Source: Lacticaseibacillus casei DSM 20011 = JCM 1134 = ATCC 393 (GTDB taxonomy: Bacteria > Bacillota > Bacilli > Lactobacillales > Lactobacillaceae). From it: a stretch of DNA of 64,000 nucleotides. The position numbers and the translations under genes are program-made. Of the stretch, positions 1 to 64,000 are shown one piece after another. The stretch is from positions 2,356,001 through 2,420,000 of the forward strand of contig NZ_AP012544.1 in the NCBI RefSeq assembly GCF_000829055.1, given 5' to 3'. Position 1 is the first letter of the stretch, and each line of letters opens with the position of its first letter. Under the pieces are notes generated by a model, which was not told the DNA's origin, did no database searches, and saw nothing but the letters and a program-made list of their open reading frames with translations.

Positions 1-1860
1 AGCCACGTCAGCATCTTGAGCAGCTTTGGCGGCTGCCTTGGCTGCATCATTTGCCGCATTAGAAGCCTTCAAAGCATCATCCGCGGCACGACTTGCTGCA
101 TCGGATGCTTCCGCCACATTGCCACTCTTGGCAGCTGTGTCAGCGGCTTGAGCAGCCTTGGCCGCATCAGCTGCAGCGTCAGATGCTTTCTTGGCAGCAT
201 TTGAAACAGCAGAATCGTCAGGATACTTGCTTGCATAATCATTAGCCTGAGTTGCTGAGTCGGAAGCATCATTCGCTGAACTGTGTGCATTATCTGCGTA
301 ACCTTTTGCAGCATTCAATGCTGCTTCAGAGGCTTTTGCGCCAGCCTTGGCCGCGTCGTTTGCGGCATTGGATGCTTTCAACGCATCGTCCGCTGCACGA
401 CTTGCTGCATCAGATGCGTCTGAAACATTACCACTCTTAGCTGCCTTGTCAGCTGCTTGAGCAGCTTTGGCGGCATCGGTCGCAGCATCAGAAGCTTTCT
501 TGTAAGCAGTTGAAACAGCCGCATCATCAGGATACTTGTTGGCGTAATCGCTTGCCTGGCTTGCAGCGGCTGCGGCATCGTTTGCTGAACTATGCGCATC
601 ATCAGCATATTCTGTAGCTGCCTGAGAAGCTGCTTCAGAAGCTCGTTGTGCTGCTTTTGCTGCGTCGTTTGCAGCATTTGCTGCTTTCGCGGCAGCATTT
701 GCTGCGCGTTTGGCCGCTTCAGAAGCACTAGCTGCATCATGGTTCTTGGCAGCACTGTCAGCATCTTTGGCTGCTTTTGCAGCATCGGCTGCGGCATCAG
801 CCGCTTTCTTGGCAGCATTTGAAACAGCAGCATTGTCAGGATAATTATTTGCAAAGTCGCTTGCCTGACTCGCTGAATCAGAGGCTGCGTCAGCCGATTT
901 GTGAGCATCGGATGCGGCATTGTTTGCCGCACGCGATGCAGCGTCACTCGCAGCCTTCACTGAGCATTAGCTGCGTTTGAAGCGTCCGTGGCCGCTTTAG
1001 CAGCTGTCGAACTATCGCCATTACGAGCGGCATCACTCGCTTTGGCAGCAGCTGAACTTGCTGTGCTTGCTGCAGCGCTTGCGTTATTTGCATCGTTTTG
1101 GATATTGGCATCTGACGGATTATCAAAAGCATTTGAAGCGGCACTGGCAGCAGCATCACTCGCTTTGGCTGCGTCATCGGCTGCAGCTTTAGCGGCATTG
1201 CTTGCTGCACGTGATGCAGCATCACTAGCCGCGTCAGTCGCTGCCTTGGCAGCATTCGAAGCATCCGTGGCCGCTTTTGAAGCCGTAGAACTATCGCCTT
1301 TGCTTGCAGCGTCACTCGCCTTGGCAGCTGCTGTACTTGCCTGGCTTGCCGCGGCATTTGCCTTGTCCGCGTCACTTTGGATATTGGCATCAGACGGGTT
1401 GTTCGCAGCGTCACTCGCAGCCTTCTTGGCCGCATCGCTAGCTTTGGCTGCATCATCTGCCGCTGCTTTTGCTGCATTGTTCGCTGCGCGTGATGCAGCA
1501 TCACTTGCGGCTTCATTCGCTGTCTTTGCAGCGTTTAAAGCGTCATTGGCTGCTTTGCCAGCCGTGGAACTGTCACCTTTGCTTGCAGCGTCACTTGCCT
1601 TGGCTGCTGCTGTACTTGCCTGGCTTGCTGCTGCATTTGCTTTGTCCGCGTCACTTTGGATATTGGCATCAGACGGGTTGTTCGCAGCGTCACTCGCAGC
1701 TTTCTTAGCTGCATCGCTAGCTTTGGCTGCATCATCTGCCGCTGCTTTTGCTGCATTGTTTGCCGCGCGTGATGCAGCATCGCTAGCTGCGTCGTTTGCT
1801 GTCTTGGCAGCGTTCGAAGCGTCCGTAGCCGCTTTTGAAGCCGTAGAACTATCGCCCTTG
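1..1860 (-). pseudogene. Out-of-frame continuation of the Ala/Ser/Asp-rich repeat adhesin
   Basis: The repeat protein that starts at 5542 continues here in two other minus-strand frames. From 1860 down to 960 one frame is open and encodes units such as ADDAAKASDAAKKAASDAA; it stops at a TGA at 957-959. From about 960 to the window edge a third frame is open with no stop and encodes NDYASKYPDDSAVSNAAKKA-type units like those nearer the N-terminus. No start codon belongs to either part, so both are the C-terminal body of the same gene after frame breaks. The first break looks like loss of about 58 bp within a repeat. The gene runs off the left edge, so its C-terminus and any LPxTG anchor are unseen. 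Confidence 0.75.
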
Positions 1861-2420
1861 CTTTGTCTGCATCACTTTGGATATTGGCATCAGACTTGTT
1901 GCCTGCAGCGTCACTCGCAGCCTTCTTAGCCGCGTCGCTAGCTTTGGCAGCATCATCTGCCGCTGCTTTCGCCGCATTGGCTGCTGCGCGTGATGCAGCG
2001 TCACTGGCTGCGTCACGTGCCGTCTTGGCGGCGTTTGAAGCATCCGCGGCCGCTTTTGAGGCAGTTGCACTGTCACCCTTGCTTGCGGCATCACTTGCCT
2101 TTGCAGCTGCTGAATTTGCGGCACTAGCTGCTGTGCTTGCCGTATCCGCATCACTTTGGATATTGGCATCAGACTTATTGTTGGCAGCATCACTGGCTGC
2201 GTCGTTTGCTGTCTTGGCAGCGTTCGAAGCGTCCGCAGCCGCTTTTGAAGCCGTAGAACTATCGCCTTTGCTTGCGGCATCACTTGCTTTGGCTGCTGCA
2301 GTGCTTGCTTGGCTTGCTGCCGCGCTTGCTTTGTCTGCATCACTTTGGATACTGGCATCAGACTTGTTGTTAGCGGCATCGTTTGCAGCATTCTTGGCTG
2401 CGTCACTGGCCTTGGCAGCA
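1000..2420 (-). repeat. Tandem DNA repeats coding NKSDANIQSDAD units of the adhesin
   Basis: A block marked by the sequence ggatattggcatcagac (plus strand), with variants, recurs near 1095, 1378, 1656, 1879, 2158 and 2347. The copies share long near-identical flanks. Near 1861 the unit is about 58 bp short, joining cgcccttg directly to ctttgtctgc, and this changes the frame. Confidence 0.8.
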
Positions 2421-5400
2421 TCATTTGCCGCTGCTTTGGCAGCATCACTGGCAGCCTTAGAAGCAGCCTGACTTGCAGCTTCTGCAGCTTTAGCCGCTGT
2501 GTTAGCAGCATCGGAAGCAATGCGCGCATCACTTTCTGCTGTACTTGCGGCATTACTTGCTTTTGCAACATCCCCCGTTTTGGCAGCATCACTTGCAGCA
2601 TCAGCTGCTTTTGCAGCGTCGGCAGCCGCTGAACTTGCTGTGCTTGCTGCAGTAGAGACAGCGCTATCAGAAGGGTACTTGTTGTGATTTGCTTCCGCCT
2701 GTTTTGCAGAATCAGATGCGGCATTGGCAGCTTTTCGAGCAGCATCGGCATAGATACCTGCCTGCGAATTAGAAGTGCTGCCGCCATTATCATTGCCACC
2801 GTCACCGTATGCAGCAGCTGCCTTCGCAGCGTCACTGGCAGCTGCACTAGCTACCTGAGCAGCGTTGGCAGCCTCATAAGCCTTCTCAAGTGCGGTTGGC
2901 ACATCACCACTCTTTGCGGCGGTTGCTGCATCACTTGCTGCAGTGGATGCAACAGCGGCGGCAGAGGTCGCAGTACTTGTGGCTTTAGAAATTGCAGCAT
3001 CGGAAGGATATTGTTTTGCATAACCTTCTGCTTTAGTCGCAGAGGCCGCGGCTTGGTCAGCAGAATTCTTTGCCTGACCAGCCAGTTCTTTTGCTCGCAC
3101 CACATTAGCTTCACTTGTAGCCAAGCTTGCAGCATCGGAAGCATCCTTTGCAAATCCAGCAGCCTGATTAGCCGCGTCAGATGCTCCAGAAACGTTGCCG
3201 TTCTTGGCGGCGGTTGCGGCCGCTGTAGCAGCATCGGAAGCTTTAGCTGCAGCACTGCTTGCGGTATCCGCAGCATGAACAATCAGTGGATCGCTTGGAT
3301 ACTTATCTTTCGTTGATCCTGCCTGCTTAGCGGAGGTAGCAGCATCATCTGCAGACTTCTTAGCTGCATCTGCAAATTTTCCGGCATCGCTAACGGCAGC
3401 ACTGCTGTTCGCATCTGATGCTGCAGACGCTGCTTTTGCCGCTTCAGCCGCTGCATCAGATGCAGTTGCGGCCGCTTGGAAAGCAATAGCAGCCTGACTG
3501 AATGCAGTATGCCGATCGGTCTTTGAAGCGGCTTCATCAGCAGCCTTAGCTGCATCAGAAGCTACCTTGGCAGCGGTGTCTGCTTTGGCAGCAGCCGCGG
3601 AAACCTTCGCATCAGAAGGATACTTTTTGGCAAAATCATCTGCCTGACTTGCAGATGTCGAGGCTTGATTTGCAGAAGCTTTAGCATTGTCAGCATAGCC
3701 TCGCGCCTCATTGGCATTTGCCTGGCTATGAGCCGTGGCAGCTGCATCAGAAGCAATTTTTGCGTCGCTCGCCGCGTCACTCGCTGCATTGGAAGCAGCA
3801 GATTCATTGCCATTCTTTGCAGCATCAGACGCTTGAGTTGCAGCATCAGACGCTTTAGCCGTCGCAGAAGAGGCGGTACTTGCAGCATTAGAAATCAAAG
3901 TGTCAGAAGGATACTTCTTAGCGTCAGTGCTTGCTTGGCTTGCTGAATCAGAGGCCGCATCTGCGGATTTCTTAGCATCACTCGCAAAGTCTTTTGCATC
4001 CGCTGCTGCGCCAATTGTCTTAGCTTTGTTCATGGCATCGGTCGCAACCTTGGCGGCGTCAGCTGCATCATTGGCTTCCTGCAAGGCTTTCGCAGCTTGT
4101 TCATTTGCTTTGGCAGCAAGTGACGAGGCGTTACTTGCTGCTTTTGCTGCTTCGTTAGCATACGAACCAGCAGCATCATAGTCGCCGGCTTTATTGGCCG
4201 CGTCTACTTGAGCAACTGCACTCTCAACCGCCTTATTTGCATCCGCAACCGAAGTAGCCAGTCCCTTAGCGCCTGCAGCGTCACTAGCTGCTGCTGACGC
4301 AAGTCCTGCTGTCTTAGTGTTAGCAGCAGACGCAACACTATTGAGATCTGCTAGGTCCTTGTTATCTGGATGTCTTGATGTAGCGCCAGAGGTATAGACG
4401 TACGCAGAACTGGCAGCTGTACTTGCCGTGTTTGCAATATCAGCGGCCGAATTTGCCGTCACCGTTGCTTGGCTTGCTGAAGTGCTTGCTGTAGAAGCAT
4501 CAGAAGTTGGTTTCGTTGTATCTGTAGCTGGGATAACCCGAATAAAGAAATACCCTGTAAAGGCTCCGACAAATTCTGTTGCACCGGTTGCTTGTGCAGC
4601 TTGAACGGTATAAACAACTGCATACGTCCCCGGCTTGTTATAGTCTTCAACACTGTTCCATACGGGAATATTGGCATCCGTCTCCGGACGGCCAACTTGC
4701 TTGGCAAGCTCTGTGCTGATCTTAGGTAAAGGCGTGATTGCCGCAAATGGCCCATGAAACTGGCCATCCCCGACATCGGTTGTCTGTGAATAGTCAATGA
4801 CACCTTCCGCTAAGCTTGCACTGAGCGTCACCCCATTACCTAAGTCAAAGGTTACAAGTTGTTCGCCTTGTGTTGCAGCACTCGCGACCGCATTGTCAGG
4901 AAAGGCGCTCTTGAAAGCTGCGTCCCCCGCATGAATCGTCAAGTTGTTGGCAGTCATCAAAACAGACTTATCGCCATTTTGATCCATGGTCAGCGATTTG
5001 GGAAAATCACCGCTATCACTCGCGACAGACCCCGAAGCCAGCGTAACCGAGCTTGCGGCTACTGGGTTTGCAGTTGCTGAACTTGCAGCTGCTGATGAAG
5101 CCGACGCAGATGCCGGAGTCGTTGCTGTTTGCACCTGTGACGCCGTACTTTGTGTCTGCACATTGGTAGCAGCTGCTGAACTTGGTGCAGCAGCTTGTGC
5201 CTGGGAAGCTACCTGAACGCTTGCCTGAATTGCAGCATCATTAGCCTGACTCTGTTGGGCAACCGCACTTTGCGGCGCACGACTCTGCGCGCTGGAAGCT
5301 GCTGATTGTTGTGCAACAGATGATGTTGGCGTCGAAGTATTGCTGAGTGCCGCCGCTGCCGCAATGGACTGCTCAACATTCGAGTCCGCATGAACCGGCG

Positions 5401-5542
5401 CCGATTCAGAAATAGCGACGCCAGCACCGCCGGCTAAGAACGCAAGGATACTATAAGCAAATACCCAACGCTTCCCCGCCTTATACATTTTGAAGTTCGT
5501 ATTTTTCTTTACGAGCTTCTGCTTTTTATTGAACTTTTCCAT
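1535..5542 (-). CDS. KxYKxGKxW signal peptide, serine/alanine-rich repeat surface adhesin (frameshifted)
   Basis: The start is the ATG at 5542 (MEKFNKKQK), since the open frame upstream of it has no surface-protein character. Residues 1-60 form a long signal peptide with the KMYKAGKRW motif, a hydrophobic stretch and a HADS end, the type usually exported by accessory SecA2/SecY2. A Ser/Ala/Gln-rich segment follows. Then comes a non-repetitive domain, about residues 160-340, likely the ligand-binding region. The rest is Ala/Ser/Asp repeats: roughly 95-residue units anchored on KYPSD, then shorter units containing NKSDANIQSDAD. At about 1861 the frame shifts, so the last about 108 residues (KARAIVLRLQKR onward) are out-of-frame. 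Upstream gtfA/gtfB on the same strand suggest O-glycosylation. Low-complexity coding alone could mislead, but the signal motif is clear. Confidence 0.8.
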   Translation of the reverse strand: MEKFNKKQKLVKKNTNFKMYKAGKRWVFAYSILAFLAGGAGVAISESAPVHADSNVEQSIAAAAALSNTSTPTSSVAQQSAASSAQSRAPQSAVAQQSQANDAAIQASVQVASQAQAAAPSSAAATNVQTQSTASQVQTATTPASASASSAAASSATANPVAASSVTLASGSVASDSGDFPKSLTMDQNGDKSVLMTANNLTIHAGDAAFKSAFPDNAVASAATQGEQLVTFDLGNGVTLSASLAEGVIDYSQTTDVGDGQFHGPFAAITPLPKISTELAKQVGRPETDANIPVWNSVEDYNKPGTYAVVYTVQAAQATGATEFVGAFTGYFFIRVIPATDTTKPTSDASTASTSASQATVTANSAADIANTASTAASSAYVYTSGATSRHPDNKDLADLNSVASAANTKTAGLASAAASDAAGAKGLATSVADANKAVESAVAQVDAANKAGDYDAAGSYANEAAKAASNASSLAAKANEQAAKALQEANDAADAAKVATDAMNKAKTIGAAADAKDFASDAKKSADAASDSASQASTDAKKYPSDTLISNAASTASSATAKASDAATQASDAAKNGNESAASNAASDAASDAKIASDAAATAHSQANANEARGYADNAKASANQASTSASQADDFAKKYPSDAKVSAAAAKADTAAKVASDAAKAADEAASKTDRHTAFSQAAIAFQAAATASDAAAEAAKAASAASDANSSAAVSDAGKFADAAKKSADDAATSAKQAGSTKDKYPSDPLIVHAADTASSAAAKASDAATAAATAAKNGNVSGASDAANQAAGFAKDASDAASLATSEANVVRAKELAGQAKNSADQAAASATKAEGYAKQYPSDAAISKATSTATSAAAVASTAASDAATAAKSGDVPTALEKAYEAANAAQVASAAASDAAKAAAAYGDGGNDNGGSTSNSQAGIYADAARKAANAASDSAKQAEANHNKYPSDSAVSTAASTASSAAADAAKAADAASDAAKTGDVAKASNAASTAESDARIASDAANTAAKAAEAASQAASKAASDAAKAAANDAAKASDAAKNAANDAANNKSDASIQSDADKASAAASQASTAAAKASDAASKGDSSTASKAAADASNAAKTANDAASDAANNKSDANIQSDADTASTAASAANSAAAKASDAASKGDSATASKAAADASNAAKTARDAASDAASRAAANAAKAAADDAAKASDAAKKAASDAAGNKSDANIQSDADKARAIVLRLQKRLRTLRTLPRQQTTQLAMLHHARQTMQQKQRQMMQPKLAMQLRKLRVTLRTTRLMPISKVTRTKQMQQQARQVQQQPRQVTLQAKVTVPRLAKQPMTL
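2640..4210 (-). repeat. Divergent tandem repeats coding KYPSD-anchored units of the adhesin
   Basis: Units of about 95 codons carry the anchor KYPSD or QYPSD followed by Ala/Ser/Asp-rich helix-like sequence. They diverge more at DNA level than the 1000-2420 block. Related units (KYPDD anchors) reappear at 1-960 beyond the frame breaks. Confidence 0.7.
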
Positions 5543-5660
5543 TTGCTCGCCCCACTTAATTAAAAAATTGGGACACCATTGACCACATTCTTGATTAAAA
5601 ATGTGAAAACGATGTCGCATAAATCTGTGGTCCAGTGGCAAAATCGAGTCTCAAGTTCGA

Positions 5661-5673
5661 TTTACCATTTTTT
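5661..5673. repeat. Left direct repeat flanking the IS30-family element
   Basis: The 13-bp sequence tttaccatttttt here is repeated exactly at 6935-6947 on the other side of the element. This is consistent with a target-site duplication. Confidence 0.65.
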
Positions 5674-6934
5674 CGCGCATTTTAGAATCAAGTTAGCCAC
5701 TGTCTCAAAATTTTTTGGACAATAAAAAACATCAAGAACAGATATCCTGTATCATTGAAGTTCCTACACAAACAATGGAAGAGGATATTGTCTTGATGCA
5801 GAAACAGGATAGCACACACCGCCAAAAAGGTCAGCACTTAACATCACTCGAGCGCGGAAAAGTGGCCGGATTCCGCCAAGCTGGGAAGTCCAATCGTTGG
5901 ATTGCTGCTGAAATTGGCGTCTGCCCGCAGACCATTAATAATGAAATCAAGCGAGGTACAGTAGATCAGGTCAAGAAGAGTAATGGCAAGCGCGTCTACC
6001 ATCGACAATACCTGCCAGAGGCTGCTCAGGCACGTTACGAGACTGCACGCTTGAGCTGCCATCGTCCTGACAAGTTCGCCAGCGTACAGGTCTTCTTAGC
6101 CTGGTACGTACAGCGAGCTAAGCAGGACAAATGGTCGCCGGATGCTTCAATCGGCTATGCCAAGCGACACAAGCTGTTTACTCCTGAAGAGCTTGTTTGT
6201 GCCTCGACTTTGTACCAGCACATTGACGACCAACGCCTAGAGATTCGAAATATCGACCTGTTGGAGAAGACTAAGCGGAAGACCTCTCACCAGCACCACA
6301 CCAAGGCTAAGCGCCTGGCTGGCCGCAGTATCGAGGAACGGCCTAAGGTCGTTGAACGATGCAGGCAGTTCGGTCACTGGGAGATGGATACCATTGTCGG
6401 TAAACGCAATGGCAAGGAGAGCGTCATCTTGACTCTGATTGAGCGCAAGACCCGTTGCCAACTTCTCCGCTTGATCGAAGGACGAGATGCAGACTCTGTG
6501 AGCTATGCATTGCGTGGAATCAAGCGCGAATGGGGAGCTTGCATCAAGACCATCACAGCCGACAACGGACCCGAGTTCACCGCCTTAAATACTGCTTTTG
6601 CTGGGACGGAAACTGAGATCTTCTACGCCCATCCTTACACGTCCTGCGACCGTGGCACCAACGAGGCACATAACCGGATGATCCGCCAGGACTTCCCTAA
6701 GGGCATGTCCCTAGATGACATTAGCCCTAGTCAAGTGCAGGCCACGCAAGACCGCTTGAATCAGTTGCCTCGCAAACAACAGGGCTACTGCACACCCCAG
6801 CAAAACTTTGAGGCCGAAGCTCGGCGCGTTCGCCGCATGGCCCAGTAGTCTCTCTAGCGCCACAACTTCTATTTGATAACGGCCTGTTCTGGGATTGTCC
6901 TCAACGACTGGCTAACTTGTTCTTGCAATTTACG
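5674..6934 (+). mobile_element. IS30-family insertion sequence, 1261 bp
   Basis: The ends form imperfect inverted repeats. The left end from 5674 and the reverse complement of the right end from 6934 align without gaps over about 28 bases and share caagttagcca. A single transposase gene fills the element, and a 13-bp direct repeat flanks it. It lies between gtfA and the adhesin start, only about 130 bp upstream of the adhesin ATG, so it may have separated the adhesin from its original promoter or may supply one. Confidence 0.8.
5796..6848 (+). CDS. IS30-family DDE transposase
   Basis: This enzyme would cut and join the element ends. The start is the ATG at 5796 with ggaagagga about 10 bases upstream; a longer frame exists but lacks a better site. 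The product of about 350 residues has the usual IS30 size. An N-terminal helix-turn-helix region (LTSLERGKVAGFRQAGKSNR then WIAAEIGVCPQTINNEIKRG) precedes a DDE core with WEMDTIVGK (first Asp), ITADNGPEF (second Asp) and a region around RGTNEAHNRMIRQDFPKG carrying the final Glu. The frame is intact, so the copy may be active. Confidence 0.9.
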   Translation: MQKQDSTHRQKGQHLTSLERGKVAGFRQAGKSNRWIAAEIGVCPQTINNEIKRGTVDQVKKSNGKRVYHRQYLPEAAQARYETARLSCHRPDKFASVQVFLAWYVQRAKQDKWSPDASIGYAKRHKLFTPEELVCASTLYQHIDDQRLEIRNIDLLEKTKRKTSHQHHTKAKRLAGRSIEERPKVVERCRQFGHWEMDTIVGKRNGKESVILTLIERKTRCQLLRLIEGRDADSVSYALRGIKREWGACIKTITADNGPEFTALNTAFAGTETEIFYAHPYTSCDRGTNEAHNRMIRQDFPKGMSLDDISPSQVQATQDRLNQLPRKQQGYCTPQQNFEAEARRVRRMAQ

Positions 6935-6947
6935 TTTACCATTTTTT
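6935..6947. repeat. Right direct repeat flanking the IS30-family element
   Basis: Exact second copy of tttaccatttttt, matching 5661-5673. Confidence 0.65.
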
Positions 6948-6949
6948 AC

Positions 6950-7150
6950 AAAAGCTGCTGAAATACCGACTTAAGCCGGCCGACCACCATTAGTCTTACG
7001 TGATGTTTTAAAATCCGAAAAAGGCTAGTCAGGTATTGGCGTTCTAGCATGACCAATATTGCTAGCATTTGGCGATCAGCAAGCCCACAGCAACCCACCC
7101 AAGAGCTGGTATACGTCAGACAGCTTGATGATTGCATTTGTGGTTTCGCT
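6950..7150 (-). pseudogene. Remnant of an IS5-type transposase N-terminus
   Basis: Read on the minus strand in mixed frames, this piece gives NAIIKLSDVYQLLGG, then RQMLAILV, then KTSRKTNGGRPA. I recognise this order from N-termini of IS5-group lactobacillus transposases (KLTDVYQLL, QMLAIL, GGRP). Frames change between the pieces and a stop follows GGRPA, so it is decayed and truncated. The IS30 element sits at its 3' side. Confidence 0.5.
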
Positions 7151-7580
7151 TAAAATTTGATGACAGGCAAGTCACTATTCATTTGCCTGTAATTACGATC
7201 ACCCCCAGATATTATGCCTGTTATTTTGACACATTCACATGTTATAACATTTCTCATACCATCACAACTCCAATGTTATAAAAAGATTTTTCAGTATTTT
7301 GACAACGTGTTATTTACTTTAAAAAATATTGTCAAAAGTTGACAATGTCAGCCTTTTATTGGCTATTTATGAACCTTTTACGATTTTTTGAGTTCTCAAA
7401 GATTCTTAAAAAGTCCACTAACGCCACTATTTTATAATTATTAATATTTTAAAATCTAAAATATCAGAATCTTAGTTGAATGTTATTTTTTCAATTTTTT
7501 GACTATCTGGAATTCTTGATGCATTCAATCTAGCTGCTTTCGAATTCTAGTTGCTTACTCATTCGCCTCAAATTTTAAGG
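7151..7580. other. AT-rich intergenic region, no gene seen
   Basis: About 430 bases of AT-rich sequence with many short T and A runs between the transposase remnant and the gtfA terminator. I see no convincing frame or RNA gene. Confidence 0.6.
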
Positions 7581-7581
7581 T

Positions 7582-7610
7582 AAAAAAAGAGATGGTCATC
7601 GCCATCTCTT
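7582..7610 (-). terminator. Rho-independent terminator after gtfA
   Basis: On the minus strand an AGAGATGG/CCATCTCT stem with a 6-base loop is followed by a run of seven Ts. It lies about 45 bases beyond the gtfA stop, so the gtfBA unit is not co-transcribed with the adhesin by simple read-through. Confidence 0.85.
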
Positions 7611-7653
7611 CCATACGTTAACAATTCAATTCTAAGGGTTCTAAATTTTGAAA

Positions 7654-9210
7654 TTATAGTGCTTCTGCTGCCAACACTTTTGCACGCTTTTTCGCGGCGT
7701 AGTCGAACAGCGTCTGCCATTGTTCAAACGTATTATCGTCCGTAAAGCGCAACGCATTTTGATAAGCTTCCTCACTGAAGGCTGCCAGCTTGTCCTTATG
7801 CGTAAGCAAATCAATGATGGCGTCTGCCAAGCCATCATTATCGCCGTTTTTAGTCAGAATGCCGCTTTTACCATCTTCGAGAATGTCTGCCGGCCCATAG
7901 TGAATATCGTTTGCGATCATGGGTAATCCATGCGACTGAGCTTCGATTAAGGTTAGTGGAAAACCCTCAGCCCTTGATGGCAATAGCCCGACTTGGGCAC
8001 GATTGTAAACCTCTGCGATGTTGCTGGTGTACCCTTTAAATAAAACACTATCTTCTAAGTGCATTTCTCTGACTAAGGCGCGCATCTTATCACCCACATC
8101 ACCGTTAGCGTAACCCCACAATTCAAGCTTAGCATCAGGAATAACTTTGAGTACTTTTTCGAAGGCTTTAATTGAACTGTCCTGTTGCTTCTCTGGTGCT
8201 AGGCGGGCGACATGGACGACGAGATTATTTTCCCGTTGTGCAAACGGCACTTTACTGGCTTCAACATCCGCAGCCTTAACAAATGCAACCCTAATATTGA
8301 AGACTGGCGGCTTGGTTCCCCATCGTGCCTCCACGTCCTTTTTCTGCTGCGAAGATGGCGCAATAATACCGTCCCACTTATCAAGATTGTTCAGTGAGCT
8401 GGCATAGAAATTGTTCAATCGGTCATGCATGATATCTTTGTCATCAGCCAAATGGTTGTTGTGTAAATGCAACACTTTAAATGCTGTCGTCTCCATATAT
8501 CGTAGTCCCCAGCCAGTCTCCGTAGTCCGATCGCTAATAAACACATTGTACCCACCATCGACTTTATTCAGCTGATCGTAGAAAAACCGTGTCAAATCAT
8601 GTAGGCCATCGAACAAATAGTCCACACCTTCAAAATCATCTAACTTGTAAGAAAACTTCTCCTTGTTTGCCCGATTGAGATAATGCAGTTTTTCAAGCTT
8701 AACGTTCCCTTCCAAGTCCAGATAATGTTCTTGGAAGATATTACCGGCATTGTCAAAATACTGGTTCAGGCAAAGAAAGCCACGAGAATTCCACCAGCTC
8801 ATCTTTGTTGTGCGACCGGTTGTATCAAAGTATTGAACATTACTGATTTCTCGTGGATTGGTGGCGCCTTGACGCAAATAGGCAATCCGATAGAGTTTAT
8901 TGTCTTTTAAATACGTGATTTTGTTGTCTTCGGCTTTCTGCGTGATGTCATCCCCAACGGCAATGACATCATCAACCGTGGTTACGGTTTTTTCGACATG
9001 TGTGGTGCCGCAAAAATAATCGAACAGATTCACAAAATGATCGTCGCTGATCTTGGCATCAGTGGTCACATCATGCAGATTCATGGCAAAAACTCGCGTC
9101 ACGATTTTCGCCGGAACTTGATGCTGATTGAATAAGTTCAGTCGCTGAATTTCTGCGCCTTCAATGCCTGATTTAGCAAACTGCATATTCTCATTTAAAA
9201 AATAATACAT
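7654..9210 (-). CDS. gtfA: GtfA-like protein O-glycosyltransferase (GT4 family)
   Basis: This 518-residue protein has the TagE/GtfA architecture: an N-terminal beta-rich domain typical of the family (MYYFLNENMQFAKSGIEGAE onward), then a GT-B glycosyltransferase core. The retaining GT4 catalytic signature EX7E is intact in SRAEGFPLTLIEAQSHGLP near residue 430. GtfA with its partner GtfB transfers the first sugar, usually GlcNAc, to Ser/Thr of serine-rich adhesins in the cytoplasm. The start ATG at 9210 has GGAGG 8 bases upstream. Only 13 bases separate it from gtfB. The nearby Ser/Ala-rich adhesin is the obvious candidate substrate. A wall teichoic acid glucosyltransferase role is the main alternative. 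Confidence 0.8.
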   Translation of the reverse strand: MYYFLNENMQFAKSGIEGAEIQRLNLFNQHQVPAKIVTRVFAMNLHDVTTDAKISDDHFVNLFDYFCGTTHVEKTVTTVDDVIAVGDDITQKAEDNKITYLKDNKLYRIAYLRQGATNPREISNVQYFDTTGRTTKMSWWNSRGFLCLNQYFDNAGNIFQEHYLDLEGNVKLEKLHYLNRANKEKFSYKLDDFEGVDYLFDGLHDLTRFFYDQLNKVDGGYNVFISDRTTETGWGLRYMETTAFKVLHLHNNHLADDKDIMHDRLNNFYASSLNNLDKWDGIIAPSSQQKKDVEARWGTKPPVFNIRVAFVKAADVEASKVPFAQRENNLVVHVARLAPEKQQDSSIKAFEKVLKVIPDAKLELWGYANGDVGDKMRALVREMHLEDSVLFKGYTSNIAEVYNRAQVGLLPSRAEGFPLTLIEAQSHGLPMIANDIHYGPADILEDGKSGILTKNGDNDGLADAIIDLLTHKDKLAAFSEEAYQNALRFTDDNTFEQWQTLFDYAAKKRAKVLAAEAL

Positions 9211-9223
9211 AACCCAACCTCCA

Positions 9224-10741
9224 TTACAGACCTAAGACTTGCTGCCACTGCTTGTATACGCTGGCTTCATCCAAACGTTGGCTGACATTTTCCAACGCTT
9301 TTTGCCCAAACGCCGCGCGCTTTTCCGGATGTTGCAATAAATCAACAATGAGCTTTGCCATGATTGCCAAATCATTTTGCGGAACCAAATACCCGTCTTC
9401 TTTGTTGGCAATTTCATCGCTTGGGCCGTAATGGAACCGATAGCTGATAACCGGAAGGCCATGCGTCTGTGCTTCCAAGATTGCCAGCGGCCCACCGTCA
9501 GTTGCCGCTGTATTCAGCAGCATCGTGTACTGCTCATATCGCTGAGCCAAATCAGTCACGTAATCTTTAAAATGAACCTGCTTATCAAGTTTTAAGTCTT
9601 TGGTTAACGCTTCAAGCTTCTTTTGGTAATCAGCATCCCCATAACCGTACAAGTCCAATTCAACGCCAGGAATCTTATTGTTGACTAAACCCAACGCCCG
9701 GATCATCTGGTCAAGCTGCCGTTCTTCAGCAATTCGGCCGACGTACATTAACTTTTTATTGTCGACAGCAGTTGTAGCTTCAGTAGGTTTTTGCGGTAAC
9801 GCCTTGGGATCGACCGTGACTGCTGGAATAGCTGTCACTTTTGCTGCCGGGAACCGCTTTACGATAGCATCACGTTGACTTGGTGTTTGAACGATGAAAC
9901 CATCGATTTTGGCTGGATCGGCAAAAGCGGGTTTCAAATAACCATCTACGGGATTCGTTTGTGGATTGCCATTATTCACGACATGATTAATCGGAATGTA
10001 AATGAACTTTTTAGCCGCCTGCTGCATATTCCTTAATGGCAAAACGCCAACACCCGGGCGGTCGCTAATAAAGATGGTTTCACCCGGATCTGCATCTGCC
10101 AATTCATCTAGGAAATGTGTAAACAAGCCGTCCAGATCATCAAACTCCCGATCATCAAGAATCGTTTTGCCCTTCAAGACAACCCGAGTGAGCTGCATTT
10201 GATCGGCCTGATTACCGGCATAATAAGTTTCAATGACCGGCTTGCCATCCAAATCATAGTAGCGCTCAAATGTCAGCAGCCCATCACGACCAAAATATTG
10301 TGTAGCAGACCGAAAGCCGCGTGCATCCCATAAATCGCGTTCGACTTCATTGCCTTGATCATCCAAATAATTCTGGTAAAAAACGTGCCCAAAGGTTTCC
10401 GGTATGTACCCTACTTGCCGACGAAGCCGATCGCCATCAGTCACTTGACTCTGATTAGCATCAACTGATACCTCGTCAAGTGTTGGCAGATTCATTTCAT
10501 CGTTTAGCACCGTTTTTTCCGGCATATCACTAGGAATGTGCTGAAAATAATCAAACATGTTCAACACATCCGTTTGCGCGAGCTTCATTTTTTCCAACGT
10601 TCGCACGCTTAGCCGATCAAAATCCCGGGTCAAAATGACAGCCGGTTGGTTGAATCGCTTGAACAAAGCCAAGCGTTTGGCCGCCGCGTGTTCAACACTC
10701 GAATTCTTTTGTAATAAATACTCATCCAAGAAAAAAATCAT
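9224..10741 (-). CDS. gtfB: GtfB-like partner subunit of the O-glycosyltransferase
   Basis: A 505-residue paralogue of the GtfA-like protein downstream, with the same two-domain layout. The position of the catalytic EX7E motif reads DGGPLAILEAQTHGLP, so the first Glu is Asp. Loss of that residue fits the known role of GtfB as a non-catalytic subunit that binds and presents the acceptor protein. The start is the ATG at 10741 with GGAGGAG 4-5 bases upstream; the longer frame (MGWWRRK) starts inside the ribosome binding site. It is first in a two-gene unit with gtfA. Confidence 0.78.
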   Translation of the reverse strand: MIFFLDEYLLQKNSSVEHAAAKRLALFKRFNQPAVILTRDFDRLSVRTLEKMKLAQTDVLNMFDYFQHIPSDMPEKTVLNDEMNLPTLDEVSVDANQSQVTDGDRLRRQVGYIPETFGHVFYQNYLDDQGNEVERDLWDARGFRSATQYFGRDGLLTFERYYDLDGKPVIETYYAGNQADQMQLTRVVLKGKTILDDREFDDLDGLFTHFLDELADADPGETIFISDRPGVGVLPLRNMQQAAKKFIYIPINHVVNNGNPQTNPVDGYLKPAFADPAKIDGFIVQTPSQRDAIVKRFPAAKVTAIPAVTVDPKALPQKPTEATTAVDNKKLMYVGRIAEERQLDQMIRALGLVNNKIPGVELDLYGYGDADYQKKLEALTKDLKLDKQVHFKDYVTDLAQRYEQYTMLLNTAATDGGPLAILEAQTHGLPVISYRFHYGPSDEIANKEDGYLVPQNDLAIMAKLIVDLLQHPEKRAAFGQKALENVSQRLDEASVYKQWQQVLGL

Positions 10742-10977
10742 TTTTCTCCTCCACCATCCCAAATCAATATTGGCAAAGCATCATCTGTTCAACAACCTGC
10801 GATCATCACCTGCTGATCTGTATTTTGAAATTGAACATGGCTATATAACAATAGCTATTCTCATATAGCGCAAACTTAATATAACATACCCATCCTGATG
10901 ACAAAATTATGAAGACTCGATATTATAAATAAATTTGTCATCAGGTCGTTTGAAAAACCGCCACGTCGATCTCTAGA

Positions 10978-11985
10978 CTACTTTTGTGGCGTATCTGTCG
11001 GGAACTTAATCCCAACCATTTGGCGCAAATGATACACCACATTGTTGACATCTTCTGCTAACTGCAACCATTCCCGATACTTTTTACGATTTTCCGCCGT
11101 ATACGAGTGTTCCAGCACTTCAGTAAAAGCCAATAACTCGCCAGTAAAGTGATACGTATAATCGGCTGACATCAGCGGCGTAACCTTCTTTTGGGCATCA
11201 TAATGCTGAACCAGATGCATTTCGGTTAAATCATCAACCTGAATCAGTTCATGGTGGCCATTAACTTCCGTGGGCATATATGAATCCGTGGTAAACCCAA
11301 AGTGAAGCGTCACATAAAAATGGTCATATTGCAGGAAAGCTACTCCGGTACCGTCAACACCGGTTTCAACAGCAGTCGCAAAGTATGTTGCCGAGTTTAG
11401 CCGGCCAAATAGCTTCAAAGCTGCATAAATGGCGTAAACGCCTTTTTGCTGCAACGCGCCACCACAGGATGCCAAAGTAAATCCTTCAGGTTGGGCTCCT
11501 TCCAAAATGGCATCATATTCCGGTTGTTCCCGCATCGCAACCAAAGTAGCCCCTTGAATCATGGTCATTTTTTCAACTGCCGTTTCAATATTTTTAAAGT
11601 TTGGCATGTGAATCGGATAAGCCCCTTCAAAAAATAAAGCTCGGGGATGATCGGTCAACAACTGTTCCACCTCGGCAAACTCAGTGGGATTTGTCAAAGC
11701 TGGCGGCTGCACAATGACATGCTTATCAGCCTGAATTGCCTGCTTAATATGGCTAAAATGATCGCCATTAGGGGAGGCAATGAAAACTGTGTCAAAATTG
11801 CCGTTTTTAAAAAAATCAGCAATGTCAAAAAAGGTCTGATTCGTGCCATATTTTTTGGCATATTGATCTGCTTGATCAACATTACTGGCATACAAAGCGC
11901 CGAGCTCCCATTTGTTCGTCACACTTGCTGCCTGCACGAAATCGTCTGTTGCTTGGTTCGTGCCAATAAGACCGTAATGTATCAT
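10978..11985 (-). CDS. Gfo/Idh/MocA-family oxidoreductase-like protein with altered active site
   Basis: The 335-residue product begins at the ATG at 11985, preceded by GGAGGAG. The N-terminus is a Rossmann fold (MIHYGLIGTNQATDDFVQA) and FIASPNGDHFSHIKQAIQA is typical of the family. Where catalytic members have an EKP motif, this reads VIVQPPALTN, so the catalytic Lys is absent. The later GG...DxGxH region reads GGALQQKGVYAI, lacking the usual Asp and His. It may be a non-catalytic or redirected member. It stands alone between divergent or convergent neighbours, and its substrate is unknown. Confidence 0.75.
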   Translation of the reverse strand: MIHYGLIGTNQATDDFVQAASVTNKWELGALYASNVDQADQYAKKYGTNQTFFDIADFFKNGNFDTVFIASPNGDHFSHIKQAIQADKHVIVQPPALTNPTEFAEVEQLLTDHPRALFFEGAYPIHMPNFKNIETAVEKMTMIQGATLVAMREQPEYDAILEGAQPEGFTLASCGGALQQKGVYAIYAALKLFGRLNSATYFATAVETGVDGTGVAFLQYDHFYVTLHFGFTTDSYMPTEVNGHHELIQVDDLTEMHLVQHYDAQKKVTPLMSADYTYHFTGELLAFTEVLEHSYTAENRKKYREWLQLAEDVNNVVYHLRQMVGIKFPTDTPQK

Positions 11986-12245
11986 TTGAATTCTCCTCCA
12001 AAAATACGTCGTATAAGCGTACAGCATAACCTAAAGATAACATTTAATAAAGCTATTATATTCGGCATTTTATAATGAGTGTCAAGTGTTCGATATGCAC
12101 CTCCTGATCATTTGATTCATAAATGAGGTTGCCGCACCAACCAGATAAATTGTTGAGCCTATCAACTAAAGCTCATATGTTAATAGGCAATGAAATATTT
12201 ATTGATAGTACAATATCAAGATTTCGATGCCTAATTTTACCGTCC

Positions 12246-12274
12246 TTGTACAGACTTGTGCTACCATTTATACC
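12246..12274 (+). promoter_or_regulatory. Candidate sigma-A promoter for the CPBP protease gene
   Basis: TTGTAC and TATACC are separated by 17 bases and end about 27 bases before the ATG. An inverted repeat (GCCTAT...ATAGGC) lies about 90 bases upstream and could be an operator. This is sequence inference only. Confidence 0.45.
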
Positions 12275-12300
12275 AACAACAACAGGAGGTATTTAATCAC

Positions 12301-13446
12301 ATGAAAGCATACAGCTCTCCCTGGTTTTGGTGGTACTTTGTCCAGGGACTTATATTAACAGCCGGTTATTTACTAGCGGCCCAAGGCGCACAGTTCTGGT
12401 TATGGGCGCTTGTCTTAACCATTATCGAAGGTGGCTTGTTACTGGTCAGCGCCATTTCGGCACCCAAGCATTTGATCAGTCGCTTATTCAAGCTGCTAGC
12501 CGTTTTAATTCAGCTTATTGTGTATCCGCTTATTGTTTTCTACAGCGGTCAGCAATTCTTGCGTGTTTTGCCAGGCAATTTAAGTTTGATTCTGATAACG
12601 GTGCTGATTTTACTGGCTCATGTTCCATTTGCAAAAGTTCTATTCACGCCGGACCAGCACTATTTGACGCGGGTTATCACAACACTGGTGGTTGCGTTTA
12701 TGGTGATTTACGCAGGAACCACTTTTACTGAAGGTTTGACTAAATCGGCGTTTGCTTCGCCTCTTTGGAGCTTTGCCGAAGCAGGCGTTTTGGCGGCAAT
12801 TGTTTCAGTGCTAGTCGGCGCTATCGCCATGCGTCAGTGGGGGCTACCCCTCCCTAGCTGGCGTTTCAACCCGAATATGCAAGCCGGGGTCTTGATTGTT
12901 CTGGTTGTCTTTATCATTTACTTTACGCTCTGGAATGCTTTTAGCACGAACGATTCGTTTCAAAGCCTGTTCATCTGGTCATGGCATTCAAATCCCCTAA
13001 CCTTTAACTGGTTTACTCAAGGACTTGAGCCGGGTATTGCCGAGGAATGGGAGTACCGTTATATGGTCTTAACTTTGCTGCTAGTCTGGTTGGGCCGGCA
13101 TCGGTTGGCATTATCGGGCAGCATCTTCATAAGTGGTCTATTGTTTGGTGCTTCCCACCTGATCAATGTTTTGGGGGAACAAAATTGGTTTGATACACTT
13201 TCGCAGATTCAGTTTGCCGTTGTCTTCGGCTGGTTTATAGCCGCCGTTCATCTTTACGTTGGCTCCTTTAGTATCCCGATGCTTGTCCACGCGGCGGTCG
13301 ATATTCTTAGCATGGTTGTCAGCAACACTGAGGCTTCAATCACCGGATCAATAACGGTTTATTTGTTCCAAGCCATCGTGGAAGTTGTCATGATTGGGCT
13401 GACCGTTTGGCTGTTGACTGGACCGCGGCGCCAAACCATGCAATAG
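12301..13446 (+). CDS. CPBP-family intramembrane metalloprotease
   Basis: A 381-residue polytopic membrane protein with many hydrophobic segments. The C-terminal half carries the CPBP (CAAX protease/bacteriocin-processing) motifs in order: AEEWEYR (EExxxR), FGASH (FxxxH) and HAAVD (HxxxD/N). These form the metal site within the membrane. In lactic acid bacteria such proteins often give bacteriocin self-immunity or process peptides, but no bacteriocin gene is seen nearby, so the substrate is unknown. The start is the ATG at 12301 with AGGAGG 9 bases upstream. A strong terminator follows. Confidence 0.85.
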   Translation: MKAYSSPWFWWYFVQGLILTAGYLLAAQGAQFWLWALVLTIIEGGLLLVSAISAPKHLISRLFKLLAVLIQLIVYPLIVFYSGQQFLRVLPGNLSLILITVLILLAHVPFAKVLFTPDQHYLTRVITTLVVAFMVIYAGTTFTEGLTKSAFASPLWSFAEAGVLAAIVSVLVGAIAMRQWGLPLPSWRFNPNMQAGVLIVLVVFIIYFTLWNAFSTNDSFQSLFIWSWHSNPLTFNWFTQGLEPGIAEEWEYRYMVLTLLLVWLGRHRLALSGSIFISGLLFGASHLINVLGEQNWFDTLSQIQFAVVFGWFIAAVHLYVGSFSIPMLVHAAVDILSMVVSNTEASITGSITVYLFQAIVEVVMIGLTVWLLTGPRRQTMQ

Positions 13447-13501
13447 ACCCTAGATCGGATTATGCCGAAACAGAGCTCACTAGCCATTTGAACCCAATGT
13501 T

Positions 13502-13555
13502 AAACGCCGGCATACCTTCCACAATAAACGTGTGAAAAGTATGCCGGCGTTTTTA
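13502..13555 (+). terminator. Terminator between the CPBP gene and dps
   Basis: A long stem, AAACGCCGGCATAC paired with GTATGCCGGCGTTT, is followed by TTTTTAT on the plus strand. It sits between two convergent genes and may act on both. Confidence 0.85.
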
Positions 13556-13586
13556 TGTTGTCATCATCAAAAGCCGTTATGGCAAA

Positions 13587-14063
13587 CTAATCATCTAACG
13601 GGCCTTTCCCAAGGTACGCGTTTAACATCCAAATATTTTTGTCCGTTTCTTCTTTGTACCCGTTGATCATGTCTTGAGTTGGAAAGTCGCGCTCTTGATC
13701 GGTGATTTCAATGGCTTTCTGATACTGGTCAGCCAAATACTTAAACTGCTTAACGAGACGTTGCATTAACTCCACCAGCGTGTACTGGCCAAACGCCACC
13801 TTTTCATCAGGCAACCCAGTATGTTCGATAAACTCATGGGTGGTCGCATACGGTGAGCCGCCTAAAGCAATGAGCCGCTCTGCAATTGCATCCAACGCTT
13901 CGGCTAGTTGATCTTTGTAATCATCCATCAATGGGTGAAGACGAAAGAAGTTATGCCCGCGCATATACCAGTGAATCTGTTGCACATTTGTTTGAAGCTG
14001 CATCAAATCCGCAATCAATTGGTTAAGCTGGTCAATGGTTTGCGGGTACTTAACATCAGACAT
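13587..14063 (-). CDS. dps: Dps-family ferritin-like protein
   Basis: This 158-residue protein would form a 12-mer shell that stores iron, using peroxide, and protects DNA. The ferroxidase signature is visible: IHWYMRGHNFFRLHPLMDDY, then an Asp and AERL further along the helix. Length matches the family. The start is the ATG at 14063 with AAGGAGG about 8 bases upstream; an in-frame TTG lies one codon earlier. No neighbouring gene points to a special role. Confidence 0.9.
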   Translation of the reverse strand: MSDVKYPQTIDQLNQLIADLMQLQTNVQQIHWYMRGHNFFRLHPLMDDYKDQLAEALDAIAERLIALGGSPYATTHEFIEHTGLPDEKVAFGQYTLVELMQRLVKQFKYLADQYQKAIEITDQERDFPTQDMINGYKEETDKNIWMLNAYLGKGPLDD

Positions 14064-14169
14064 CAATCATTCCTCCTTGTGTTTGGCACATAGTTTGCAA
14101 CAACAACTTCATTATGGCACAGAGGAATTGTGAGGTTCTAGCAAAAAGCTCGGAGACATTAATTAATCA

Positions 14170-16016
14170 TCAATCAATGACAAACCATCTGCTACCATTG
14201 AATGGCCGGAGACTGAACTGTACATTATTTGGCTGGCCAACGTAAGTCCATCCTAGACTTCGAATGAATTTAATCGCATCAACCATCGTCTTTGGAATTG
14301 TGTTGTAATTATCACTCCTGCCATCTGAGGCTATATACATCAAGTTAGATGGGGTCGTATAAAATGACCATGCAGCGCCGTCCGCGCCAGAATGACCTAA
14401 CCCAAGCGCATGTCCGATTTCATGTTCGATGATGTTAGCAGTACCTTCGCTATCAATATATTTATTGACTGTAAGACTTGCCGAACCTGTGGTATTAAGC
14501 TCTATGGTGACAATATTTGCCGCGCCATAATGTACCGTTGATGCCCAAGAATTAGGGTTGTCCAAACTTTTTTCTTCAAAATTAATATTTACATTCGATG
14601 GGGAGTCGGCCTTTTCAAAGAGACCTGGAATCTCTGAATTCCATTTATCAATGGCGATTTGAATCTCATTAGCTAACGGATCATCATTACCAATCCAGTA
14701 TTTGATTGCCCCATTCAAACCGTTTCCAGTGACCCCCTCATAAGCAGTTTTGTAACCATCCTGCCCCAAACTCAACGCATTTTTGTCAACCCAGTACCAA
14801 TTTACGTTGTCATTCGAAATATGAACAGCTGTAATTTTTTTGCCACTTGGATTTAAGACGATTGCTTCTTCATTGGCCAAATAATATGTTCCGACCAAGT
14901 TGCTTGAATCATCCAAAACATGCCCGCTTCCAAATGTGTCCTGATATATTGGATAGTCGGTTGCTGTTGGTTTTATTGTATATATTCTACTACCATCACT
15001 TCGAAAATCCTGCCAATACGTTGGATTCGACTTGTCAACTTGGTACTTTTCTACGGATAAGACTTGATAATCAACCGCTAATGAGTTTTTATCCACCCAA
15101 TACGAGAAATTGTCCGGCAATGTAACCAAAGCAGCTATTACACCATCACCTCGATCAATTTCACGAGTTACTGTTACAGTTTGTCCAACATAATTTTTGC
15201 CATTCACGTTAGAAAAATAAGCTAACGTATGCCATGGTTCTGAACATAAATTCCAGTCAGAAGCGACTTTTGCTTTATAGAAAACAATTTCCGCATTAGG
15301 TAGATTTAATGCTGGGCCGTTTTGATAAATATCTGAGGTGATAGCTAAGCTCTTCTTATCTACCCAGTATGAATAACCATCAGGCAATGTAACCAAAACA
15401 GCTATTACACCATTACCGAGATTAATTTCACGAGTTACTCTAACTGCTTGTCCAACATAATTTTTGCCATTCACGCTAGAAAATAAGCTAACGTATGCCA
15501 TGGTTCTGAACATAAATTCCAGTCAGAAATTACTTTGGCATTATAGTCAACAGCTCTTGAGTTGGGTAGATTCACCGCAGGACCGTTTTGGTAAACATCT
15601 GAGGTGATAGTTAGACTACGTTCATCCACCCAGTAAGATTTTCCTGATGGCAAAGTAATAAGATCCGCGTACGCTATTACCCCCTTAACACGCTCGCTAA
15701 TTGTCACCTTTGTCCCAATGTAACTGGCACCAATTATTGAACTGTAATAGCCAACCGTTTGATACCCAGGTGCTGTAAAGGACTTATTGAGCAAATTCCA
15801 GTCACTCTTAACAACTGCCTGATAGTTAACCTTTGTTGCTGTTGGCATATCATAAGCGGGGCCGCCTTTAAAAATGTCTGCTTTATTCTCTTCAGCTTGA
15901 ACTGGCTGAGGTGCCAATGTCGGCACATTTAACAAAGTACCGGAAAATGCCATTAACATGATTACAATAACATTAACAATTTGATTAGTGATTTTCGAAT
16001 GATTTCCAGCCATCAT
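14170..16016 (-). pseudogene. Secreted matrixin-type zinc metalloprotease with GW-like repeats, frameshifted
   Basis: Two minus-strand frames make one gene. The N-terminal part (16016 to about 15480) has a signal peptide (hydrophobic stretch then PVQAEENK) and GW/SH3-like modules ending in YWVDERSL. The C-terminal part (about 15513 to 14170) continues the modules (YWVDKKSL, YWVDKNSL) and ends in a metalloprotease domain with HEIGHALGLGH (HExxHxxGxxH) and a downstream Met. The break is in a T run: the first repeat copy reads GCTTATTTTCTAGC and the next GCTTATTTTTCTAAC, so one base is missing. Start choice between 16016 and 16013 is open; AAGGAG lies just upstream. A restored protein would be exported and wall-bound. 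Confidence 0.8.
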
Positions 16017-16396
16017 TATCACTCCTTAAAAATTTTTACAAATTACATAATTACACATTTCTTTCGTCTCCATACTCATCTAATTGGTTATTAAGCCAAT
16101 ATTCATTATTTCTTATTTTACAATAGATCTTTACAAAGAATATCGATTATCATTACGAATTAATTATTCGAAAATTCAATCAAGCAATCAACGTCCGCTA
16201 CTCAACAACACTCAAGAAACTAGCGAGGAATAAATGAGATAACAACCATCAGCAATACGAAGGACCTCCGTTTTTAAGGTTATTAAAAAGAGCCAAACCG
16301 TTTTTAAAACAATGTCTCTTCTTGCATTATTCGCTTCTTTCTTCTTTTGTTAGTTTGAGCCGAATCATAACCGTTAAAAAATCTATTTATTCCCCA
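16017..16396. other. Intergenic, no gene seen
   Basis: AT-rich sequence upstream of the metalloprotease gene and downstream of the decayed Ig-like gene. It probably contains the metalloprotease promoter, but I cannot pick one pair of boxes with confidence. Confidence 0.5.
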
Positions 16397-16798
16397 CTAC
16401 TGAACCGTGACATAGGTATAGCTAACAACATCAGTCTCGTTGGCTAGTGTATATTCAGCAAACCAAGACTTAATTCGATAGGTACCCGATTTTGCCACAT
16501 CAACGTTCCCATCAACATTAATCTTGGATAGTGAAACAGGACTGATATCCCTGTAAAACGCCGCCACGATATTTTTTGGCGGATCGTAGTTTTGATCAGT
16601 ATGAATTTCCAAGTTTTTAATGCTTAATTGCCCAATACCTTTTGCCACTTGTGCCGTCGTTGGATTTTAACGGAGGCTGTTAGAACCTACGACTCCTGGT
16701 GTATTTACAGCGGCCCGGATTGGTTGTTGTGCGAATGATAGGTCATCGAATAACAAGATGGCTGCAACTCCTGTATACACCCATTTTGGGATCTTATT
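16397..16798 (-). pseudogene. Small secreted protein with bacterial Ig-like (Big_3/DUF5011-type) domain, decayed
   Basis: One continuous minus-strand frame from 16798 reads NKIPKWVYTGVAAILLFDDL, a signal-peptide-like segment, then a TAA at 16667-16669, then an Ig-like domain (IEIHTDQNYDPP-type motif and KSGTYRIKSW). A good ribosome site (AAGGAGGGG) precedes it, but the expected ATG is absent: TTTAGAATAAG stands where TTTATGAATAAG would give MNK. Thus both the start and one internal codon appear lost. Only the last 83 codons could start, from GTG at 16648. Confidence 0.6.
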
Positions 16799-16829
16799 CT
16801 AAAGGGTTCCCCTCCTTGCTTAGTGGCTC

Positions 16830-17216
16830 CTCCAACTTGGTTCCTAGGATTTTCCCCATGTTAACCACTTTATTTTTTCCATGTAGTGCATTTTTTAGTA
16901 ACAATGTTAAACGCACGCACTATTTGTAAAATTAAACAGCGTCTTTCATCTGATTAATTTAATGTCAAGCGTTCTTCTTACGAATCAACATTATTACCGC
17001 GACATAAATATACGCTTTTGCCACATATATTCAAGAAATCGGTTTTTAAAAGTTGCATTTAAAGAGAAAATGAACCGCTCGTGATGTTCTAGAATCATTT
17101 AACGATAAAATAATTAAACGTATTCGATTATCAAATTTGGTTGAAGACCGATCCGCACTGTGGGCCATAGCAAAAGATTTGACTTACTTTTCCCACTATG
17201 GCATCAATAAATAAAG
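16830..17216. other. Intergenic, no gene seen
   Basis: About 390 AT-rich bases between a decayed minus-strand gene and a plus-strand gene. It should hold the two divergent promoters. No RNA structure or frame stands out. Confidence 0.5.
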
Positions 17217-17255
17217 ATGTTTATTAGCAATCTTAAAGCTGAGGAGCAGAGTATT

Positions 17256-18455
17256 TTGAAAAAATGGATTTGGGTGACAATCGGAACCCTTGTAAGTGTG
17301 GCAGTGCTTGGTATTGGCGGATGGTGGCTAATTGACCATTATCATTATCAGCAGCTGGTTGATCAGCCTACCGACGTCAAAAAATGGCAGGCAGATCCAC
17401 GGCCTTTGCAGTCTGAAAGTGAAGCACAAAAACGAATTACCGAAATTCGGCAACCGTCGTCTAGTGTGCACCTGGCAAAGAAGACGAAGATGGCGGTGAT
17501 CCCGGGGTTGCGAGGCACGTGGTCAATGGACAACAAAACCCGGCAAGCGGCCTTTGGAACTAACTGGGTGCCACAAGGGGTTACGCAATCTAAAAAAGCG
17601 CTCTATGTCAGCATGTACGATGGTGATCATCGGTTAAACTCCATTATTATCGAAATTGATGCCAAAACCGGTCGTTACAATAAGACGCTTATTTTGCGCT
17701 CCAAGGCGCATGTTGGCGGCATTACCTACGATCTCGACAAGCAGCGTTTGCTTTGGTCGGATGACAATTCGAAAGCAGGCGGTGCCGGGATCAGTTATGC
17801 CGCACAACGCGAAATTGACGCCTATCAGCCGCAAGTCAACCAGGCACCGCTGGCTTCGACACGGATTCCATTCCACCTGGCTAACCGCACCTCGGCCATG
17901 ACCCTTTACAACCATCAATTGGTCTTGGTGAAGTACGGCAAAAAGACCACCGGCCGCTCGCTGATTGCCTTGCCTTTAAATGACGAGAACCTGCCAAATG
18001 CGATCACGCAAAAACAGTTTGACAAGATCGTCACCGACCTCGCCCCGCAGACGCAACATAAAAGCACGACCCAAATGTTAGACATTCTTTTCAAAACCCT
18101 CATCAAAAAGAAAATCATCAACTCTTACAATCCGGCGTGGGATCGACTTCAAGGCGTTGCGATTGCCAAAGATGGCGTGACGTTGTTCAGCCAGTCAAAT
18201 GGCAGTGCGCCAGGCAAAATCTGGATCCGCATGGCCGTGGATAAAGGGTGGGAAAAGTTAGATTTTAAATCGCCAAAAGCTGGCGATAAAATGATCAATG
18301 TACCGAACTCAGTTGAGGAAATCAGCTTTAACCCTGATCAAAATGAGTTGCTCCTTATCTTCGAAAGTGGCGCAAAGGCTTATCGTGAAGAAGGCTGGTT
18401 CTTCCATCGGCCGCATTACATGGATCGGATCATGTACCTGCCTTTAACCGTTTAG
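17256..18455 (+). CDS. Membrane-anchored extracellular protein of unknown function
   Basis: I do not recognise a named family. The N-terminus is KKWIWVTIGTLVSVAVLGIG, an uncleaved-type signal anchor, so the remaining about 370 residues should face outside. The body has propeller-like short strands such as LYVSMYDGD, GGITYDLDKQRLLWSDD and GVAIAKDGVTLFSQSNG, which recall NHL/YncE-like beta-propellers. I favour the TTG at 17256, with GAGGAG 9-10 bases upstream, over the ATG at 17217, which lacks a ribosome site. It ends in a terminator and is probably monocistronic. Confidence 0.65.
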   Translation: MKKWIWVTIGTLVSVAVLGIGGWWLIDHYHYQQLVDQPTDVKKWQADPRPLQSESEAQKRITEIRQPSSSVHLAKKTKMAVIPGLRGTWSMDNKTRQAAFGTNWVPQGVTQSKKALYVSMYDGDHRLNSIIIEIDAKTGRYNKTLILRSKAHVGGITYDLDKQRLLWSDDNSKAGGAGISYAAQREIDAYQPQVNQAPLASTRIPFHLANRTSAMTLYNHQLVLVKYGKKTTGRSLIALPLNDENLPNAITQKQFDKIVTDLAPQTQHKSTTQMLDILFKTLIKKKIINSYNPAWDRLQGVAIAKDGVTLFSQSNGSAPGKIWIRMAVDKGWEKLDFKSPKAGDKMINVPNSVEEISFNPDQNELLLIFESGAKAYREEGWFFHRPHYMDRIMYLPLTV

Positions 18456-18491
18456 AGCATTTTGCCTGAACATTAGTGATTGGAAATCATA

Positions 18492-18552
18492 AAACAGCCG
18501 TAACCTACTCGTCAGTTCAATGACTGCGAGAGGTTACGACTGTTTATTTTTA
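18492..18552 (+). terminator. Terminator after the membrane-anchored protein gene
   Basis: AAACAGCCGTAACCTACTCG pairs imperfectly with CGAGAGGTTACGACTGTTT and is followed by ATTTTT. Confidence 0.8.
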
Positions 18553-18883
18553 AGTCGGATAATTTTAACGGCATCATCTGCGTCACGGAAATCGATCGGC
18601 GAACAAAAACACAACGATCCTAAGATCATTGTGCCTGATCAACTATCCACCGCCTAACTTGATGTCTCACGTTTACCGCTCACGCTGGATCAACCTATAC
18701 ATAACTTGATCACCACCAACTTGGCTTGATTGTCTTGAGGTGGCAGTAATCGGATAATGCCGCGCGTCAAATAGTTTTCCTATGGATAGCGTTCTAAAGC
18801 GGACCAATATGTTAACTCGGTAAGTCGTTTGGCTTTCTTTTTGAAAACGTTTACGATAATATTCAAGCTATACATAACGCTCT
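18553..18883. other. Intergenic upstream of comK-like gene, no gene seen
   Basis: About 330 bases with no convincing coding frame. It must hold the comK-like promoter, but no clear boxes or ribosome site were found. Confidence 0.45.
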
Positions 18884-19621
18884 ATGGACGAAGCCATAAA
18901 TGAAGAACATGAATGTTTCGTTAAACGACTTGCCGCGGAGGCTTTGGTTTCGGATGGCGTACAGTTGCCGCTAAGGGAAATCATTGCGATTCTTCCCTTG
19001 CCAGCCAATTTTCTGTCCGGGAAAATGCTGGCGCTAACAGCAACTGCCAACTATCTGTTGCCGAATACCTCTTTAAGCTTTGTCCGTTATCACGAAGACG
19101 AATCTATTTATTCGCAATCGGTACATCAAGTTATCGTGACGAAATTATATCATGGTAACGCTGAAAAGTTGCCGAAGATGCTTGCCGGTCCCGGCTATGC
19201 GTTTATTCCGTTATCTGCGCCTGATCATCGCAGTGTCATTTGGGTTGCTTCCCATCACCTAGTTGACCATGCTATTCAGCGTCGCGGAGGCAAGCAGATC
19301 ATTACCGTCAAATTTTGCGGGAATATGAAAATGACTTTACCGACGTCTTATCATGCCGCGCATTTTTCGGAAATTTTGGCAGGCAGTCGGCTTTTGATGG
19401 ATGTGACGGAACAACTGGCGCGGATCAGCGCAGGTCACGCACCGTTAGCTGACGATCCGCAGCATGAACACACAGTGCTGGTGGATCATCAGACTGCCAA
19501 GATATTGATGCATCACGTCAATGGGCGGCTTTGGCAACAAGGCGCTAAGCAGGCCGTTGGGGAAGATAGGTATATGTTGCAGTCGGTTAAGGAAAAAGGG
19601 CGCAATCCAGACGGCGTTTAG
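18884..19621 (+). CDS. comK: ComK-like competence transcription factor
   Basis: ComK activates late competence genes for DNA uptake by binding AT-boxes in their promoters. The middle of this 245-residue protein follows the ComK pattern: NYLLPNTSLSFVRYHEDES, then GPGYAFIPLSAPDHRSVIWV with the P..SP...C/V.W core, SHHLVDHA and a closing SEILAGSRLLM segment. The ATG at 18884 has no good ribosome site. An internal ATG at 19025 (MLALTATANYLLP) may be the true start, which would give a more usual ComK length. Lactobacilli of this group carry comK-like genes though natural competence is rarely seen. Confidence 0.65.
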   Translation: MDEAINEEHECFVKRLAAEALVSDGVQLPLREIIAILPLPANFLSGKMLALTATANYLLPNTSLSFVRYHEDESIYSQSVHQVIVTKLYHGNAEKLPKMLAGPGYAFIPLSAPDHRSVIWVASHHLVDHAIQRRGGKQIITVKFCGNMKMTLPTSYHAAHFSEILAGSRLLMDVTEQLARISAGHAPLADDPQHEHTVLVDHQTAKILMHHVNGRLWQQGAKQAVGEDRYMLQSVKEKGRNPDGV

Positions 19622-19890
19622 TTTTGCCTGTGCCTATCTAATTTGAATATAGTCTATTACAAATTTGCAAATTTTATTTAGTTGAAAAAGTGGTTAATGA
19701 ATAATGCGATTGTTTATCAGCGCCTTTCCGAGTTAAGTCGGCTCTAGCTTAATCATCGGCAAATAAGGTACTATTGTCATAGAAGTATCAACGCAGAACT
19801 ACAGCAACTTTCAATGATAAATGGCTGGTTAACAACGTTGATAACGGTCACCTGCCGGAATCAACGCACAAGACTGACGGAGGATTGATG

Positions 19891-20709
19891 ATGATTAAAC
19901 TAATCGCAACCGACATGGATGGCACTTTCTTGCGGAATGACATGAGCTACGATCGCAACTGGTTCGACCGACTCTATCACCAGCTGCAAGCACACCACAT
20001 TTATTGGGTCATCGCAAGCGGCAATCAGTACTTTCAGCTACGGTCTTTCTTTGAGGACTATCCCGAAACCATTTTTGTCGCGGAAAATGGGGCCTACATT
20101 CGCGATGTCAACCACATCTATGCCCTAAATGCCTTTGCTCCCTCGATTATCCATCCGATCCTAACCCACCTTGAACAGATTCCTGATTTAAAAGTCTCCG
20201 TCAGTGGTCAAGCCGGCGCCTACACACTGGACACCATGGATCCAGATCATTTGGCGATCATGCGAAAATATTATCCTAAGCTGACGTTACTACATGACTA
20301 CCATGAACTCGACGACAAAATCCTTAAGTTCTCCATCGGCTGTCCCCCAGAGCGTACAGATGCGATTGTTGCTGAATTGCGCAGTGCGCTGGCTGGCGTT
20401 GCGACTCCGACTAGCAGCGGTCACGGCGACATTGATTTGATTCGTCCAAACGTGAACAAAGCGCAAGGGCTTGCGCTGCTTGGGCAAAAGCTTGGGATTG
20501 ACTTGTCCGAAATGTGTGCCTTCGGTGACGGCGGTAATGACTTGGAGATGCTGCAAGAAGTCGGTTTAGGTGTGGCCATGGCCAATGCCGATCCGCGTGT
20601 GGCCGCTATCGCTGATGCCACGACGACAAGTAACGAAGAACAAGGCGTTTTGAAGTTTATGGAAACACTGATAACAACCGATCAACGGCATGCCGTCAAA
20701 AGTCGCTGA
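19891..20709 (+). CDS. Cof-type HAD-IIB family phosphatase
   Basis: A 272-residue cytoplasmic hydrolase, probably of sugar phosphates or similar small phosphate esters. HAD motif I is ATDMDGTF near the N-terminus, motif II is VIASGN, and the C-terminal motif IV is FGDGGNDLEML; the C2B cap lies between. The start is chosen as the second ATG (19891), 7 bases from GGAGG; TTG and ATG codons just upstream are in frame. The specific substrate cannot be read from sequence. Confidence 0.88.
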   Translation: MIKLIATDMDGTFLRNDMSYDRNWFDRLYHQLQAHHIYWVIASGNQYFQLRSFFEDYPETIFVAENGAYIRDVNHIYALNAFAPSIIHPILTHLEQIPDLKVSVSGQAGAYTLDTMDPDHLAIMRKYYPKLTLLHDYHELDDKILKFSIGCPPERTDAIVAELRSALAGVATPTSSGHGDIDLIRPNVNKAQGLALLGQKLGIDLSEMCAFGDGGNDLEMLQEVGLGVAMANADPRVAAIADATTTSNEEQGVLKFMETLITTDQRHAVKSR

Positions 20710-20762
20710 ACATCAACGCAACGCTTGCGATAAAGCTATCATTAAGTGAAAGACACCGCGAA

Positions 20763-20802
20763 AAGGGCGCTAGTTTTCCTAAGTCGAAAACTAACGCCCT
20801 TA
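20763..20802. terminator. Bidirectional terminator between the HAD gene and the ABC operon
   Basis: AAGGGCGCTAGTTTTC pairs with GAAAACTAACGCCCTT. On the minus strand it is followed by TTTTCG and lies about 35 bases past the permease stop. Confidence 0.75.
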
Positions 20803-20838
20803 ATAGTTGATCTGCCTGATTGGGACCAAGTCTCAGTT

Positions 20839-22653
20839 TTAACCTTTAGTAGCCAGATCCTTGTTGATCACGATACTCTGATACATCCAAGTGGTGATCA
20901 GATAGTATAAACCATAAAGTACGATGAATACGCCGAACGGCACGATTAGGTTGTCATAAGGTGCCTGCAGAATCATTTTGAACAATTGTAATCCGAACAA
21001 AACGTGGATCATGCCGACGATACCTGGTAGAAGGAAGAGCACGCCGATTTCTTGCCGAATGGAGCGACGTAGCACCTGGGGACGTGCGCCGATTTTCTGC
21101 AACATCAGGTAGCGGCGCTTGTCGTAGTTAGCGCCGGATAAAATCTTAAACATCAAGGTCGAAGCCAACATTGCCAAGAACGACAGCCCTAAGAAGAAGC
21201 CCATAAAGGCAAGGCCAGAGTACATACCATTGAGAATGGAATACGACACGAATTTCTGATCGCTTTCATGTCCCCACAGCTTGGGATACTGTTTATTTTG
21301 CAAGTTTATAATCTTTTCAATGGTGTCATAATTTTGGTTGAAGTTTTTGACTCTAAAGGTCGTCAATGTTTCGGCATTCCCGAGTTTGGCAAAGGTCGCG
21401 TCATCTGCAACCCGCATTTGTTTTCCGCGGTTATTACCAATAAAGATCCCAATAGCGCCTGAGTATTGCGTTGCGATTTTGTTAAAGTTGCGGCTTGTTA
21501 ACGTGACCGAGCGCAACTTGCCACTCCTACTCTGATCACGGATCTGGACCTTTAGCGGATGAGCGTCAAGTGCACGCTGGCTGATATAAACCGTTTTGGC
21601 ATCTGACTTGAGCGTATACTGCTGCTTCTCAGTGACGCCTTGCAACTTTTTGATCTCAGCTTGCGTTTGGGCATTTGGTGATGCAACCGTCAAATCATAA
21701 GCAGTGTACTGACTGGCCAGCACGGGAATATCATGAGTAAACCCTAATCCAACCGTAATCGCCCCTAGTGCCAAGGCTACCAAAATGGACACAACGGACA
21801 GAATCCGCGTATAGTCGCGAATCCGGAAACTCAATTGCGACAATGTGAAAGTGTGCAGCTGTTTGGAAGCAAAGGAATGGTTGCGCTTCAACAAGGCAAT
21901 CAAGGCCACAAAGACAGCGTTGAATAAGAAATATGTCCCCATCACGATGGTAACCAATGCAGTCGGGATGGCTTTAATGCCAATATGAAGCGCATTACCC
22001 ATACAGTAATAGCCAATCGCCAGTAAAATTAAACCCAATACGATTTGCAAAGCGAAAAAGATTTTTTTCTGCTTAACCCGATTCGGCGTTTGCGCCTGCC
22101 GCAATAGCCGCATCATCGGCATTTTTAGCAACTTAGCCGTATTGTAAATCGCCGATAAAATGAACAAAACAACGAAGAACCCGAAAGTCCATAAAATCGC
22201 CGGTACCCAGATAGCGGAGAAGCCGGTTGCTTGGGCGTGCAAGGCATTAATCAACCATTTACCAATAAAATTGGTGCCGACTAACCCAATCAAAACGCCC
22301 GCAAACGTTGCGAAAATCCCAATCGCAACTGTTTCAAGAAAAATGAGCTGTCCGATCTTCCGCCCTTTTGCTCCGAGCATCATAAACATCGCATAATCAC
22401 GTTGCCGCATACTCAGCAGGAAACTGTTGGCGTAAACAATATAGACAAACGTAATGATTGCCAGCAGTACCGCCCCAAAGCCAAAAATAAACGGCGTGTA
22501 GCTAATCGGCGAATTTTGTTTTAAGAAGCTGGTGTTCGTTGCCAGCGCCATGAACATATAAAAGACGGCACTGGCAATCACCAGACCAGAAAATAACACC
22601 GCATAGTCGCGGAAGCGGTTCTTTAAGCCGCCAAGTGCAAGTTTGCTTAACAT
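20839..22653 (-). CDS. BceB/FtsX-like ABC transporter permease
   Basis: A 604-residue membrane protein with the FtsX/MacB-type layout of peptide-antibiotic transporters. A first hydrophobic block is followed by a large external domain of about 200 residues and a final group of membrane segments. AAGGAG lies 8 bases before the ATG. It follows the ATPase gene by 12 bases and is surely co-transcribed. BceAB-type pairs confer resistance to cell-wall-active peptides such as bacitracin or nisin. No histidine kinase or response regulator gene lies next to it here, so control must come from elsewhere. Confidence 0.85.
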   Translation of the reverse strand: MLSKLALGGLKNRFRDYAVLFSGLVIASAVFYMFMALATNTSFLKQNSPISYTPFIFGFGAVLLAIITFVYIVYANSFLLSMRQRDYAMFMMLGAKGRKIGQLIFLETVAIGIFATFAGVLIGLVGTNFIGKWLINALHAQATGFSAIWVPAILWTFGFFVVLFILSAIYNTAKLLKMPMMRLLRQAQTPNRVKQKKIFFALQIVLGLILLAIGYYCMGNALHIGIKAIPTALVTIVMGTYFLFNAVFVALIALLKRNHSFASKQLHTFTLSQLSFRIRDYTRILSVVSILVALALGAITVGLGFTHDIPVLASQYTAYDLTVASPNAQTQAEIKKLQGVTEKQQYTLKSDAKTVYISQRALDAHPLKVQIRDQSRSGKLRSVTLTSRNFNKIATQYSGAIGIFIGNNRGKQMRVADDATFAKLGNAETLTTFRVKNFNQNYDTIEKIINLQNKQYPKLWGHESDQKFVSYSILNGMYSGLAFMGFFLGLSFLAMLASTLMFKILSGANYDKRRYLMLQKIGARPQVLRRSIRQEIGVLFLLPGIVGMIHVLFGLQLFKMILQAPYDNLIVPFGVFIVLYGLYYLITTWMYQSIVINKDLATKG

Positions 22654-22665
22654 AGATGCCGCTCC

Positions 22666-23424
22666 TTATTTTTGAAATGTGCCAAGCGTTTCCAGAATTT
22701 CCTGGTAGAACGCTTCCTGGCTCTTATCCCCATGCACCAACTCAGATTCAATTTGACCGTCTTTAATGAAAAGAATCCGACTTGCATAACTCGCTGAAAA
22801 CGGATCATGCGTCACGAGTAAAATCGAAACCCCGTGATTCTTATTTAAATCATCCATCGTATCCAGCAACTCGCGCGCCGCTTTGGAGTCCAAGGCGCCG
22901 GTCGGTTCATCCCCAAACAAAATGTCCGGTTGCTGAACCAAGGCCCGTGCCGCGGCCACCCGTTGCTTTTGGCCGCCGGATAACTCGGTCGGATAATGAT
23001 CCAACACCGCGGCAATGCCAAGCGTTGCCGCAATTTGATCAACCGCTGCCTGTTGCTTTTTGGCACTGACATTCTGTAGCGCCAGCGGCAAGGCGATGTT
23101 TTCACGCCCGGTTAAGTTCTCCAATAAATTGAAGTCCTGGAAAATGAAGCCGATTTTCTTGGCCCGAAAATCCGAAAGTGCATTGCCTTTTAACTTGGTC
23201 ACATCTTCGCCTTTAATGCGAACAGCACCAGAAGTCGGGCGATCAAGTGTACTGAGAATGTTCAACAAGGTTGTCTTCCCTGAGCCAGACGCCCCCATGA
23301 TGCCAACGAATTCACCGGGTTCAACCTGGAAACTAACACCTTTCAATGCTGGCGTCTGCTTTTCACCGCGTTTGCCATAAGTTTTGGTCACATTTTCAAC
23401 CGTTACAACTGGTTGTTTGTCCAT
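22666..23424 (-). CDS. BceA-like ABC transporter ATP-binding protein
   Basis: A 252-residue ABC ATPase with Walker A GASGSGKTTLLNIL, signature LSGGQKQR, Walker B ILFGDEPTGALD and the H-loop LLVTHDP. The set matches the MacB/LolD/BceA group that pairs with FtsX-like permeases. The ATG at 23424 has GGAGG 6 bases upstream. It drives the permease encoded directly downstream. Confidence 0.92.
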   Translation of the reverse strand: MDKQPVVTVENVTKTYGKRGEKQTPALKGVSFQVEPGEFVGIMGASGSGKTTLLNILSTLDRPTSGAVRIKGEDVTKLKGNALSDFRAKKIGFIFQDFNLLENLTGRENIALPLALQNVSAKKQQAAVDQIAATLGIAAVLDHYPTELSGGQKQRVAAARALVQQPDILFGDEPTGALDSKAARELLDTMDDLNKNHGVSILLVTHDPFSASYASRILFIKDGQIESELVHGDKSQEAFYQEILETLGTFQK

Positions 23425-23671
23425 GATAATCCTCCATTTGCCTGTTTGCTTTTTTGAATAATGTCATCATACCAGCTCTAGACCGGCATTTCCTGATAAT
23501 GGGCTAACAAACAGCCTTTTCAAGCTAACGTCTTTGTAAGCCACTTTAACTTTTCTTTACTTCTGGTTTTTCACAGCTGCGACTGTTTCGACAGCTGCGA
23601 AAAGAAAGTTGCTGGTGTACCGCCTGTTAATGAAGAGGCGGTCGTGTATCAGTGAGCATATCGTGGCAAAA

Positions 23672-23718
23672 GAAAAACAAGGCTTTGATCTTTTAAATCC
23701 CATCAACCGAAACCTTGT
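23672..23718 (-). terminator. Terminator after the YxeA-family gene
   Basis: On the minus strand ACAAGGTTTCGGTTGAT pairs imperfectly with ATCAAAGCCTTGT and is followed by TTTTCTTTT. The remaining sequence between this and 23424 holds no gene. Confidence 0.65.
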
Positions 23719-23758
23719 CGCTTCTTAATACTCACGCTATTGACCAAAGAGCAGTCGC

Positions 23759-24103
23759 TTAATCTAATTTCTGTCTTGCCGCTTTTGGCACATCTTTAGA
23801 CGGAACACTTTGCCAGCGGGTAACGCCGCGATTTTTGTTGTAAGTCATTTTTAGGTACGCATTCATCTTCAAATGCCGGTCACGATAAACTTTAAACTTG
23901 AGTTGCTTGGCTTGACCCTTTTCATCATAACCGGTCAACTTATAGTCATACTGCTTGTTGCCTTCACTATCATTTGATTCTTTACCTTTTTCCGTAATCT
24001 TCGTATAGTAGCTCGGACCGCCGTAGCTAAAATGTTGATAAGCTTTCATGGCACCGAATCCCAGCACAATCAGGACAACCAATCCTATTAGCATTTTTTT
24101 CAA
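23759..24103 (-). CDS. YxeA-family (DUF1093) membrane-anchored protein
   Basis: A 114-residue protein with one N-terminal membrane segment (KKMLIGLVVLIVLGFGAMKA) and a small external domain matching the YxeA pattern: SYYTKI, YDYKLTGYDEKGQAKQLKF, LKMNAYLKMTYNKNRGV and W..VP...VP..A. Its role is unknown. In Bacillus and lactobacilli yxeA-type genes lie beside bacitracin/peptide ABC transporters, as here. The likely start is TTG at 24103 with AAGGGG upstream. Its terminator separates it from the ABC genes. Confidence 0.75.
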   Translation of the reverse strand: MKKMLIGLVVLIVLGFGAMKAYQHFSYGGPSYYTKITEKGKESNDSEGNKQYDYKLTGYDEKGQAKQLKFKVYRDRHLKMNAYLKMTYNKNRGVTRWQSVPSKDVPKAARQKLD

Positions 24104-24386
24104 TGTCGTTTCGCCCCTTTTTTAATTTCCAGCCGCCAGCTATTCAAAGAGAGGTTTGTTCCCATAGCTCTCAGGCTTTCAGTTAGTTTATCAAGCGTGC
24201 GTCCCTATTGAAAATAGAATTGTCTAACAAATCACAAGACGTAACTAACGGGTTTGTAAGCAAGTTCACTGTTACGACTTTTCGACGGGAAAAAAGTTGT
24301 GCAGCTCAATAGCGCGGCGCACCAGCGGGGATATGCTGACCACTTGAATGCTCATTGACCGCCAGCAAAGCACAACTAAACTTCAC

Positions 24387-24692
24387 TCACTCGTCGTGCA
24401 AAACTATCTGGCTGGCACTTACCTCCAAGCTAGCCAAGACATCTTGCTGTTCGATGAAAGTGATCCAAGCCTGCCGCGAATCTTGATCTTCCTCTTTAAT
24501 ATAGCGTTTCAAGTTGCAATAAGCGCTGCACACAAATCGCTCCACCATTGCGTCAACAGCTTTATCTGCCATTTTAGCGTCGCACTGACTTGTCGCCTGT
24601 TTAAGCCGTTGGTAGACAACCGCGCGCCGCCGAAAATCACGTACAGCATGGCAATGGGACATCACATATTCTTTAAATGTATCATGATTCAA
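24387..24692 (-). CDS. Conserved-looking small protein of unknown function
   Basis: A 101-residue, probably cytoplasmic helical protein with no recognised domain. It is rich in charged residues and has Cys at four places (SHCHAV, SQCDA, FVCSAYC). TTG at 24692 is the likely start with AAGAAGG 7 bases upstream. It stands alone. Confidence 0.5.
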   Translation of the reverse strand: MNHDTFKEYVMSHCHAVRDFRRRAVVYQRLKQATSQCDAKMADKAVDAMVERFVCSAYCNLKRYIKEEDQDSRQAWITFIEQQDVLASLEVSASQIVLHDE

Positions 24693-25087
24693 ACTTCCGC
24701 CTTCTTTGGTTAATTGAGAGACCTAACTTGTTATCATTTTAACATGGTCTTTGGAAATTCAGAATATGAAGTGCGATGGCGGCTTTTTGTTTGTGATTGT
24801 CACGTTATAGGGAACGTTTTACGGCAGTGCATGAGGCAGATGATTCATGATCTCATTGTAGTATCTCAAACTGAAAGACACCTCCATAATGACGTTAAAC
24901 ACATAAAAATGTGAACTGCTGAATACCATAACGAAGGTAGTTCTCATAAATATCTGGTTGTATCAGACAATAAAGGCCACACGTAAAGGGTCACGAATTA
25001 CAGTTCACACTTTTTATGCATTTGCTAAGGCTTTTCGGTCTAGCCATGATATACTGCCTATATAAAGCACAAAGGAGGGGCCCCATC
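24693..25087. other. Intergenic, no gene seen
   Basis: About 395 bases between the divergent small gene and the AbiL-like pair. TATACT occurs about 35 bases before the ATPase start and could be a -10 box. No structured RNA or credible frame was found. Confidence 0.45.
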
Positions 25088-26368
25088 ATGCTTATTGAAT
25101 TTTCCGTCCAGAATGCTACTTCTATCAAAGACGAAATGATCCTTTCAGCTGAAACAGGTGAACGTCTCAGCCGCCTCAAGGAAACTAATACCATCAGGGA
25201 AAACAACAGTTCACTGCTAAAAAATCTCATGATTATTGGTCCAAACGGCTCTGGCAAGGCAAATATCATCAATGCACTCAAATTGATGCGATCCATGGTC
25301 TTAAACGACCCTGATAAAATCACTACATCATTGCCGTATAATCCATTTAGGTTAAATACGCTTAATGCCAAAGCACCGACCAAATTTCAAGTTAAATTCA
25401 ATTATGGAAATCAAACCTTTCAATATTCCTTCTCTTATGTTTCCAAAGCAATCGTTGCCGAGAAACTAACCCAGGTTCTCAAAACAACTGAACGGACGAT
25501 TTTTGCTAGGGAGGGTCAAAATTATCCGGTGCTGGATGAGGAGCTTAAGAAAGTTGCCGCAAATACCAAAAAGAACTCACTTTTTCTTTTCAATGCACAA
25601 AAGGCAAATATCTCCGCGGCAATTACCGTTCTCGAATGGTTTCAAAAGGATCTTGTTTTCGTCAATAGCAAGAACATTATTCCTGACCAGCTAACCGAGT
25701 TAATGGATGACAAACGAATCAAAGATGAATTTCTACGCTTTCTTCGCTTTGCTGACTTCAATATTATTGATGTTAAAGTCAGAGATATTCCTTTGAGCCT
25801 CCCGGAAGAGATCAAAAAAATCATGGCGACTTTGCAACCAGAGATTGACCTTCCTGATACTCGAAAAGAACTCTATGCTTCCCACAAACAATACGATGGT
25901 AACGGCAACGTTATTGGTACTGAGGAAATCCCACTTACTCAAGAATCACGGGGCACCCAAAAAATTTTCCTGATTGCACTCTCTATCATCAATGCCCATC
26001 TTAACGGCAATGGTAAGACAATTCTCTTCGACGAATTTGATGATTCCTTACATTTCGAATTATCAAAAGCGTTAGTCGAAATCTTCAACTCTAAGCAAAA
26101 TAGAAACCAGTTCATTCTGACCACCCACGAACTGCAACTGCTCAATTCGGAATTGCGAACGGATCAAATTTATCTGGTCGAGAAAGATTTTCAAGGCAGA
26201 AGTTCGCTTTACTCTGTTTTTGATTTCAAGGACAGCAAGAACACGGCTCGCCATGACGTTCAATATATGAAGCGCTATATTGAAGGCCGATTCGGCTCCC
26301 TGCCGCAAATTGATGTCGACGAGATGCTCAGCGCATTGAATGCCAGCAATCCACCAGCGAGGAAGTAA
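25088..26368 (+). CDS. AAA ATPase of an AbiL/RloA-like defence pair
   Basis: A 426-residue AAA_15/AAA_21-type ATPase like AbiLi and RloA. The Walker A region reads IGPNGSGKANIINAL, with Ala where Ser or Thr normally follows Lys. Walker B is TILFDEFDDSLH, and LTTHELQLL carries the switch His. The ATG at 25088 has GGAGG 9 bases upstream. Its stop overlaps the next start by one base (TAATG), as expected for a two-gene abortive-infection unit where the ATPase controls an RloB/TOPRIM-like partner. The Walker A change and the broken partner suggest the pair may be inactive. Confidence 0.75.
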   Translation: MLIEFSVQNATSIKDEMILSAETGERLSRLKETNTIRENNSSLLKNLMIIGPNGSGKANIINALKLMRSMVLNDPDKITTSLPYNPFRLNTLNAKAPTKFQVKFNYGNQTFQYSFSYVSKAIVAEKLTQVLKTTERTIFAREGQNYPVLDEELKKVAANTKKNSLFLFNAQKANISAAITVLEWFQKDLVFVNSKNIIPDQLTELMDDKRIKDEFLRFLRFADFNIIDVKVRDIPLSLPEEIKKIMATLQPEIDLPDTRKELYASHKQYDGNGNVIGTEEIPLTQESRGTQKIFLIALSIINAHLNGNGKTILFDEFDDSLHFELSKALVEIFNSKQNRNQFILTTHELQLLNSELRTDQIYLVEKDFQGRSSLYSVFDFKDSKNTARHDVQYMKRYIEGRFGSLPQIDVDEMLSALNASNPPARK

Positions 26369-26981
26369 TGATGCCCCGAAAATCACGGAAGATGCCTTAT
26401 AAAAAGATCATCGCAATTTACTGCGAAGGCGAGTCAGAAAAAGCTTATTTCAAAATGTTAAAAAGAAAGTATCATGCAGCCAATGTACACGTCCACTCAC
26501 CTAAATTGGTCATCACTTCCGTTGGCCTGAGTGGCATGTCGCTACTTAAAAAAGCCTTCCAAAAAGTTCAGCGACTAAAAAGCAATGAGCAGGCAGAAGA
26601 AGTCTATGTCGTATTTGATAGAGACAGCTTGGGACCAAGTGAAATTGCGGATTGTCGCAGGTTCGCCATGCAACACAACATGTCTATCATTTCTCAAATG
26701 TCAATCTTGAAATCTGGATCTTGATGCATTTTCAATCCGTCCGGCGCCCATACACACCAACTGAGTTAAACAGTATTCTGTCAGGTCCTGCTTTCTTCAA
26801 CACCAATTACGAACGTTTTAAGGGAAAGCCTTACGATGACCTTCTTTATGACAAGGTGAAAACAGCTAAAATGAATGCTGATGCTCTAGAAAATGGATAT
26901 TCTGAACCGCTTTTCCTAAATGATCCTTTCACAAATATGAACCATGCGATTCAAGAAATATTTGACGTCACCGAATTTTAA
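26368..26981 (+). pseudogene. RloB/AbiLii-like protein, frameshifted
   Basis: Two frames make one RloB-type gene. The first (to 26724) has IIAIYCEGESEKAYFKML and VYVVFDRDSLG, the acidic TOPRIM-like motifs. The second, from about 26695 to 26981, has SNVNLEIWILMHFQS, the conserved N.EIW.L.HF block. In the first frame the run ends SIISQMSILKSGS at a stop. The switch is explained if ATCATTTTCTCAAAT lost one T to give ATCATTTCTCAAAT. Without a correction the product loses its C-terminal half. Confidence 0.75.
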
Positions 26982-27032
26982 AAGCCACGCACTAAATGGC
27001 CGTTTGTCATGCAACAACCGATATGAAAGGCA

Positions 27033-27299
27033 TTAAGCCATAACTTCTCCCAGCCCTATCACAATTAAGACAAGCGAAGTAGGTACCAAAACAATGCCAC
27101 CCACTAACGAAGCGCGACGGTAAGGATCGTTTACGCCAAGGAGTTTAGCAACTTTCCCTGCCAATAAGACAAACAGGATGATGTTGGATGGTGAATCTTC
27201 AAGTGTCTCGCGAGCATCGTTTTCACGAAGCTTCAAGAAGACAGTGATAAACACGCAGCCGTTGAAAGCCAAGAGGAGCCCGAGTAAAAGTGTGAACAT
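27033..27299 (-). CDS. Small membrane protein of unknown function
   Basis: An 88-residue product with three predicted hydrophobic segments (FTLLLGLLLAFNGCVFITVF, NIILFVLLAGKVAKLLG, SLVGGIVLVPTSLVLIVIGL). No family recognised. The ribosome site before the ATG at 27299 is weak (AAAGGG). Confidence 0.5.
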   Translation of the reverse strand: MFTLLLGLLLAFNGCVFITVFLKLRENDARETLEDSPSNIILFVLLAGKVAKLLGVNDPYRRASLVGGIVLVPTSLVLIVIGLGEVMA

Positions 27300-27593
27300 A
27301 TCAGCATCCCTTTTTTCTAAATTGGGCTACATATCAAAAATCAATTTTGTTAAGTTTAAGATATTCCCACCACCTTGGCTGGTCAAGAGCCCTCTTTACT
27401 TTTTCAAGTTATATACCGCCGTTTTACACACACTCCGATAACAGCTGTGTAAAATGGCGGCATATGTCCGTGGTCAGAGGAATTATTGAAGGTTTAAGCT
27501 TATTTTAAAATAACACTCTGCACCTTAAACATTCACCGAGGCTTCCTGAAATCACTATGATATACTTGTCCTATAAAAAAGCGAGGACTAATC

Positions 27594-27872
27594 ATGACCA
27601 TTAAAAAGGGTGTTTATCTAATCAAGACACTTTCAGGCTCAGTTTATAAATTGGTCAACACCGACAATCAAAAATGGCTTGAAAGGGTTCCTTCTCAGGA
27701 ATCCAGTTCATTGCGGCGGGACAATGAACGAATAATTGTTTATGAAGTTCTGAATCTTGCCGTTGGAAAACCAGCATTATTTGCGATAGAACCTCTCGGG
27801 TTAGGAAATGTAACTTTACGAGAAACTACTACGGTTCTCGAAATGATAGTCGTAGATCAAGCGGAGTGCTAA
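27594..27872 (+). CDS. Small protein of unknown function
   Basis: A 92-residue protein beginning KKGVYLIKTLSGSVYKLV, probably a small beta-rich cytoplasmic domain. No family recognised. GAGG lies 7 bases before the ATG and TATACT lies about 40 bases upstream. It is the last chromosomal gene before the ICE junction. Confidence 0.5.
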   Translation: MTIKKGVYLIKTLSGSVYKLVNTDNQKWLERVPSQESSSLRRDNERIIVYEVLNLAVGKPALFAIEPLGLGNVTLRETTTVLEMIVVDQAEC

Positions 27873-28023
27873 AGCAGACAGGGAGCTGTCAGTCCGCTTG
27901 GCAGTCTTAAACAAAGTGCCAAAAATGGCTGATGTCAGAATATGCTCCCTTAGCAATTGAGACCTGCTGAACTGCATCAACAAACGAACCTGTAAAAGGT
28001 TGAGATAATGGTCAACAACTGAA

Positions 28024-28070
28024 TCGACACTGTCACTGCAAAGCTTGCAATGACAGCGTCGATTTTTTTT
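28024..28070 (+). terminator. Strong plus-strand terminator near the ICE junction
   Basis: CGACACTGTCACTGCAA pairs with TTGCAATGACAGCGTCG with single mismatches and is followed by eight Ts. Confidence 0.8.
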
Positions 28071-28073
28071 CAA

Positions 28074-28108
28074 CAAAAAAACACCTTCCCAGATTTCGGG
28101 AAAGTGTC
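28074..28108 (-). terminator. Minus-strand terminator, originally of rpsI
   Basis: On the minus strand ACACTTTCCCGAAATCTGGG followed by AAGGTGTTTTTTTG forms a stem and T run, about 25 bases after the rpsI stop codon copy. Confidence 0.8.
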
Positions 28109-28133
28109 GATGCTCCAAATATTGATCGAATGA

Positions 28134-28184
28134 TTAACGCTTGGAGAATTGTGAAGCTTTACGAGCCTTCTTCAGACCGTACTT
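28134..28184 (-). other. attL: duplicated 3' end of rpsI at the ICE left junction
   Basis: The minus strand reads KYGLKKARKASQFSKR and a stop, the C-terminus of ribosomal protein S9 in lactobacilli. Sequence to the right does not continue rpsI, so this is only the 3' tail. Site-specific ICEs that enter the 3' end of a conserved gene leave such a copy at the far end, with the intact gene restored next to the integrase. The integrase here is at the opposite edge of the window. The exact core cannot be set without attR. Confidence 0.8.
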
Positions 28185-28277
28185 TACGTTCCTCGGTTTT
28201 ATACGGTTTAACCGAGTTTCAAAATCCCTTTATATCAACGTTTCTATTCACTCACTTTTATGGAATTTCAACGAGTT

Positions 28278-28306
28278 TTGAGCGTGACGCCCTAATTTGG
28301 TACAAA
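28278..28306 (+). promoter_or_regulatory. Candidate promoter for the ICE adhesin
   Basis: TTGAGC and TACAAA are 17 bases apart, about 145 bases before the adhesin start and upstream of a terminator-like hairpin. Confidence 0.4.
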
Positions 28307-28360
28307 ATGGGCATTTCGTAAAGCTACGATTAACGCAAAGCAAACGTACAAATGAACGTA

Positions 28361-28388
28361 AAGCAGGTTGCTCCCAGACCTGCTTTTT
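28361..28388 (+). terminator. Terminator-like hairpin in the adhesin leader
   Basis: AAGCAGGT pairs with ACCTGCTT and is followed by TTTTTC. It lies between the candidate promoter and the adhesin gene, so it could be an attenuator or could shield the adhesin from incoming transcription. Confidence 0.6.
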
Positions 28389-28449
28389 TCGTCCCTCAAA
28401 GTTCGCTTTATTCAAGAACAAATCAATAAATATGGAGGAAATTACATTG

Positions 28450-31400
28450 ATGAAAGCAGCCCGGCGAACCCCCATTTTCGCCGCATTGATTATGCTATTC
28501 GCCCAACTCTTTGTCCCCGCCTCAATCGCCTTCGCCGCCAGTATGACCAACATCAAGGTTGCTGACTGGCATAACACTTGGCATCTATATTTGTTCAACG
28601 GTCTACATTGGACAGATAACGGTATGCATATGAAGAAAGTGGACGGCAAGGTTTCCTTCTGTGTGGAGCACGGGGTTAATCTCGATGCGAGTGGCTCCGG
28701 CTACAATCCCAGCGCCTACTCCGACAGTAAGAAGGATCAACTAGCCAAGATCGCGTACTATGGCTACTACCAGAACCCAACCAACCGTAACTACGCTGTG
28801 ACCCAGATGATTATTTGGGAAACTCTTGGTGACACGCTACTAACGACACCGAACAAGACCTACCAGGCTGAAAAGAATGCAATTCTTGATAAGGTCTCCG
28901 CGCATGATCGCAAGCCATCGTTCAACGGCAAACAGATCACGCTCGCAGTTGGCGATTCAATCACGCTGACGGATACCAACGGACGGCTCGCGGCTTTCGC
29001 CCAGCAAACGTCGAACACCGCGAACCTCAAGATTGCAAAATCTGGCAACAAGCTCACGCTAACGGCCACTTCCCAGTCTAAGGAATCCGGTAAGGTGGCT
29101 TATGCAATCGCCAAGGCCGCTGATGTAGGTACCTCTTTCGTCTACACGAAAGGCTCACAACAGAAACTGGTCAACTTCAAGTTGTCCAGCAATGGTGAGT
29201 TCAGCCTGCCAATCAAGGTCAACTTGAATGGTAACGTGAAAGCCAAAAAAGTTGACGCCGACACCAACAAGGCGCTGCCGGGTGCCACGCTCCAATTTGA
29301 ATACAATGGCACCACCAAGGCAGTCACAACTGGCACTGACGGCTATGCTGCTCTGAACGGGATCAAGGCTGGTACCAAAATCAAGATCAGCGAAGTTACC
29401 GCCCCGAACGGCTACGTAAATAAGGGTGAACTCAAGGAAGTCACCATCGAACCCGGCAAGACCGTTGAAGTTGTCCTCGGCAACAAGGAACAGCTCGGTA
29501 ACGTGACCCTCACCAAGATTGGGCGTGAGTTCGGTAGTGACATGTTCAATGCCTACTACTCACTGAACGGCGCCGTCTATGGAATCTATACCAGCACCGG
29601 AACACGGGTTGGCGCAATCACAACTGATGGTAACGGCAAAGGCACCTTGCAAAATCTCAAGCTCGGTAGCTACTACGCACTGGAAGAAAAAGCCCCTGCT
29701 GGCTATGTTCTGAACACGACCAAGCTGCCGTTTGAATTGAAGTATGCTGGTCAAGCTGTCGCGGTCACTACGGCTCACGTCGATACGACCGATCAAGAAC
29801 AACGCGGCACTGCCACCATCATCAAGGAAGACACCGTTACGGGTAAGCAGCCACAAGGCGCTGCCAGTCTTAACGGTGCTGTCTACGAACTCCACCGCGC
29901 AGCCGATGACAAGCTCGTGAAGTCGGTGACGATTGCCAACAACGCTGCATCTGTTTCCGGATTGGAACTGGACGATTACTACTGGCAAGAAGTGAAGGCC
30001 CCGACTGGCTACGTACTTGATCCGCAAAAGCATGCCTTCAAGCTGGCTTACGCAGGTCAAAACACCACCACTGCAACTGCACCCACGACGGTCAAGGAAC
30101 AAGTCATCACTGGTGATCTCGACTTGCTCAAGTACGGGAACTACGACTGGACAACCCAAGGCAAGGGCACTAAACCGGTCATGCTCAAGGACACCCAGTT
30201 CACTGTAACCAGCAAGACTACCGGTAAGGTTGTTCGTACCGGTCTCACCGATACCCAAGGCTACGTAAAGTTCATGGATCTGCCTTACGACACCTACACC
30301 GTCACTGAAACCAAGCCCCCCACAGGCTACAACGGGATCAAGCCGTTCACAGTCGTTGTTGACGGTACCCAAAAGTCCCAGCATTACAGCATCGAAAACA
30401 AGGCTATCGAAGAAAAGCTGCGTGTTGTTAAGGTCGATACCGAAACCGGTAAGACCGTGCTGCGCGCTGGCGCGATCTTCCGGATCAAGAACTTGCAAAC
30501 CAACAAGTACGAAGTCCAGCCAACTGCCGACAAGACTGGTACAACTGACAAGTTTGCTACTGACAACTCCGGGGAGTTGATCACAGCCGAAGCGCTCGGC
30601 TACGGCAAGTACCAACTCGAAGAAGTTCAAGCTCCAGAAGGCTATGTGCTGGCTAAGAAACCAGCCAAGTTCACCATCGACGGTAGCCATAAGGACGGCA
30701 TCGTGGTCATTAAGTTTGCTGACCTCTCCCAAAAGGGTGTCGCTACCTTGACCAAGACCGGGGCTACCCCAGTCGCCGTCGAAAAGGTTGAAACTGAATA
30801 CGGCGATCAGTACAAGTTCAAGTACGATTACACCGCACTCGCTGGTGCGAAGTTCGAGTTCAAAGCAGCCGAAGATATTACGACTGCTGACGGCACCGTT
30901 CGTGCCCACAAGGGTGCCGTGGTTGCTACCGGCACCACTGACGCTCAAGGTCAGATTCAGACCCCAGAACTCTATCTTGGCAAGTACACGGCAACTGAAA
31001 TCTCTGCACCAAACGAGTTCATTATGAATACCGATCCGATTGCTTTTGAACTCAAGTATGCCGGGCAAGAAGTGACGGTAACCTCCACCTCACTTGAAGC
31101 AAAGAACGACTTCCAGCAGCTCGACGTTTCGCTAAACAAGCAAGAAGAAAGCATCACCGGCTGGAAGGACAACCTCCCAGTTATCAAGAACATCGCGGCC
31201 AACGGTCAGACTTTCGGCTTGTTCACGCAAGGCGAAACCAAAATCGGCGATACTGTGATTCCTTCTGAATCACTCGTCGCCACCACGACGGTCAAAGACG
31301 GCAAAGGTGAATTTGGCGCGATCCAGTTGCCAGAAGGCTACTACTACGTCAAGGAACTTGATGCCAGTGAGAAGCACGACTTGAATACCACGATGTACGG

Positions 31401-32259
31401 CTTCCATTTCCACACCACTGACAATGAGAAAATCAAGCACATCGACCTCAATGACGGCAAGGTGATTAGCAACAAGCTCCACGAAAACGAACTGTCATTC
31501 AAGAAGATCAATGAAATTGCCACGCTGGTTGCAGGTAAAGGCTACTCCTACGCGATGACCGGTAACGCTGCTGGTGCGATTTTTGAACTGCTCGATGCTG
31601 ACAAGAAGGTCATTCAGACCATCACCGTTGGCAAGGATTCCACTGGTTCGATCAAGCACCTGCCTGTGGGCACCTTCTACCTCCGTGAATCCAAGCCTTC
31701 TGCTACCAACCTCGTTCTTTCCAAGGAAACCCTCAAGCTCGTATCCACTAAGAACGGCGTGACGGTTTTCGATAGCAAGGATAAGCAGATTGGCGAGACA
31801 AAAGCTGATACCAAGAAACCAACTATCGCCTTTGAACTGACCAACGACTTGATCAAGGGCACGGGCGAACTGACCAAGACCGACGTTTCTACTGGGAAGC
31901 GGCTGCCAAACACCAGCATCCGCATTCTGGACGAAAACGGCAATACGGTTGTATCTGGTCGCACTGACAAGAACGGGGTCTTCTCCTTTGGCAATCTGCC
32001 TGCTGGCAAGTACAGCTTCCAAGAATACGATGCACCAAAGGGCTACGAAATTAGCGAAGCCCTCGTGCCATTCGAAATCACTAAGAACGGTGAAATCGTG
32101 AAGGCCGTCATGACCGACAAGCAGACGCCTAAGCCAAACCTCCCACAAACCGGTAACGTGATGTCCGGCTGGCTCGTGGTTATCGGTGTTGCGATGCTAA
32201 TCGGCGTCCTTGCCGCAATGGTTGTGATTGGCGGTGCCAAGAAGAAAGATGGCCAGTAA
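28450..32259 (+). CDS. ICE-borne thioester/SpaA-repeat LPxTG adhesin
   Basis: A 1269-residue wall-anchored protein. After the signal peptide (FAALIMLFAQLFVPASIAFA) is a thioester domain with Cys71 in FCVEHG and Gln119 in AVTQMIIWE; such domains bond covalently to host or surface amines. Roughly nine SpaA/CNA-B-type domains follow (for example ALPGATLQFEYNG, LNGAVYGIYTSTG), each with a G.Y.L.E...P.GY edge typical of intramolecular isopeptide folds. It ends LPQTGNVMSG, a membrane helix and KKKDGQ for sortase attachment. The ATG at 28450 has GGAGG 11 bases upstream; TTG one codon earlier is possible. It lies at the ICE left end and may promote mating contact or adhesion. Confidence 0.9.
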   Translation: MKAARRTPIFAALIMLFAQLFVPASIAFAASMTNIKVADWHNTWHLYLFNGLHWTDNGMHMKKVDGKVSFCVEHGVNLDASGSGYNPSAYSDSKKDQLAKIAYYGYYQNPTNRNYAVTQMIIWETLGDTLLTTPNKTYQAEKNAILDKVSAHDRKPSFNGKQITLAVGDSITLTDTNGRLAAFAQQTSNTANLKIAKSGNKLTLTATSQSKESGKVAYAIAKAADVGTSFVYTKGSQQKLVNFKLSSNGEFSLPIKVNLNGNVKAKKVDADTNKALPGATLQFEYNGTTKAVTTGTDGYAALNGIKAGTKIKISEVTAPNGYVNKGELKEVTIEPGKTVEVVLGNKEQLGNVTLTKIGREFGSDMFNAYYSLNGAVYGIYTSTGTRVGAITTDGNGKGTLQNLKLGSYYALEEKAPAGYVLNTTKLPFELKYAGQAVAVTTAHVDTTDQEQRGTATIIKEDTVTGKQPQGAASLNGAVYELHRAADDKLVKSVTIANNAASVSGLELDDYYWQEVKAPTGYVLDPQKHAFKLAYAGQNTTTATAPTTVKEQVITGDLDLLKYGNYDWTTQGKGTKPVMLKDTQFTVTSKTTGKVVRTGLTDTQGYVKFMDLPYDTYTVTETKPPTGYNGIKPFTVVVDGTQKSQHYSIENKAIEEKLRVVKVDTETGKTVLRAGAIFRIKNLQTNKYEVQPTADKTGTTDKFATDNSGELITAEALGYGKYQLEEVQAPEGYVLAKKPAKFTIDGSHKDGIVVIKFADLSQKGVATLTKTGATPVAVEKVETEYGDQYKFKYDYTALAGAKFEFKAAEDITTADGTVRAHKGAVVATGTTDAQGQIQTPELYLGKYTATEISAPNEFIMNTDPIAFELKYAGQEVTVTSTSLEAKNDFQQLDVSLNKQEESITGWKDNLPVIKNIAANGQTFGLFTQGETKIGDTVIPSESLVATTTVKDGKGEFGAIQLPEGYYYVKELDASEKHDLNTTMYGFHFHTTDNEKIKHIDLNDGKVISNKLHENELSFKKINEIATLVAGKGYSYAMTGNAAGAIFELLDADKKVIQTITVGKDSTGSIKHLPVGTFYLRESKPSATNLVLSKETLKLVSTKNGVTVFDSKDKQIGETKADTKKPTIAFELTNDLIKGTGELTKTDVSTGKRLPNTSIRILDENGNTVVSGRTDKNGVFSFGNLPAGKYSFQEYDAPKGYEISEALVPFEITKNGEIVKAVMTDKQTPKPNLPQTGNVMSGWLVVIGVAMLIGVLAAMVVIGGAKKKDGQ

Positions 32260-32260
32260 C

Positions 32261-32503
32261 ATGCGTATTTCTTCTATAAATATGTACCCAGATCCCGGTG
32301 GCGACGTCCTACTCCAGGGCGACATCGTCCTGGATCATGTGTTGATCTTGAAAAACGTGAAGCTCATCGAAGGTCAGTATCGCTGGTATATCCAGTTCCC
32401 GCGATACGCGGATGGTCGCACGGTTCACCCAATCTCCAAATCGTTTTATGACCACCTACTTCAACAACTAACCGAATACCATCACCAAGCCACAGCCGAG
32501 TAG
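32261..32503 (+). CDS. SpoVG-like protein
   Basis: An 80-residue protein matching SpoVG: ISSINMYPDPGGDVLLQGDI, IVLDHVLILKNVKLIEGQ, WYIQFPRYADGR and VHPISKSFYDHLLQQLTEYH. SpoVG proteins bind nucleic acid and act as regulators. The ATG at 32261 begins right after the adhesin stop, so it is translationally coupled to it. This is an ICE-borne form, distinct from the host copy. Confidence 0.75.
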   Translation: MRISSINMYPDPGGDVLLQGDIVLDHVLILKNVKLIEGQYRWYIQFPRYADGRTVHPISKSFYDHLLQQLTEYHHQATAE

Positions 32504-32522
32504 CCCAACTACCCGGCTTTTT
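32493..32522 (+). terminator. Weak terminator-like hairpin after spoVG-like gene
   Basis: CCGAGTAG and CTACCCGG pair with a bulge and are followed by CTTTTT. Confidence 0.45.
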
Positions 32523-32545
32523 GAATACGAAAGGAAGGCTACACC

Positions 32546-32869
32546 ATGGAACTCAAATTCGTTGCACCAAATATTGAAAAGACGTTCGGTCACCTGTACT
32601 TCGGCTCGCTCAAGCGCGAAGCATTAGAAGGTGATCGCGATAATCGCAAGGTCGTGTCGCGCACTTACGAGTTGTTCTCCGACTTGCAGCGTACCGACAA
32701 CATCGAGATCACCATTCCGGCGAAGAAAGGTGACAAGGCCGAAAGCATTGAGGTTGATGCGCCAGTCACCATCATCAAACCGCGCATTGCGACCGTTGGC
32801 TACCGAATCGGTGAACAAGCCTTTGTGCGCTACATCTGCAATGCCGACGATATTGTCCCAGTCAAATAA
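32546..32869 (+). CDS. YdcP/DUF961-family ICE protein 1
   Basis: A 107-residue protein of the DUF961 family, which corresponds to Orf22/Orf23 of Tn916 and YdcP of ICEBs1. Family features are FGHLYFGSLKREALEG, SRTYELFSDLQRTDNIEITI and an IIKPRIATVGYR end. In Tn916-like elements these genes start the conjugation operon; they have been linked to accessory functions of transfer or replication. AAAGGAAGG precedes the ATG. Confidence 0.85.
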   Translation: MELKFVAPNIEKTFGHLYFGSLKREALEGDRDNRKVVSRTYELFSDLQRTDNIEITIPAKKGDKAESIEVDAPVTIIKPRIATVGYRIGEQAFVRYICNADDIVPVK

Positions 32870-32887
32870 GAGAAAAGAGGAACTTAC

Positions 32888-33259
32888 ATGCGATTAGCAG
32901 AAGGCATCGTTATCGACCTAGAAGAAACCTTTGGCGTCTTGAAATTCTCCGGCCAGCGCCGTGAACGCTTCGTGCAAGACGAGGACGGCAACCGTACCGA
33001 CGACGTGAAGGAGCGCACCTATGACTTGAAGTCTATGAAACAAGGAATGATGATTCAGGTTTCCATTCCGGCCGAGGCTGGGGTCAAAGACTTCAAGTAC
33101 AACCAAATCGTCACCTTAGTTGACCCAGTGATCGACACCGTAGCAAACGCGAACTTCAACCGCGTTGAAACTTCGTGGTACATGAAGGCCAAGAATCTCG
33201 TTATTGCCACCGCACCGGTCAAGCCGCAGGAGAAGCCAAACAACAATGACAAGAAATAG
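32888..33259 (+). CDS. YdcP/DUF961-family ICE protein 2
   Basis: A 123-residue paralogue of the preceding gene (FGVLKFSGQRRERFVQDEDG, ERTYDLKSMKQGMMIQVSIP), with a charged C-terminal tail. It is 18 bases downstream, in the same operon, with AAGAGG before the ATG. Confidence 0.85.
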   Translation: MRLAEGIVIDLEETFGVLKFSGQRRERFVQDEDGNRTDDVKERTYDLKSMKQGMMIQVSIPAEAGVKDFKYNQIVTLVDPVIDTVANANFNRVETSWYMKAKNLVIATAPVKPQEKPNNNDKK

Positions 33260-33332
33260 CTCACAGCGCCACTCCTCGCGCGCACCGCCACTGCGGCGGT
33301 GGCCTACCACTAACGAAAGGAGTTGATCACAG

Positions 33333-33598
33333 ATGATGACTTCTACCCTGACCATAGTTGGTCGTGAAGTGTTCATTGACGACTATAACGAAGAAATCGA
33401 CAACGACTACCGCCTTGACCCAGACGAGATCCTGCAAGACATGGTGGCACTCATGGAAGAAAGCCCTGAATCCTACCAACACCTGCATATCGACAGCGAA
33501 CAGACTCTAACGACGGCATGAATAAGCTGTTCTCGTTCACTTCATACGAGGGTGAGGATGGCTTACGGCTCTCGTATCTGGGCGTCAACGATGAATAA
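33333..33598 (+). pseudogene. Small acidic ICE protein, first of four tandem relatives, probably frameshifted
   Basis: The frame from 33333 encodes VFIDDYNEEIDNDYRLDPDE, ILQDMVALMEES and stops at 33521. An overlapping frame (33518-33598) encodes NKLFSFTSYEGEDGLRLSYLGVNDE. Joined, they match the N- and C-terminal halves of the next three small proteins (F..DY, PS..L..MV, F.FN, YLGV). A one-base loss near 33508 explains the split. The alternative is two coupled genes sharing ATGA. AAAGGAG precedes the first ATG. Confidence 0.6.
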
Positions 33599-33611
33599 GG
33601 ATGTGAGATCG

Positions 33612-33848
33612 ATGAAGCCACAAAATCTTGAAATCAACGAATTCATCGAAGACTACACCAGACTTGTCAGAACGGATGGCGTTCCCCCAAGCGCTGATTT
33701 TTTACGGGAATTGGTCGCTGATGCCGCAGCACAGGCAATGGACGGTCAATTCATTATCTGGGTTGATGACAACATGATTGATGACAAGCCAAAGGAATTC
33801 ATTTTCAACTTGCTTGAAGACACCGTGATTTATATGGGGGTGGATTGA
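33612..33848 (+). CDS. Small acidic ICE protein, second of four tandem relatives
   Basis: A 78-residue protein starting MKPQNLEINEFIEDYTRLVR, then PPSADFLRELVADAAAQAMD, FIIWVDDN, KEFIFNLLEDTVIYMGVD. No named family is recognised. The pattern FxxDY, PS, AAxxA, IWVD, KEFxFN, YxGV is shared with its downstream neighbour. The ATG at 33612 with AAGGA upstream is preferred over the longer frame from 33552. Confidence 0.6.
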   Translation: MKPQNLEINEFIEDYTRLVRTDGVPPSADFLRELVADAAAQAMDGQFIIWVDDNMIDDKPKEFIFNLLEDTVIYMGVD

Positions 33849-33882
33849 ATTTCGTATTATCACAAATGAAAGGAGCTCGAAA

Positions 33883-34131
33883 ATGTCCGCAATGAATATC
33901 GACGGATTCTTGGAAGACTACCCCGCGCTAGTTGACCCTGATTTCCACGACCCTAGCCCGGAAGCTTTGATCGACATGGTGCTGATGGCTGCCGAACAGG
34001 CAACTGCTGGCGAACCGTTTTCCATTTGGGTAGACGGCGAATGTACCCGCGATCACGAATCCAAAGAATTCAGCTTTAATATCGACACCGAAGACCGACA
34101 ACCCGCTATCAAATACATTGGCGTCAAGTAA
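33883..34131 (+). CDS. Small acidic ICE protein, third of four tandem relatives
   Basis: An 82-residue protein with INIDGFLEDYPALVD-like N-terminus (seen as MNIDGFLEDYPALVDPDF), PSPEALIDMVLMAAEQA, FSIWVDGE and KEFSFNIDTED, ending YIGVK. It clearly aligns with the gene before it. AAAGGAG lies upstream of the ATG. Confidence 0.65.
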   Translation: MSAMNIDGFLEDYPALVDPDFHDPSPEALIDMVLMAAEQATAGEPFSIWVDGECTRDHESKEFSFNIDTEDRQPAIKYIGVK

Positions 34132-34149
34132 CGCCCAAAGGAGAAAACT

Positions 34150-34437
34150 ATAAACGATCAAGTAACTCTCGTCAACTTGGACGACTTTCAACTTCACTAC
34201 GAACGCATTGCTGACTTTGACAACGGTGCATCACCCACTGGTGACGTCATCATCAATTTAATCAACGCGGCTAATCACGCGGTTCAAGCTGGTATGAATG
34301 CTTGTGATTTAATTTTAGCCAACGAGCAATGTGCGAAACCCGAAGCCTATCTCCAAGGCGCGCGCTTTAGTTTCAACGTTTCAAGTAGCCCACTTGGTCT
34401 TGTAATTGGCTACGACGGCGTAAATCTTGACGAATGA
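34150..34437 (+). CDS. Small ICE protein, fourth of four tandem relatives, possible ATA start
   Basis: The body (FQLHYERIADFDNGASP, AANHAVQAGMNACDLILANE, FSFNVSSSP, IGYDGV) follows the same layout as the preceding genes but is more divergent. AAAGGAG ends 6 bases before an in-frame ATA at 34150, exactly where an ATG is expected. The first standard start in frame is a TTG at 34177 with no ribosome site. Either ATA is used or a G-to-A change has damaged the start. Its stop overlaps the next start (ATGA). Confidence 0.6.
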   Translation: MNDQVTLVNLDDFQLHYERIADFDNGASPTGDVIINLINAANHAVQAGMNACDLILANEQCAKPEAYLQGARFSFNVSSSPLGLVIGYDGVNLDE

Positions 34438-35822
34438 AAATCACGTATCGCGGTACACGGGTCTATCCGCGTCAACGCAACCTGCTTTACAACACTGCGA
34501 TGACCATTGTGGTTAGCTTGTGGGTAATTGGGGCTGTGATTGCCTATTGGCCGCTGCTAAGACAAATCAACTGGAAATTCTTTAGTTGGCCGGACGTGGT
34601 GGCCTTGCCTTGGTCATGGCTGCCGCTGGTTATTAACAGTTTATGCACGGCACTACTCTTTGGCGTTGGTCTGTGGGCATATCGAACTTGGTTTGCGGAT
34701 TCCTACAAGCAGATGGAACACCGCCAAAAGCTCGCCCGCATGATCATGGAGAACAAGTGGTACCAAACTGACCAGTCCAACAGCGAGAGTTTCTTCAAGG
34801 ACTTAGGCTCAACGCGCACCAAAGAGAAGATCTCGCACTTTCCAAAAATCTATTACCAGCTCAAGGATGGGCTGATTCACGTTTCCGTTGAAATCGTCAT
34901 GTCTTCCTATCAAGATCAGCTCCTGCACTTGGAAAAGAAGCTAGAAGCTGGTCTTTACTGTGAGCTGGTCGACAAGATCCTGCACGATTCTTATGTCAAG
35001 TACACCTTGCTTTACGACACTATTGGCAAGCGTATCACCATCGCTGACGTGACCTGTGAACATGGCTCCATGCAGCTCATGGAAACTGTGGCTTGGCACT
35101 ATGATGCGCTGCCTCACATGTTAATCGCTGGTGGCACGGGTGGTGGTAAGACCTACTTCATTTTGACGCTGATTGAAGCGTTGCTGAAAGACGGTGCCCA
35201 ACTCACTATTCTTGACCCGAAAAATGCTGACCTCGCTGATTTAGCTGATGTGATGCCAGGAGTTTATTCCAAGAAGGAAGCCATGCTGGGTGCAGTGGAA
35301 ACCTTCTATCAGGATATGATGGCACGTAACGACAAGATGAAACAAATGGACGGGTACAAGACCGGCGAGAACTACGCCTATCTTGGACTACCCGCCCACT
35401 TCCTGATTTTTGATGAATACGTTGCCTTCATGGATGCCTTGGGACGCGATGCCATGCAAGTCATGTCCAAGCTCAAACAGATCGTCATGCTTGGCCGTCA
35501 AGCGGGCTTCTTTCTCGTATTGGCCTGCCAACGCCCTGACGCAAAGTATCTGGGCGATGGGATCAGAGATCAGTTTATGTTCCGCATTGCGCTTGGGCGC
35601 ATGAATGAGCTGGGCTATTCCATGATGTTCGGCGAAACCAATAAAGACTTCTTTCAAAAGCCAATCAAGGGACGCGGCTACGTTGATACTGGCGGTAGCG
35701 TGATCTCTGAATTTTACACACCGCTAGTACCGCACGGCTATGACTTTCTGGCCGAAATTGGTGCCGCAGCCAATACCATTCCTGCAACCCCAACAAAACA
35801 AGAGGTGCCAAATGAGCACTGA
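34434..35822 (+). CDS. TcpA/FtsK-SpoIIIE-type conjugation coupling protein
   Basis: This 462-residue protein is the coupling ATPase that brings relaxase-bound DNA to the secretion channel (Orf21 of Tn916, ConQ of ICEBs1). Two membrane segments lie near the N-terminus (YNTAMTIVVSLWVIGAVIAY and LPWSWLPLVINSLCTALLFG). The FtsK/SpoIIIE motor follows, with Walker A AGGTGGGKTYF near residue 232, Walker B FLIFDEYVAF and ACQRPDAKYLGDGIRDQF. It overlaps the upstream gene by 4 bases. Confidence 0.92.
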   Translation: MKITYRGTRVYPRQRNLLYNTAMTIVVSLWVIGAVIAYWPLLRQINWKFFSWPDVVALPWSWLPLVINSLCTALLFGVGLWAYRTWFADSYKQMEHRQKLARMIMENKWYQTDQSNSESFFKDLGSTRTKEKISHFPKIYYQLKDGLIHVSVEIVMSSYQDQLLHLEKKLEAGLYCELVDKILHDSYVKYTLLYDTIGKRITIADVTCEHGSMQLMETVAWHYDALPHMLIAGGTGGGKTYFILTLIEALLKDGAQLTILDPKNADLADLADVMPGVYSKKEAMLGAVETFYQDMMARNDKMKQMDGYKTGENYAYLGLPAHFLIFDEYVAFMDALGRDAMQVMSKLKQIVMLGRQAGFFLVLACQRPDAKYLGDGIRDQFMFRIALGRMNELGYSMMFGETNKDFFQKPIKGRGYVDTGGSVISEFYTPLVPHGYDFLAEIGAAANTIPATPTKQEVPNEH

Positions 35823-36024
35823 TGTCAAAATCGAAAACCGCACGCAATTCCTCAATGACTTTCAGGGAAACGTTCCTTTCCAGTCTGACGAAGACACGGA
35901 AAATCAACTTGAATGTATGGCGATGCACGATCGCGAGTACCCAAACGCGAGTACCCAAATTGAAGGATCTGGATGCGTTCCCGGCGGACTGACCGTTTTC
36001 AGAAACTATTTTGGTTCAGTATGA
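35812..36024 (+). CDS. Small ICE protein, possibly truncated
   Basis: A 70-residue product (MSTDVKIENRTQFLNDFQGN onward) that overlaps the end of the coupling-protein gene; GAGGTG precedes the ATG. No family recognised. It ends at the edge of the oppositely oriented, AT-richer AAA_13 gene, so its C-terminus may have been replaced when that cargo arrived. Confidence 0.5.
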   Translation: MSTDVKIENRTQFLNDFQGNVPFQSDEDTENQLECMAMHDREYPNASTQIEGSGCVPGGLTVFRNYFGSV

Positions 36025-36088
36025 GTTCAGACGGAGTTAGCAAAATAATTTTGACTTATTTCACCGTAGACGGCGAAACCAATGAAAA

Positions 36089-38290
36089 TTACGCCGGCTC
36101 CTCATCCACATCTAATTGCGGTAAGTCAACTCCCCAGTATGCCTCGAAATGTTCAGACGCGCCCAGTGAGCAAAAGACCGAATAAAACGCTCGGAGCAGC
36201 GAATCCATGTTTCGATCTGAAAGATCTAGATCCGTGTCAATTCCTATATGAGAGTTGACGTGAAGACTTTTTAGCAGCGATGTAAACAACACACGATCGA
36301 TATCGTTTGAGAGATGATATTTTGATTCAGTGGGTGTTTGATTAGCATAATTAAAACGTCCATACGTCTCAAGAATTCGCCGCATGCAATTCCAAGTAGA
36401 TACGACTCGGCCTTTGCTATACAAAAACTTGAGCTCTGCCCAGAGATCCTCATATATACTGCTCAGATCTTCGGACTCAGAGGTAATTCGATTGACGGTG
36501 GTTTTATTTGCACGGCGAAGATGTATGAAACATTTCTTTGAATAGTCCGGCTTATTCGGCCGGAGCTGTACGTAAAAATGGTTATTGTGGGTGAAGATAA
36601 AAAACTGATCAAGTTGATTTTTTTCAATCAGCGCCTGTATCTCCGCCATGATTAGATATTGAGAGCTGTCGTCGTTGCTATTCACAGGATCATCAAAGAT
36701 TATCACTCGCTGCCGTCCATCATTATTATCAATATCATCTAGTTGATAACGAAACCACAAAAACGCAACTAAATTGAGCTCCCCTGTACTCAAGGTGGAC
36801 AATTTTCTTGGTTGCTTGTCCCGACCAATGATTTGATAAAGACCCTTCTGCCCATCGTCACGGACGACGGGATGCAAACTAAAGCTCTCATCACCAAGAT
36901 TACGAACAAGCCGATTTATTTCGACTGCAGCTTGCTCTTCACTGGCAGTCTTAGCTAATTCATCAGCCCTCTGATCTTCTAACTGAATCTTGTCTTGTTC
37001 TTTCTTTGAATATTGCTGATCCAATGCTTTCCTTGTTCCTTCTGCTTCTAAATATGATGACCGCAGCTTGTCGTAGTCACCATCTTGCATCTCAAGATAT
37101 ACGTAATGGTGTAACAGCTCGGAACTGATGGATGTTTTTTTCTCGCCCAGCTGGTTATTATAGGCTATGTTTTGCTGCCATAAATCCGACAAAGTAGCCT
37201 GCATCGCACTAAAATCTGGTGGAACTTCAGCATCAATTGGTGATACCTTTTGAAAAATTTTCTCTTGCTTGTTGATTAAGGCTCGCTGAAGCATATCTAG
37301 GTACTTTCCAATGCGTAGACGCAGTTCATTTGCTGAAGCCTGAGCCGAACTCTGATTAGGCCAAAGTGTTGGTTGCCAATCCTTCTGCGGAAAAAAGATT
37401 TCTTTATCGACCTGTCGAAGTGCTGGTTCAATAAGCTTTAATCCATTTCTGATGCGATTTTGAAGTTTTTCTACTTCATTTGAAAAATAATTGTCGAGTT
37501 CTTTCCAACGTTCTTCACTAATAAGATTTCCACAAAACGCACATCTTTCCTCCGCATTCCGTGAATGAATCTGCATTCCCTGATACGCAAAGTTCTGCTT
37601 CTCAGGTTTGTTCTCAAATTCTTCTAGAACGACGCGTGATTGCACTGAAGCCTCTAGAATATCGTTAACAGCATCTTTAAGACTCAAAAGTTGAGGAAGC
37701 TGTGGCAGGTGAGGGGCTTTTGAGCCACTGAGTTCAATAGTCTGCGCGGAAAGAATCGTGTTGACATTCTTCATTTCCCCCTCAGTCATTTCTCTCGCAT
37801 TGGGAATATCCTTTTGAAAATTTGGGGAATAATAATTTGGTCCAGTCAATAAGGTATGTTCATCCTTTAACTTCTTGGCGGCCTTTTGGTAAAACCGATT
37901 TAGCTTGGAGCTTGAGTCTTTTTCTGCCTGTATCGCCTGGCTACGCTGCTGGTATAAATTTGCGCTTTTATTCTCTGTTTTGGGAGGGAGTAAATCTGCA
38001 TCAAGGTTTGAAATTGCCTTATTTATCCTTTTAATTTCTTTGGCTGCTTGTGCATTTTCCTGGCCTAGAGAGATTGCTCCGATTTGCTCATTCTTGAAGA
38101 TAACTGAAGTGCTTCCAGAAAATACCTCAATGTTGTACTCATCCCCATATTGTGCAATCAACGTTCTAACTATGCTGGACTTTCCTGTACCGTTCTTACC
38201 ATAGAAATAATTTACGTGTTTAAGATCGTTCACCACAGAATTAGCATCAAAAGCAAAGTCCACCTTGGACATGTCAATATCCTTAATCAT
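36089..38290 (-). CDS. AAA_13 ATPase with zinc-hook, RloC/PrrC-like candidate anticodon nuclease
   Basis: A 733-residue protein. Walker A YFYGKNGTGKSSIV lies near residue 30 and Walker B VIIFDDPVNSND near 525. Between them are coiled coils and a CAFC (CxxC) zinc-hook motif near residue 247. The C-terminal region has MRRILETY near 635 and LHVNSH near 678. RloC and PrrC have this ATPase layout, RloC has a zinc hook, and their tRNA-cutting site uses an Arg-x3-Glu and a later His, which RRILE and NSH could supply. The nuclease assignment is inference. It is reversed relative to the conjugation genes, AT-richer and sits beside oriT, so it is cargo. The ATG at 38290 has GGTGG upstream. Confidence 0.7.
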   Translation of the reverse strand: MIKDIDMSKVDFAFDANSVVNDLKHVNYFYGKNGTGKSSIVRTLIAQYGDEYNIEVFSGSTSVIFKNEQIGAISLGQENAQAAKEIKRINKAISNLDADLLPPKTENKSANLYQQRSQAIQAEKDSSSKLNRFYQKAAKKLKDEHTLLTGPNYYSPNFQKDIPNAREMTEGEMKNVNTILSAQTIELSGSKAPHLPQLPQLLSLKDAVNDILEASVQSRVVLEEFENKPEKQNFAYQGMQIHSRNAEERCAFCGNLISEERWKELDNYFSNEVEKLQNRIRNGLKLIEPALRQVDKEIFFPQKDWQPTLWPNQSSAQASANELRLRIGKYLDMLQRALINKQEKIFQKVSPIDAEVPPDFSAMQATLSDLWQQNIAYNNQLGEKKTSISSELLHHYVYLEMQDGDYDKLRSSYLEAEGTRKALDQQYSKKEQDKIQLEDQRADELAKTASEEQAAVEINRLVRNLGDESFSLHPVVRDDGQKGLYQIIGRDKQPRKLSTLSTGELNLVAFLWFRYQLDDIDNNDGRQRVIIFDDPVNSNDDSSQYLIMAEIQALIEKNQLDQFFIFTHNNHFYVQLRPNKPDYSKKCFIHLRRANKTTVNRITSESEDLSSIYEDLWAELKFLYSKGRVVSTWNCMRRILETYGRFNYANQTPTESKYHLSNDIDRVLFTSLLKSLHVNSHIGIDTDLDLSDRNMDSLLRAFYSVFCSLGASEHFEAYWGVDLPQLDVDEEPA

Positions 38291-38454
38291 ATAAACGCCC
38301 ACCCCCTCGGTTAAAGTTTCCTGATTCATCCTCAGACACTGACACTTTAAATAAAAAGAAAACGGATCCTTAATAGTGTCTCTCCTTCGTAATATCTTTA
38401 TTATAATCATCATCAAGTCTTATGTCATCGATTGGAATATCCACCAATTGGTGA

Positions 38455-38557
38455 TTCGTGCCACCACGCGCGGCGTGCGGCGCGAAAGCCGCAAGCGTGA
38501 GTGGCTGCGGTCGGCGTCAGCCGACCGCATACCCCCAGTACTCTAACAGGGGGGTAT
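38455..38557 (+). other. oriT region of the ICE
   Basis: ATACCCCC at 38529-38536 and GGGGGGTAT at 38549-38557 form an inverted repeat with CTAACA just before the second arm, the layout of ICEBs1 and Tn916 oriT. Just upstream is a perfect hairpin TGCGGTCGGC-GTCA-GCCGACCGCA. It lies between the coupling-protein side and the MobT relaxase gene, as in relatives. The nick site cannot be proven from sequence. Confidence 0.8.
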
Positions 38558-38630
38558 TAAATACAACGTCTGTGCCTGAACACAAGGTAGAAAGCCTGAT
38601 ATGACAGGTTTAAATTGAATAATCACAAAA

Positions 38631-38663
38631 TGATGGATTGCACCCGGCATCCATCATTTTTTT
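38631..38663 (+). terminator. Terminator upstream of the relaxase gene
   Basis: TGATGGAT pairs with ATCCATCA and is followed by seven Ts. It lies 26 bases before the relaxase start, so relaxase expression may need read-through or a promoter within this gap. Confidence 0.75.
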
Positions 38664-38689
38664 GTTCAAAAATCAAAGGAGGCTAAAAT

Positions 38690-39802
38690 GTGGTTTCTTG
38701 GCATGAACAAGTTAAGCTGCATCGCAAACAATTACAACTGACGCAAGCTCAAGTCGCCCGACGCTTAGGTGTCACACGGATGCATTACGTCCAAGTGGAA
38801 AACGGTAAGACTAGCCCTAGTGCGTCGCTGCAAATGGAAATCGACCGGCTGCTCAAGAACTGGAACGATGAACCGGAGTTGACGCTAATGTTTGACTACA
38901 TGCGCGTGCGGTTCCCCACACATGACGCCAAGTCCGTGATCACCAAGATTCTCAGACTGACCCCGGAGCACCTGATATTCGAGGAACACGGCTTCTACGG
39001 CTATTCGGCCATGTATATCTTCTCTAATATTCAGGTCATGGTCGCACCAGTTGGCTCCAATCTCGGCACGTTAGTTGAAATGAAAGGCCAAGGCTGCCGA
39101 GAGTTTGAAGGTATTCTCCTTAGCCACGGTGAGAACTGGTACGACTACTTCCTACGGGTCGATGAAGCTGGCGGCATTTTCAAGCGGGTCGATATTGCGA
39201 TTAACGACATGGTTGGCCTGCTGAATATCCCTGAACTGGTCGACAAGTGTCTGAACAACGAGTGCATCTTTGTCATGCGGTCATTCCAAGGGCTGCAATC
39301 AGGCAAGCTCGTGGATCTCGACGAGGCTGGCCGGGGCAATACGCTTTATGTCGGCACGATGAAAAGCGACGTGTATTTCTGCATCTACGAAAAGGCTGCC
39401 GAACAAGCTGCCAAGCGTGGCATCTCGATTGCCGACACGCCAATCATCAACCGGTTTGAAATTCGTTTAAAAAACGAACGGGCGATTAAGGCGATTGAGA
39501 ACATGCTGATTACCCGTGACGCCGAAAAGGTCGCATTTGGCATCATCACCCGCTACATGCGTTTTGTGGATGAAGTCCAGGACAAAAGCCGCTTAAAGTG
39601 GCCGCTCAACGAACGCTGGGCATACTTCCTTGGCAAAGGCCGCCAGCCGATCCGTCTGACTACCGATCCCCAGCCCTTTGACCTGAACAAAACCAAGGCG
39701 TGGCTCCAAAAACAAGTCATGCCCACACTCAAAGTCATCAAGGAAATTGACAACTACTTCGGCACCACTGACTTGCAGCTCATGATCAAAGAGCTGAACT
39801 AA
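38690..39802 (+). CDS. MobT-family relaxase (Orf20/NicK-like)
   Basis: A 370-residue DNA-nicking enzyme that would cut oriT and start transfer and rolling-circle replication of the circular ICE. An N-terminal XRE-type helix-turn-helix (QLTQAQVARRLGVTRMHYVQ) precedes the Rep_trans-like catalytic domain (MFDYMRVRFPT, RVDIAINDM, LYVGTMKSDVYFCIYEK, INRFEIRLKNERA). The start is GTG at 38690, 7 bases from GGAGG; an ATG at 38688 is out-of-frame. Confidence 0.92.
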   Translation: MVSWHEQVKLHRKQLQLTQAQVARRLGVTRMHYVQVENGKTSPSASLQMEIDRLLKNWNDEPELTLMFDYMRVRFPTHDAKSVITKILRLTPEHLIFEEHGFYGYSAMYIFSNIQVMVAPVGSNLGTLVEMKGQGCREFEGILLSHGENWYDYFLRVDEAGGIFKRVDIAINDMVGLLNIPELVDKCLNNECIFVMRSFQGLQSGKLVDLDEAGRGNTLYVGTMKSDVYFCIYEKAAEQAAKRGISIADTPIINRFEIRLKNERAIKAIENMLITRDAEKVAFGIITRYMRFVDEVQDKSRLKWPLNERWAYFLGKGRQPIRLTTDPQPFDLNKTKAWLQKQVMPTLKVIKEIDNYFGTTDLQLMIKELN

Positions 39803-39868
39803 CCGACAAGCACCTCAAACTAATTGAGCAACAGACTGTCGGTAGCGAGGAGCTAGGAGGTGACATGT

Positions 39869-40306
39869 TTGGTCAATGACGTGCTTGCTTCCCACCCGCT
39901 GCGAGGCAAGGCATTCAAAGACTGCGTGCTGAACGTCTACGTTTACGAGGCCGCACTAGTCGGCGTAGTCGAGCACAAGAAGTACCGACGTATCTGCGAT
40001 ATGAACAGTTTTGGCTTCACGGCACAAGACTACATCGCTTGGCGGCACCAGCAACAAGAACACCCGGCGGCACTGATTGGCCGCGATGGGCGCGCCTTGA
40101 ACTACGGCGAACTGCGCTGGCTGCTTTATCAAACTGCCGAAGAATCAGGCTGGCCGGTTTTCACGTTACCGGTGGAAGACCTGTTTTTCAATCCTGTTTT
40201 TCGATTAACCCACTTGGTCGCGATTGACCGCGCCAAAACAATCGCAATTCAAAAAGGAGTGATGGTTACAAATTCAACTAAAGGAGTATCAATGCAATCG
40301 AACTAG
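39869..40306 (+). CDS. ICE protein of unknown function after the relaxase
   Basis: A protein of about 145 residues, not recognised. Notable segments are HPLRGKAFKDCVLNVYVYEA, TAQDYIAWRHQQQ and ALIGRDGRALNYGELRW. AGGAGG with 8-base spacing favours TTG at 39869 as start. Its last codons (MQSN) overlap the likely start of the methyltransferase, and the apparent end may be affected by the same one-base loss. Confidence 0.5.
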   Translation: MVNDVLASHPLRGKAFKDCVLNVYVYEAALVGVVEHKKYRRICDMNSFGFTAQDYIAWRHQQQEHPAALIGRDGRALNYGELRWLLYQTAEESGWPVFTLPVEDLFFNPVFRLTHLVAIDRAKTIAIQKGVMVTNSTKGVSMQSN

Positions 40307-41073
40307 ACGTCATCTACAATCGCGAGTGTCTGGCAGGCATGGCAGAATTACCGACAGCCTCCATCGACATGATTCTGTGCGACTTGCCGTATGGCACCAC
40401 CGCCAACGCTTGGGACAAGGGGATCCCGTTTGAACACCTCTGGGTTCAATACGAACGGCTCATCAAATCTCAAGGCGCAATTGTGCTCACCGCAACTGAA
40501 CATTTCTCTGCGGACTTAGTACAATCAAACCCGGCCTTGTATCGCTACAAGTGGGTCTGGATCAAGAACACTGTCACCAACTTCGTCAATGCTAAGAACC
40601 GCCCGCTATCCCGGTTCGAGGAGATTCTTGTCTTCTCCAAGTCAGGTACGGCCAACTTTGGCAACTCCCCTGATAACAAAGGTATGAACTACTTCCCCCA
40701 AGGACTGCTCCCCTATAACAAAACCGTCAACTCACGCAAATACGAGAACTCAAATCAGCTGCACCCGTGGAACGCTCCCGATAGCTACACGTAAGAATGG
40801 ACGAACTACCCGTCTGACGTGCTCAACTACAAGTCTGATCGCACCGGCTGGCACCCGACACAAAAGCCCGTCGATCTTTTTGCCTACCTCATCAAGACTT
40901 ACACCCAGCCCAGTGAAATCGTGCTGGATTACTGTATGGGGTCTGGCACCACCGCGATCGCCGCAATGGACACTGACCGTCATTTCATCGGTTATGAAAT
41001 TAGTGAAGAATACTGGCGGCGTGCCCTTGATCGCATCAAGCACCACCACGCAACTCAAACCGAGCTTTTCTGA
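40294..41073 (+). pseudogene. N6-adenine/N4-cytosine DNA methyltransferase, start lost and nonsense stop
   Basis: One frame carries a methyltransferase interrupted by TAA at 40792-40794. It has CDLPYGTTANAWDKG (a DPPY variant), then after the stop GWHPTQKPVDLFAYLIK and LDYCMGSGTTAIAAM (FxGxG region), the beta-class order. The stop falls in SYT-stop-EWTNYPSDVL where sense sequence resumes at once. AAAGGAGTATCAATGCAATC suggests a lost G: ATGGCAATC would open this frame. Orphan methyltransferases on ICEs can protect incoming DNA from host restriction; this copy appears inactive. Confidence 0.75.
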
Positions 41074-41171
41074 TTCGTTATCCCTGATCCGGTCGCCGCT
41101 GACCGCGACAAAACAGCGGCATATTTGAAAGGAGCTCTGTTCACAAAACTAAAAATCAAAGGATGATTATT

Positions 41172-41393
41172 ATGAATTTCGGACAAAACTTGTTTAATTG
41201 GTTCACTTCAAACGCCCAGAGCTTGGTACTGATGGCGATTGCCATTATTGGGGTCTACCTCGGCTTCAAGCGTGAATTTTCCAAGCTCATCGGCTTCTTA
41301 GTCATTGCGATCATTGCCGTGGGGCTGGTGTTCAACACCGCTGGCGTCAAAGACGTGCTGCTGAATCTGTTCAATCGCGTCATGGGGGCTTAG
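41172..41393 (+). CDS. TcpD-like small membrane protein of the transfer apparatus
   Basis: A 73-residue protein with two membrane segments (LVLMAIAIIGVYLGF and LIGFLVIAIIAVGLVFN). The MNFGQNLFNWF start and LNLFNRVMGA end match what I know as TcpD-type ICE proteins. It lies before ardA and tcpE, as in related lactobacillus ICEs. AAAGGA is 8 bases before this ATG; an ATG three codons earlier is closer to it. Confidence 0.65.
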   Translation: MNFGQNLFNWFTSNAQSLVLMAIAIIGVYLGFKREFSKLIGFLVIAIIAVGLVFNTAGVKDVLLNLFNRVMGA

Positions 41394-41396
41394 CCT

Positions 41397-41894
41397 ATGG
41401 ACGACATCAAAGTCTTTATTGCTAATCTTGGCAAATATAATGAAGGTAAAATTGTTGGTGCCTGGTTCACGCCACCAATCAACAACGAAGAATTCACCGA
41501 AAAGCTAGGACTGAACGACCAGTACGAAGAGTACATGGTTCAGGACTACGAAGGCCCTGTTGTCTTTAGTGAGTATTCAACGATTGGGGAAATCAACGAA
41601 GCTGCCGCAGCCATTGAAGCGTTGAAAGGCACCGAGATTTACCCTGCCATCAAAGAGCTTATCGGCGAATGGTACGACAACGTGATCGAACTTGCTGCCC
41701 ACAAGGATGACATAGCCTGCTACCACGTTGCGAACATGACGGAGTTGGCCGAAGAACTGGCTGATGAAGGCTGGTTCGGCGACATTCCGCCACAAGTCGA
41801 AAACTATATCGATTATGCCAAGGTCGGACGTGACCTCGAAATTGAAGGAGGTTTCGTTGAAACACCTTATGGCATCTACCAATTATTAGACTAA
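41397..41894 (+). CDS. ardA: ArdA-family antirestriction protein
   Basis: A 165-residue acidic DNA mimic (Orf18 of Tn916) that blocks type I restriction enzymes when the element enters a new host. Family features are VFIANLGKYNEGKIVGAWF, YEEYMVQDYEGP, MTELAEELADEGWFGDIPPQ and YIDYAKVGRDLEIEGGF. It begins 3 bases after the tcpD-like stop and ends in a terminator. The same ICE also encodes restriction enzymes. Confidence 0.92.
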   Translation: MDDIKVFIANLGKYNEGKIVGAWFTPPINNEEFTEKLGLNDQYEEYMVQDYEGPVVFSEYSTIGEINEAAAAIEALKGTEIYPAIKELIGEWYDNVIELAAHKDDIACYHVANMTELAEELADEGWFGDIPPQVENYIDYAKVGRDLEIEGGFVETPYGIYQLLD

Positions 41895-41902
41895 CTATCT
41901 GA

Positions 41903-41933
41903 GCTGACGCTGCAAAAGGCGTCAGCCTTTTTA
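41903..41933 (+). terminator. Terminator after ardA
   Basis: GCTGACGC pairs with GCGTCAGC and is followed by CTTTTTAT. Confidence 0.75.
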
Positions 41934-41955
41934 TCTCACTACGAAAGGAGATCAC

Positions 41956-42348
41956 ATGAAGAAAGTCAGATCTTACACCAGCATCTGGTCAGTGGAAAAG
42001 GTGCTGTATGCCATCAATGACCTACAACTACCATTTCCAATCACCTTTACCCAGATGACATGGTTCATCGTCAGTCTGTTTGCGATCATGCTGCTGGGCG
42101 ACTTGCCTCCACTGTCATTCATTGACGGCGCATTTCTCAAGCACGTTGGCATTCCTGCCGGGCTCACGTGGTTCATGAGTCAAAAGACCTTCGACAACAA
42201 GAAGCCACTGGGATTCTTGCGGTCGGTGATCAACTATGCCATTACCCCGAAGCTCACCTATGCTGGTAAACCCGTGAAGTCGCAAAAAGAGAAACAAGAC
42301 ACAGCGGTGACCTACGTTTGGAGGTACCACAATGAACTTTCCAATTAA
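41956..42348 (+). CDS. TcpE-family conjugation protein (Orf17-like)
   Basis: A 130-residue membrane protein. It starts KKVRSYTSIWSVEKVLYAI, has a hydrophobic hairpin (MTWFIVSLFAIMLLGDLPPL, GIPAGLTWFM) and ends TYVWRYHNELSN. TcpE proteins are part of the membrane channel and are always next to the VirB4-like gene, which overlaps it here by 17 bases. Confidence 0.88.
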   Translation: MKKVRSYTSIWSVEKVLYAINDLQLPFPITFTQMTWFIVSLFAIMLLGDLPPLSFIDGAFLKHVGIPAGLTWFMSQKTFDNKKPLGFLRSVINYAITPKLTYAGKPVKSQKEKQDTAVTYVWRYHNELSN

Positions 42349-44797
42349 GTATATCGAAGACAATCTCGTCTGGAACACTGACGGGGAGTGTTTCGCCTAT
42401 TTTGAACTAGTCCCTTACAATTACAGTTTTCTGTCACCCGAACAGAAGCAACAAGTCCATGAGAACTTCCGTCAACTGATCTCCCAGAACCGTGACGGCA
42501 AGCTCCATTTATTGCAGCTCGCCACCGAAGCCAGTGTCCGGGACACCCTCGACCGCTCGAAGAAGTTGGTCAAAGGAACGCTCAAAGACATCGCCTTCCA
42601 GCATATCGACGGCCAAGCCGAAGCGTTGACCGAAAACGTCGGTGACAATCAAGTGGACTACCGCTTCTTCATCGGCTTTAAGCTACTACTGAACGACACA
42701 GAGGTTACCGCCAAGTCTATCTTCAAGGATATGTCCTTGGGCATTCGGGACTTCTTCGCCGAGTTCAACACAACGTTTGCTGGTGACTTCTTCACGATGA
42801 ACAACGCCGAAGTGGAACGTTACGCCAAGTCCGCAAAATTTCTCGACGAGAAGATCGGCCGTCGGTTCAAAGTCCGTCCGCTCGATAAAAACGACTTTGG
42901 CTACCTGCTCGAACACCTCTACGGCATGACGGGTCAGGACTACGACGACTACGACTATCACCTACCCCGCAAGAAGTCTAAGCGCGACACGATTATCAAA
43001 CGCTATGATTTGATCAAGCCAACCCGCTCACTGATTGAGCAGCACCAACGCTTAATCAAGATTACCCACGGTTTGGATAGCAGTTACGTGACGTACCTGA
43101 CGCTTTCCGACATCGTGGGTGAACTCGAATTTCCCGGCAGCGAGATCTTCTACTTCCAGCAAAGTCAGTTTGACTTTCCAATCGACACTAGCTTGAACGT
43201 TGAGATCGTGACAAACAAGAAGGCATTGACTAAGGTGCGTAACAAAAAGAAGGAGTTGAAAGACCTCGACGAACATGCTTATCAGTCCGGCAACGAGACC
43301 ACACGCGGCGTCAGCGACGCCTTGGATTCAGTCGATGAGCTTGAAGGCAACCTTGATCAGACTAAGGACGCCATGTACAAGATCAGCTATGTCATTCGCG
43401 TAGCTGGGCGTTCCAAAGATGAAATGAAGCGCCGTGCCGATCAGCTACTTGACTTCTACGACAGCCTCAACATCAAGCTCGTGCGCCCATTCGGCGACAT
43501 GCTGGGACTGCACGGTGAGTTTATCCCTGCCTCGAAGCGCTACATCAACGACTATATTCAATATGTGACCAGCGATTTCATCGCCTCACTAGGCTTTGGT
43601 GCGACACAATCGCTCGGCGAAAAAGAAGGCATCTACATCGGGTACAACGTGGACACCGGACGCAACGTCTACTTGCAGCCAGATATTGCGGCGCAAGGCA
43701 TTAAAGGCACTGTTACCAATGCCTTATCCGCCACCTTCCTCGGCTCACTGGGTGGTGGTAAGTCCTTCTCCAACAACTTACTTGTCTACTACGCCGTTCT
43801 TTACGGGGCACAGGCACTGATTCTTGATCCGAAGTCAGAGCGTACTGGGTGGGCAGAAAACCTAGACTTCATGGACAACGAGATAAACATCGTCAATCTG
43901 ACCAGTGAGGAACAAAACCGTGGGCTGCTTGATCCTTATATCATCTTGTCCAACTTGAAAGATTCGGAATCGTTGGCCGTTGACACCCTGACCTTCCTCA
44001 CGGGGATCTCAAGCCGTGACGCCGACCGCTTCCCGACGCTGCGCAAAGCGATTCGCGCGGTAACACAAGCACCCGAACCGGGACTGTTGAAAGTCATTGA
44101 TGAACTCCGCCGCGAAGACACGCCTATTGCGCGCAACATTGCCGATCATATCGAATCCTTTACGGACTATGATTTTGCGGCATTGTTGTTCTCTGACGGG
44201 ACCGCGCGCCGAACGATCGCGCTTGATCGCAAAATCAACATCGTGCAAATCGCAGACTTGGTACTACCGGACGCCGACAAGACGCAGGAAGAATATATCA
44301 CTGCTGAAATGCTGTCCGTCGCCATGCTCATGATTATCAGCACGTTCGCCATCGACTTCATTCACCAAGACCGCGCCCAGTTCAAGATTGTGGACTTGGA
44401 CGAAGCCTGGGCGTTCTTGAACGTGGCACAGGGTAAGGCGTTATCCATGAAGCTAATTCGTGAAGGTCGTTCCATGAACGCCGGGGTCTACCTCGTCACT
44501 CAAAATGCGGACGACTTACTCGACGAAAAGATGAAGAACAATATCGCCCAGAAGTTTGCCTTCCGTAGTACCGACATCACGGAAATCAAGAACACGCTGA
44601 ACTTCTTTGGCCTTGATGCCGAAGACGAAGGCAATCAGAACCGGCTTCGATCACTAGATAATGGGGAATGCTTATTCCAAGACATTTGGGGGCACGTCGG
44701 TGTGCTGCACTTCGACTACATCTTTGAGCACTTACACCACGCCTTTGACACTCGGCCACCGAAGCCCGTGGAGGTGATCGCTGATGACGAAAGCTAA
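42332..44797 (+). CDS. VirB4-like conjugation ATPase (Orf16/ConE-like)
   Basis: An 821-residue ATPase that powers the type IV secretion channel at the inner face of the membrane. Walker A is GSLGGGKSFSNN near residue 472, Walker B KIVDLDEAWAFL, and VYLVTQNADDLLDEKMKNNI follows as in VirB4/TraU proteins. Length matches Orf16 of Tn916. It overlaps tcpE upstream and the Orf15-like gene downstream. Confidence 0.93.
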   Translation: MNFPIKYIEDNLVWNTDGECFAYFELVPYNYSFLSPEQKQQVHENFRQLISQNRDGKLHLLQLATEASVRDTLDRSKKLVKGTLKDIAFQHIDGQAEALTENVGDNQVDYRFFIGFKLLLNDTEVTAKSIFKDMSLGIRDFFAEFNTTFAGDFFTMNNAEVERYAKSAKFLDEKIGRRFKVRPLDKNDFGYLLEHLYGMTGQDYDDYDYHLPRKKSKRDTIIKRYDLIKPTRSLIEQHQRLIKITHGLDSSYVTYLTLSDIVGELEFPGSEIFYFQQSQFDFPIDTSLNVEIVTNKKALTKVRNKKKELKDLDEHAYQSGNETTRGVSDALDSVDELEGNLDQTKDAMYKISYVIRVAGRSKDEMKRRADQLLDFYDSLNIKLVRPFGDMLGLHGEFIPASKRYINDYIQYVTSDFIASLGFGATQSLGEKEGIYIGYNVDTGRNVYLQPDIAAQGIKGTVTNALSATFLGSLGGGKSFSNNLLVYYAVLYGAQALILDPKSERTGWAENLDFMDNEINIVNLTSEEQNRGLLDPYIILSNLKDSESLAVDTLTFLTGISSRDADRFPTLRKAIRAVTQAPEPGLLKVIDELRREDTPIARNIADHIESFTDYDFAALLFSDGTARRTIALDRKINIVQIADLVLPDADKTQEEYITAEMLSVAMLMIISTFAIDFIHQDRAQFKIVDLDEAWAFLNVAQGKALSMKLIREGRSMNAGVYLVTQNADDLLDEKMKNNIAQKFAFRSTDITEIKNTLNFFGLDAEDEGNQNRLRSLDNGECLFQDIWGHVGVLHFDYIFEHLHHAFDTRPPKPVEVIADDES

Positions 44798-46877
44798 ACG
44801 TCGACGGCTACTGCTGTTCCTCGGTGTTGTCGCGGCATTCATGTTGGTGTTGGTGCTTGCCGGCGGTCAACCAGTACACGCTGCCGGGCTAGTTGATGAT
44901 CAGTCTGGCGGCTCTAACGAGTATTCCAAGTATCCATTGTCACACTACCAGCTCGACTACTTCGTCGATACGAGTTGGGACTGGCTCCCGTGGAACTGGG
45001 GCGATGGCATCGGTAAGTCTGTGAGCTATGGCCTGTATGCCATCACCAACTTCTTGTGGACACTCTCGGTCTACCTCTCAAACGCTGCGGGCTACCTGAT
45101 TCAGCAAGCCTACTCGCTGGATTTCATCAAAGATACGTCCGACGCGATTGGGAAGAACATGCAGCTCTTGGCTGGCGTGTCCAAAAATGGCTTCACCACT
45201 AACGGCTTTTATCCCGGAATGCTCCTGATGATTACGCTAGTGGTCGGTATCTACGTCGCGTATACCGGTATCATCAAGCGCGAAACTTCAAAAGCTATCT
45301 CGGCGATCGTCAACTTCGTGGTGATCTTCATCACGTCAGCCAGCTTTATCGCCTACGCCCCGGACTATGTCAACAAAATCAACGAGTTCAGTTCTGACAT
45401 CAGCACCAGCGCCCTCAACACTGGCTCCAAGATGATCATGGGTACTGATACGGCTACCGATAAATCAGGCGTCGATGCAATCCGCGATACCCTCTTTGAG
45501 ATTCAAGTGAAGCAGCCGTGGACACTTTTGCAGTTCGGCGACAGCGACGCCGATACCGTCGGCAACGGCCGTGTAAACACGTTGATGAAAACCGACCCGT
45601 TTGGCGACAAAGGCAAAACTCGCACCGACGTGGTGAAAGCCGAAATTGAAGACAATGACAACGATAACCTCTCACCAACCATGACGATCAATCGGCTGGG
45701 CACTACTACCTTTGTTGTCTTGTTCAATATCGCAATCACCTTGTTTGTCTTCTTCTTGACGGCAATGATGCTGTTCAGCCAGATACTCTTTATCATCTAC
45801 GCAACATTTTGGCCGGTATCATTCTTGCTTGCCATGCTACCGTCATTTAACGGCCTGATGAAGCAAAACATCATGAAACTATTCAACACGATCATGACGC
45901 GGGTTGGCGTGACGCTGGTAATCACGATGGCATTCTCGCTATCGGCAATGGTCTATGGGTTGTCGGCTACCTCACCGTTCTTCCTCGTGGCCTTCCTGCA
46001 AGTCACTATCTTCGCCGGTATTTGGATGAAACTGGGCGACTTGATGGGCATGATGCAGCTCCACAGCTCTGACGCACAACAAGGCGCACAACGCTTCTCG
46101 CGTCGTAGTAACCGAATGATTCGGCAGTTCGTTGGTAGTGCAATGGGTGGCGCGATGGCAGGACGTTTCTTGTCACGAGGTTATGGTAAGGGGCGCGGAA
46201 TGCCGCAATTCCCAGCTGGCACGCAACGCGAGCAAACTGCGGACGCTGCCAAGCCGCAAGAACCCAAGAAGTCACGCAGCCAACGACTGGGTGAGAAACT
46301 CGCCGATGTATCTGATGTCGGTAACAATCTCAAAGACAAGACCAAGCGTGGCCTTGATCAAGTGAAGGACGCACCAACCAACGTTTTGTATGGTCTTCAT
46401 CGAGGCAAACAACTGACTAAAGACGCCGCCGAAACCGCGAAGGATAGCTTCAAGGGTCGGCGTGAAGCCAATCAGCAAGAACGTGATAAGCAGCTTGAGC
46501 AGCGGCGTAAGCAAATGCAAGAACGCAAACTCGCAATCAAGCCGAAAGCTGATCCTGAAAAGCCAAAACCAACGGCTACCAAACCACCGGTTGAGCCAAC
46601 TCGTAAGCCAACAACTGCCACACCCATAGAACCAAAACCAAAACAAACTGATACTAGCGGTCAACCAAAGCGCGCTGCCACGAGGCCAACTTCAACTCGG
46701 CCTCCACGTCCAGTCACGAAACCACAAGCAGAACCCACCATCAAACCGCAGCAAGAACCAGCCCCACCAACGAATAGACCCAAGAAGCCACTGACCCTCG
46801 TTTCCGAAAAGCCAGCCAAGCCACGCACCCCAAAGCCACAGCGGATCAAAAAGGCTAAGGGGCATAAGAAGCGATGA
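44784..46877 (+). CDS. Orf15-like (VirB6-type) polytopic conjugation protein
   Basis: A 697-residue protein of the CD3337/EF1877/Orf15 type. It has an N-terminal signal-like segment, several membrane helices (FVVLFNIAITLFVFFLTAMM, LFIIYATFWPVSFLLAMLP, VTLVITMAFSLSAMVYGL) and a long charged, proline-rich tail from about residue 470 with KP and PT repeats ending KKAKGHKKR. VirB6-type proteins line the DNA passage. It overlaps both neighbours by a few bases. Confidence 0.88.
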   Translation: MTKAKRRRLLLFLGVVAAFMLVLVLAGGQPVHAAGLVDDQSGGSNEYSKYPLSHYQLDYFVDTSWDWLPWNWGDGIGKSVSYGLYAITNFLWTLSVYLSNAAGYLIQQAYSLDFIKDTSDAIGKNMQLLAGVSKNGFTTNGFYPGMLLMITLVVGIYVAYTGIIKRETSKAISAIVNFVVIFITSASFIAYAPDYVNKINEFSSDISTSALNTGSKMIMGTDTATDKSGVDAIRDTLFEIQVKQPWTLLQFGDSDADTVGNGRVNTLMKTDPFGDKGKTRTDVVKAEIEDNDNDNLSPTMTINRLGTTTFVVLFNIAITLFVFFLTAMMLFSQILFIIYATFWPVSFLLAMLPSFNGLMKQNIMKLFNTIMTRVGVTLVITMAFSLSAMVYGLSATSPFFLVAFLQVTIFAGIWMKLGDLMGMMQLHSSDAQQGAQRFSRRSNRMIRQFVGSAMGGAMAGRFLSRGYGKGRGMPQFPAGTQREQTADAAKPQEPKKSRSQRLGEKLADVSDVGNNLKDKTKRGLDQVKDAPTNVLYGLHRGKQLTKDAAETAKDSFKGRREANQQERDKQLEQRRKQMQERKLAIKPKADPEKPKPTATKPPVEPTRKPTTATPIEPKPKQTDTSGQPKRAATRPTSTRPPRPVTKPQAEPTIKPQQEPAPPTNRPKKPLTLVSEKPAKPRTPKPQRIKKAKGHKKR

Positions 46878-47869
46878 AACTTTGGCGCTGGTTAGCTCTT
46901 GCCGCACTCCCAATACTGTTGATTGGCGGTCTGTTCTTTGCAGTCATCGCCTCTGATGATGACGAAGATCAGCCGGCCTCTGCGATCACAGCCGATGCAA
47001 TGAACTTATCCGCTGAAGTCTACAAGCACAAGCTGACGGTTGAAAAGTATTGCAAGGAGTTCGGCATTTCAGACCAGGTGATGGTGATACTTGCCATCAT
47101 GCAGGTTGAATCCGGTGGCAAGGGTGGCGATGTGATGCAAGCTAGTGAATCACTAGGACTGCCGGTCAATACGCTAGATACCGAAGCGTCCATCAAGCAA
47201 GGCGTGAAGTATTTCGCGTCACTACTCAAAAGCATGAAGACTGCCGGTGTAGATCTCAATACCGCGATTCAAAGCTATAACTACGGTGGCGGCTTTATTG
47301 ATCACGTTGCGAAGCACGGCAACAAGTACACGCTGGCGCTGGCGACGTCGTTTGCCAAAGAAAAGTCTGGTGGCAAGAAAGTCACCTATACCAACGCGGT
47401 TGCTAAGGACGGTTGGCGCTACGCCTATGGGAACATGTACTACGTGCCTGTCATTTCGCAATACCTCGTCACTGGTGGCACGAAGTTTGATGACAAGGCG
47501 GTGCAAGCCATCATGGACGAAGCGCTCAAGTATCAAGGCTCACGCTATGTGTTTGGTGGCTCAACGCCATCAACTGGCTTTGACTGTTCCGGGCTGACTA
47601 GTTGGTGCTACGGCAAAGCTGGGATCAAACTTCCCCGCACCGCACAAGCCCAATACGACGCTACGGCACATCTGAACATCAAAGACGCCAAACCAGGCGA
47701 CTTGGTGTTCTTCCACTCAACCTATGACACAGCCGACTATGTGACCCATGTTGGAATCTATGTCGGCAACATGAAGATGTACAACGCAGGTGATCCGCTC
47801 GGCTACGCTGACTTGAACTCAAGCTATTGGCAAGCCCACCTGATCGGCGCTGGGCGTGTGAAGAAGTAG
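46874..47869 (+). CDS. CwlT-like two-domain cell wall hydrolase (Orf14-like)
   Basis: A 331-residue protein that opens the wall for the conjugation channel. A membrane anchor (LALAALPILLIGGLFFAVIA) is followed by a lysozyme/transglycosylase-like domain with the catalytic Glu in IMQVESGGKGGDVMQ. A C-terminal NlpC/P60 endopeptidase domain follows with Cys238 in GFDCSGL, His in THVGIYVG and the usual GDLVFF. It is coupled (ATGA) to the Orf15-like gene. Confidence 0.93.
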   Translation: MKLWRWLALAALPILLIGGLFFAVIASDDDEDQPASAITADAMNLSAEVYKHKLTVEKYCKEFGISDQVMVILAIMQVESGGKGGDVMQASESLGLPVNTLDTEASIKQGVKYFASLLKSMKTAGVDLNTAIQSYNYGGGFIDHVAKHGNKYTLALATSFAKEKSGGKKVTYTNAVAKDGWRYAYGNMYYVPVISQYLVTGGTKFDDKAVQAIMDEALKYQGSRYVFGGSTPSTGFDCSGLTSWCYGKAGIKLPRTAQAQYDATAHLNIKDAKPGDLVFFHSTYDTADYVTHVGIYVGNMKMYNAGDPLGYADLNSSYWQAHLIGAGRVKK

Positions 47870-47878
47870 GTGACGACA

Positions 47879-48412
47879 ATGGATCAAAACGGTATCGGTT
47901 ATTTTGACTGGATGGATCTCATCACTAACACCTACGACGACGCGCTGCAAAAGGCGCACGTTGATCCTAAATTCGGTGACAATCGCGCGCTAAGAAACAA
48001 AGAACTCGACTTCGCTTCCAGCGAATGGGAACGCATCAAGTTCTTCAAACAACGCTTGCCTAACACTGACGATCTCTGCCGCGTTCTCGACCGCTTTGTT
48101 GATCGAATGCCGGAGATGGAATATGGACACCGGCGCGAGTATCGCCTAGCCGTCGCGCATGAAGTGGCCGTTGATCGATGGCTCAAGGGCAAGGTCTTCG
48201 TTCCAGAAGATCGCCAGTATATTCTCGACCGCGAACGCTACTTGGCCGAAGAATATTTCAACAACGATCGTGATCTCGGTCAGTATATCGAAACCGACTA
48301 CGAGGGCTACAAACGTATCTCGCTACAACGCCTGTTCGTGCGCTTTCTCGATATTTACGATGACTTTTACCGCTGCTATGAAATTAGAAAGGACAAGGTG
48401 AACGAACCTTGA
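47879..48412 (+). CDS. ICE protein of unknown function in the transfer operon
   Basis: A 177-residue, charged, probably helical cytoplasmic protein (NGIGYFDWMDLITNTYDDAL, RFVDRMPEMEYGHRREYRLA, KRISLQRLFVRFLDIYDDFY). No family recognised and no Tn916 equivalent at this place that I know. The ATG at 47879 with AGGTGA upstream is preferred over the GTG at 47870. Its position between wall hydrolase and Orf13-like genes implies a transfer-related role. Confidence 0.6.
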   Translation: MDQNGIGYFDWMDLITNTYDDALQKAHVDPKFGDNRALRNKELDFASSEWERIKFFKQRLPNTDDLCRVLDRFVDRMPEMEYGHRREYRLAVAHEVAVDRWLKGKVFVPEDRQYILDRERYLAEEYFNNDRDLGQYIETDYEGYKRISLQRLFVRFLDIYDDFYRCYEIRKDKVNEP

Positions 48413-49332
48413 ATAAAAATAAAAACCGAAAGAACGGCTGGTTCACGAAAAAACCAGCTGAGCCAAAGCCGCCCAAAATTAAACACCACGGATTACGCCG
48501 TCCGGTTACGCTGTTTTGCTGGGCAGTACTGATTGGTAGCACCAGTTTCGGCGTTTACAAGAATATGACCGCCATTGACACCCACACGGTGCATGAAGTC
48601 CAAGTGATCAAGACCAAGGTGATCGACACGCACGCCTTGGCAACCTTCACCACCGACTTCGCAAAAATCTACTACTCGTGGCAACCTAACCACGAAGCGC
48701 TCGACCAACGTCAGAAAGCCTTGCAGCCGTACCTCGTGGCGCAGCTTCAAGCATTGAACGGTGACACCGTGCGAAGTGATATTCCGACGACGGCCACAGT
48801 TAGCGAGGTCAAAGTCTGGGATGTGAGCAAAACTGCCAAAGACACATTTCGCGTGTTATTCACGGTGAAGCAAGATCTTATCAAGGGCAAAGACAGGAAG
48901 TCTGTGACCAGCACCTACACCATTAACATCATGCAAAATAGCAACGGTGATATGGTGATCACCAGGAATCCGACCATCGCTGCGGAACCGGCGACGGCAC
49001 GGATCAAGCTGCCAGATACGCAATCCGACAACTCGGTAGACAGTGCCACCGCAGACGACGTAGCCAAGTTCCTCAAGACGTTCTTCACCTTGTACCCGAA
49101 AAGTGATCGCAACGAACTCAAGTATTACGTCAAGGACGGCACGCGCCCAATCGAACGCAATCTCAAGTTCGTGGAACTGCTAGATCCGGTCTTCAAGCAG
49201 ACGAAGAATGGTCTCACCGTCAACTTATCTGTGAAGTACCTCGACACTGACAATAATATGAGCCAAGTATCGCAATACAGCTTGACCCTTTCCAAGCAAA
49301 GCAACAACTGGATAATCACTGACGGCATCTAA
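48409..49332 (+). CDS. TcpC/Orf13-like conjugation channel protein
   Basis: A 307-residue protein with an N-terminal cytoplasmic tail, one membrane helix (PVTLFCWAVLIGSTSFGVYK) and an external part made of two NTF2-like domains, as in TcpC and Orf13 (VirB8-like). Key segments are VDSATADDVAKFLKTFFTLY and YLDTDNNMSQVSQYSLTLSK. TTG is the likely start with AAGGTG upstream and 4-base overlap with the gene before. A strong terminator closes the transfer operon. Confidence 0.88.
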   Translation: MNKNKNRKNGWFTKKPAEPKPPKIKHHGLRRPVTLFCWAVLIGSTSFGVYKNMTAIDTHTVHEVQVIKTKVIDTHALATFTTDFAKIYYSWQPNHEALDQRQKALQPYLVAQLQALNGDTVRSDIPTTATVSEVKVWDVSKTAKDTFRVLFTVKQDLIKGKDRKSVTSTYTINIMQNSNGDMVITRNPTIAAEPATARIKLPDTQSDNSVDSATADDVAKFLKTFFTLYPKSDRNELKYYVKDGTRPIERNLKFVELLDPVFKQTKNGLTVNLSVKYLDTDNNMSQVSQYSLTLSKQSNNWIITDGI

Positions 49333-49335
49333 AAG

Positions 49336-49389
49336 AATACCCGGCACGACCTCACGCTGAAACTAGCGTAGTAGGTCGTGCCGGGTATT
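49336..49389. terminator. Bidirectional terminator closing the transfer operon
   Basis: AATACCCGGCACGACCT pairs perfectly with AGGTCGTGCCGGGTATT around an inner ACGCT/AGCGT stem. It lies 4 bases after the Orf13-like stop and between convergent genes. Confidence 0.85.
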
Positions 49390-49393
49390 GTCG

Positions 49394-49807
49394 TTATTCT
49401 GGCTGTGTAGCCGTATTACGGGCGCGGACTTCACGAATGAGTACGTATGGTAGGTAGCCGAAGACGATGGCTAAGATTGCAATTTTAGTAAGCACTCTAC
49501 CGACCTGAAACATGAAGAAGATTGCTAACGCTGTAACCGCTAGGATGACGACCACGCGCATGACTGAATAGAAGAACCACAAGAACAGCGGTAATGCGAA
49601 GTATGCCAGCACACAGACTAGCAGTGTCACTGTAATCATCACCCAGCCTTGCATGAAGAACGGAGATAGCACATGCCACCACAGTACGCTAACCGCATTA
49701 CTGCAGCCCGTAATCAGTACCACAAGCAATCCGCCGACGGCATTCGCAACAAAGTCAATGCAAGCATCAAGTCCAGAATTCACCGTTGAAATCAACGATC
49801 CAATCAT
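49394..49807 (-). CDS. ICE membrane protein of unknown function
   Basis: A 137-residue protein with three to four hydrophobic segments (FVANAVGGLLVVLITGCSNA, GWVMITVTLLVCVLAYFALP, VVVILAVTALAIFFMFQVG, IAILAIVFGYLPYVLI). The ATG at 49807 with GGAGGAG 7 bases upstream is chosen over 49831. It is opposite in direction to the transfer operon. It could be a small surface-exclusion or accessory membrane protein, but nothing shows this. Confidence 0.55.
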   Translation of the reverse strand: MIGSLISTVNSGLDACIDFVANAVGGLLVVLITGCSNAVSVLWWHVLSPFFMQGWVMITVTLLVCVLAYFALPLFLWFFYSVMRVVVILAVTALAIFFMFQVGRVLTKIAILAIVFGYLPYVLIREVRARNTATQPE

Positions 49808-49948
49808 CAATGACTCCTCCACCCATTTCATATTGGAGCTTGAGGATACCAGATGCTGACGCAGGATTGCAACTAATTAGTGAAGCAGCTCGGTTCACTA
49901 ATGAATTCCGAGCAGAATAAGGCTGCAAATTCTAGGGATTGATTAGGA

Positions 49949-51379
49949 TTATGAACCGATATTAAGAACACCATCGCTCATTTTCACTATCTGGTCCCAC
50001 GTGTCAATCTGAGTCAGGTCATATATGGTAGCGATTATTAATTGATTTTTAGAAAAATCTGAATGTATCAGCTGTAACATTTTAGTCAGATTCCCAATAT
50101 CAAGTTCACCAGACAAGGGAGAGTCAAGGATGATTGGATATGTCTCTCCAAACCGTTCTTGAACCTCCTTCAACAAAGCCAGTCTGTATGCGAAGACCAG
50201 CAGATGTAACTTAGCACCGCTGTATCTTTTTAAATTGCTAGTAAAGATAAAATCAGAGCCAGTATCAAGCATGTCCTCTACACCGAGTTTTTTAGAAAAT
50301 TCAATGATGCGCGAGTATAGTTTGCTTGAAATATCTGTTTTTTGGAGAATATTCTTAATTTTTATGTTTATTTTCCTTATATTATCAGTATAGTTCTTGA
50401 GAATCTTATCTAAATCGTCCGTGGATATACTTAAATCTGATATTGCCAAATTAAAACGATCCATTTGGCTATCAACGTCAATCAGCGATAACCTGGAATT
50501 TAGTTTCCTCCTAATCTGATTTCCCTCGTCAGATAGTTCATCTAACATTCTCTTATAACGCGCAATTTGAGCCGTAATAAGCGCCTGATTACTATCAAAG
50601 TCAATGATATTTTCTTTTGTAACACGCTCTTCGGTTCCGTCCGTTGTCTTGATACGTACATTCATTCCTTCGATCAACGAGATTAGTCTTGAATTATCTT
50701 TCTTTACTCCTTGCAACTTGGCCATGCTGTTTTGAATTTTTCGAATTTCCATCTCCGTCGAACGTAAGTCGCTCTGAAGCTTATCAATCGGTGACCACTC
50801 AATTGAATCTTCTTGGTCTGAAACTTCTTCACGCGCGGACAAAACCTCACGAATCTGTCTATAGGCTCGCTGCTCACGTTTCAACGAGGCTAATTCTACA
50901 TTTAGATCACTGAGTTTGGAACTTGTCAGCCCCTCAATAAACGTTTCCACACTAAATCTAATATTGCCAACTACCTTCCCCCGGTTTAGAAGAGTCCAGC
51001 CCTTCTCTTGATCAAAATAATGAAGGCCCAAGATACTATCAAGAATCTTCGGTTCTGAAATCGAATAAATAATAGACTGAATTTCCGTGAAGTCATTCTT
51101 GACATTGTATACAGCCTCGTCCTGATCGCCATTCGATACAAATAATGTACTGTCATTTCGATGAATTGTATATTCACTATCACCAACCTCAAGGTCAACG
51201 GAAAGATTCATTTTTGAGAACCTAAGTCCTTTGGTGGAAGGTATGGGATACCCAAGCGTATACAGAAGCAGCCGAATCAAGGTTGTTTTCCCTGCACTAT
51301 TTTTTTCGCTATAAATTAGCGTCGACTGGCCGCCAAACTTAATAGCATTACCGTTAATCGATAAGGACTTAATTTTCAA
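49949..51379 (-). CDS. SMC/ABC-like coiled-coil ATPase, partner of the DUF4297-like nuclease
   Basis: A 476-residue protein with a variant Walker A (YSEKNSAGKTTLIRLLLYTL, Ser replacing the first Gly), coiled-coil stretches in the middle and a C-terminal ATPase half with RYSGAKLHLLVFAYRLALLK (signature-like) and YPIILDSPLSGELD (Walker B-like; Asp-Ser-Pro). It resembles the short SMC-like ATPases of Lamassu and ABC-3C systems. TTG at 51379 is the likely start with AGGAGG 9 bases upstream. It overlaps the nuclease gene by 11 bases, so the two are translationally coupled. In such systems the ATPase senses foreign DNA and controls the nuclease; this is family inference. Confidence 0.65.
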   Translation of the reverse strand: MKIKSLSINGNAIKFGGQSTLIYSEKNSAGKTTLIRLLLYTLGYPIPSTKGLRFSKMNLSVDLEVGDSEYTIHRNDSTLFVSNGDQDEAVYNVKNDFTEIQSIIYSISEPKILDSILGLHYFDQEKGWTLLNRGKVVGNIRFSVETFIEGLTSSKLSDLNVELASLKREQRAYRQIREVLSAREEVSDQEDSIEWSPIDKLQSDLRSTEMEIRKIQNSMAKLQGVKKDNSRLISLIEGMNVRIKTTDGTEERVTKENIIDFDSNQALITAQIARYKRMLDELSDEGNQIRRKLNSRLSLIDVDSQMDRFNLAISDLSISTDDLDKILKNYTDNIRKINIKIKNILQKTDISSKLYSRIIEFSKKLGVEDMLDTGSDFIFTSNLKRYSGAKLHLLVFAYRLALLKEVQERFGETYPIILDSPLSGELDIGNLTKMLQLIHSDFSKNQLIIATIYDLTQIDTWDQIVKMSDGVLNIGS

Positions 51380-52412
51380 GGCCAATCGCCTCCTCAACTG
51401 ATTTGAAATAACTTGCTTTACTAATTACCAACCAGATTATCAATTTGCTCACTTCAAGATCCTGTTCATTGTCCTGTAATCCCAGATCAGCCAATATTTC
51501 TTTTGAAAATTCATTGGTAAATGTATTTTTGAGTTCCTTATGCCTTAATCCACCTAGAGTCTTTTTCTGAAAATCGGAGAATCCCCCGGTTATCTTGGAC
51601 AGAATGGCATAATCATGGCTAATTATTTCTAGATGATCGCGATACTCATTCCTTATAAATTCTTCGGTTTCAACTTCAACATTAAATTCATCAAAGAAGG
51701 TATCGAAATCCGGTGAGTCTATCAACGTTGCCTCAGTATGGGCTGCAAATTGTTGCTTGTCTATCACCTGAGTAGGATTCTCGGTTGAATCCGAAATAAG
51801 TAACCTCCAGGTATTCATTAACTTGGGAGCTTGTTCTGGTTTGATTCCAGCGGTGACGAGGAATTCACGTACCATGTCTTTTAGGGATTGCAGACGAGAC
51901 TCTTCATCTTCTCCGGAATACTGAATCTTTACAATTGTAAGCTGAGTTGGATCAAAATCGGTTTCAAACAACTTTGGATTTTCTTGCTTGGCGTCTTTGA
52001 AATGTTTCTGAATTTTCTTCTGGTTACTTTCTGAGAGGTTCTGGAAAGAAACCTTCATATAAGACGAATCAAAGACGCTTTCTGAAGTCTTACCAAAAGG
52101 TTTACTTGTATTTGTTACGATGGCCAGTTCAGGAATTTCATTGTTTATTTGCCCAGATTCAAGGTCGCTTGAGAGCACTCTAATTGCGTCTCTTACTGAA
52201 CTTGCTGGGATTTGAGCGGCTATATTCTTTACCTCCTTAACCTGAAAGTAATGCATTGAACCATCCTCGTATCTTATATCTATATCATCTTGGCCCTCCA
52301 CGTTGATCCACTCAACTTCCTTTATCCTTAAAATTAGCAAATACAGCGCAGCAAAGTCTTGATAATGAAAGCCTCTCTGAGTCCCCGAAGCGTTTGTACT
52401 GCCCACACTCAT
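51369..52412 (-). CDS. DUF4297/Cap4-like nuclease-domain protein
   Basis: A 347-residue protein. The N-terminus GTQRGFHYQDFAALYLLIL, then VEGQDDIDIRYEDGSMHYFQ and VKEV, fits the DUF4297 type of PD-(D/E)XK nuclease: Glu/Asp followed by a Q-V-K strand near residue 56. The remaining 250 residues have no domain I recognise and may bind the partner ATPase. The ATG at 52412 has GGAGG 7 bases upstream. It lies 48 bases after the type III Res gene on the same strand, so it may belong to the same transcript. Confidence 0.65.
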   Translation of the reverse strand: MSVGSTNASGTQRGFHYQDFAALYLLILRIKEVEWINVEGQDDIDIRYEDGSMHYFQVKEVKNIAAQIPASSVRDAIRVLSSDLESGQINNEIPELAIVTNTSKPFGKTSESVFDSSYMKVSFQNLSESNQKKIQKHFKDAKQENPKLFETDFDPTQLTIVKIQYSGEDEESRLQSLKDMVREFLVTAGIKPEQAPKLMNTWRLLISDSTENPTQVIDKQQFAAHTEATLIDSPDFDTFFDEFNVEVETEEFIRNEYRDHLEIISHDYAILSKITGGFSDFQKKTLGGLRHKELKNTFTNEFSKEILADLGLQDNEQDLEVSKLIIWLVISKASYFKSVEEAIGLEN

Positions 52413-52460
52413 TCCGCCACCTCCAATCCGTAATGACAATTGACTTAAGCCAGGCGCTTT

Positions 52461-55433
52461 CTATCTTGCCAACCCTCGTTCGTCTCTTAACACCTTAAAC
52501 GTCACCCCTGTATCCAGAGCCTCAAAATGCGCCTTCCCAGACCGAAGCTGCAACCGCTCGTGACCACGCAATGCTTCCTCATCAGGATTGGCTTTAGTAT
52601 CCGCAACAAAATAAAGCCGCGTTCCGGCATCTTCCTCATACAAGATCGCCCAGTCAGGATTGTATGTTCCAAGCGGTGTCTTCACCTTGAACCAGTCAGG
52701 CATCTTAATATAGAACCTGACATTATCATCCTGCTCACAGTCCCGCGCGAATTGCTTTTCAGTGTCGGAGTCAGTGACGATGCAATTATAGACGGTTTTC
52801 CCGCCATCAACGGCCACGGCGTTACCTTCTTGTCCGTCGTGGTCCAAATAAGCATAAAGCGTCTCTGTCGTGAATAAGCGCTGTTCGTACTCGTCTCCGG
52901 TCTTTCGGTATTCAATCCCGTCAACCATCAGCTGACGTTTCTCCCAGTTAATCAACTTGGCAGCCTGCGTCATGTAGCTTTGTGGGTTCGCCTCAAACGC
53001 AGCTAAACTATCAACGCCGTTCAATATTTTGGCTAATGTTCGCCGAGTCAATTGTGTCTCATTCTGCAGGAATGTAAGAATATCAGGAAGCTCATATGGC
53101 GTCTGATCACTGCTCGATAGGCGTCGTTCGTGCGGATCATGTATTTCCATCCCGGCAGCAGTATTTTGAATCAGTGCCTTGGAGTAAGTGAAGTTTCCTT
53201 TGTGAGTCGTGATATTATTTAGTTTTTTCACTGCGCGATCAATCAGAGCTTCTGTGTCAAAATGCACACGATAAGTCGTCTTTTCCTTTATCCGGTCCCA
53301 AAGAGCAAGAAAATCATCACTCAGTGCTTCCTTATTCACATCCACCTCATGCCGATCAGCGCGGTTCCGGATTTCTAGAGACTTGACGTGTTTCTCTGCA
53401 ATCGCCAGGACGGGTGCCTCAAATGGTGCATATTCTTCTGGTAGTTCTATTTGCTTATTCTTAATCGCACTTCTTAGCTTATCAGTGGCCTTGTGAGCGG
53501 TGTTCAAAAAGCCATCGTCTGTTAAGGCTTGCACTAGAGCTTTGGAACGTTTTTTACCGAGCACTTCTTGTTCACCAGTAAATTCGTCTTTACTCAGAAC
53601 AATCGTTGCAAATGTGTCAGGCCCAAATACGCCGAACTTAACACCATCGTCGGCATATTCTTTCTGTAAGGTCTCGGCAAAGTCTTTATAGCTCTCGTTC
53701 GCCATCACCGTCAGCGTATTGACTTCGAAACCAGGGATTCGCCGCCCGGATTGATCAACAGCAATGCGCAGACCACGACCCACTTTTTGTCGCTTAGTCA
53801 TCGTGTCCTTCGTGTCCGCCAACGTACAGATCTGAAAAATATTAGGATTATCCCAGCCTTCACGAAGCGCGGAGTGAGAAAAGACGAAACGTAATTTGTT
53901 AACGCTTGCCACCGCCCCAGTATCGGGATCGTATGTTGTCAGTAACCCCTCTTTGTCTTTCATAATCATACTGTACGTTGATTCATCCGCTGCCGTATCT
54001 CCACGCGTATTTTTGAAGCGTTTCTTACCGTCACGCGAAAAATATCCATCATGTACTTCTGAGACTGGCACCTTGGCATCACGGAGGCCGCTAAATTTTT
54101 TGGAATGAATTAAGGCGTTATATTCTTCTTCGAAGATCTTCGCATACTTACCAAGACTCGTGGTGCCATCATCGTTGTATTCACGGTAGTTCTCGACCTT
54201 ATCCAAGAAAAACAGGCTGAGCACCTTTACTGGAATCTTGGCCTTCTGAAAGCGCAGTTCCTTCTCTAAGTGTTCCTGGATTGTCTGTTTGATTTGGTCG
54301 CGTTTCAAAGCTTCATCTTCTGCATTCGAAGAGGCTAAGGTTATCTCACTTGGCTCGCCAGAAAAATAGACGGTTTCAGCCCCCGGAGTCGTATCTATAT
54401 CAGTGACAAATCCAACTTTACTGTATGTCTGAAGTTTAGTCTTGCTGGCAATATCCGTATCCTTCTTCACGGTTATGATTGCCTTATCAGCGTCTTGTTT
54501 AGTCTTCTTATAGACCTCAATTCGGGCAGAGATAGCGCCTTTCTTATTGCTCGTACTTACGAGACGCAAATATGCTCGATTGCCGTCCTCATCCATCTGG
54601 ACACCAGAAACCTCAATTTGTTTAACCAATTGTTGGTCATACGCCTCTACCGGCCCTAGTCGGTAAATAGTTGGATAACTTTCCTTGTGAGTGGCTGAGT
54701 ACCTGAAACCAATACAAGGATTGAGCCTATTAATCGCAGCCTTCGAATTGGGAGTCCCATCTACCGACTGTGGTTCGTCAATAATCAATATAGGCCTGGT
54801 CTGTGCCAGAAAGTCAATCGGACGATCACCACCCAGCTTGTCGTTCTCCTGATTCATGACGTTAGTATCCTTATTGAACGCTTGAATGGTCGTGATCATG
54901 ATTTGAATGTTGCTGGAGCTTGCAAACTCCCTCACTCGGTTGAGATCATTGCTGGAATAGACAAATGAGTCATAGATTGCACCATTGTATTGCGATGATA
55001 GATAACCACGCGTTATCTCGATAGACTTCTGCACCCCTTCACGTATGGCCACCGAGGGTACCACAATGATAAACTTCAAGAAGCCGTATTGTTTATTGAG
55101 CTCAAGAATCGTCTTCAAATAAACTAGCGTCTTCCCTGTGCCAGTCTCCATTTCAATATTGAAAGACGGGAATTGTTTATTCTCGCCCGTCAGTTCATCA
55201 TCTGGGGCAATTCCGTTGCTAATCTGAATCTGCTGCATGTTCTTAATTAATTCAGCACGAGTAATATTGACGCTGTTGCCGACCCCAATCCCGTCTTCAG
55301 AAAAGAATGCGCCTTGTGCGTTTGAATTCGACAAAGTGAAGTTAGCTTGCCGAACCGTTTGACCTTTAAATAATAGGGTGGCAGCTTGGACTGCTTGAAG
55401 CTGGTACTCCAGCTCATCAAACTTAATCTTCAT
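52461..55433 (-). CDS. Type III restriction enzyme Res subunit
   Basis: A 990-residue helicase-nuclease. Walker A is EMETGTGKTLVYLKT near residue 95, Walker B ILIIDEPQSVDG near 216, with SATHKESYP and the late helicase motif KRQKVGRGLRIAVDQ. The C-terminal nuclease site is YNPDWAILYEEDAG then YFVADTKA, a PD-(D/E)XK core. With the Mod subunit upstream it cleaves DNA lacking the cognate methyl mark. The ATG at 55433 has GGGGG 8 bases upstream; it starts 12 bases after mod ends. Confidence 0.92.
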   Translation of the reverse strand: MKIKFDELEYQLQAVQAATLLFKGQTVRQANFTLSNSNAQGAFFSEDGIGVGNSVNITRAELIKNMQQIQISNGIAPDDELTGENKQFPSFNIEMETGTGKTLVYLKTILELNKQYGFLKFIIVVPSVAIREGVQKSIEITRGYLSSQYNGAIYDSFVYSSNDLNRVREFASSSNIQIMITTIQAFNKDTNVMNQENDKLGGDRPIDFLAQTRPILIIDEPQSVDGTPNSKAAINRLNPCIGFRYSATHKESYPTIYRLGPVEAYDQQLVKQIEVSGVQMDEDGNRAYLRLVSTSNKKGAISARIEVYKKTKQDADKAIITVKKDTDIASKTKLQTYSKVGFVTDIDTTPGAETVYFSGEPSEITLASSNAEDEALKRDQIKQTIQEHLEKELRFQKAKIPVKVLSLFFLDKVENYREYNDDGTTSLGKYAKIFEEEYNALIHSKKFSGLRDAKVPVSEVHDGYFSRDGKKRFKNTRGDTAADESTYSMIMKDKEGLLTTYDPDTGAVASVNKLRFVFSHSALREGWDNPNIFQICTLADTKDTMTKRQKVGRGLRIAVDQSGRRIPGFEVNTLTVMANESYKDFAETLQKEYADDGVKFGVFGPDTFATIVLSKDEFTGEQEVLGKKRSKALVQALTDDGFLNTAHKATDKLRSAIKNKQIELPEEYAPFEAPVLAIAEKHVKSLEIRNRADRHEVDVNKEALSDDFLALWDRIKEKTTYRVHFDTEALIDRAVKKLNNITTHKGNFTYSKALIQNTAAGMEIHDPHERRLSSSDQTPYELPDILTFLQNETQLTRRTLAKILNGVDSLAAFEANPQSYMTQAAKLINWEKRQLMVDGIEYRKTGDEYEQRLFTTETLYAYLDHDGQEGNAVAVDGGKTVYNCIVTDSDTEKQFARDCEQDDNVRFYIKMPDWFKVKTPLGTYNPDWAILYEEDAGTRLYFVADTKANPDEEALRGHERLQLRSGKAHFEALDTGVTFKVLRDERGLAR

Positions 55434-55445
55434 TACAAGCACCCC

Positions 55446-57305
55446 CTATATCGACTGAATATCTGCATATTGAAAACCCGCATCGTTTAAAATTTCAATC
55501 GCGTTTAGTTTTTCACTATCGTCTTTAAAACCATTGTCTTGAAATACAACCGTAGCCCGTTCCATGTTAGAACGACGAAAGTCGTCAGCGACTGCAGCAG
55601 CAGTAGATAACGTAATTGTTTGATTACCAAGAACAACATAAAGTACGCCACCGGCGACAATGTACAGATCAGCGCCATCAATGTGCTGATCTTCAACTGG
55701 ATAGCTAAGATCTAGTCCTTGTTTTAGTATAACTTCAGTTAGGATATCGTCATTAGAGCGACCCGGTATAAAATTATCTTCTAAAAGATTGATGTTGGAA
55801 ACCGAAGATTCCGTATTCCACTGTGCAAAATTTGATTCTGAAATCGAATAAACCCTAAAGCCTCGGTCAAAAACAGCTTTAGAATTTTCTTTGGCAATCG
55901 TTGTCCCTGCAATTCTAATTCGTTCTTCACCAATTTCGGTTAATTTATGATAACCGGCCTTATAGGCTCCACTGCCTGCATCTAGTTCTTCAGCGATTTG
56001 TACTAAAATAAATCTTCTCTGCCCATGATCTTCAGCATTTAATTCCATTACTGCCTGTGCTGTGGTTGCACTTCCTGAAAAGAAATCCATAACTATTGCA
56101 TTCTTCGAATTCGACCATATTAGAAATCTCTTAATCAACGCAACTGGCTTAGGGTAATCAAATACCTTAAATCCAAACATGCTCATTAACTCTTTAGTAC
56201 CAGTCTTCGTTGTCCCTGCATCCAGTAGAATAGAACTCGGTGTCTTTACATCACCTTTTGCTATTCTTTCTTTGTAAAACATCTTCCTCTTGGGGGCGGA
56301 ATCTCCGCGAAGTCCAAATGCGATTCTTCCATCAGCAAGTAATTCTTTGAAAGTCTTCTCATTGTATGCCCAAATACGTCCATTCACGGGCATATATGAC
56401 TCGCCTGTTGCTGGATTCACAATGGGATAAACTGTTGCGCCACCGGTATGGTTTGCATCAATTGGAACTAATTTCCATGGTCCTCTCGGATCATCGTCCG
56501 GGTTGCTGTACTCAGTTGGATCAATTGGATCTCCACCAAAATCTAAGTTACTTTTAGATTTTGCAAATATCAAAGTGTGATTATGGTTTAGGGAAATTTC
56601 ATGATCGTTAGAAATGGACGTGCGCGACTGCCAAATAACGTCGTTTAGAAAATTTTGCTCACCAAAAATCTCGTCCATCATCTTTTTTAGATTGGCTTGT
56701 TCACCATCATCAATGCTGACAAAGATCACGCCGTCATCTCTCAAAAAAGTTTGCGCCAATTTCAACCGACTATACATCATGTTTAACCAATCAGTGTGGA
56801 ACTTTCCATTTGACTCTGTATTGGTTGCGTAATGTGAACCCAAAGAATCAGTCTGGTTAGTCTCAGCCAGATAAGAATCTGTATCAGTGGTGAAGTCATC
56901 GTGATACACAAAATCCTTGCCCGTGTTGTAAGGTGGATCAATATAGATTACCTTCACCTTGTGAGCGTAACTCTTCTGAATAATCTTTAGAGCGTCTAAG
57001 TTATCTCCCTCAATGTAGATATTGCCTGTATTCTCCCAGTCTAACGAAGATTGTTTCTGCGGCAGGAGTGTCTTCATCGTTGGCTGTTGAGCGGTTTGCA
57101 TTGCGGCAAGTTTCCCATGCCACGTAAACTTATACTTCTCTTCAGATTCATCCACCTCTTCACCGAGAATCGTTTTCAACACGTCAAAATCAATCTTTCC
57201 CTCAGTAACAACCTCCGGGAAAAGGGCCTTTAATTGATTAATATTCTCTTCTGTGAGATTAGATGAAGTTCCCTCCATTGGCTTAAAGCTACGATCATTT
57301 GTCAT
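55446..57305 (-). CDS. Type III DNA methyltransferase Mod subunit
   Basis: A 619-residue adenine methyltransferase giving sequence recognition to the type III enzyme. Motif IV is VIYIDPPYNTGKDF near residue 120, and motif I is DFFSGSATTAQAVMEL near 407, the order expected for beta-class Mod proteins. The region between and around holds the target recognition domain. The ATG at 57305 (MTNDRSFKP) has AGGGAG upstream and is 13 bases after the DUF4391 gene. The recognition site cannot be predicted here. Confidence 0.92.
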   Translation of the reverse strand: MTNDRSFKPMEGTSSNLTEENINQLKALFPEVVTEGKIDFDVLKTILGEEVDESEEKYKFTWHGKLAAMQTAQQPTMKTLLPQKQSSLDWENTGNIYIEGDNLDALKIIQKSYAHKVKVIYIDPPYNTGKDFVYHDDFTTDTDSYLAETNQTDSLGSHYATNTESNGKFHTDWLNMMYSRLKLAQTFLRDDGVIFVSIDDGEQANLKKMMDEIFGEQNFLNDVIWQSRTSISNDHEISLNHNHTLIFAKSKSNLDFGGDPIDPTEYSNPDDDPRGPWKLVPIDANHTGGATVYPIVNPATGESYMPVNGRIWAYNEKTFKELLADGRIAFGLRGDSAPKRKMFYKERIAKGDVKTPSSILLDAGTTKTGTKELMSMFGFKVFDYPKPVALIKRFLIWSNSKNAIVMDFFSGSATTAQAVMELNAEDHGQRRFILVQIAEELDAGSGAYKAGYHKLTEIGEERIRIAGTTIAKENSKAVFDRGFRVYSISESNFAQWNTESSVSNINLLEDNFIPGRSNDDILTEVILKQGLDLSYPVEDQHIDGADLYIVAGGVLYVVLGNQTITLSTAAAVADDFRRSNMERATVVFQDNGFKDDSEKLNAIEILNDAGFQYADIQSI

Positions 57306-57318
57306 AATGTTCTCCCTG

Positions 57319-58023
57319 TTAGTTTGACAATAATTGATTAAGTAATTTTTTCTTCTCAGCAAGCTTTAGCTGCAATTCAACTCTCAAATTAAGCTGGTCT
57401 TCTTTCATGACTTCATCATGAAGCGTCTCGATCTCAGCCTGCAAACGCAAAACTTCAGAGTAACTCTTAATATCGATGTCCATCGGTGATTTATTAAAAT
57501 TGGCTTGAAGTGTCACCGATAAGACCCGATTTTGAATTCCCTTATAATATTCAAAGAGCGTTGTTCCAGGTTCTTTTGTAGGGACCAGCATTGAATCCAT
57601 AAAATGATTGCTCAGGATGCTTGAAATCACGACTCGTTCTATGCCCATCTCATGAGCCTTGCCATAACTATATTCTGCAACACCAACTGTGATTCGATTG
57701 TCAAGGTCAAAGAAAATGATTAGTGGATACGGAATAGCAGAATTAATCTGGCGAAATATTGCTTCTTCTCGGTCACTGTTCCTGACCCGGACGTAGAACA
57801 CTTCGATTTCTTCAACTGGTGTCTCACCATCATTAGTAATCGTAAATCCGCTATTATTCGGCCGCACACTACTCAACCAATAGACCGTGTCGACATCTGA
57901 CTGTATCAGTCCTTGCCCCTTTGATGATGACATATGTTCATAAAACTGACGCTTAGGAACGTTTCGGTTGATTATTGTCGGCTGCGGAAGGCGCAATATC
58001 TTAATTAGATCACTTGTTTCCAT
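57319..58023 (-). CDS. DUF4391-family protein
   Basis: A 234-residue protein that fits DUF4391: RNVPKRQFYEHMS, VYWLSSVRPNNSGFTI, EEIEVFYVRVRN and FRQINSAIPYPLIIFF, with a charged coiled-coil end. Its biochemical role is unknown. The family occurs between an SNF2-type helicase and Mod/Res genes, which is the arrangement here: it overlaps the helicase gene by 14 bases and mod follows after 13. It may be an adaptor within that complex. GGAGG precedes the ATG at 58023. Confidence 0.75.
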   Translation of the reverse strand: METSDLIKILRLPQPTIINRNVPKRQFYEHMSSSKGQGLIQSDVDTVYWLSSVRPNNSGFTITNDGETPVEEIEVFYVRVRNSDREEAIFRQINSAIPYPLIIFFDLDNRITVGVAEYSYGKAHEMGIERVVISSILSNHFMDSMLVPTKEPGTTLFEYYKGIQNRVLSVTLQANFNKSPMDIDIKSYSEVLRLQAEIETLHDEVMKEDQLNLRVELQLKLAEKKKLLNQLLSN

Positions 58024-61000
58024 CGATGGCCTCCTTAACAATCAAAAATGAAATCAGTTCAAAGTCGCTTTCCTGTGCAACTGCTTCGGCAGCATCCATA
58101 GCAGTCCCACCTGGGGTAAAGAGCGAATTAATGCCCACCTCAATTTTCTTTCCTTTAATTGACTGGATTGCCTCATTCAGCAGTTCAGAGTAGTGACTCA
58201 TATCGCGTCCACCATTGGTCTCGGCATTAAAACGCGTAACTACGTCCTCTAAAATACTAGTTTGGCCCAGACACAAACGTTTAAAGTAATCAAGAATCTG
58301 CTTTGCATACATGTAATTTAACTTCACTTCTCCGTCCGTCGACATGTATACCAGCAAGAATGGGGCAAGACTATTATCCTGACGTTGCGTCTCCCCAGAT
58401 TGACGCAACACAAGAATTGCTCCGGGTACTGCTTCATTTAATAGGCTTGCAGAGGTGACCGCGTACATCCCCTTGGGAGCGCGGTTTAACTCTGCTTCAT
58501 GTTCCTTTAAAGCTCCCGTCAAATCCTGTTTGAACTCATTGAAAGTTAAATCTGTGATTGAGATGGAGCCATTCATGTCTTCGAGATCCACCACCTCATT
58601 CTGCAATTGTTGTAGCTGTTCTCGCCGATAATCGAGGTCCGTATGTTCGCGTTCAGTCTGAAGGACATTATCATCCCCAGTCGCAGACACGTCCAACAGC
58701 GTCATTCTGCTCCGCACCCTGTCTTCCAAATCAAGGTAGACGTCAAGATCAACATCTGGCCAGAAATTAACAAGTTGAATTTGAGAATTCTTGGATCCGA
58801 TGCGATCGATTCGACCAAAGCGCTGAATGATTCGCACCGGATTCCAATGAATGTCATAGTTTACGAGGTAGTCCGCGTCCTGCAAGTTTTGGCCTTCAGA
58901 GATAGCATCGGTAGCAATCAGGACATCAATTTCTTCTGGTGCACGTCTATCGTTGGCATCGCGCTGCTTCGCTAACGGGGCGAAGTTAAGCAGTATATCG
59001 TTCATGTCCGTTACTTTCACGCCAGCCATATTTGTCTTATTCTTCGACTGACCGCCTGTAATCAACGCTGTATTAAGTCCGTACTTTGTTTTGATAGTTC
59101 CCGCTAAATTATCGTACAAATAAGCGGCTGTATCCGCGAAAGCCGTGAAAATAATAATCTTCTTATTATTGGCGTTGAGCGGGTGCTGCCATTTTTCTTC
59201 CATCAGTCCGTATAAATCAGCAAGTTTTGCATCGTTCTCTGGTTTAACTGTGGTTGCATCGTTTGCAAGGTTTCGAAGAATGTTTCGATCATCCTCGAGA
59301 TCCTGACGCCAGCGAATTCTATCAATATCACCTATTAAGATTTTGACCTTTTTACCTACCGCTTCAGCATCAAACGCATCCGCGATATCGTCATCATCTT
59401 CGAAAGCCGTGATGCTAGCCAGTTCGTCAACGTTCTGGTTAGCCTCATCAATTTTTCTGATTGCATCGTCAACGGAATCCAGCATTCTCTGAAGTGTCAG
59501 CCCAAATGAATTGACTGAACTTTCAAGCCGCTTCAATAAGTTGGTTCGAATTAAGCCCGTTAAGGCCTGCTCACGATCTTCTTGCCGGAATGTGGCATTG
59601 CCTCTTCCAGTCTTAGTATCGTAAAGAGCGGCATACTTAGCCTTTTTATTCGGCATAACGTATGCCATTGGCTGAAATAATGCTAACCGCAACCGTCCAA
59701 TCGATTCGTACGTATCGTTGAGTGGCGGGAACTGTCCTGATAAATCGATTTGAGACTTGATGGTCTTTGGTCGTAGTCGTATTGGAAAGCTGCCGAGTGC
59801 GGCAGAATCATAGAATTTTTCAATATGCTTCCGACTACGGGCAATCGTAAATCTATCTAGTATCTCAAAATAGCCAGGATTAACCATGTCTAGGAAACGC
59901 TGGGTGGTGCGCTTGCTCGGCTGAAGTAGTGACCACTCGTTAAAACGCGTTTGAGCGCGACGCAACTCCTCGTCGATATTTGCAACCCCGTACTTCCGTA
60001 GTGCATGCTCGTCGCCCTCTGTAATGAAGCTAATCTGGTTTTTAATGTCATTCATGCGATTGTTGACCGGTGTTGCTGATAGCATCAGTACCTTCGTTTT
60101 TGTGCCTTGCTTGATAATGTCTTCCATCAAACGCTCATAGCGACTCTGACGGCCATCGTAATGATTATTGTTACGGAAATTATGTGACTCATCAATCACG
60201 ACAAGATCATAATTCGCCCAGTTCAACGTGGACAAATTGATATCCCCAGAATAGCCTGAGGTACGACTTAAATCGGTATGATTCAGAACGTCAAAGCCAA
60301 ATCGGTCAGCAGCCAGAAAGTTCGTCTTAGTGTTCTGCGTCCACGTCACCCAGTTCTCGCGTAAACGTTTCGGTGCCAGTACCAAGACGCGATCGTTTCT
60401 CAATTCGTAATACTTAATAACTGCTAGGGCTGAGAAGGTCTTCCCCAAGCCAACCGAATCCGCTAACAGTGCACCGTTGTACTTCTCTAGTTTTTCAATC
60501 AGGCCAACAACACCATCTCGCTGAAATGGATACAGGGCATTCCACACCTTTGTCTCTTTGAAACCGGTACCCTTTCGAATGATATTGTCTTCGTCTAATT
60601 CGTCAAGGCGATCGTTAAATAAATGGTAGAGCGACACGAAATAGAGCCACTCCGGGCTCTTCTCCTGTGCCATTTTTTGAATCCTATCGATGACCGACTG
60701 GTCAACTGAGACAGTTTTGCTTTTGTCGTTCCAGGCTGCATTAAACGAGTCTGTCATGCTCGCATTCACCTCAGACAGATTCATTAATGCTGTCATTGGC
60801 GTAAGATTGCTCGACTCCGTTAAACCGATACCATCACCCGTAAAGCTAAAAGTGCTCTGAATGACAAAGGAGCTTGCACCCTCTGTATTACCATTGAGAA
60901 TCAACATCGGGGCCATTGTCGTTTGCCCTTTAATCTTCTTGAACTCAATCTTTCGTTTAATCATCTTTGAAATATCTTTAGCGATGGACGCATTCATCAT

Positions 61001-61294
61001 CTGATTGCGAAGTCGAATCTCATAATTATTGCCAGCAATCTGATTCCGTTTCTGGGCAATCTCATAACGCCGTAAATAATCAGATACTGGTTGTTCAAAA
61101 ATATCTTCGATGAGGATGATCCTAACCCGACTCAAATTTCTAAGCTGATCCATCAACGCATTTAAGGCAAAGATAGAAAAGGCTGGCGTTACAATGTCTA
61201 GGGAACTCCCTGAGGCAATACTGGTCTGCAACAAATGTAGAACAGTATTGTCACCTTGATTTGTAATAACTTTAACTGGGTTACTCTCTGACAT
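58010..61294 (-). CDS. SNF2-type helicase with PLD-like N-terminal region
   Basis: A 1094-residue protein. The N-terminal about 200 residues look like a phospholipase D-type fold (VKIIEDIFEQP-like strand seen as RIILIEDIFEQPVSDYLRRY; SSFVIQSTFSFTGDGIGL then ESSNLTP), but no HxK catalytic pair is visible. The SNF2 motor has Walker A LLADSVGLGKTFSALAVI near 278, DEAD-box equivalent VVIDESHNFRN near 365, SATPVNNR, and later VNYDIHWNPVRIIQRFGRID. A C-terminal extension follows. AGAGG is 7 bases before the ATG. It heads the tightly packed defence gene row. Confidence 0.85.
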   Translation of the reverse strand: MSESNPVKVITNQGDNTVLHLLQTSIASGSSLDIVTPAFSIFALNALMDQLRNLSRVRIILIEDIFEQPVSDYLRRYEIAQKRNQIAGNNYEIRLRNQMMNASIAKDISKMIKRKIEFKKIKGQTTMAPMLILNGNTEGASSFVIQSTFSFTGDGIGLTESSNLTPMTALMNLSEVNASMTDSFNAAWNDKSKTVSVDQSVIDRIQKMAQEKSPEWLYFVSLYHLFNDRLDELDEDNIIRKGTGFKETKVWNALYPFQRDGVVGLIEKLEKYNGALLADSVGLGKTFSALAVIKYYELRNDRVLVLAPKRLRENWVTWTQNTKTNFLAADRFGFDVLNHTDLSRTSGYSGDINLSTLNWANYDLVVIDESHNFRNNNHYDGRQSRYERLMEDIIKQGTKTKVLMLSATPVNNRMNDIKNQISFITEGDEHALRKYGVANIDEELRRAQTRFNEWSLLQPSKRTTQRFLDMVNPGYFEILDRFTIARSRKHIEKFYDSAALGSFPIRLRPKTIKSQIDLSGQFPPLNDTYESIGRLRLALFQPMAYVMPNKKAKYAALYDTKTGRGNATFRQEDREQALTGLIRTNLLKRLESSVNSFGLTLQRMLDSVDDAIRKIDEANQNVDELASITAFEDDDDIADAFDAEAVGKKVKILIGDIDRIRWRQDLEDDRNILRNLANDATTVKPENDAKLADLYGLMEEKWQHPLNANNKKIIIFTAFADTAAYLYDNLAGTIKTKYGLNTALITGGQSKNKTNMAGVKVTDMNDILLNFAPLAKQRDANDRRAPEEIDVLIATDAISEGQNLQDADYLVNYDIHWNPVRIIQRFGRIDRIGSKNSQIQLVNFWPDVDLDVYLDLEDRVRSRMTLLDVSATGDDNVLQTEREHTDLDYRREQLQQLQNEVVDLEDMNGSISITDLTFNEFKQDLTGALKEHEAELNRAPKGMYAVTSASLLNEAVPGAILVLRQSGETQRQDNSLAPFLLVYMSTDGEVKLNYMYAKQILDYFKRLCLGQTSILEDVVTRFNAETNGGRDMSHYSELLNEAIQSIKGKKIEVGINSLFTPGGTAMDAAEAVAQESDFELISFLIVKEAIDGNK

Positions 61295-61411
61295 ACGCTT
61301 ACCTCTTTCCGACTAATTTCTACTTGTTGGTGTAAACACTAATATGTGCTCGGTACGCGACCCATTGAATATCGGGAAGTACAATTCACAACAGAATGCA
61401 AACCCGAGTAT

Positions 61412-61624
61412 TTATTTTCGGTTCTCGGACTTAATACTAACGATGTCGCCGATATCAACATTTAGAGCTTCACCAATTTTAATGAGTGACTCCATCGAAA
61501 CAGGCTGATCTTTTCCTAACTTTGCGATGACATTTGCGCTCACACCAGCTTGCTCTTTCAACTGTGTTTTATTGATGTCTTGGTCAATTAAGGTCTTCCA
61601 GAGTCCTTTATATGAAATCGTCAT
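61412..61624 (-). CDS. XRE-family helix-turn-helix regulator
   Basis: A small Cro/CI-type DNA-binding protein of about 70 residues (NKTQLKEQAGVSANVIAKLG, then MESLIKIGEALNVDIGDIVS). It lies 117 bases upstream of the helicase gene on the same strand and probably controls the defence genes, or the divergent ICE regulatory genes, through the gap to its right. GAGGTGGC precedes two adjacent ATGs; the second (61624) has better spacing. Confidence 0.85.
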   Translation of the reverse strand: MTISYKGLWKTLIDQDINKTQLKEQAGVSANVIAKLGKDQPVSMESLIKIGEALNVDIGDIVSIKSENRK

Positions 61625-61627
61625 CAT

Positions 61628-61955
61628 GCCACCTCACTTATCATTTTAGTATATCATTAACTAGCAATATTAGCTCACGGATTCGTGATGTAACCTTTTA
61701 TTTTATGTAGAAATATTTGCATATTGGATTCCCATGTACCTCATCCGATTTAGAATCGATTAAATCTATAAAAATATTCAGCTCGGCTGCGCTGTGACCA
61801 TGAATCCAAGCGCATATTTAGCTCACTGTAACGTGTTACCAACAGGAACACCGTTTTAGTAAATGGGGCGCATTGAATTGGATCCTCACCAATGCTGGCT
61901 CTATCGCAGTATCTGTTACGCTGTATCTCAACCCGGTTCTATAGGTTACGCACTC
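61628..61955. other. Regulatory gap between XRE gene and ICE control genes, no gene seen
   Basis: About 330 bases with no credible frame. It contains TATACT about 20 bases before the XRE start and a dyad GATTTAGAATCGATTAAATC near 61750, both possible regulatory sites. Confidence 0.4.
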
Positions 61956-61990
61956 AAACCATCGGCATTTTTACCGATGGTTTTTATTTT
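61956..61990 (+). terminator. Terminator upstream of the sigma-like gene
   Basis: AAACCATCGG pairs with CCGATGGTTT and is followed by TTATTTT. It lies about 100 bases before the next start and may end a leader transcript. Confidence 0.8.
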
Positions 61991-62087
61991 GTGTCATTTA
62001 CACAAAAATATATTGAAACCGGTTTCACATCTCGATTTTTTTTCGTCTGTTATTAAGAAGAGCTCAAAATATTAGGAGGTTATCACG

Positions 62088-62486
62088 ATGAGTAGCGAAC
62101 GTGAAGTGTCAAAGATGTTCATCAGGTATGTTCAAGACGGGTTAAGAAACGAACGCATCGATCGATACCGCGCCGGTCTTAGACTGATTAATACAACACC
62201 GCTTGAAGACTGGCTACTTGAAGAAATCCGGGAGCCTTACCATCTCCAAGATTTCACCTTGACCCTTGAGGAAATTGCAGAGTTGGAGAATTTTGTTGAC
62301 GACGAGCGGTTGTCAAAGGCCGTCGCAACTCTTTCAACAGCTGATAAGATGGTTTTGTATCAGTATTACTACGATGAACTCAACGACGTGGAAATCGGTA
62401 GTCAGGTAGGTATAACTAGCCAAGGAGCAAATAAGCGCAGGCGGCGCGCATTGCAAAGGATTAAGGCAGCATACGAAAATATGTAG
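62088..62486 (+). CDS. Sigma-70 region 4-like ICE regulator
   Basis: A 132-residue protein whose C-terminus is a sigma region 4-type helix-turn-helix (LSTADKMVLYQYYYDELNDV, EIGSQVGITSQGANKRRRRA). It corresponds in place to Orf7-type regulators of Tn916-like elements, which help switch on excision and transfer genes. AGGAGG is well placed before the ATG. It is followed by the Orf8-like gene. Confidence 0.8.
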   Translation: MSSEREVSKMFIRYVQDGLRNERIDRYRAGLRLINTTPLEDWLLEEIREPYHLQDFTLTLEEIAELENFVDDERLSKAVATLSTADKMVLYQYYYDELNDVEIGSQVGITSQGANKRRRRALQRIKAAYENM

Positions 62487-62506
62487 CGCGTGCGGAGGAG
62501 TATTCA

Positions 62507-62779
62507 ATGCATTACACACAGATCGATAACCTGATCCCGGTTATCTTGGCAGCGCAGGGTGGAGATGATGAGGCAATGTCCCAACTACTAATAATGTTCA
62601 ATCACGACTTCAACCGTGAGGCGGCATTTGGAAAAAGCTATGTCGATCCGGATTTGAAGCAAGAACTTCAAATTAAATTTGTGTACATCGTCAAACACTT
62701 CGACGTTGAAAAGCATTTGGCAGAGTCGTCCACAAACTCAAGTCGGAAACTCAAGTTCACGTCATTAAATAATAATTAA
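62507..62779 (+). CDS. Orf8-like small helix-turn-helix protein
   Basis: A 90-residue protein (LIPVILAAQGGDDEAMSQLL, DPDLKQELQIKFVYIVKHFD) resembling the Tn916 Orf8/HTH_16 type that pairs with the sigma-like protein. GGAGGAG precedes the ATG. A terminator follows. Confidence 0.7.
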   Translation: MHYTQIDNLIPVILAAQGGDDEAMSQLLIMFNHDFNREAAFGKSYVDPDLKQELQIKFVYIVKHFDVEKHLAESSTNSSRKLKFTSLNNN

Positions 62780-62808
62780 TTTCGGATATGGTTTCATTTC
62801 CGAACTCA

Positions 62809-62843
62809 CCTGTCGTCTGATATATCAGAGGCAGGTTTTTATT
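62809..62843 (+). terminator. Terminator after the orf8-like gene
   Basis: CCTGTCGTCTGATA pairs with TATCAGAGGCAGG and is followed by TTTTTATTT. Confidence 0.85.
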
Positions 62844-62849
62844 TGGCCC

Positions 62850-63070
62850 GCCATGTCCTTTGATAACTTAATAGCATCATTCAGCAACGAAGGCTCCGCA
62901 ACGCCATGACCTCTCACGAGCGAGCGACTAACCCAGTGAGCCGGATACTTGTACGTCACCCTGACGAAACGAGGGAAAGAGGCTCTCTTTGAGATTCTCG
63001 ATAGCCGATTGGAATCGGGCTGAATGATGAACTGTTCTTCACAACATCAGTTTCGCCAACACTGCGAAGA
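62850..63070 (+). other. Structured non-coding leader upstream of xis
   Basis: No protein frame is convincing. Visible stems include CTCAC...GTGAG, AAAGAG-GCT-CTCTTT and GCCGATT-GG-AATCGGGC close together. GC-rich sequence with stacked hairpins just ahead of the excisionase could be a regulatory RNA or a recombinase-binding region. Confidence 0.45.
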
Positions 63071-63084
63071 AGGAGGTGTGTCAT

Positions 63085-63384
63085 ATTTCAGCGCAAGCAA
63101 TAGAAGCGCCAATCGATTTTCCAATGGACGATCAGAACGTGATTGCGATTCGTAACGCTCTGTCTACCTTGTTTCTCGATGAAGTTAACAGGGCTCGCGA
63201 AGAACAATCACAGCATGATCGGTACCTGTTGAAGATGGAGTTGTGCGCGTACTTGAAGATTTCTAACAATACCTTGGACAAGTGGATTGAGCTTGGCCTA
63301 CCAAGAATCAACATCTGTGGTGTTGTTCGCTATGATCGCGACGCAGTTGATGGATGGCTTCGCAAACGCGTTGAAGGATGGTAA
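63085..63384 (+). CDS. xis: Excisionase-like helix-turn-helix protein (Xis), unusual start
   Basis: A protein of about 99 residues with a C-terminal winged-helix like excisionases: LLKMELCAYLKISNNTLDKW, IELGLPRINICGVVRYDRDA and VDGWLRK. It would direct integrase toward excision of the ICE. GGAGG ends at 63076 and the in-frame codon at normal spacing is ATT at 63085; the GTG at 63076 lies inside the ribosome site. TCATATTTCAGC may derive from TCATGATTTCAGC by loss of a G. An ATG at 63124 lacks a ribosome site. Confidence 0.75.
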   Translation: MSAQAIEAPIDFPMDDQNVIAIRNALSTLFLDEVNRAREEQSQHDRYLLKMELCAYLKISNNTLDKWIELGLPRINICGVVRYDRDAVDGWLRKRVEGW

Positions 63385-63445
63385 TATGTCGATGTAGCTT
63401 TACATCCTGTTCAAGCTCGTTGACAAACAACAGGAGGTAAATATC

Positions 63446-64000
63446 ATGTCTATTACTAAAACTGATGCAGGCACTTACTTTGTGGAGGTGTTCTACCCTA
63501 AAGATATTCGCGGCATTCTTGGCGTGAAAGTTCCACGTTACCGTAAAACCGTAGCGACAAAGTTGGAAGCCAGAACGCTGCAAAAACAGGTCGATGAGAA
63601 AATTAAGGAGGCTCAAAAAACACAATCAGCAAGTGCTATCAAGAAGAACGGGGAAATGCTATTCAAGAACTTTTACCGCGAAGTCTGGTGGCCGCTGTAC
63701 GCTGCTGGCGCAACCGGACGTATTCGTATTATTCCTTCAGAGGAAACTCAAGCGAATACACGCAATATTTTCCGACTTCACCTGCTTCCAATGTTCGGCG
63801 AGTATTCAATGACTTACTTAAATCTCAATAAGCAGTTCGTCATGCAAGAACTGGCAATTCTGTCAGAGAAGTACGCAAACATTCGCACAGTCAAGTCTTA
63901 CGTCAGTCAGATGTTTGATACCGCCGAAATGGTGGACTTCATCGATGTGAACCGGCTAGAAAAAGCTATTTCCTCCATCGGCAGTCCCAAAAAGGAACGG
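63446..64000 (+). CDS. int: Tyrosine-type integrase of the ICE (5' part only)
   Basis: The first 185 codons of a site-specific recombinase, cut by the window edge. The N-terminal arm-binding type domain (YFVEVFYPKDIRGILGVKVP, YRKTVATKLEARTLQKQVDE) and the SAM-like core-binding region (ANTRNIFRLHLLPMFGEYSM) are seen. The catalytic Arg-His-Tyr part is outside. AGGAGG precedes the ATG. It lies at the far end from the rpsI tail and is predicted to act on the rpsI 3' end. Confidence 0.85.
   Translation, partial: MSITKTDAGTYFVEVFYPKDIRGILGVKVPRYRKTVATKLEARTLQKQVDEKIKEAQKTQSASAIKKNGEMLFKNFYREVWWPLYAAGATGRIRIIPSEETQANTRNIFRLHLLPMFGEYSMTYLNLNKQFVMQELAILSEKYANIRTVKSYVSQMFDTAEMVDFIDVNRLEKAISSIGSPKKER

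Follow-up and report, generated by a model that had tools for sequence, protein, structure and literature searches.

Type III restriction-modification (R-M) systems cut DNA that carries two oppositely oriented unmethylated sites. A preprint by Payne et al. reportedly follows a guilt-by-embedding approach, in which defence genes are found embedded in other defence operons. A second defence module inside or beside an R-M-like operon has been described (PMC12255303, PMC12839542, PMC10853773), published nesting hosts being BREX and Dnd, with back-up effectors, and type I R-M, with DarTG2. For Lamassu, PMC10586767 reports that the catalytic glutamate in the Walker B motif of LmuB is replaced (E to Q) and that many, though not all, of the ATPases possess a zinc hook. 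The row of genes described here resembles the EcoP15I type of R-M system in having a Mod with a DPPY motif and a Res that combines an SF2 motor with a C-terminal PD-(D/E)xK nuclease, but differs from it by placing an SNF2 helicase with a PLD-like domain and a DUF4391 protein before Mod and Res. It shares with the embedded-defence systems a second module attached to an R-M-like operon, while its host, unlike theirs, is a four-gene type III cassette for which we found no name in the covered sections of the literature on defence genes embedded in defence operons. Our preferred reading, with a probability of about 0.72, is that a conserved extended type III cassette travels as cargo of an ICE and that an independent second-line pair, PDC-M46, has been appended to its 3' side.

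Gene row and mobile element

The window, i.e., the whole stretch of 64,000 nucleotides of Lacticaseibacillus casei DNA that was analysed, harbours a row of seven ORFs at 49949-61627, delimited by a simple script and no gene finder. The row and the ICE genes flanking it are as follows.

61412..61627, minus strand: small XRE-type regulator, 71 aa (ORF)
58010..61294, minus strand: SNF2-type SF2 helicase of 1094 aa whose N-terminal domain is PLD-like, cassette gene 1 (Pfam SNF2-rel_dom, Helicase_C)
57319..58023, minus strand: DUF4391 protein, cassette gene 2 (Pfam PF14335, 1.4e-32; ATG start, frame open to 58041)
55446..57305, minus strand: type III Mod methyltransferase, cassette gene 3 (N6_N4_Mtase, 5.4e-33; PADLOC MTase_III, 5.3e-210)
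55991..56647, minus strand: central part of the Mod segment in which the window departs from both sister ICEs (the match to sister DNA ends at 55991 and begins again at 56647)
52461..55433, minus strand: type III Res with SF2 motor and PD-(D/E)xK nuclease, cassette gene 4 (PADLOC REase_III, 2.5e-289; RE_endonuc, 9.2e-34)
51369..52412, minus strand: M46A, Cap4/DUF4297-type nuclease, first gene of the pair (PADLOC PDC-M46A, 6.3e-65; Cap4_nuclease, 3.5e-10)
49949..51379, minus strand: M46B, SMC/Rad50-like ATPase, second gene of the pair (PADLOC PDC-M46B, 4.9e-134)
38690..49332, plus strand: Tn916-like ICE transfer module (Rep_trans, AAA_10 ATPase, lysozyme-like/NlpC-P60, TcpC; Pfam)
62088..63384, plus strand: ICE regulatory genes (sigma-70 region 4, HTH_16 and HTH_17 proteins; Pfam, HTH_17 just under the cut-off)

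A preliminary description of this DNA had stated that all seven genes face the same way and that gaps of -14, +13, +12, +48 and -11 bases separate the genes from the helicase to M46B; both statements agree with the ORF coordinates, given the chosen starts (ATG for DUF4391), and 117 bases lie between the XRE gene and the helicase. Six neighbouring co-directional genes with short overlaps would be compatible with a single transcript. Scanning of the minus strand between 52412 and 52461 revealed neither a promoter nor a terminator, with site totals at chance level (30 promoter-like sites versus 26.7, sd 4.9, in shuffled sequence, and 9 terminator-like sites versus 10.2, sd 3.6). Since these totals are no higher than in shuffled sequence, the scan says little, and we discarded it as evidence.

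Judged by Pfam content (TcpC, AAA_10, NlpC/P60, Rep_trans, a sigma-like regulator and HTH_16), the row sits in the cargo region of a Tn916-like ICE. We take the AAA_10 ATPase to be of the VirB4 type and the HTH_17 protein to be excisionase-like; a 422-aa ORF at 63446-64714 is presumably integrase-like and the gene that follows it presumably rpsI-like. The cassette was absent from eight related-ICE regions in seven genomes (VirB4 94-98% identical; one region ends right after TcpC), and one related ICE region carries BrxL, PglZ and PglX as cargo. Two further candidate defence genes were noted elsewhere in the window, PDC-S06 at 36089-38416 and an AbiLi-like gene at 25016-26368.

Proteins of the cassette and its probable regulator

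The helicase matched the PADLOC model C3a139 'HKD+Snf2' at 1.4e-130, and its Walker A (GLGKT) and DESH motifs are 98-100% conserved among 89 sequences. This match clearly outscored DrmD and BrxH; the helicase scored 157.6 bits with the DrmD equivalog, whose cut-off is 610, and readings of the row as DISARM, BREX, Dpd or Pbe were dropped, all NCBIfam matches of the helicase lying far under their cut-offs. The domain labels assigned earlier hold for SNF2, DUF4391, Mod, Res, the nuclease and the SMC-like ATPase, with a reservation for the PLD part: a motif search found no H-x-K-x(n)-D in the PLD-like N-terminal domain of the window helicase. The looser pattern H-x-K-x4-6-D/E matched in 8 of 89 helicase N-terminal regions, and only the helicase of locus L069 had such a match at the likely PLD position (residue 133 of the window helicase), where a histidine occurs in 20 of the 89.

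The DUF4391 gene adjoins the helicase in all nine other family loci fetched (9/9). A search of solved structures returned no solved relative for its product, the five matches (E 0.11-0.77) being taken as chance; we infer a role as partner or adaptor. In Mod, the motifs DPPYNTG and DFFxG are conserved across 69 sequences, which provides the DPPY and FxG expected of a type III Mod. Residues ~201-520 share 22-70% identity with the sister ICEs versus 87-100% in the rest of the protein, and the two sister ICEs are 100% identical to each other within this segment, a difference that probably reflects a swap of the target-recognition domain. Res matches the restriction subunit of EcoP15I (PDB 4zcf) at 8.3e-53 and has the nuclease motif of a type III Res, P929-D930...D948-x-K950. 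At this motif, E is found in 64 of the 67 full-length relatives, and D only in the three ICE copies; the substitution of D for E could mean that the nuclease activity might be altered.

The small XRE protein is probably the regulator of the row. Its match to the NCBIfam VanU-type regulator stayed at 67 bits, under the cut-off of 150. Copies in the two sister ICEs are 97% and 100% identical, and another copy, 63% identical, lies directly upstream of the cassette in locus L036.

The cassette in other genomes

The order SNF2 helicase, DUF4391, Mod, Res was seen in 73 of 90 loci inspected, a sample that includes the best 80 of 583 and a count from which the sister ICE copy L012 is excluded; some of the 73 rows have a core gene split into two ORFs (e.g., L035, L047, L037). 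Among the 17 loci that did not show the full row, 14 are broken off by contig ends, two (L107, L119) have Mod and Res preceding the helicase, and one, from an archaeon (L063), contains a fragmented Mod and no Res. Within the best 80 of 583, the cassette loci are spread over many bacterial phyla, as judged from record titles. The seeds of the helicase HMM and those for DUF4391 were taken from the family loci themselves. In a second sample, for which 38 regions were fetched out of 54 Res places listed, the row was present in 16 of the 38, with DUF4391 detected in 15 of these 16; in the rest, Res scored weakly in 8 and was not detected in 3, and 11 combined a strong Res with no helicase over the threshold, several of these regions being cut or decayed. 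The samples overlap by at least one locus, as L070 and L154 apparently come from the same genome. Taken at the level of gene content and order, these data support the view that helicase, DUF4391, Mod and Res form a conserved four-gene cassette representing an extended type III R-M system, so that the earlier proposal of an extended form of Mod/Res is strengthened by the conservation across loci. The recurrence in nearly fixed order across phyla suggests that helicase and DUF4391 are overlooked partners of type III R-M, and many annotated systems of this type may have both.

Attachment of a second module, as pointed out in the preliminary description, is not an isolated case, since modules recur in or after the cassette. 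Nested same-strand genes were found in 30 of 70 cassette rows (same sample including the best 80 of 583, leaving out the sister ICE copies L012 and L044) and, in the second sample, in 6 of 14, under a rule that required a helicase of at least 900 aa and gaps of at least 400 bases with 60% or more of their length covered by same-strand ORFs of at least 150 aa; a laxer count with same-strand ORFs of at least 120 aa gave 33 of 73 rows. The control for this rate, just eight Res regions outside the Res clade, is too small. Many nested genes, by the representatives named out of 89 ORFs, are known or candidate defence genes, and the cargo includes SIR2-HerA, CBASS, Abi_2, SoFic and also Kiwa. A Pfam scan left 5 of 30 cargo ORFs without a match. 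PADLOC matched cargo or downstream proteins at rates of 4/6 (not counting a seventh protein that is part of a helicase), 8/10 and 5/10 in three sets, as well as 6/6 further cargo proteins that had all been preselected by Pfam hits. Because 30 of 70 cassette rows hold nested genes, a stacked second line is favoured here also. The nested cargo offers natural swaps, with the same chassis and a differing second line, which could be used to test whether failure of R-M sets off abortive defence.

A tentative alternative, which we consider unlikely, gives the first two cassette proteins a more active part: helicase and DUF4391 of a widespread R-M chassis would sense stalled restriction and license whichever second-line module is nested or appended, M46 in the window and SIR2-HerA, CBASS, Fic, Kiwa and others elsewhere. 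If this were true, SNF2(pseudo-PLD)-DUF4391-Mod-Res would constitute a distinct and widespread R-M subtype.

The nuclease/ATPase pair and its relation to the cassette

M46A and M46B are adjacent and overlap, as expected of PDC-M46, and the defence-classifier check suggested earlier, carried out with PADLOC, classed them as this candidate system. The pair is thus no unknown module; the four-gene cassette is unnamed in the literature covered. Relative to PDC-M46, to whose models both genes match at the values listed above, the difference lies in the context, here appended to a type III cassette. In M46A, the predicted active-site residues E39, D43, Q57 and K59 are invariant in 16/16 aligned sequences, some of them near-identical; a solved-structure search gave one match (E 0.6, taken as chance), and the viral_contigs scan contained no relative of M46A. 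In M46B, whose Pfam matches to AAA_23 and SMC_N are under the Pfam cut-offs, Walker A G36-K37 and S393-G394 are present in 13/13 aligned sequences, as is D425-S426-P427, with no glutamate after the aspartate.

The pair resembles Lamassu in that a Cap4-type nuclease stands beside an SMC/Rad50-like ATPase and in that the Walker B motif of the ATPase is devoid of the catalytic glutamate. Unlike LmuB, however, M46B has S in place of E instead of Q, its open frame comprises 482 aa versus about 650, and it has no cysteine, and thus no zinc hook; nor does any gene occupy the place of LmuC between M46A and M46B. We rejected an assignment of the pair to Lamassu and prefer PDC-M46, as the LmuA and LmuB models match far more weakly (2.6e-12 and 7.1e-25, respectively, in PADLOC).

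According to our preferred reading of cassette plus independent second line, Mod would methylate host sites and Res, together with Mod, would cut unmodified phage DNA, with helicase and DUF4391 possibly assisting in target handling or licensing. If a phage escapes or blocks restriction, M46B may sense abnormal DNA, either ends or replication intermediates, and then unleash M46A for indiscriminate DNA degradation; co-transcription from the XRE side could place both layers under common control.

Cassette and pair may instead have arrived separately, sharing neighbourhood and direction without functional meaning. Related ICEs indeed bear quite different cargo beside TcpC, and the PDC-S06 and AbiLi-like genes point to an accumulation of defence genes in the window anyway. 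Such chance stacking is nevertheless quite unlikely in our estimation, as M46A begins 48 bases past Res and is co-directional with it, and as nested genes of other rows frequently share 4 bases with a cassette gene; this arrangement suggests that joint expression has been selected for.

The preliminary description had left open whether the pair is a stacked back-up or part of one composite system, and had proposed co-occurrence as a check. In the relatives inspected, pair and Mod/Res row were separate, an outcome that the preliminary description had itself named as refuting its proposal: no cassette gene was found near the pair in any of 14 other (non-ICE) M46 loci within the stretch fetched (0/14), and M46 was present in none of nine other DUF4391 loci of the family (0/9), seven of which reach Res, one of the nine showing only 0.9 kb beyond it, and two of which end earlier. 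The two sister ICEs (G110, G315), whose helicase and Res are 98-99% identical to those of the window, point the same way. Their cassette stays open, and dN/dS of its helicase, DUF4391 and Res genes lies at 0.04-0.34. In M46A, by contrast, the coding sequence is interrupted past ~residue 121, and a deletion of 1.9 kb removes M46A past ~residue 155 and M46B to ~residue 446. As the junctions are common to both, the breakage was probably one event, providing one natural experiment and not two. Being alone in the other loci inspected and broken in two sister ICEs, the pair looks like a swappable backup, and of the two options the stacked second line is favoured. An obligate composite, in which the M46 pair would depend on the Mod/Res/helicase complex for sensing failed restriction and all six proteins would work as a unit, is not supported and in our view very improbable: the common strand, the gaps of -14 to +48 without a visible Res-M46A terminator (in the chance-level scan), the recurrence of attached or nested modules, and a 48-base gap followed by an overlap, also expected of a co-regulated functional unit, would agree with it, but M46 pairs are free-standing in the other loci fetched, cassettes without M46 are the rule, and both sister ICEs retain an open cassette despite a broken M46. 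With another Mod recognition segment, and M46 broken versus intact, the ICE sisters provide a ready natural comparison.

Gene identities and catalytic motifs

When the ORF coordinates were re-derived, the seven minus-strand ORFs and the intergenic gaps listed in the preliminary description proved correct, and Pfam and PADLOC bore out the assignments as SNF2-type helicase ('HKD+Snf2' in PADLOC), DUF4391, type III Mod and type III Res (hereafter the row). In the same searches, the Cap4-type nuclease and the SMC-like ATPase located 3' of Res were identified as PDC-M46A and PDC-M46B (hereafter M46A and M46B). The nuclease/ATPase pair thus belongs to a described candidate pair. The four-gene set is not named in the portions of the literature searched; there, DUF4391 turned up in one paper, as a table entry in work that does not concern restriction-modification. 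According to the excerpts consulted, PADLOC PDC candidates stem from a guilt-by-embedding preprint (Payne et al. 2024, via PMC12988326, PMC12255303, PMC10855318), and in one paper (PMC11811056) a single PDC-M46 call and a DefenseFinder Lamassu call covered identical proteins.

Across 89 helicases, Walker A and DESH show 98-100% conservation. A loose search for H-x-K-x4-6-D/E gave a match in 8 of the 89 helicase N-terminal regions, only one of which (locus L069) has it at a plausible PLD site (window residue 133; H in 20/89). The motif is absent from the N-terminal region of the window helicase, so that its PLD part is predicted to lack nuclease function. Conservation also holds for the Mod motifs (69 sequences), and Res retains PD...(D/E)xK, with E in 64/67 sequences and D in the three ICE copies (window, L012, L044). 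M46A retains E39, D43, Q57 and K59 in all 16 aligned sequences, and M46B the Walker A G-K and S-G in 13/13; these 13 have DSP and lack the catalytic glutamate. In the accessible text on Lamassu (PMC10586767), LmuB is reported to carry an E-to-Q change at the catalytic-glutamate place, and ATP hydrolysis is suggested to be low or absent; M46B, with the S of DSP instead of Q, likewise has no glutamate there.

The row and the M46 pair as one or two systems

Within the family, 11 of 301 genomes encode DUF4391. At the nine loci fetched beyond the window genome and G110, a genome with a sister ICE, helicase, DUF4391 and Mod occur in this order (9/9), followed by Res in seven; in the remaining two the contig ends before Res. 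A helicase-alignment scan of genome_contigs returned 583 relatives, and the best 80 of these span many bacterial phyla plus one archaeon, judging by record titles. Among 90 loci (the window and L035-L123, mostly from the best 80 of 583 relatives), 73 show helicase, DUF4391, Mod and Res in this order; of the other 17, 14 are truncated by contig ends, L107 and L119 are reordered, and L063, an archaeal locus, has Mod in fragments and no Res seen. A second sample was gathered by the Res nuclease domain PF19778 (42/249 genomes of the phylum), 38 regions being fetched of 54 PF19778 places. The row was found in 16/38 regions, one without detected DUF4391; 11 had a strong-scoring Res whose full-length helicase was missing (cut off by a contig end, fragmented, or really absent), eight a weak-scoring Res and three no Res. 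Judged by the row counts of both samples, this gene arrangement is therefore common in the Res clade concerned.

In L107 and L119, Mod and Res precede the helicase rather than following DUF4391, an alternative gene order. Tandem Mod pairs lie within one cassette in L038 (5663-9523; one of the two genes split over two ORFs) and L112 (13899-17649).

M46A matches occur in 7/72,556 plasmid records and in 7/397 family genomes (counting the window genome and two sisters), M46B matches (E up to 1e-20) in 6/398 class genomes, counting the window genome. The preliminary description had considered one composite system and proposed a co-occurrence check in other genomes. In the loci inspected, row and pair were separate: none of the 14 fetched non-ICE M46 loci, five of the seven plasmids included, shows any of the four row genes within the fetched stretch, and M46 was not seen at the nine other family DUF4391 loci, two of which end before Res. 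This speaks against a composite system.

The same ICE with the same row is found in G110 (presumably Lapidilactobacillus wuchangensis; L044) and G315 (of the same genus as the window). Identity to the window is 98% for the helicase, 99% for Res, 87% and 93% for DUF4391, and 71% for Mod. M46A of the sisters is broken by other genes after about residue 121, the two sides overlapping by 12 bases of window sequence (52063-52074), which may represent a target duplication. Moreover, window positions 50064-51948 are absent, so that M46A is lost from about residue 155 onward and M46B as far as about residue 446. Since both sisters share these junctions, the loss was probably one event. In both, all four row genes have open frames; dN/dS is 0.04-0.07 (helicase), 0.25-0.34 (DUF4391), 0.13-0.22 (Res) and about 0.25 (Mod, a value that mixes in a replaced segment). 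As the sisters keep the row open despite a broken M46, their sequences show that the row persists without it. Mod differs from the window only over about residues 201-520; this segment does not vary between the two sisters, which points to a swapped recognition domain.

On balance, M46 is best read as an autonomous second line beside Mod/Res. Going by the families, Mod/Res, partnered by the helicase and DUF4391, would discriminate self from non-self; M46, presumably expressed together with the row, would sense abnormal DNA and degrade DNA. Nested or back-up effectors are described, in the excerpts consulted, for BREX (PMC12839542), for Dnd (PMC10853773) and, with DarTG2, for type I restriction-modification (PMC12255303).

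The ICE cargo site

With transfer genes to one side of the row and sigma/HTH genes to the other, the element is a Tn916-like ICE as judged from gene content. Beyond the window edge follow two genes whose sequences resemble an integrase and rpsI. VirB4 relatives occur in 24/301 family genomes; seven genomes supplied eight regions for inspection, each lying downstream of a VirB4 with 94-98% identity. The cassette is absent from all eight, L232 ending directly after TcpC, and the site-closing sigma gene is visible in four (L226, L228, L229, L231; 55-74% identical). In L230 (G058; 3-14185), matches to BrxL, PglZ and PglX and a GmrSD-like gene adjoin TcpC of a related ICE, at the place that the row has in the window. 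By this comparison, several cargoes occur at the site, the row being one of them.

Further genes in the window:
36089-38416, minus strand: AAA_13 protein, PDC-S06 match (6e-226), between two ICE genes
25016-26368, plus strand: AbiLi-like ATPase (7.9e-79), another candidate for abortive infection
40339-41073, plus strand: ORF with a weak match to N6_N4 methyltransferase (0.0014, below cut-off); another ORF comes next on this strand

The sister ICE L013 has a different 900-aa ORF (16118-18820) at the place of the PDC-S06 gene. The ORF at 40339-41073 and the next one together resemble a single ICE gene that has split or decayed.

Genes nested in the cassette

By strict counting, and for rows of this cassette only, 30 of 70 have same-strand genes between helicase and Res, mostly between Mod and Res (26 rows); the second sample gave 6/14 under strict counting.

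Table. Genes nested in or adjoining the cassette (gene; place; locus)
SIR2+HerA; between Mod and Res; L041
CBASS cyclase + S_4TM protein; between helicase and DUF4391; L079
SoFic; inside full row; L089
YhcG/PDC-S02; inside full row; L059
Bro-N/PDC-S13; inside full row; L061
RhuM; inside full row; L075
Schlafen AlbA_2; inside full row; L081, L058
AAA_21+DUF4276 (HEC-01A); inside full row; L111
Abi_2/AbiD; inside full row; L099
PDC-S06, S05, S04, S45; inside full row, second sample; L160, L163, L175
SIR2+HerA; directly 3' of Res or at cut locus; L117
GmrSD_N protein; directly 3' of Res or at cut locus; L080
KwaB+KwaA; after Mod, at contig end; L036
AAA_13/PDC-S06; in L063 (without Res) and 3' of Res in L171

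Clustering places relatives of the L080 GmrSD_N protein inside L089, L095, L098 and L108; others follow Res (L112) or the helicase (L077). The first gene of L084 and a 697-aa gene of L079 had no match in Pfam or PADLOC; for two genes of L094 and one of L091, Pfam gave none. In L171, L172 and L173, a gene pair (about 441 and 763 aa) starts 24 bases past Res; in L171 the first has no PADLOC match and the second is PDC-S06.
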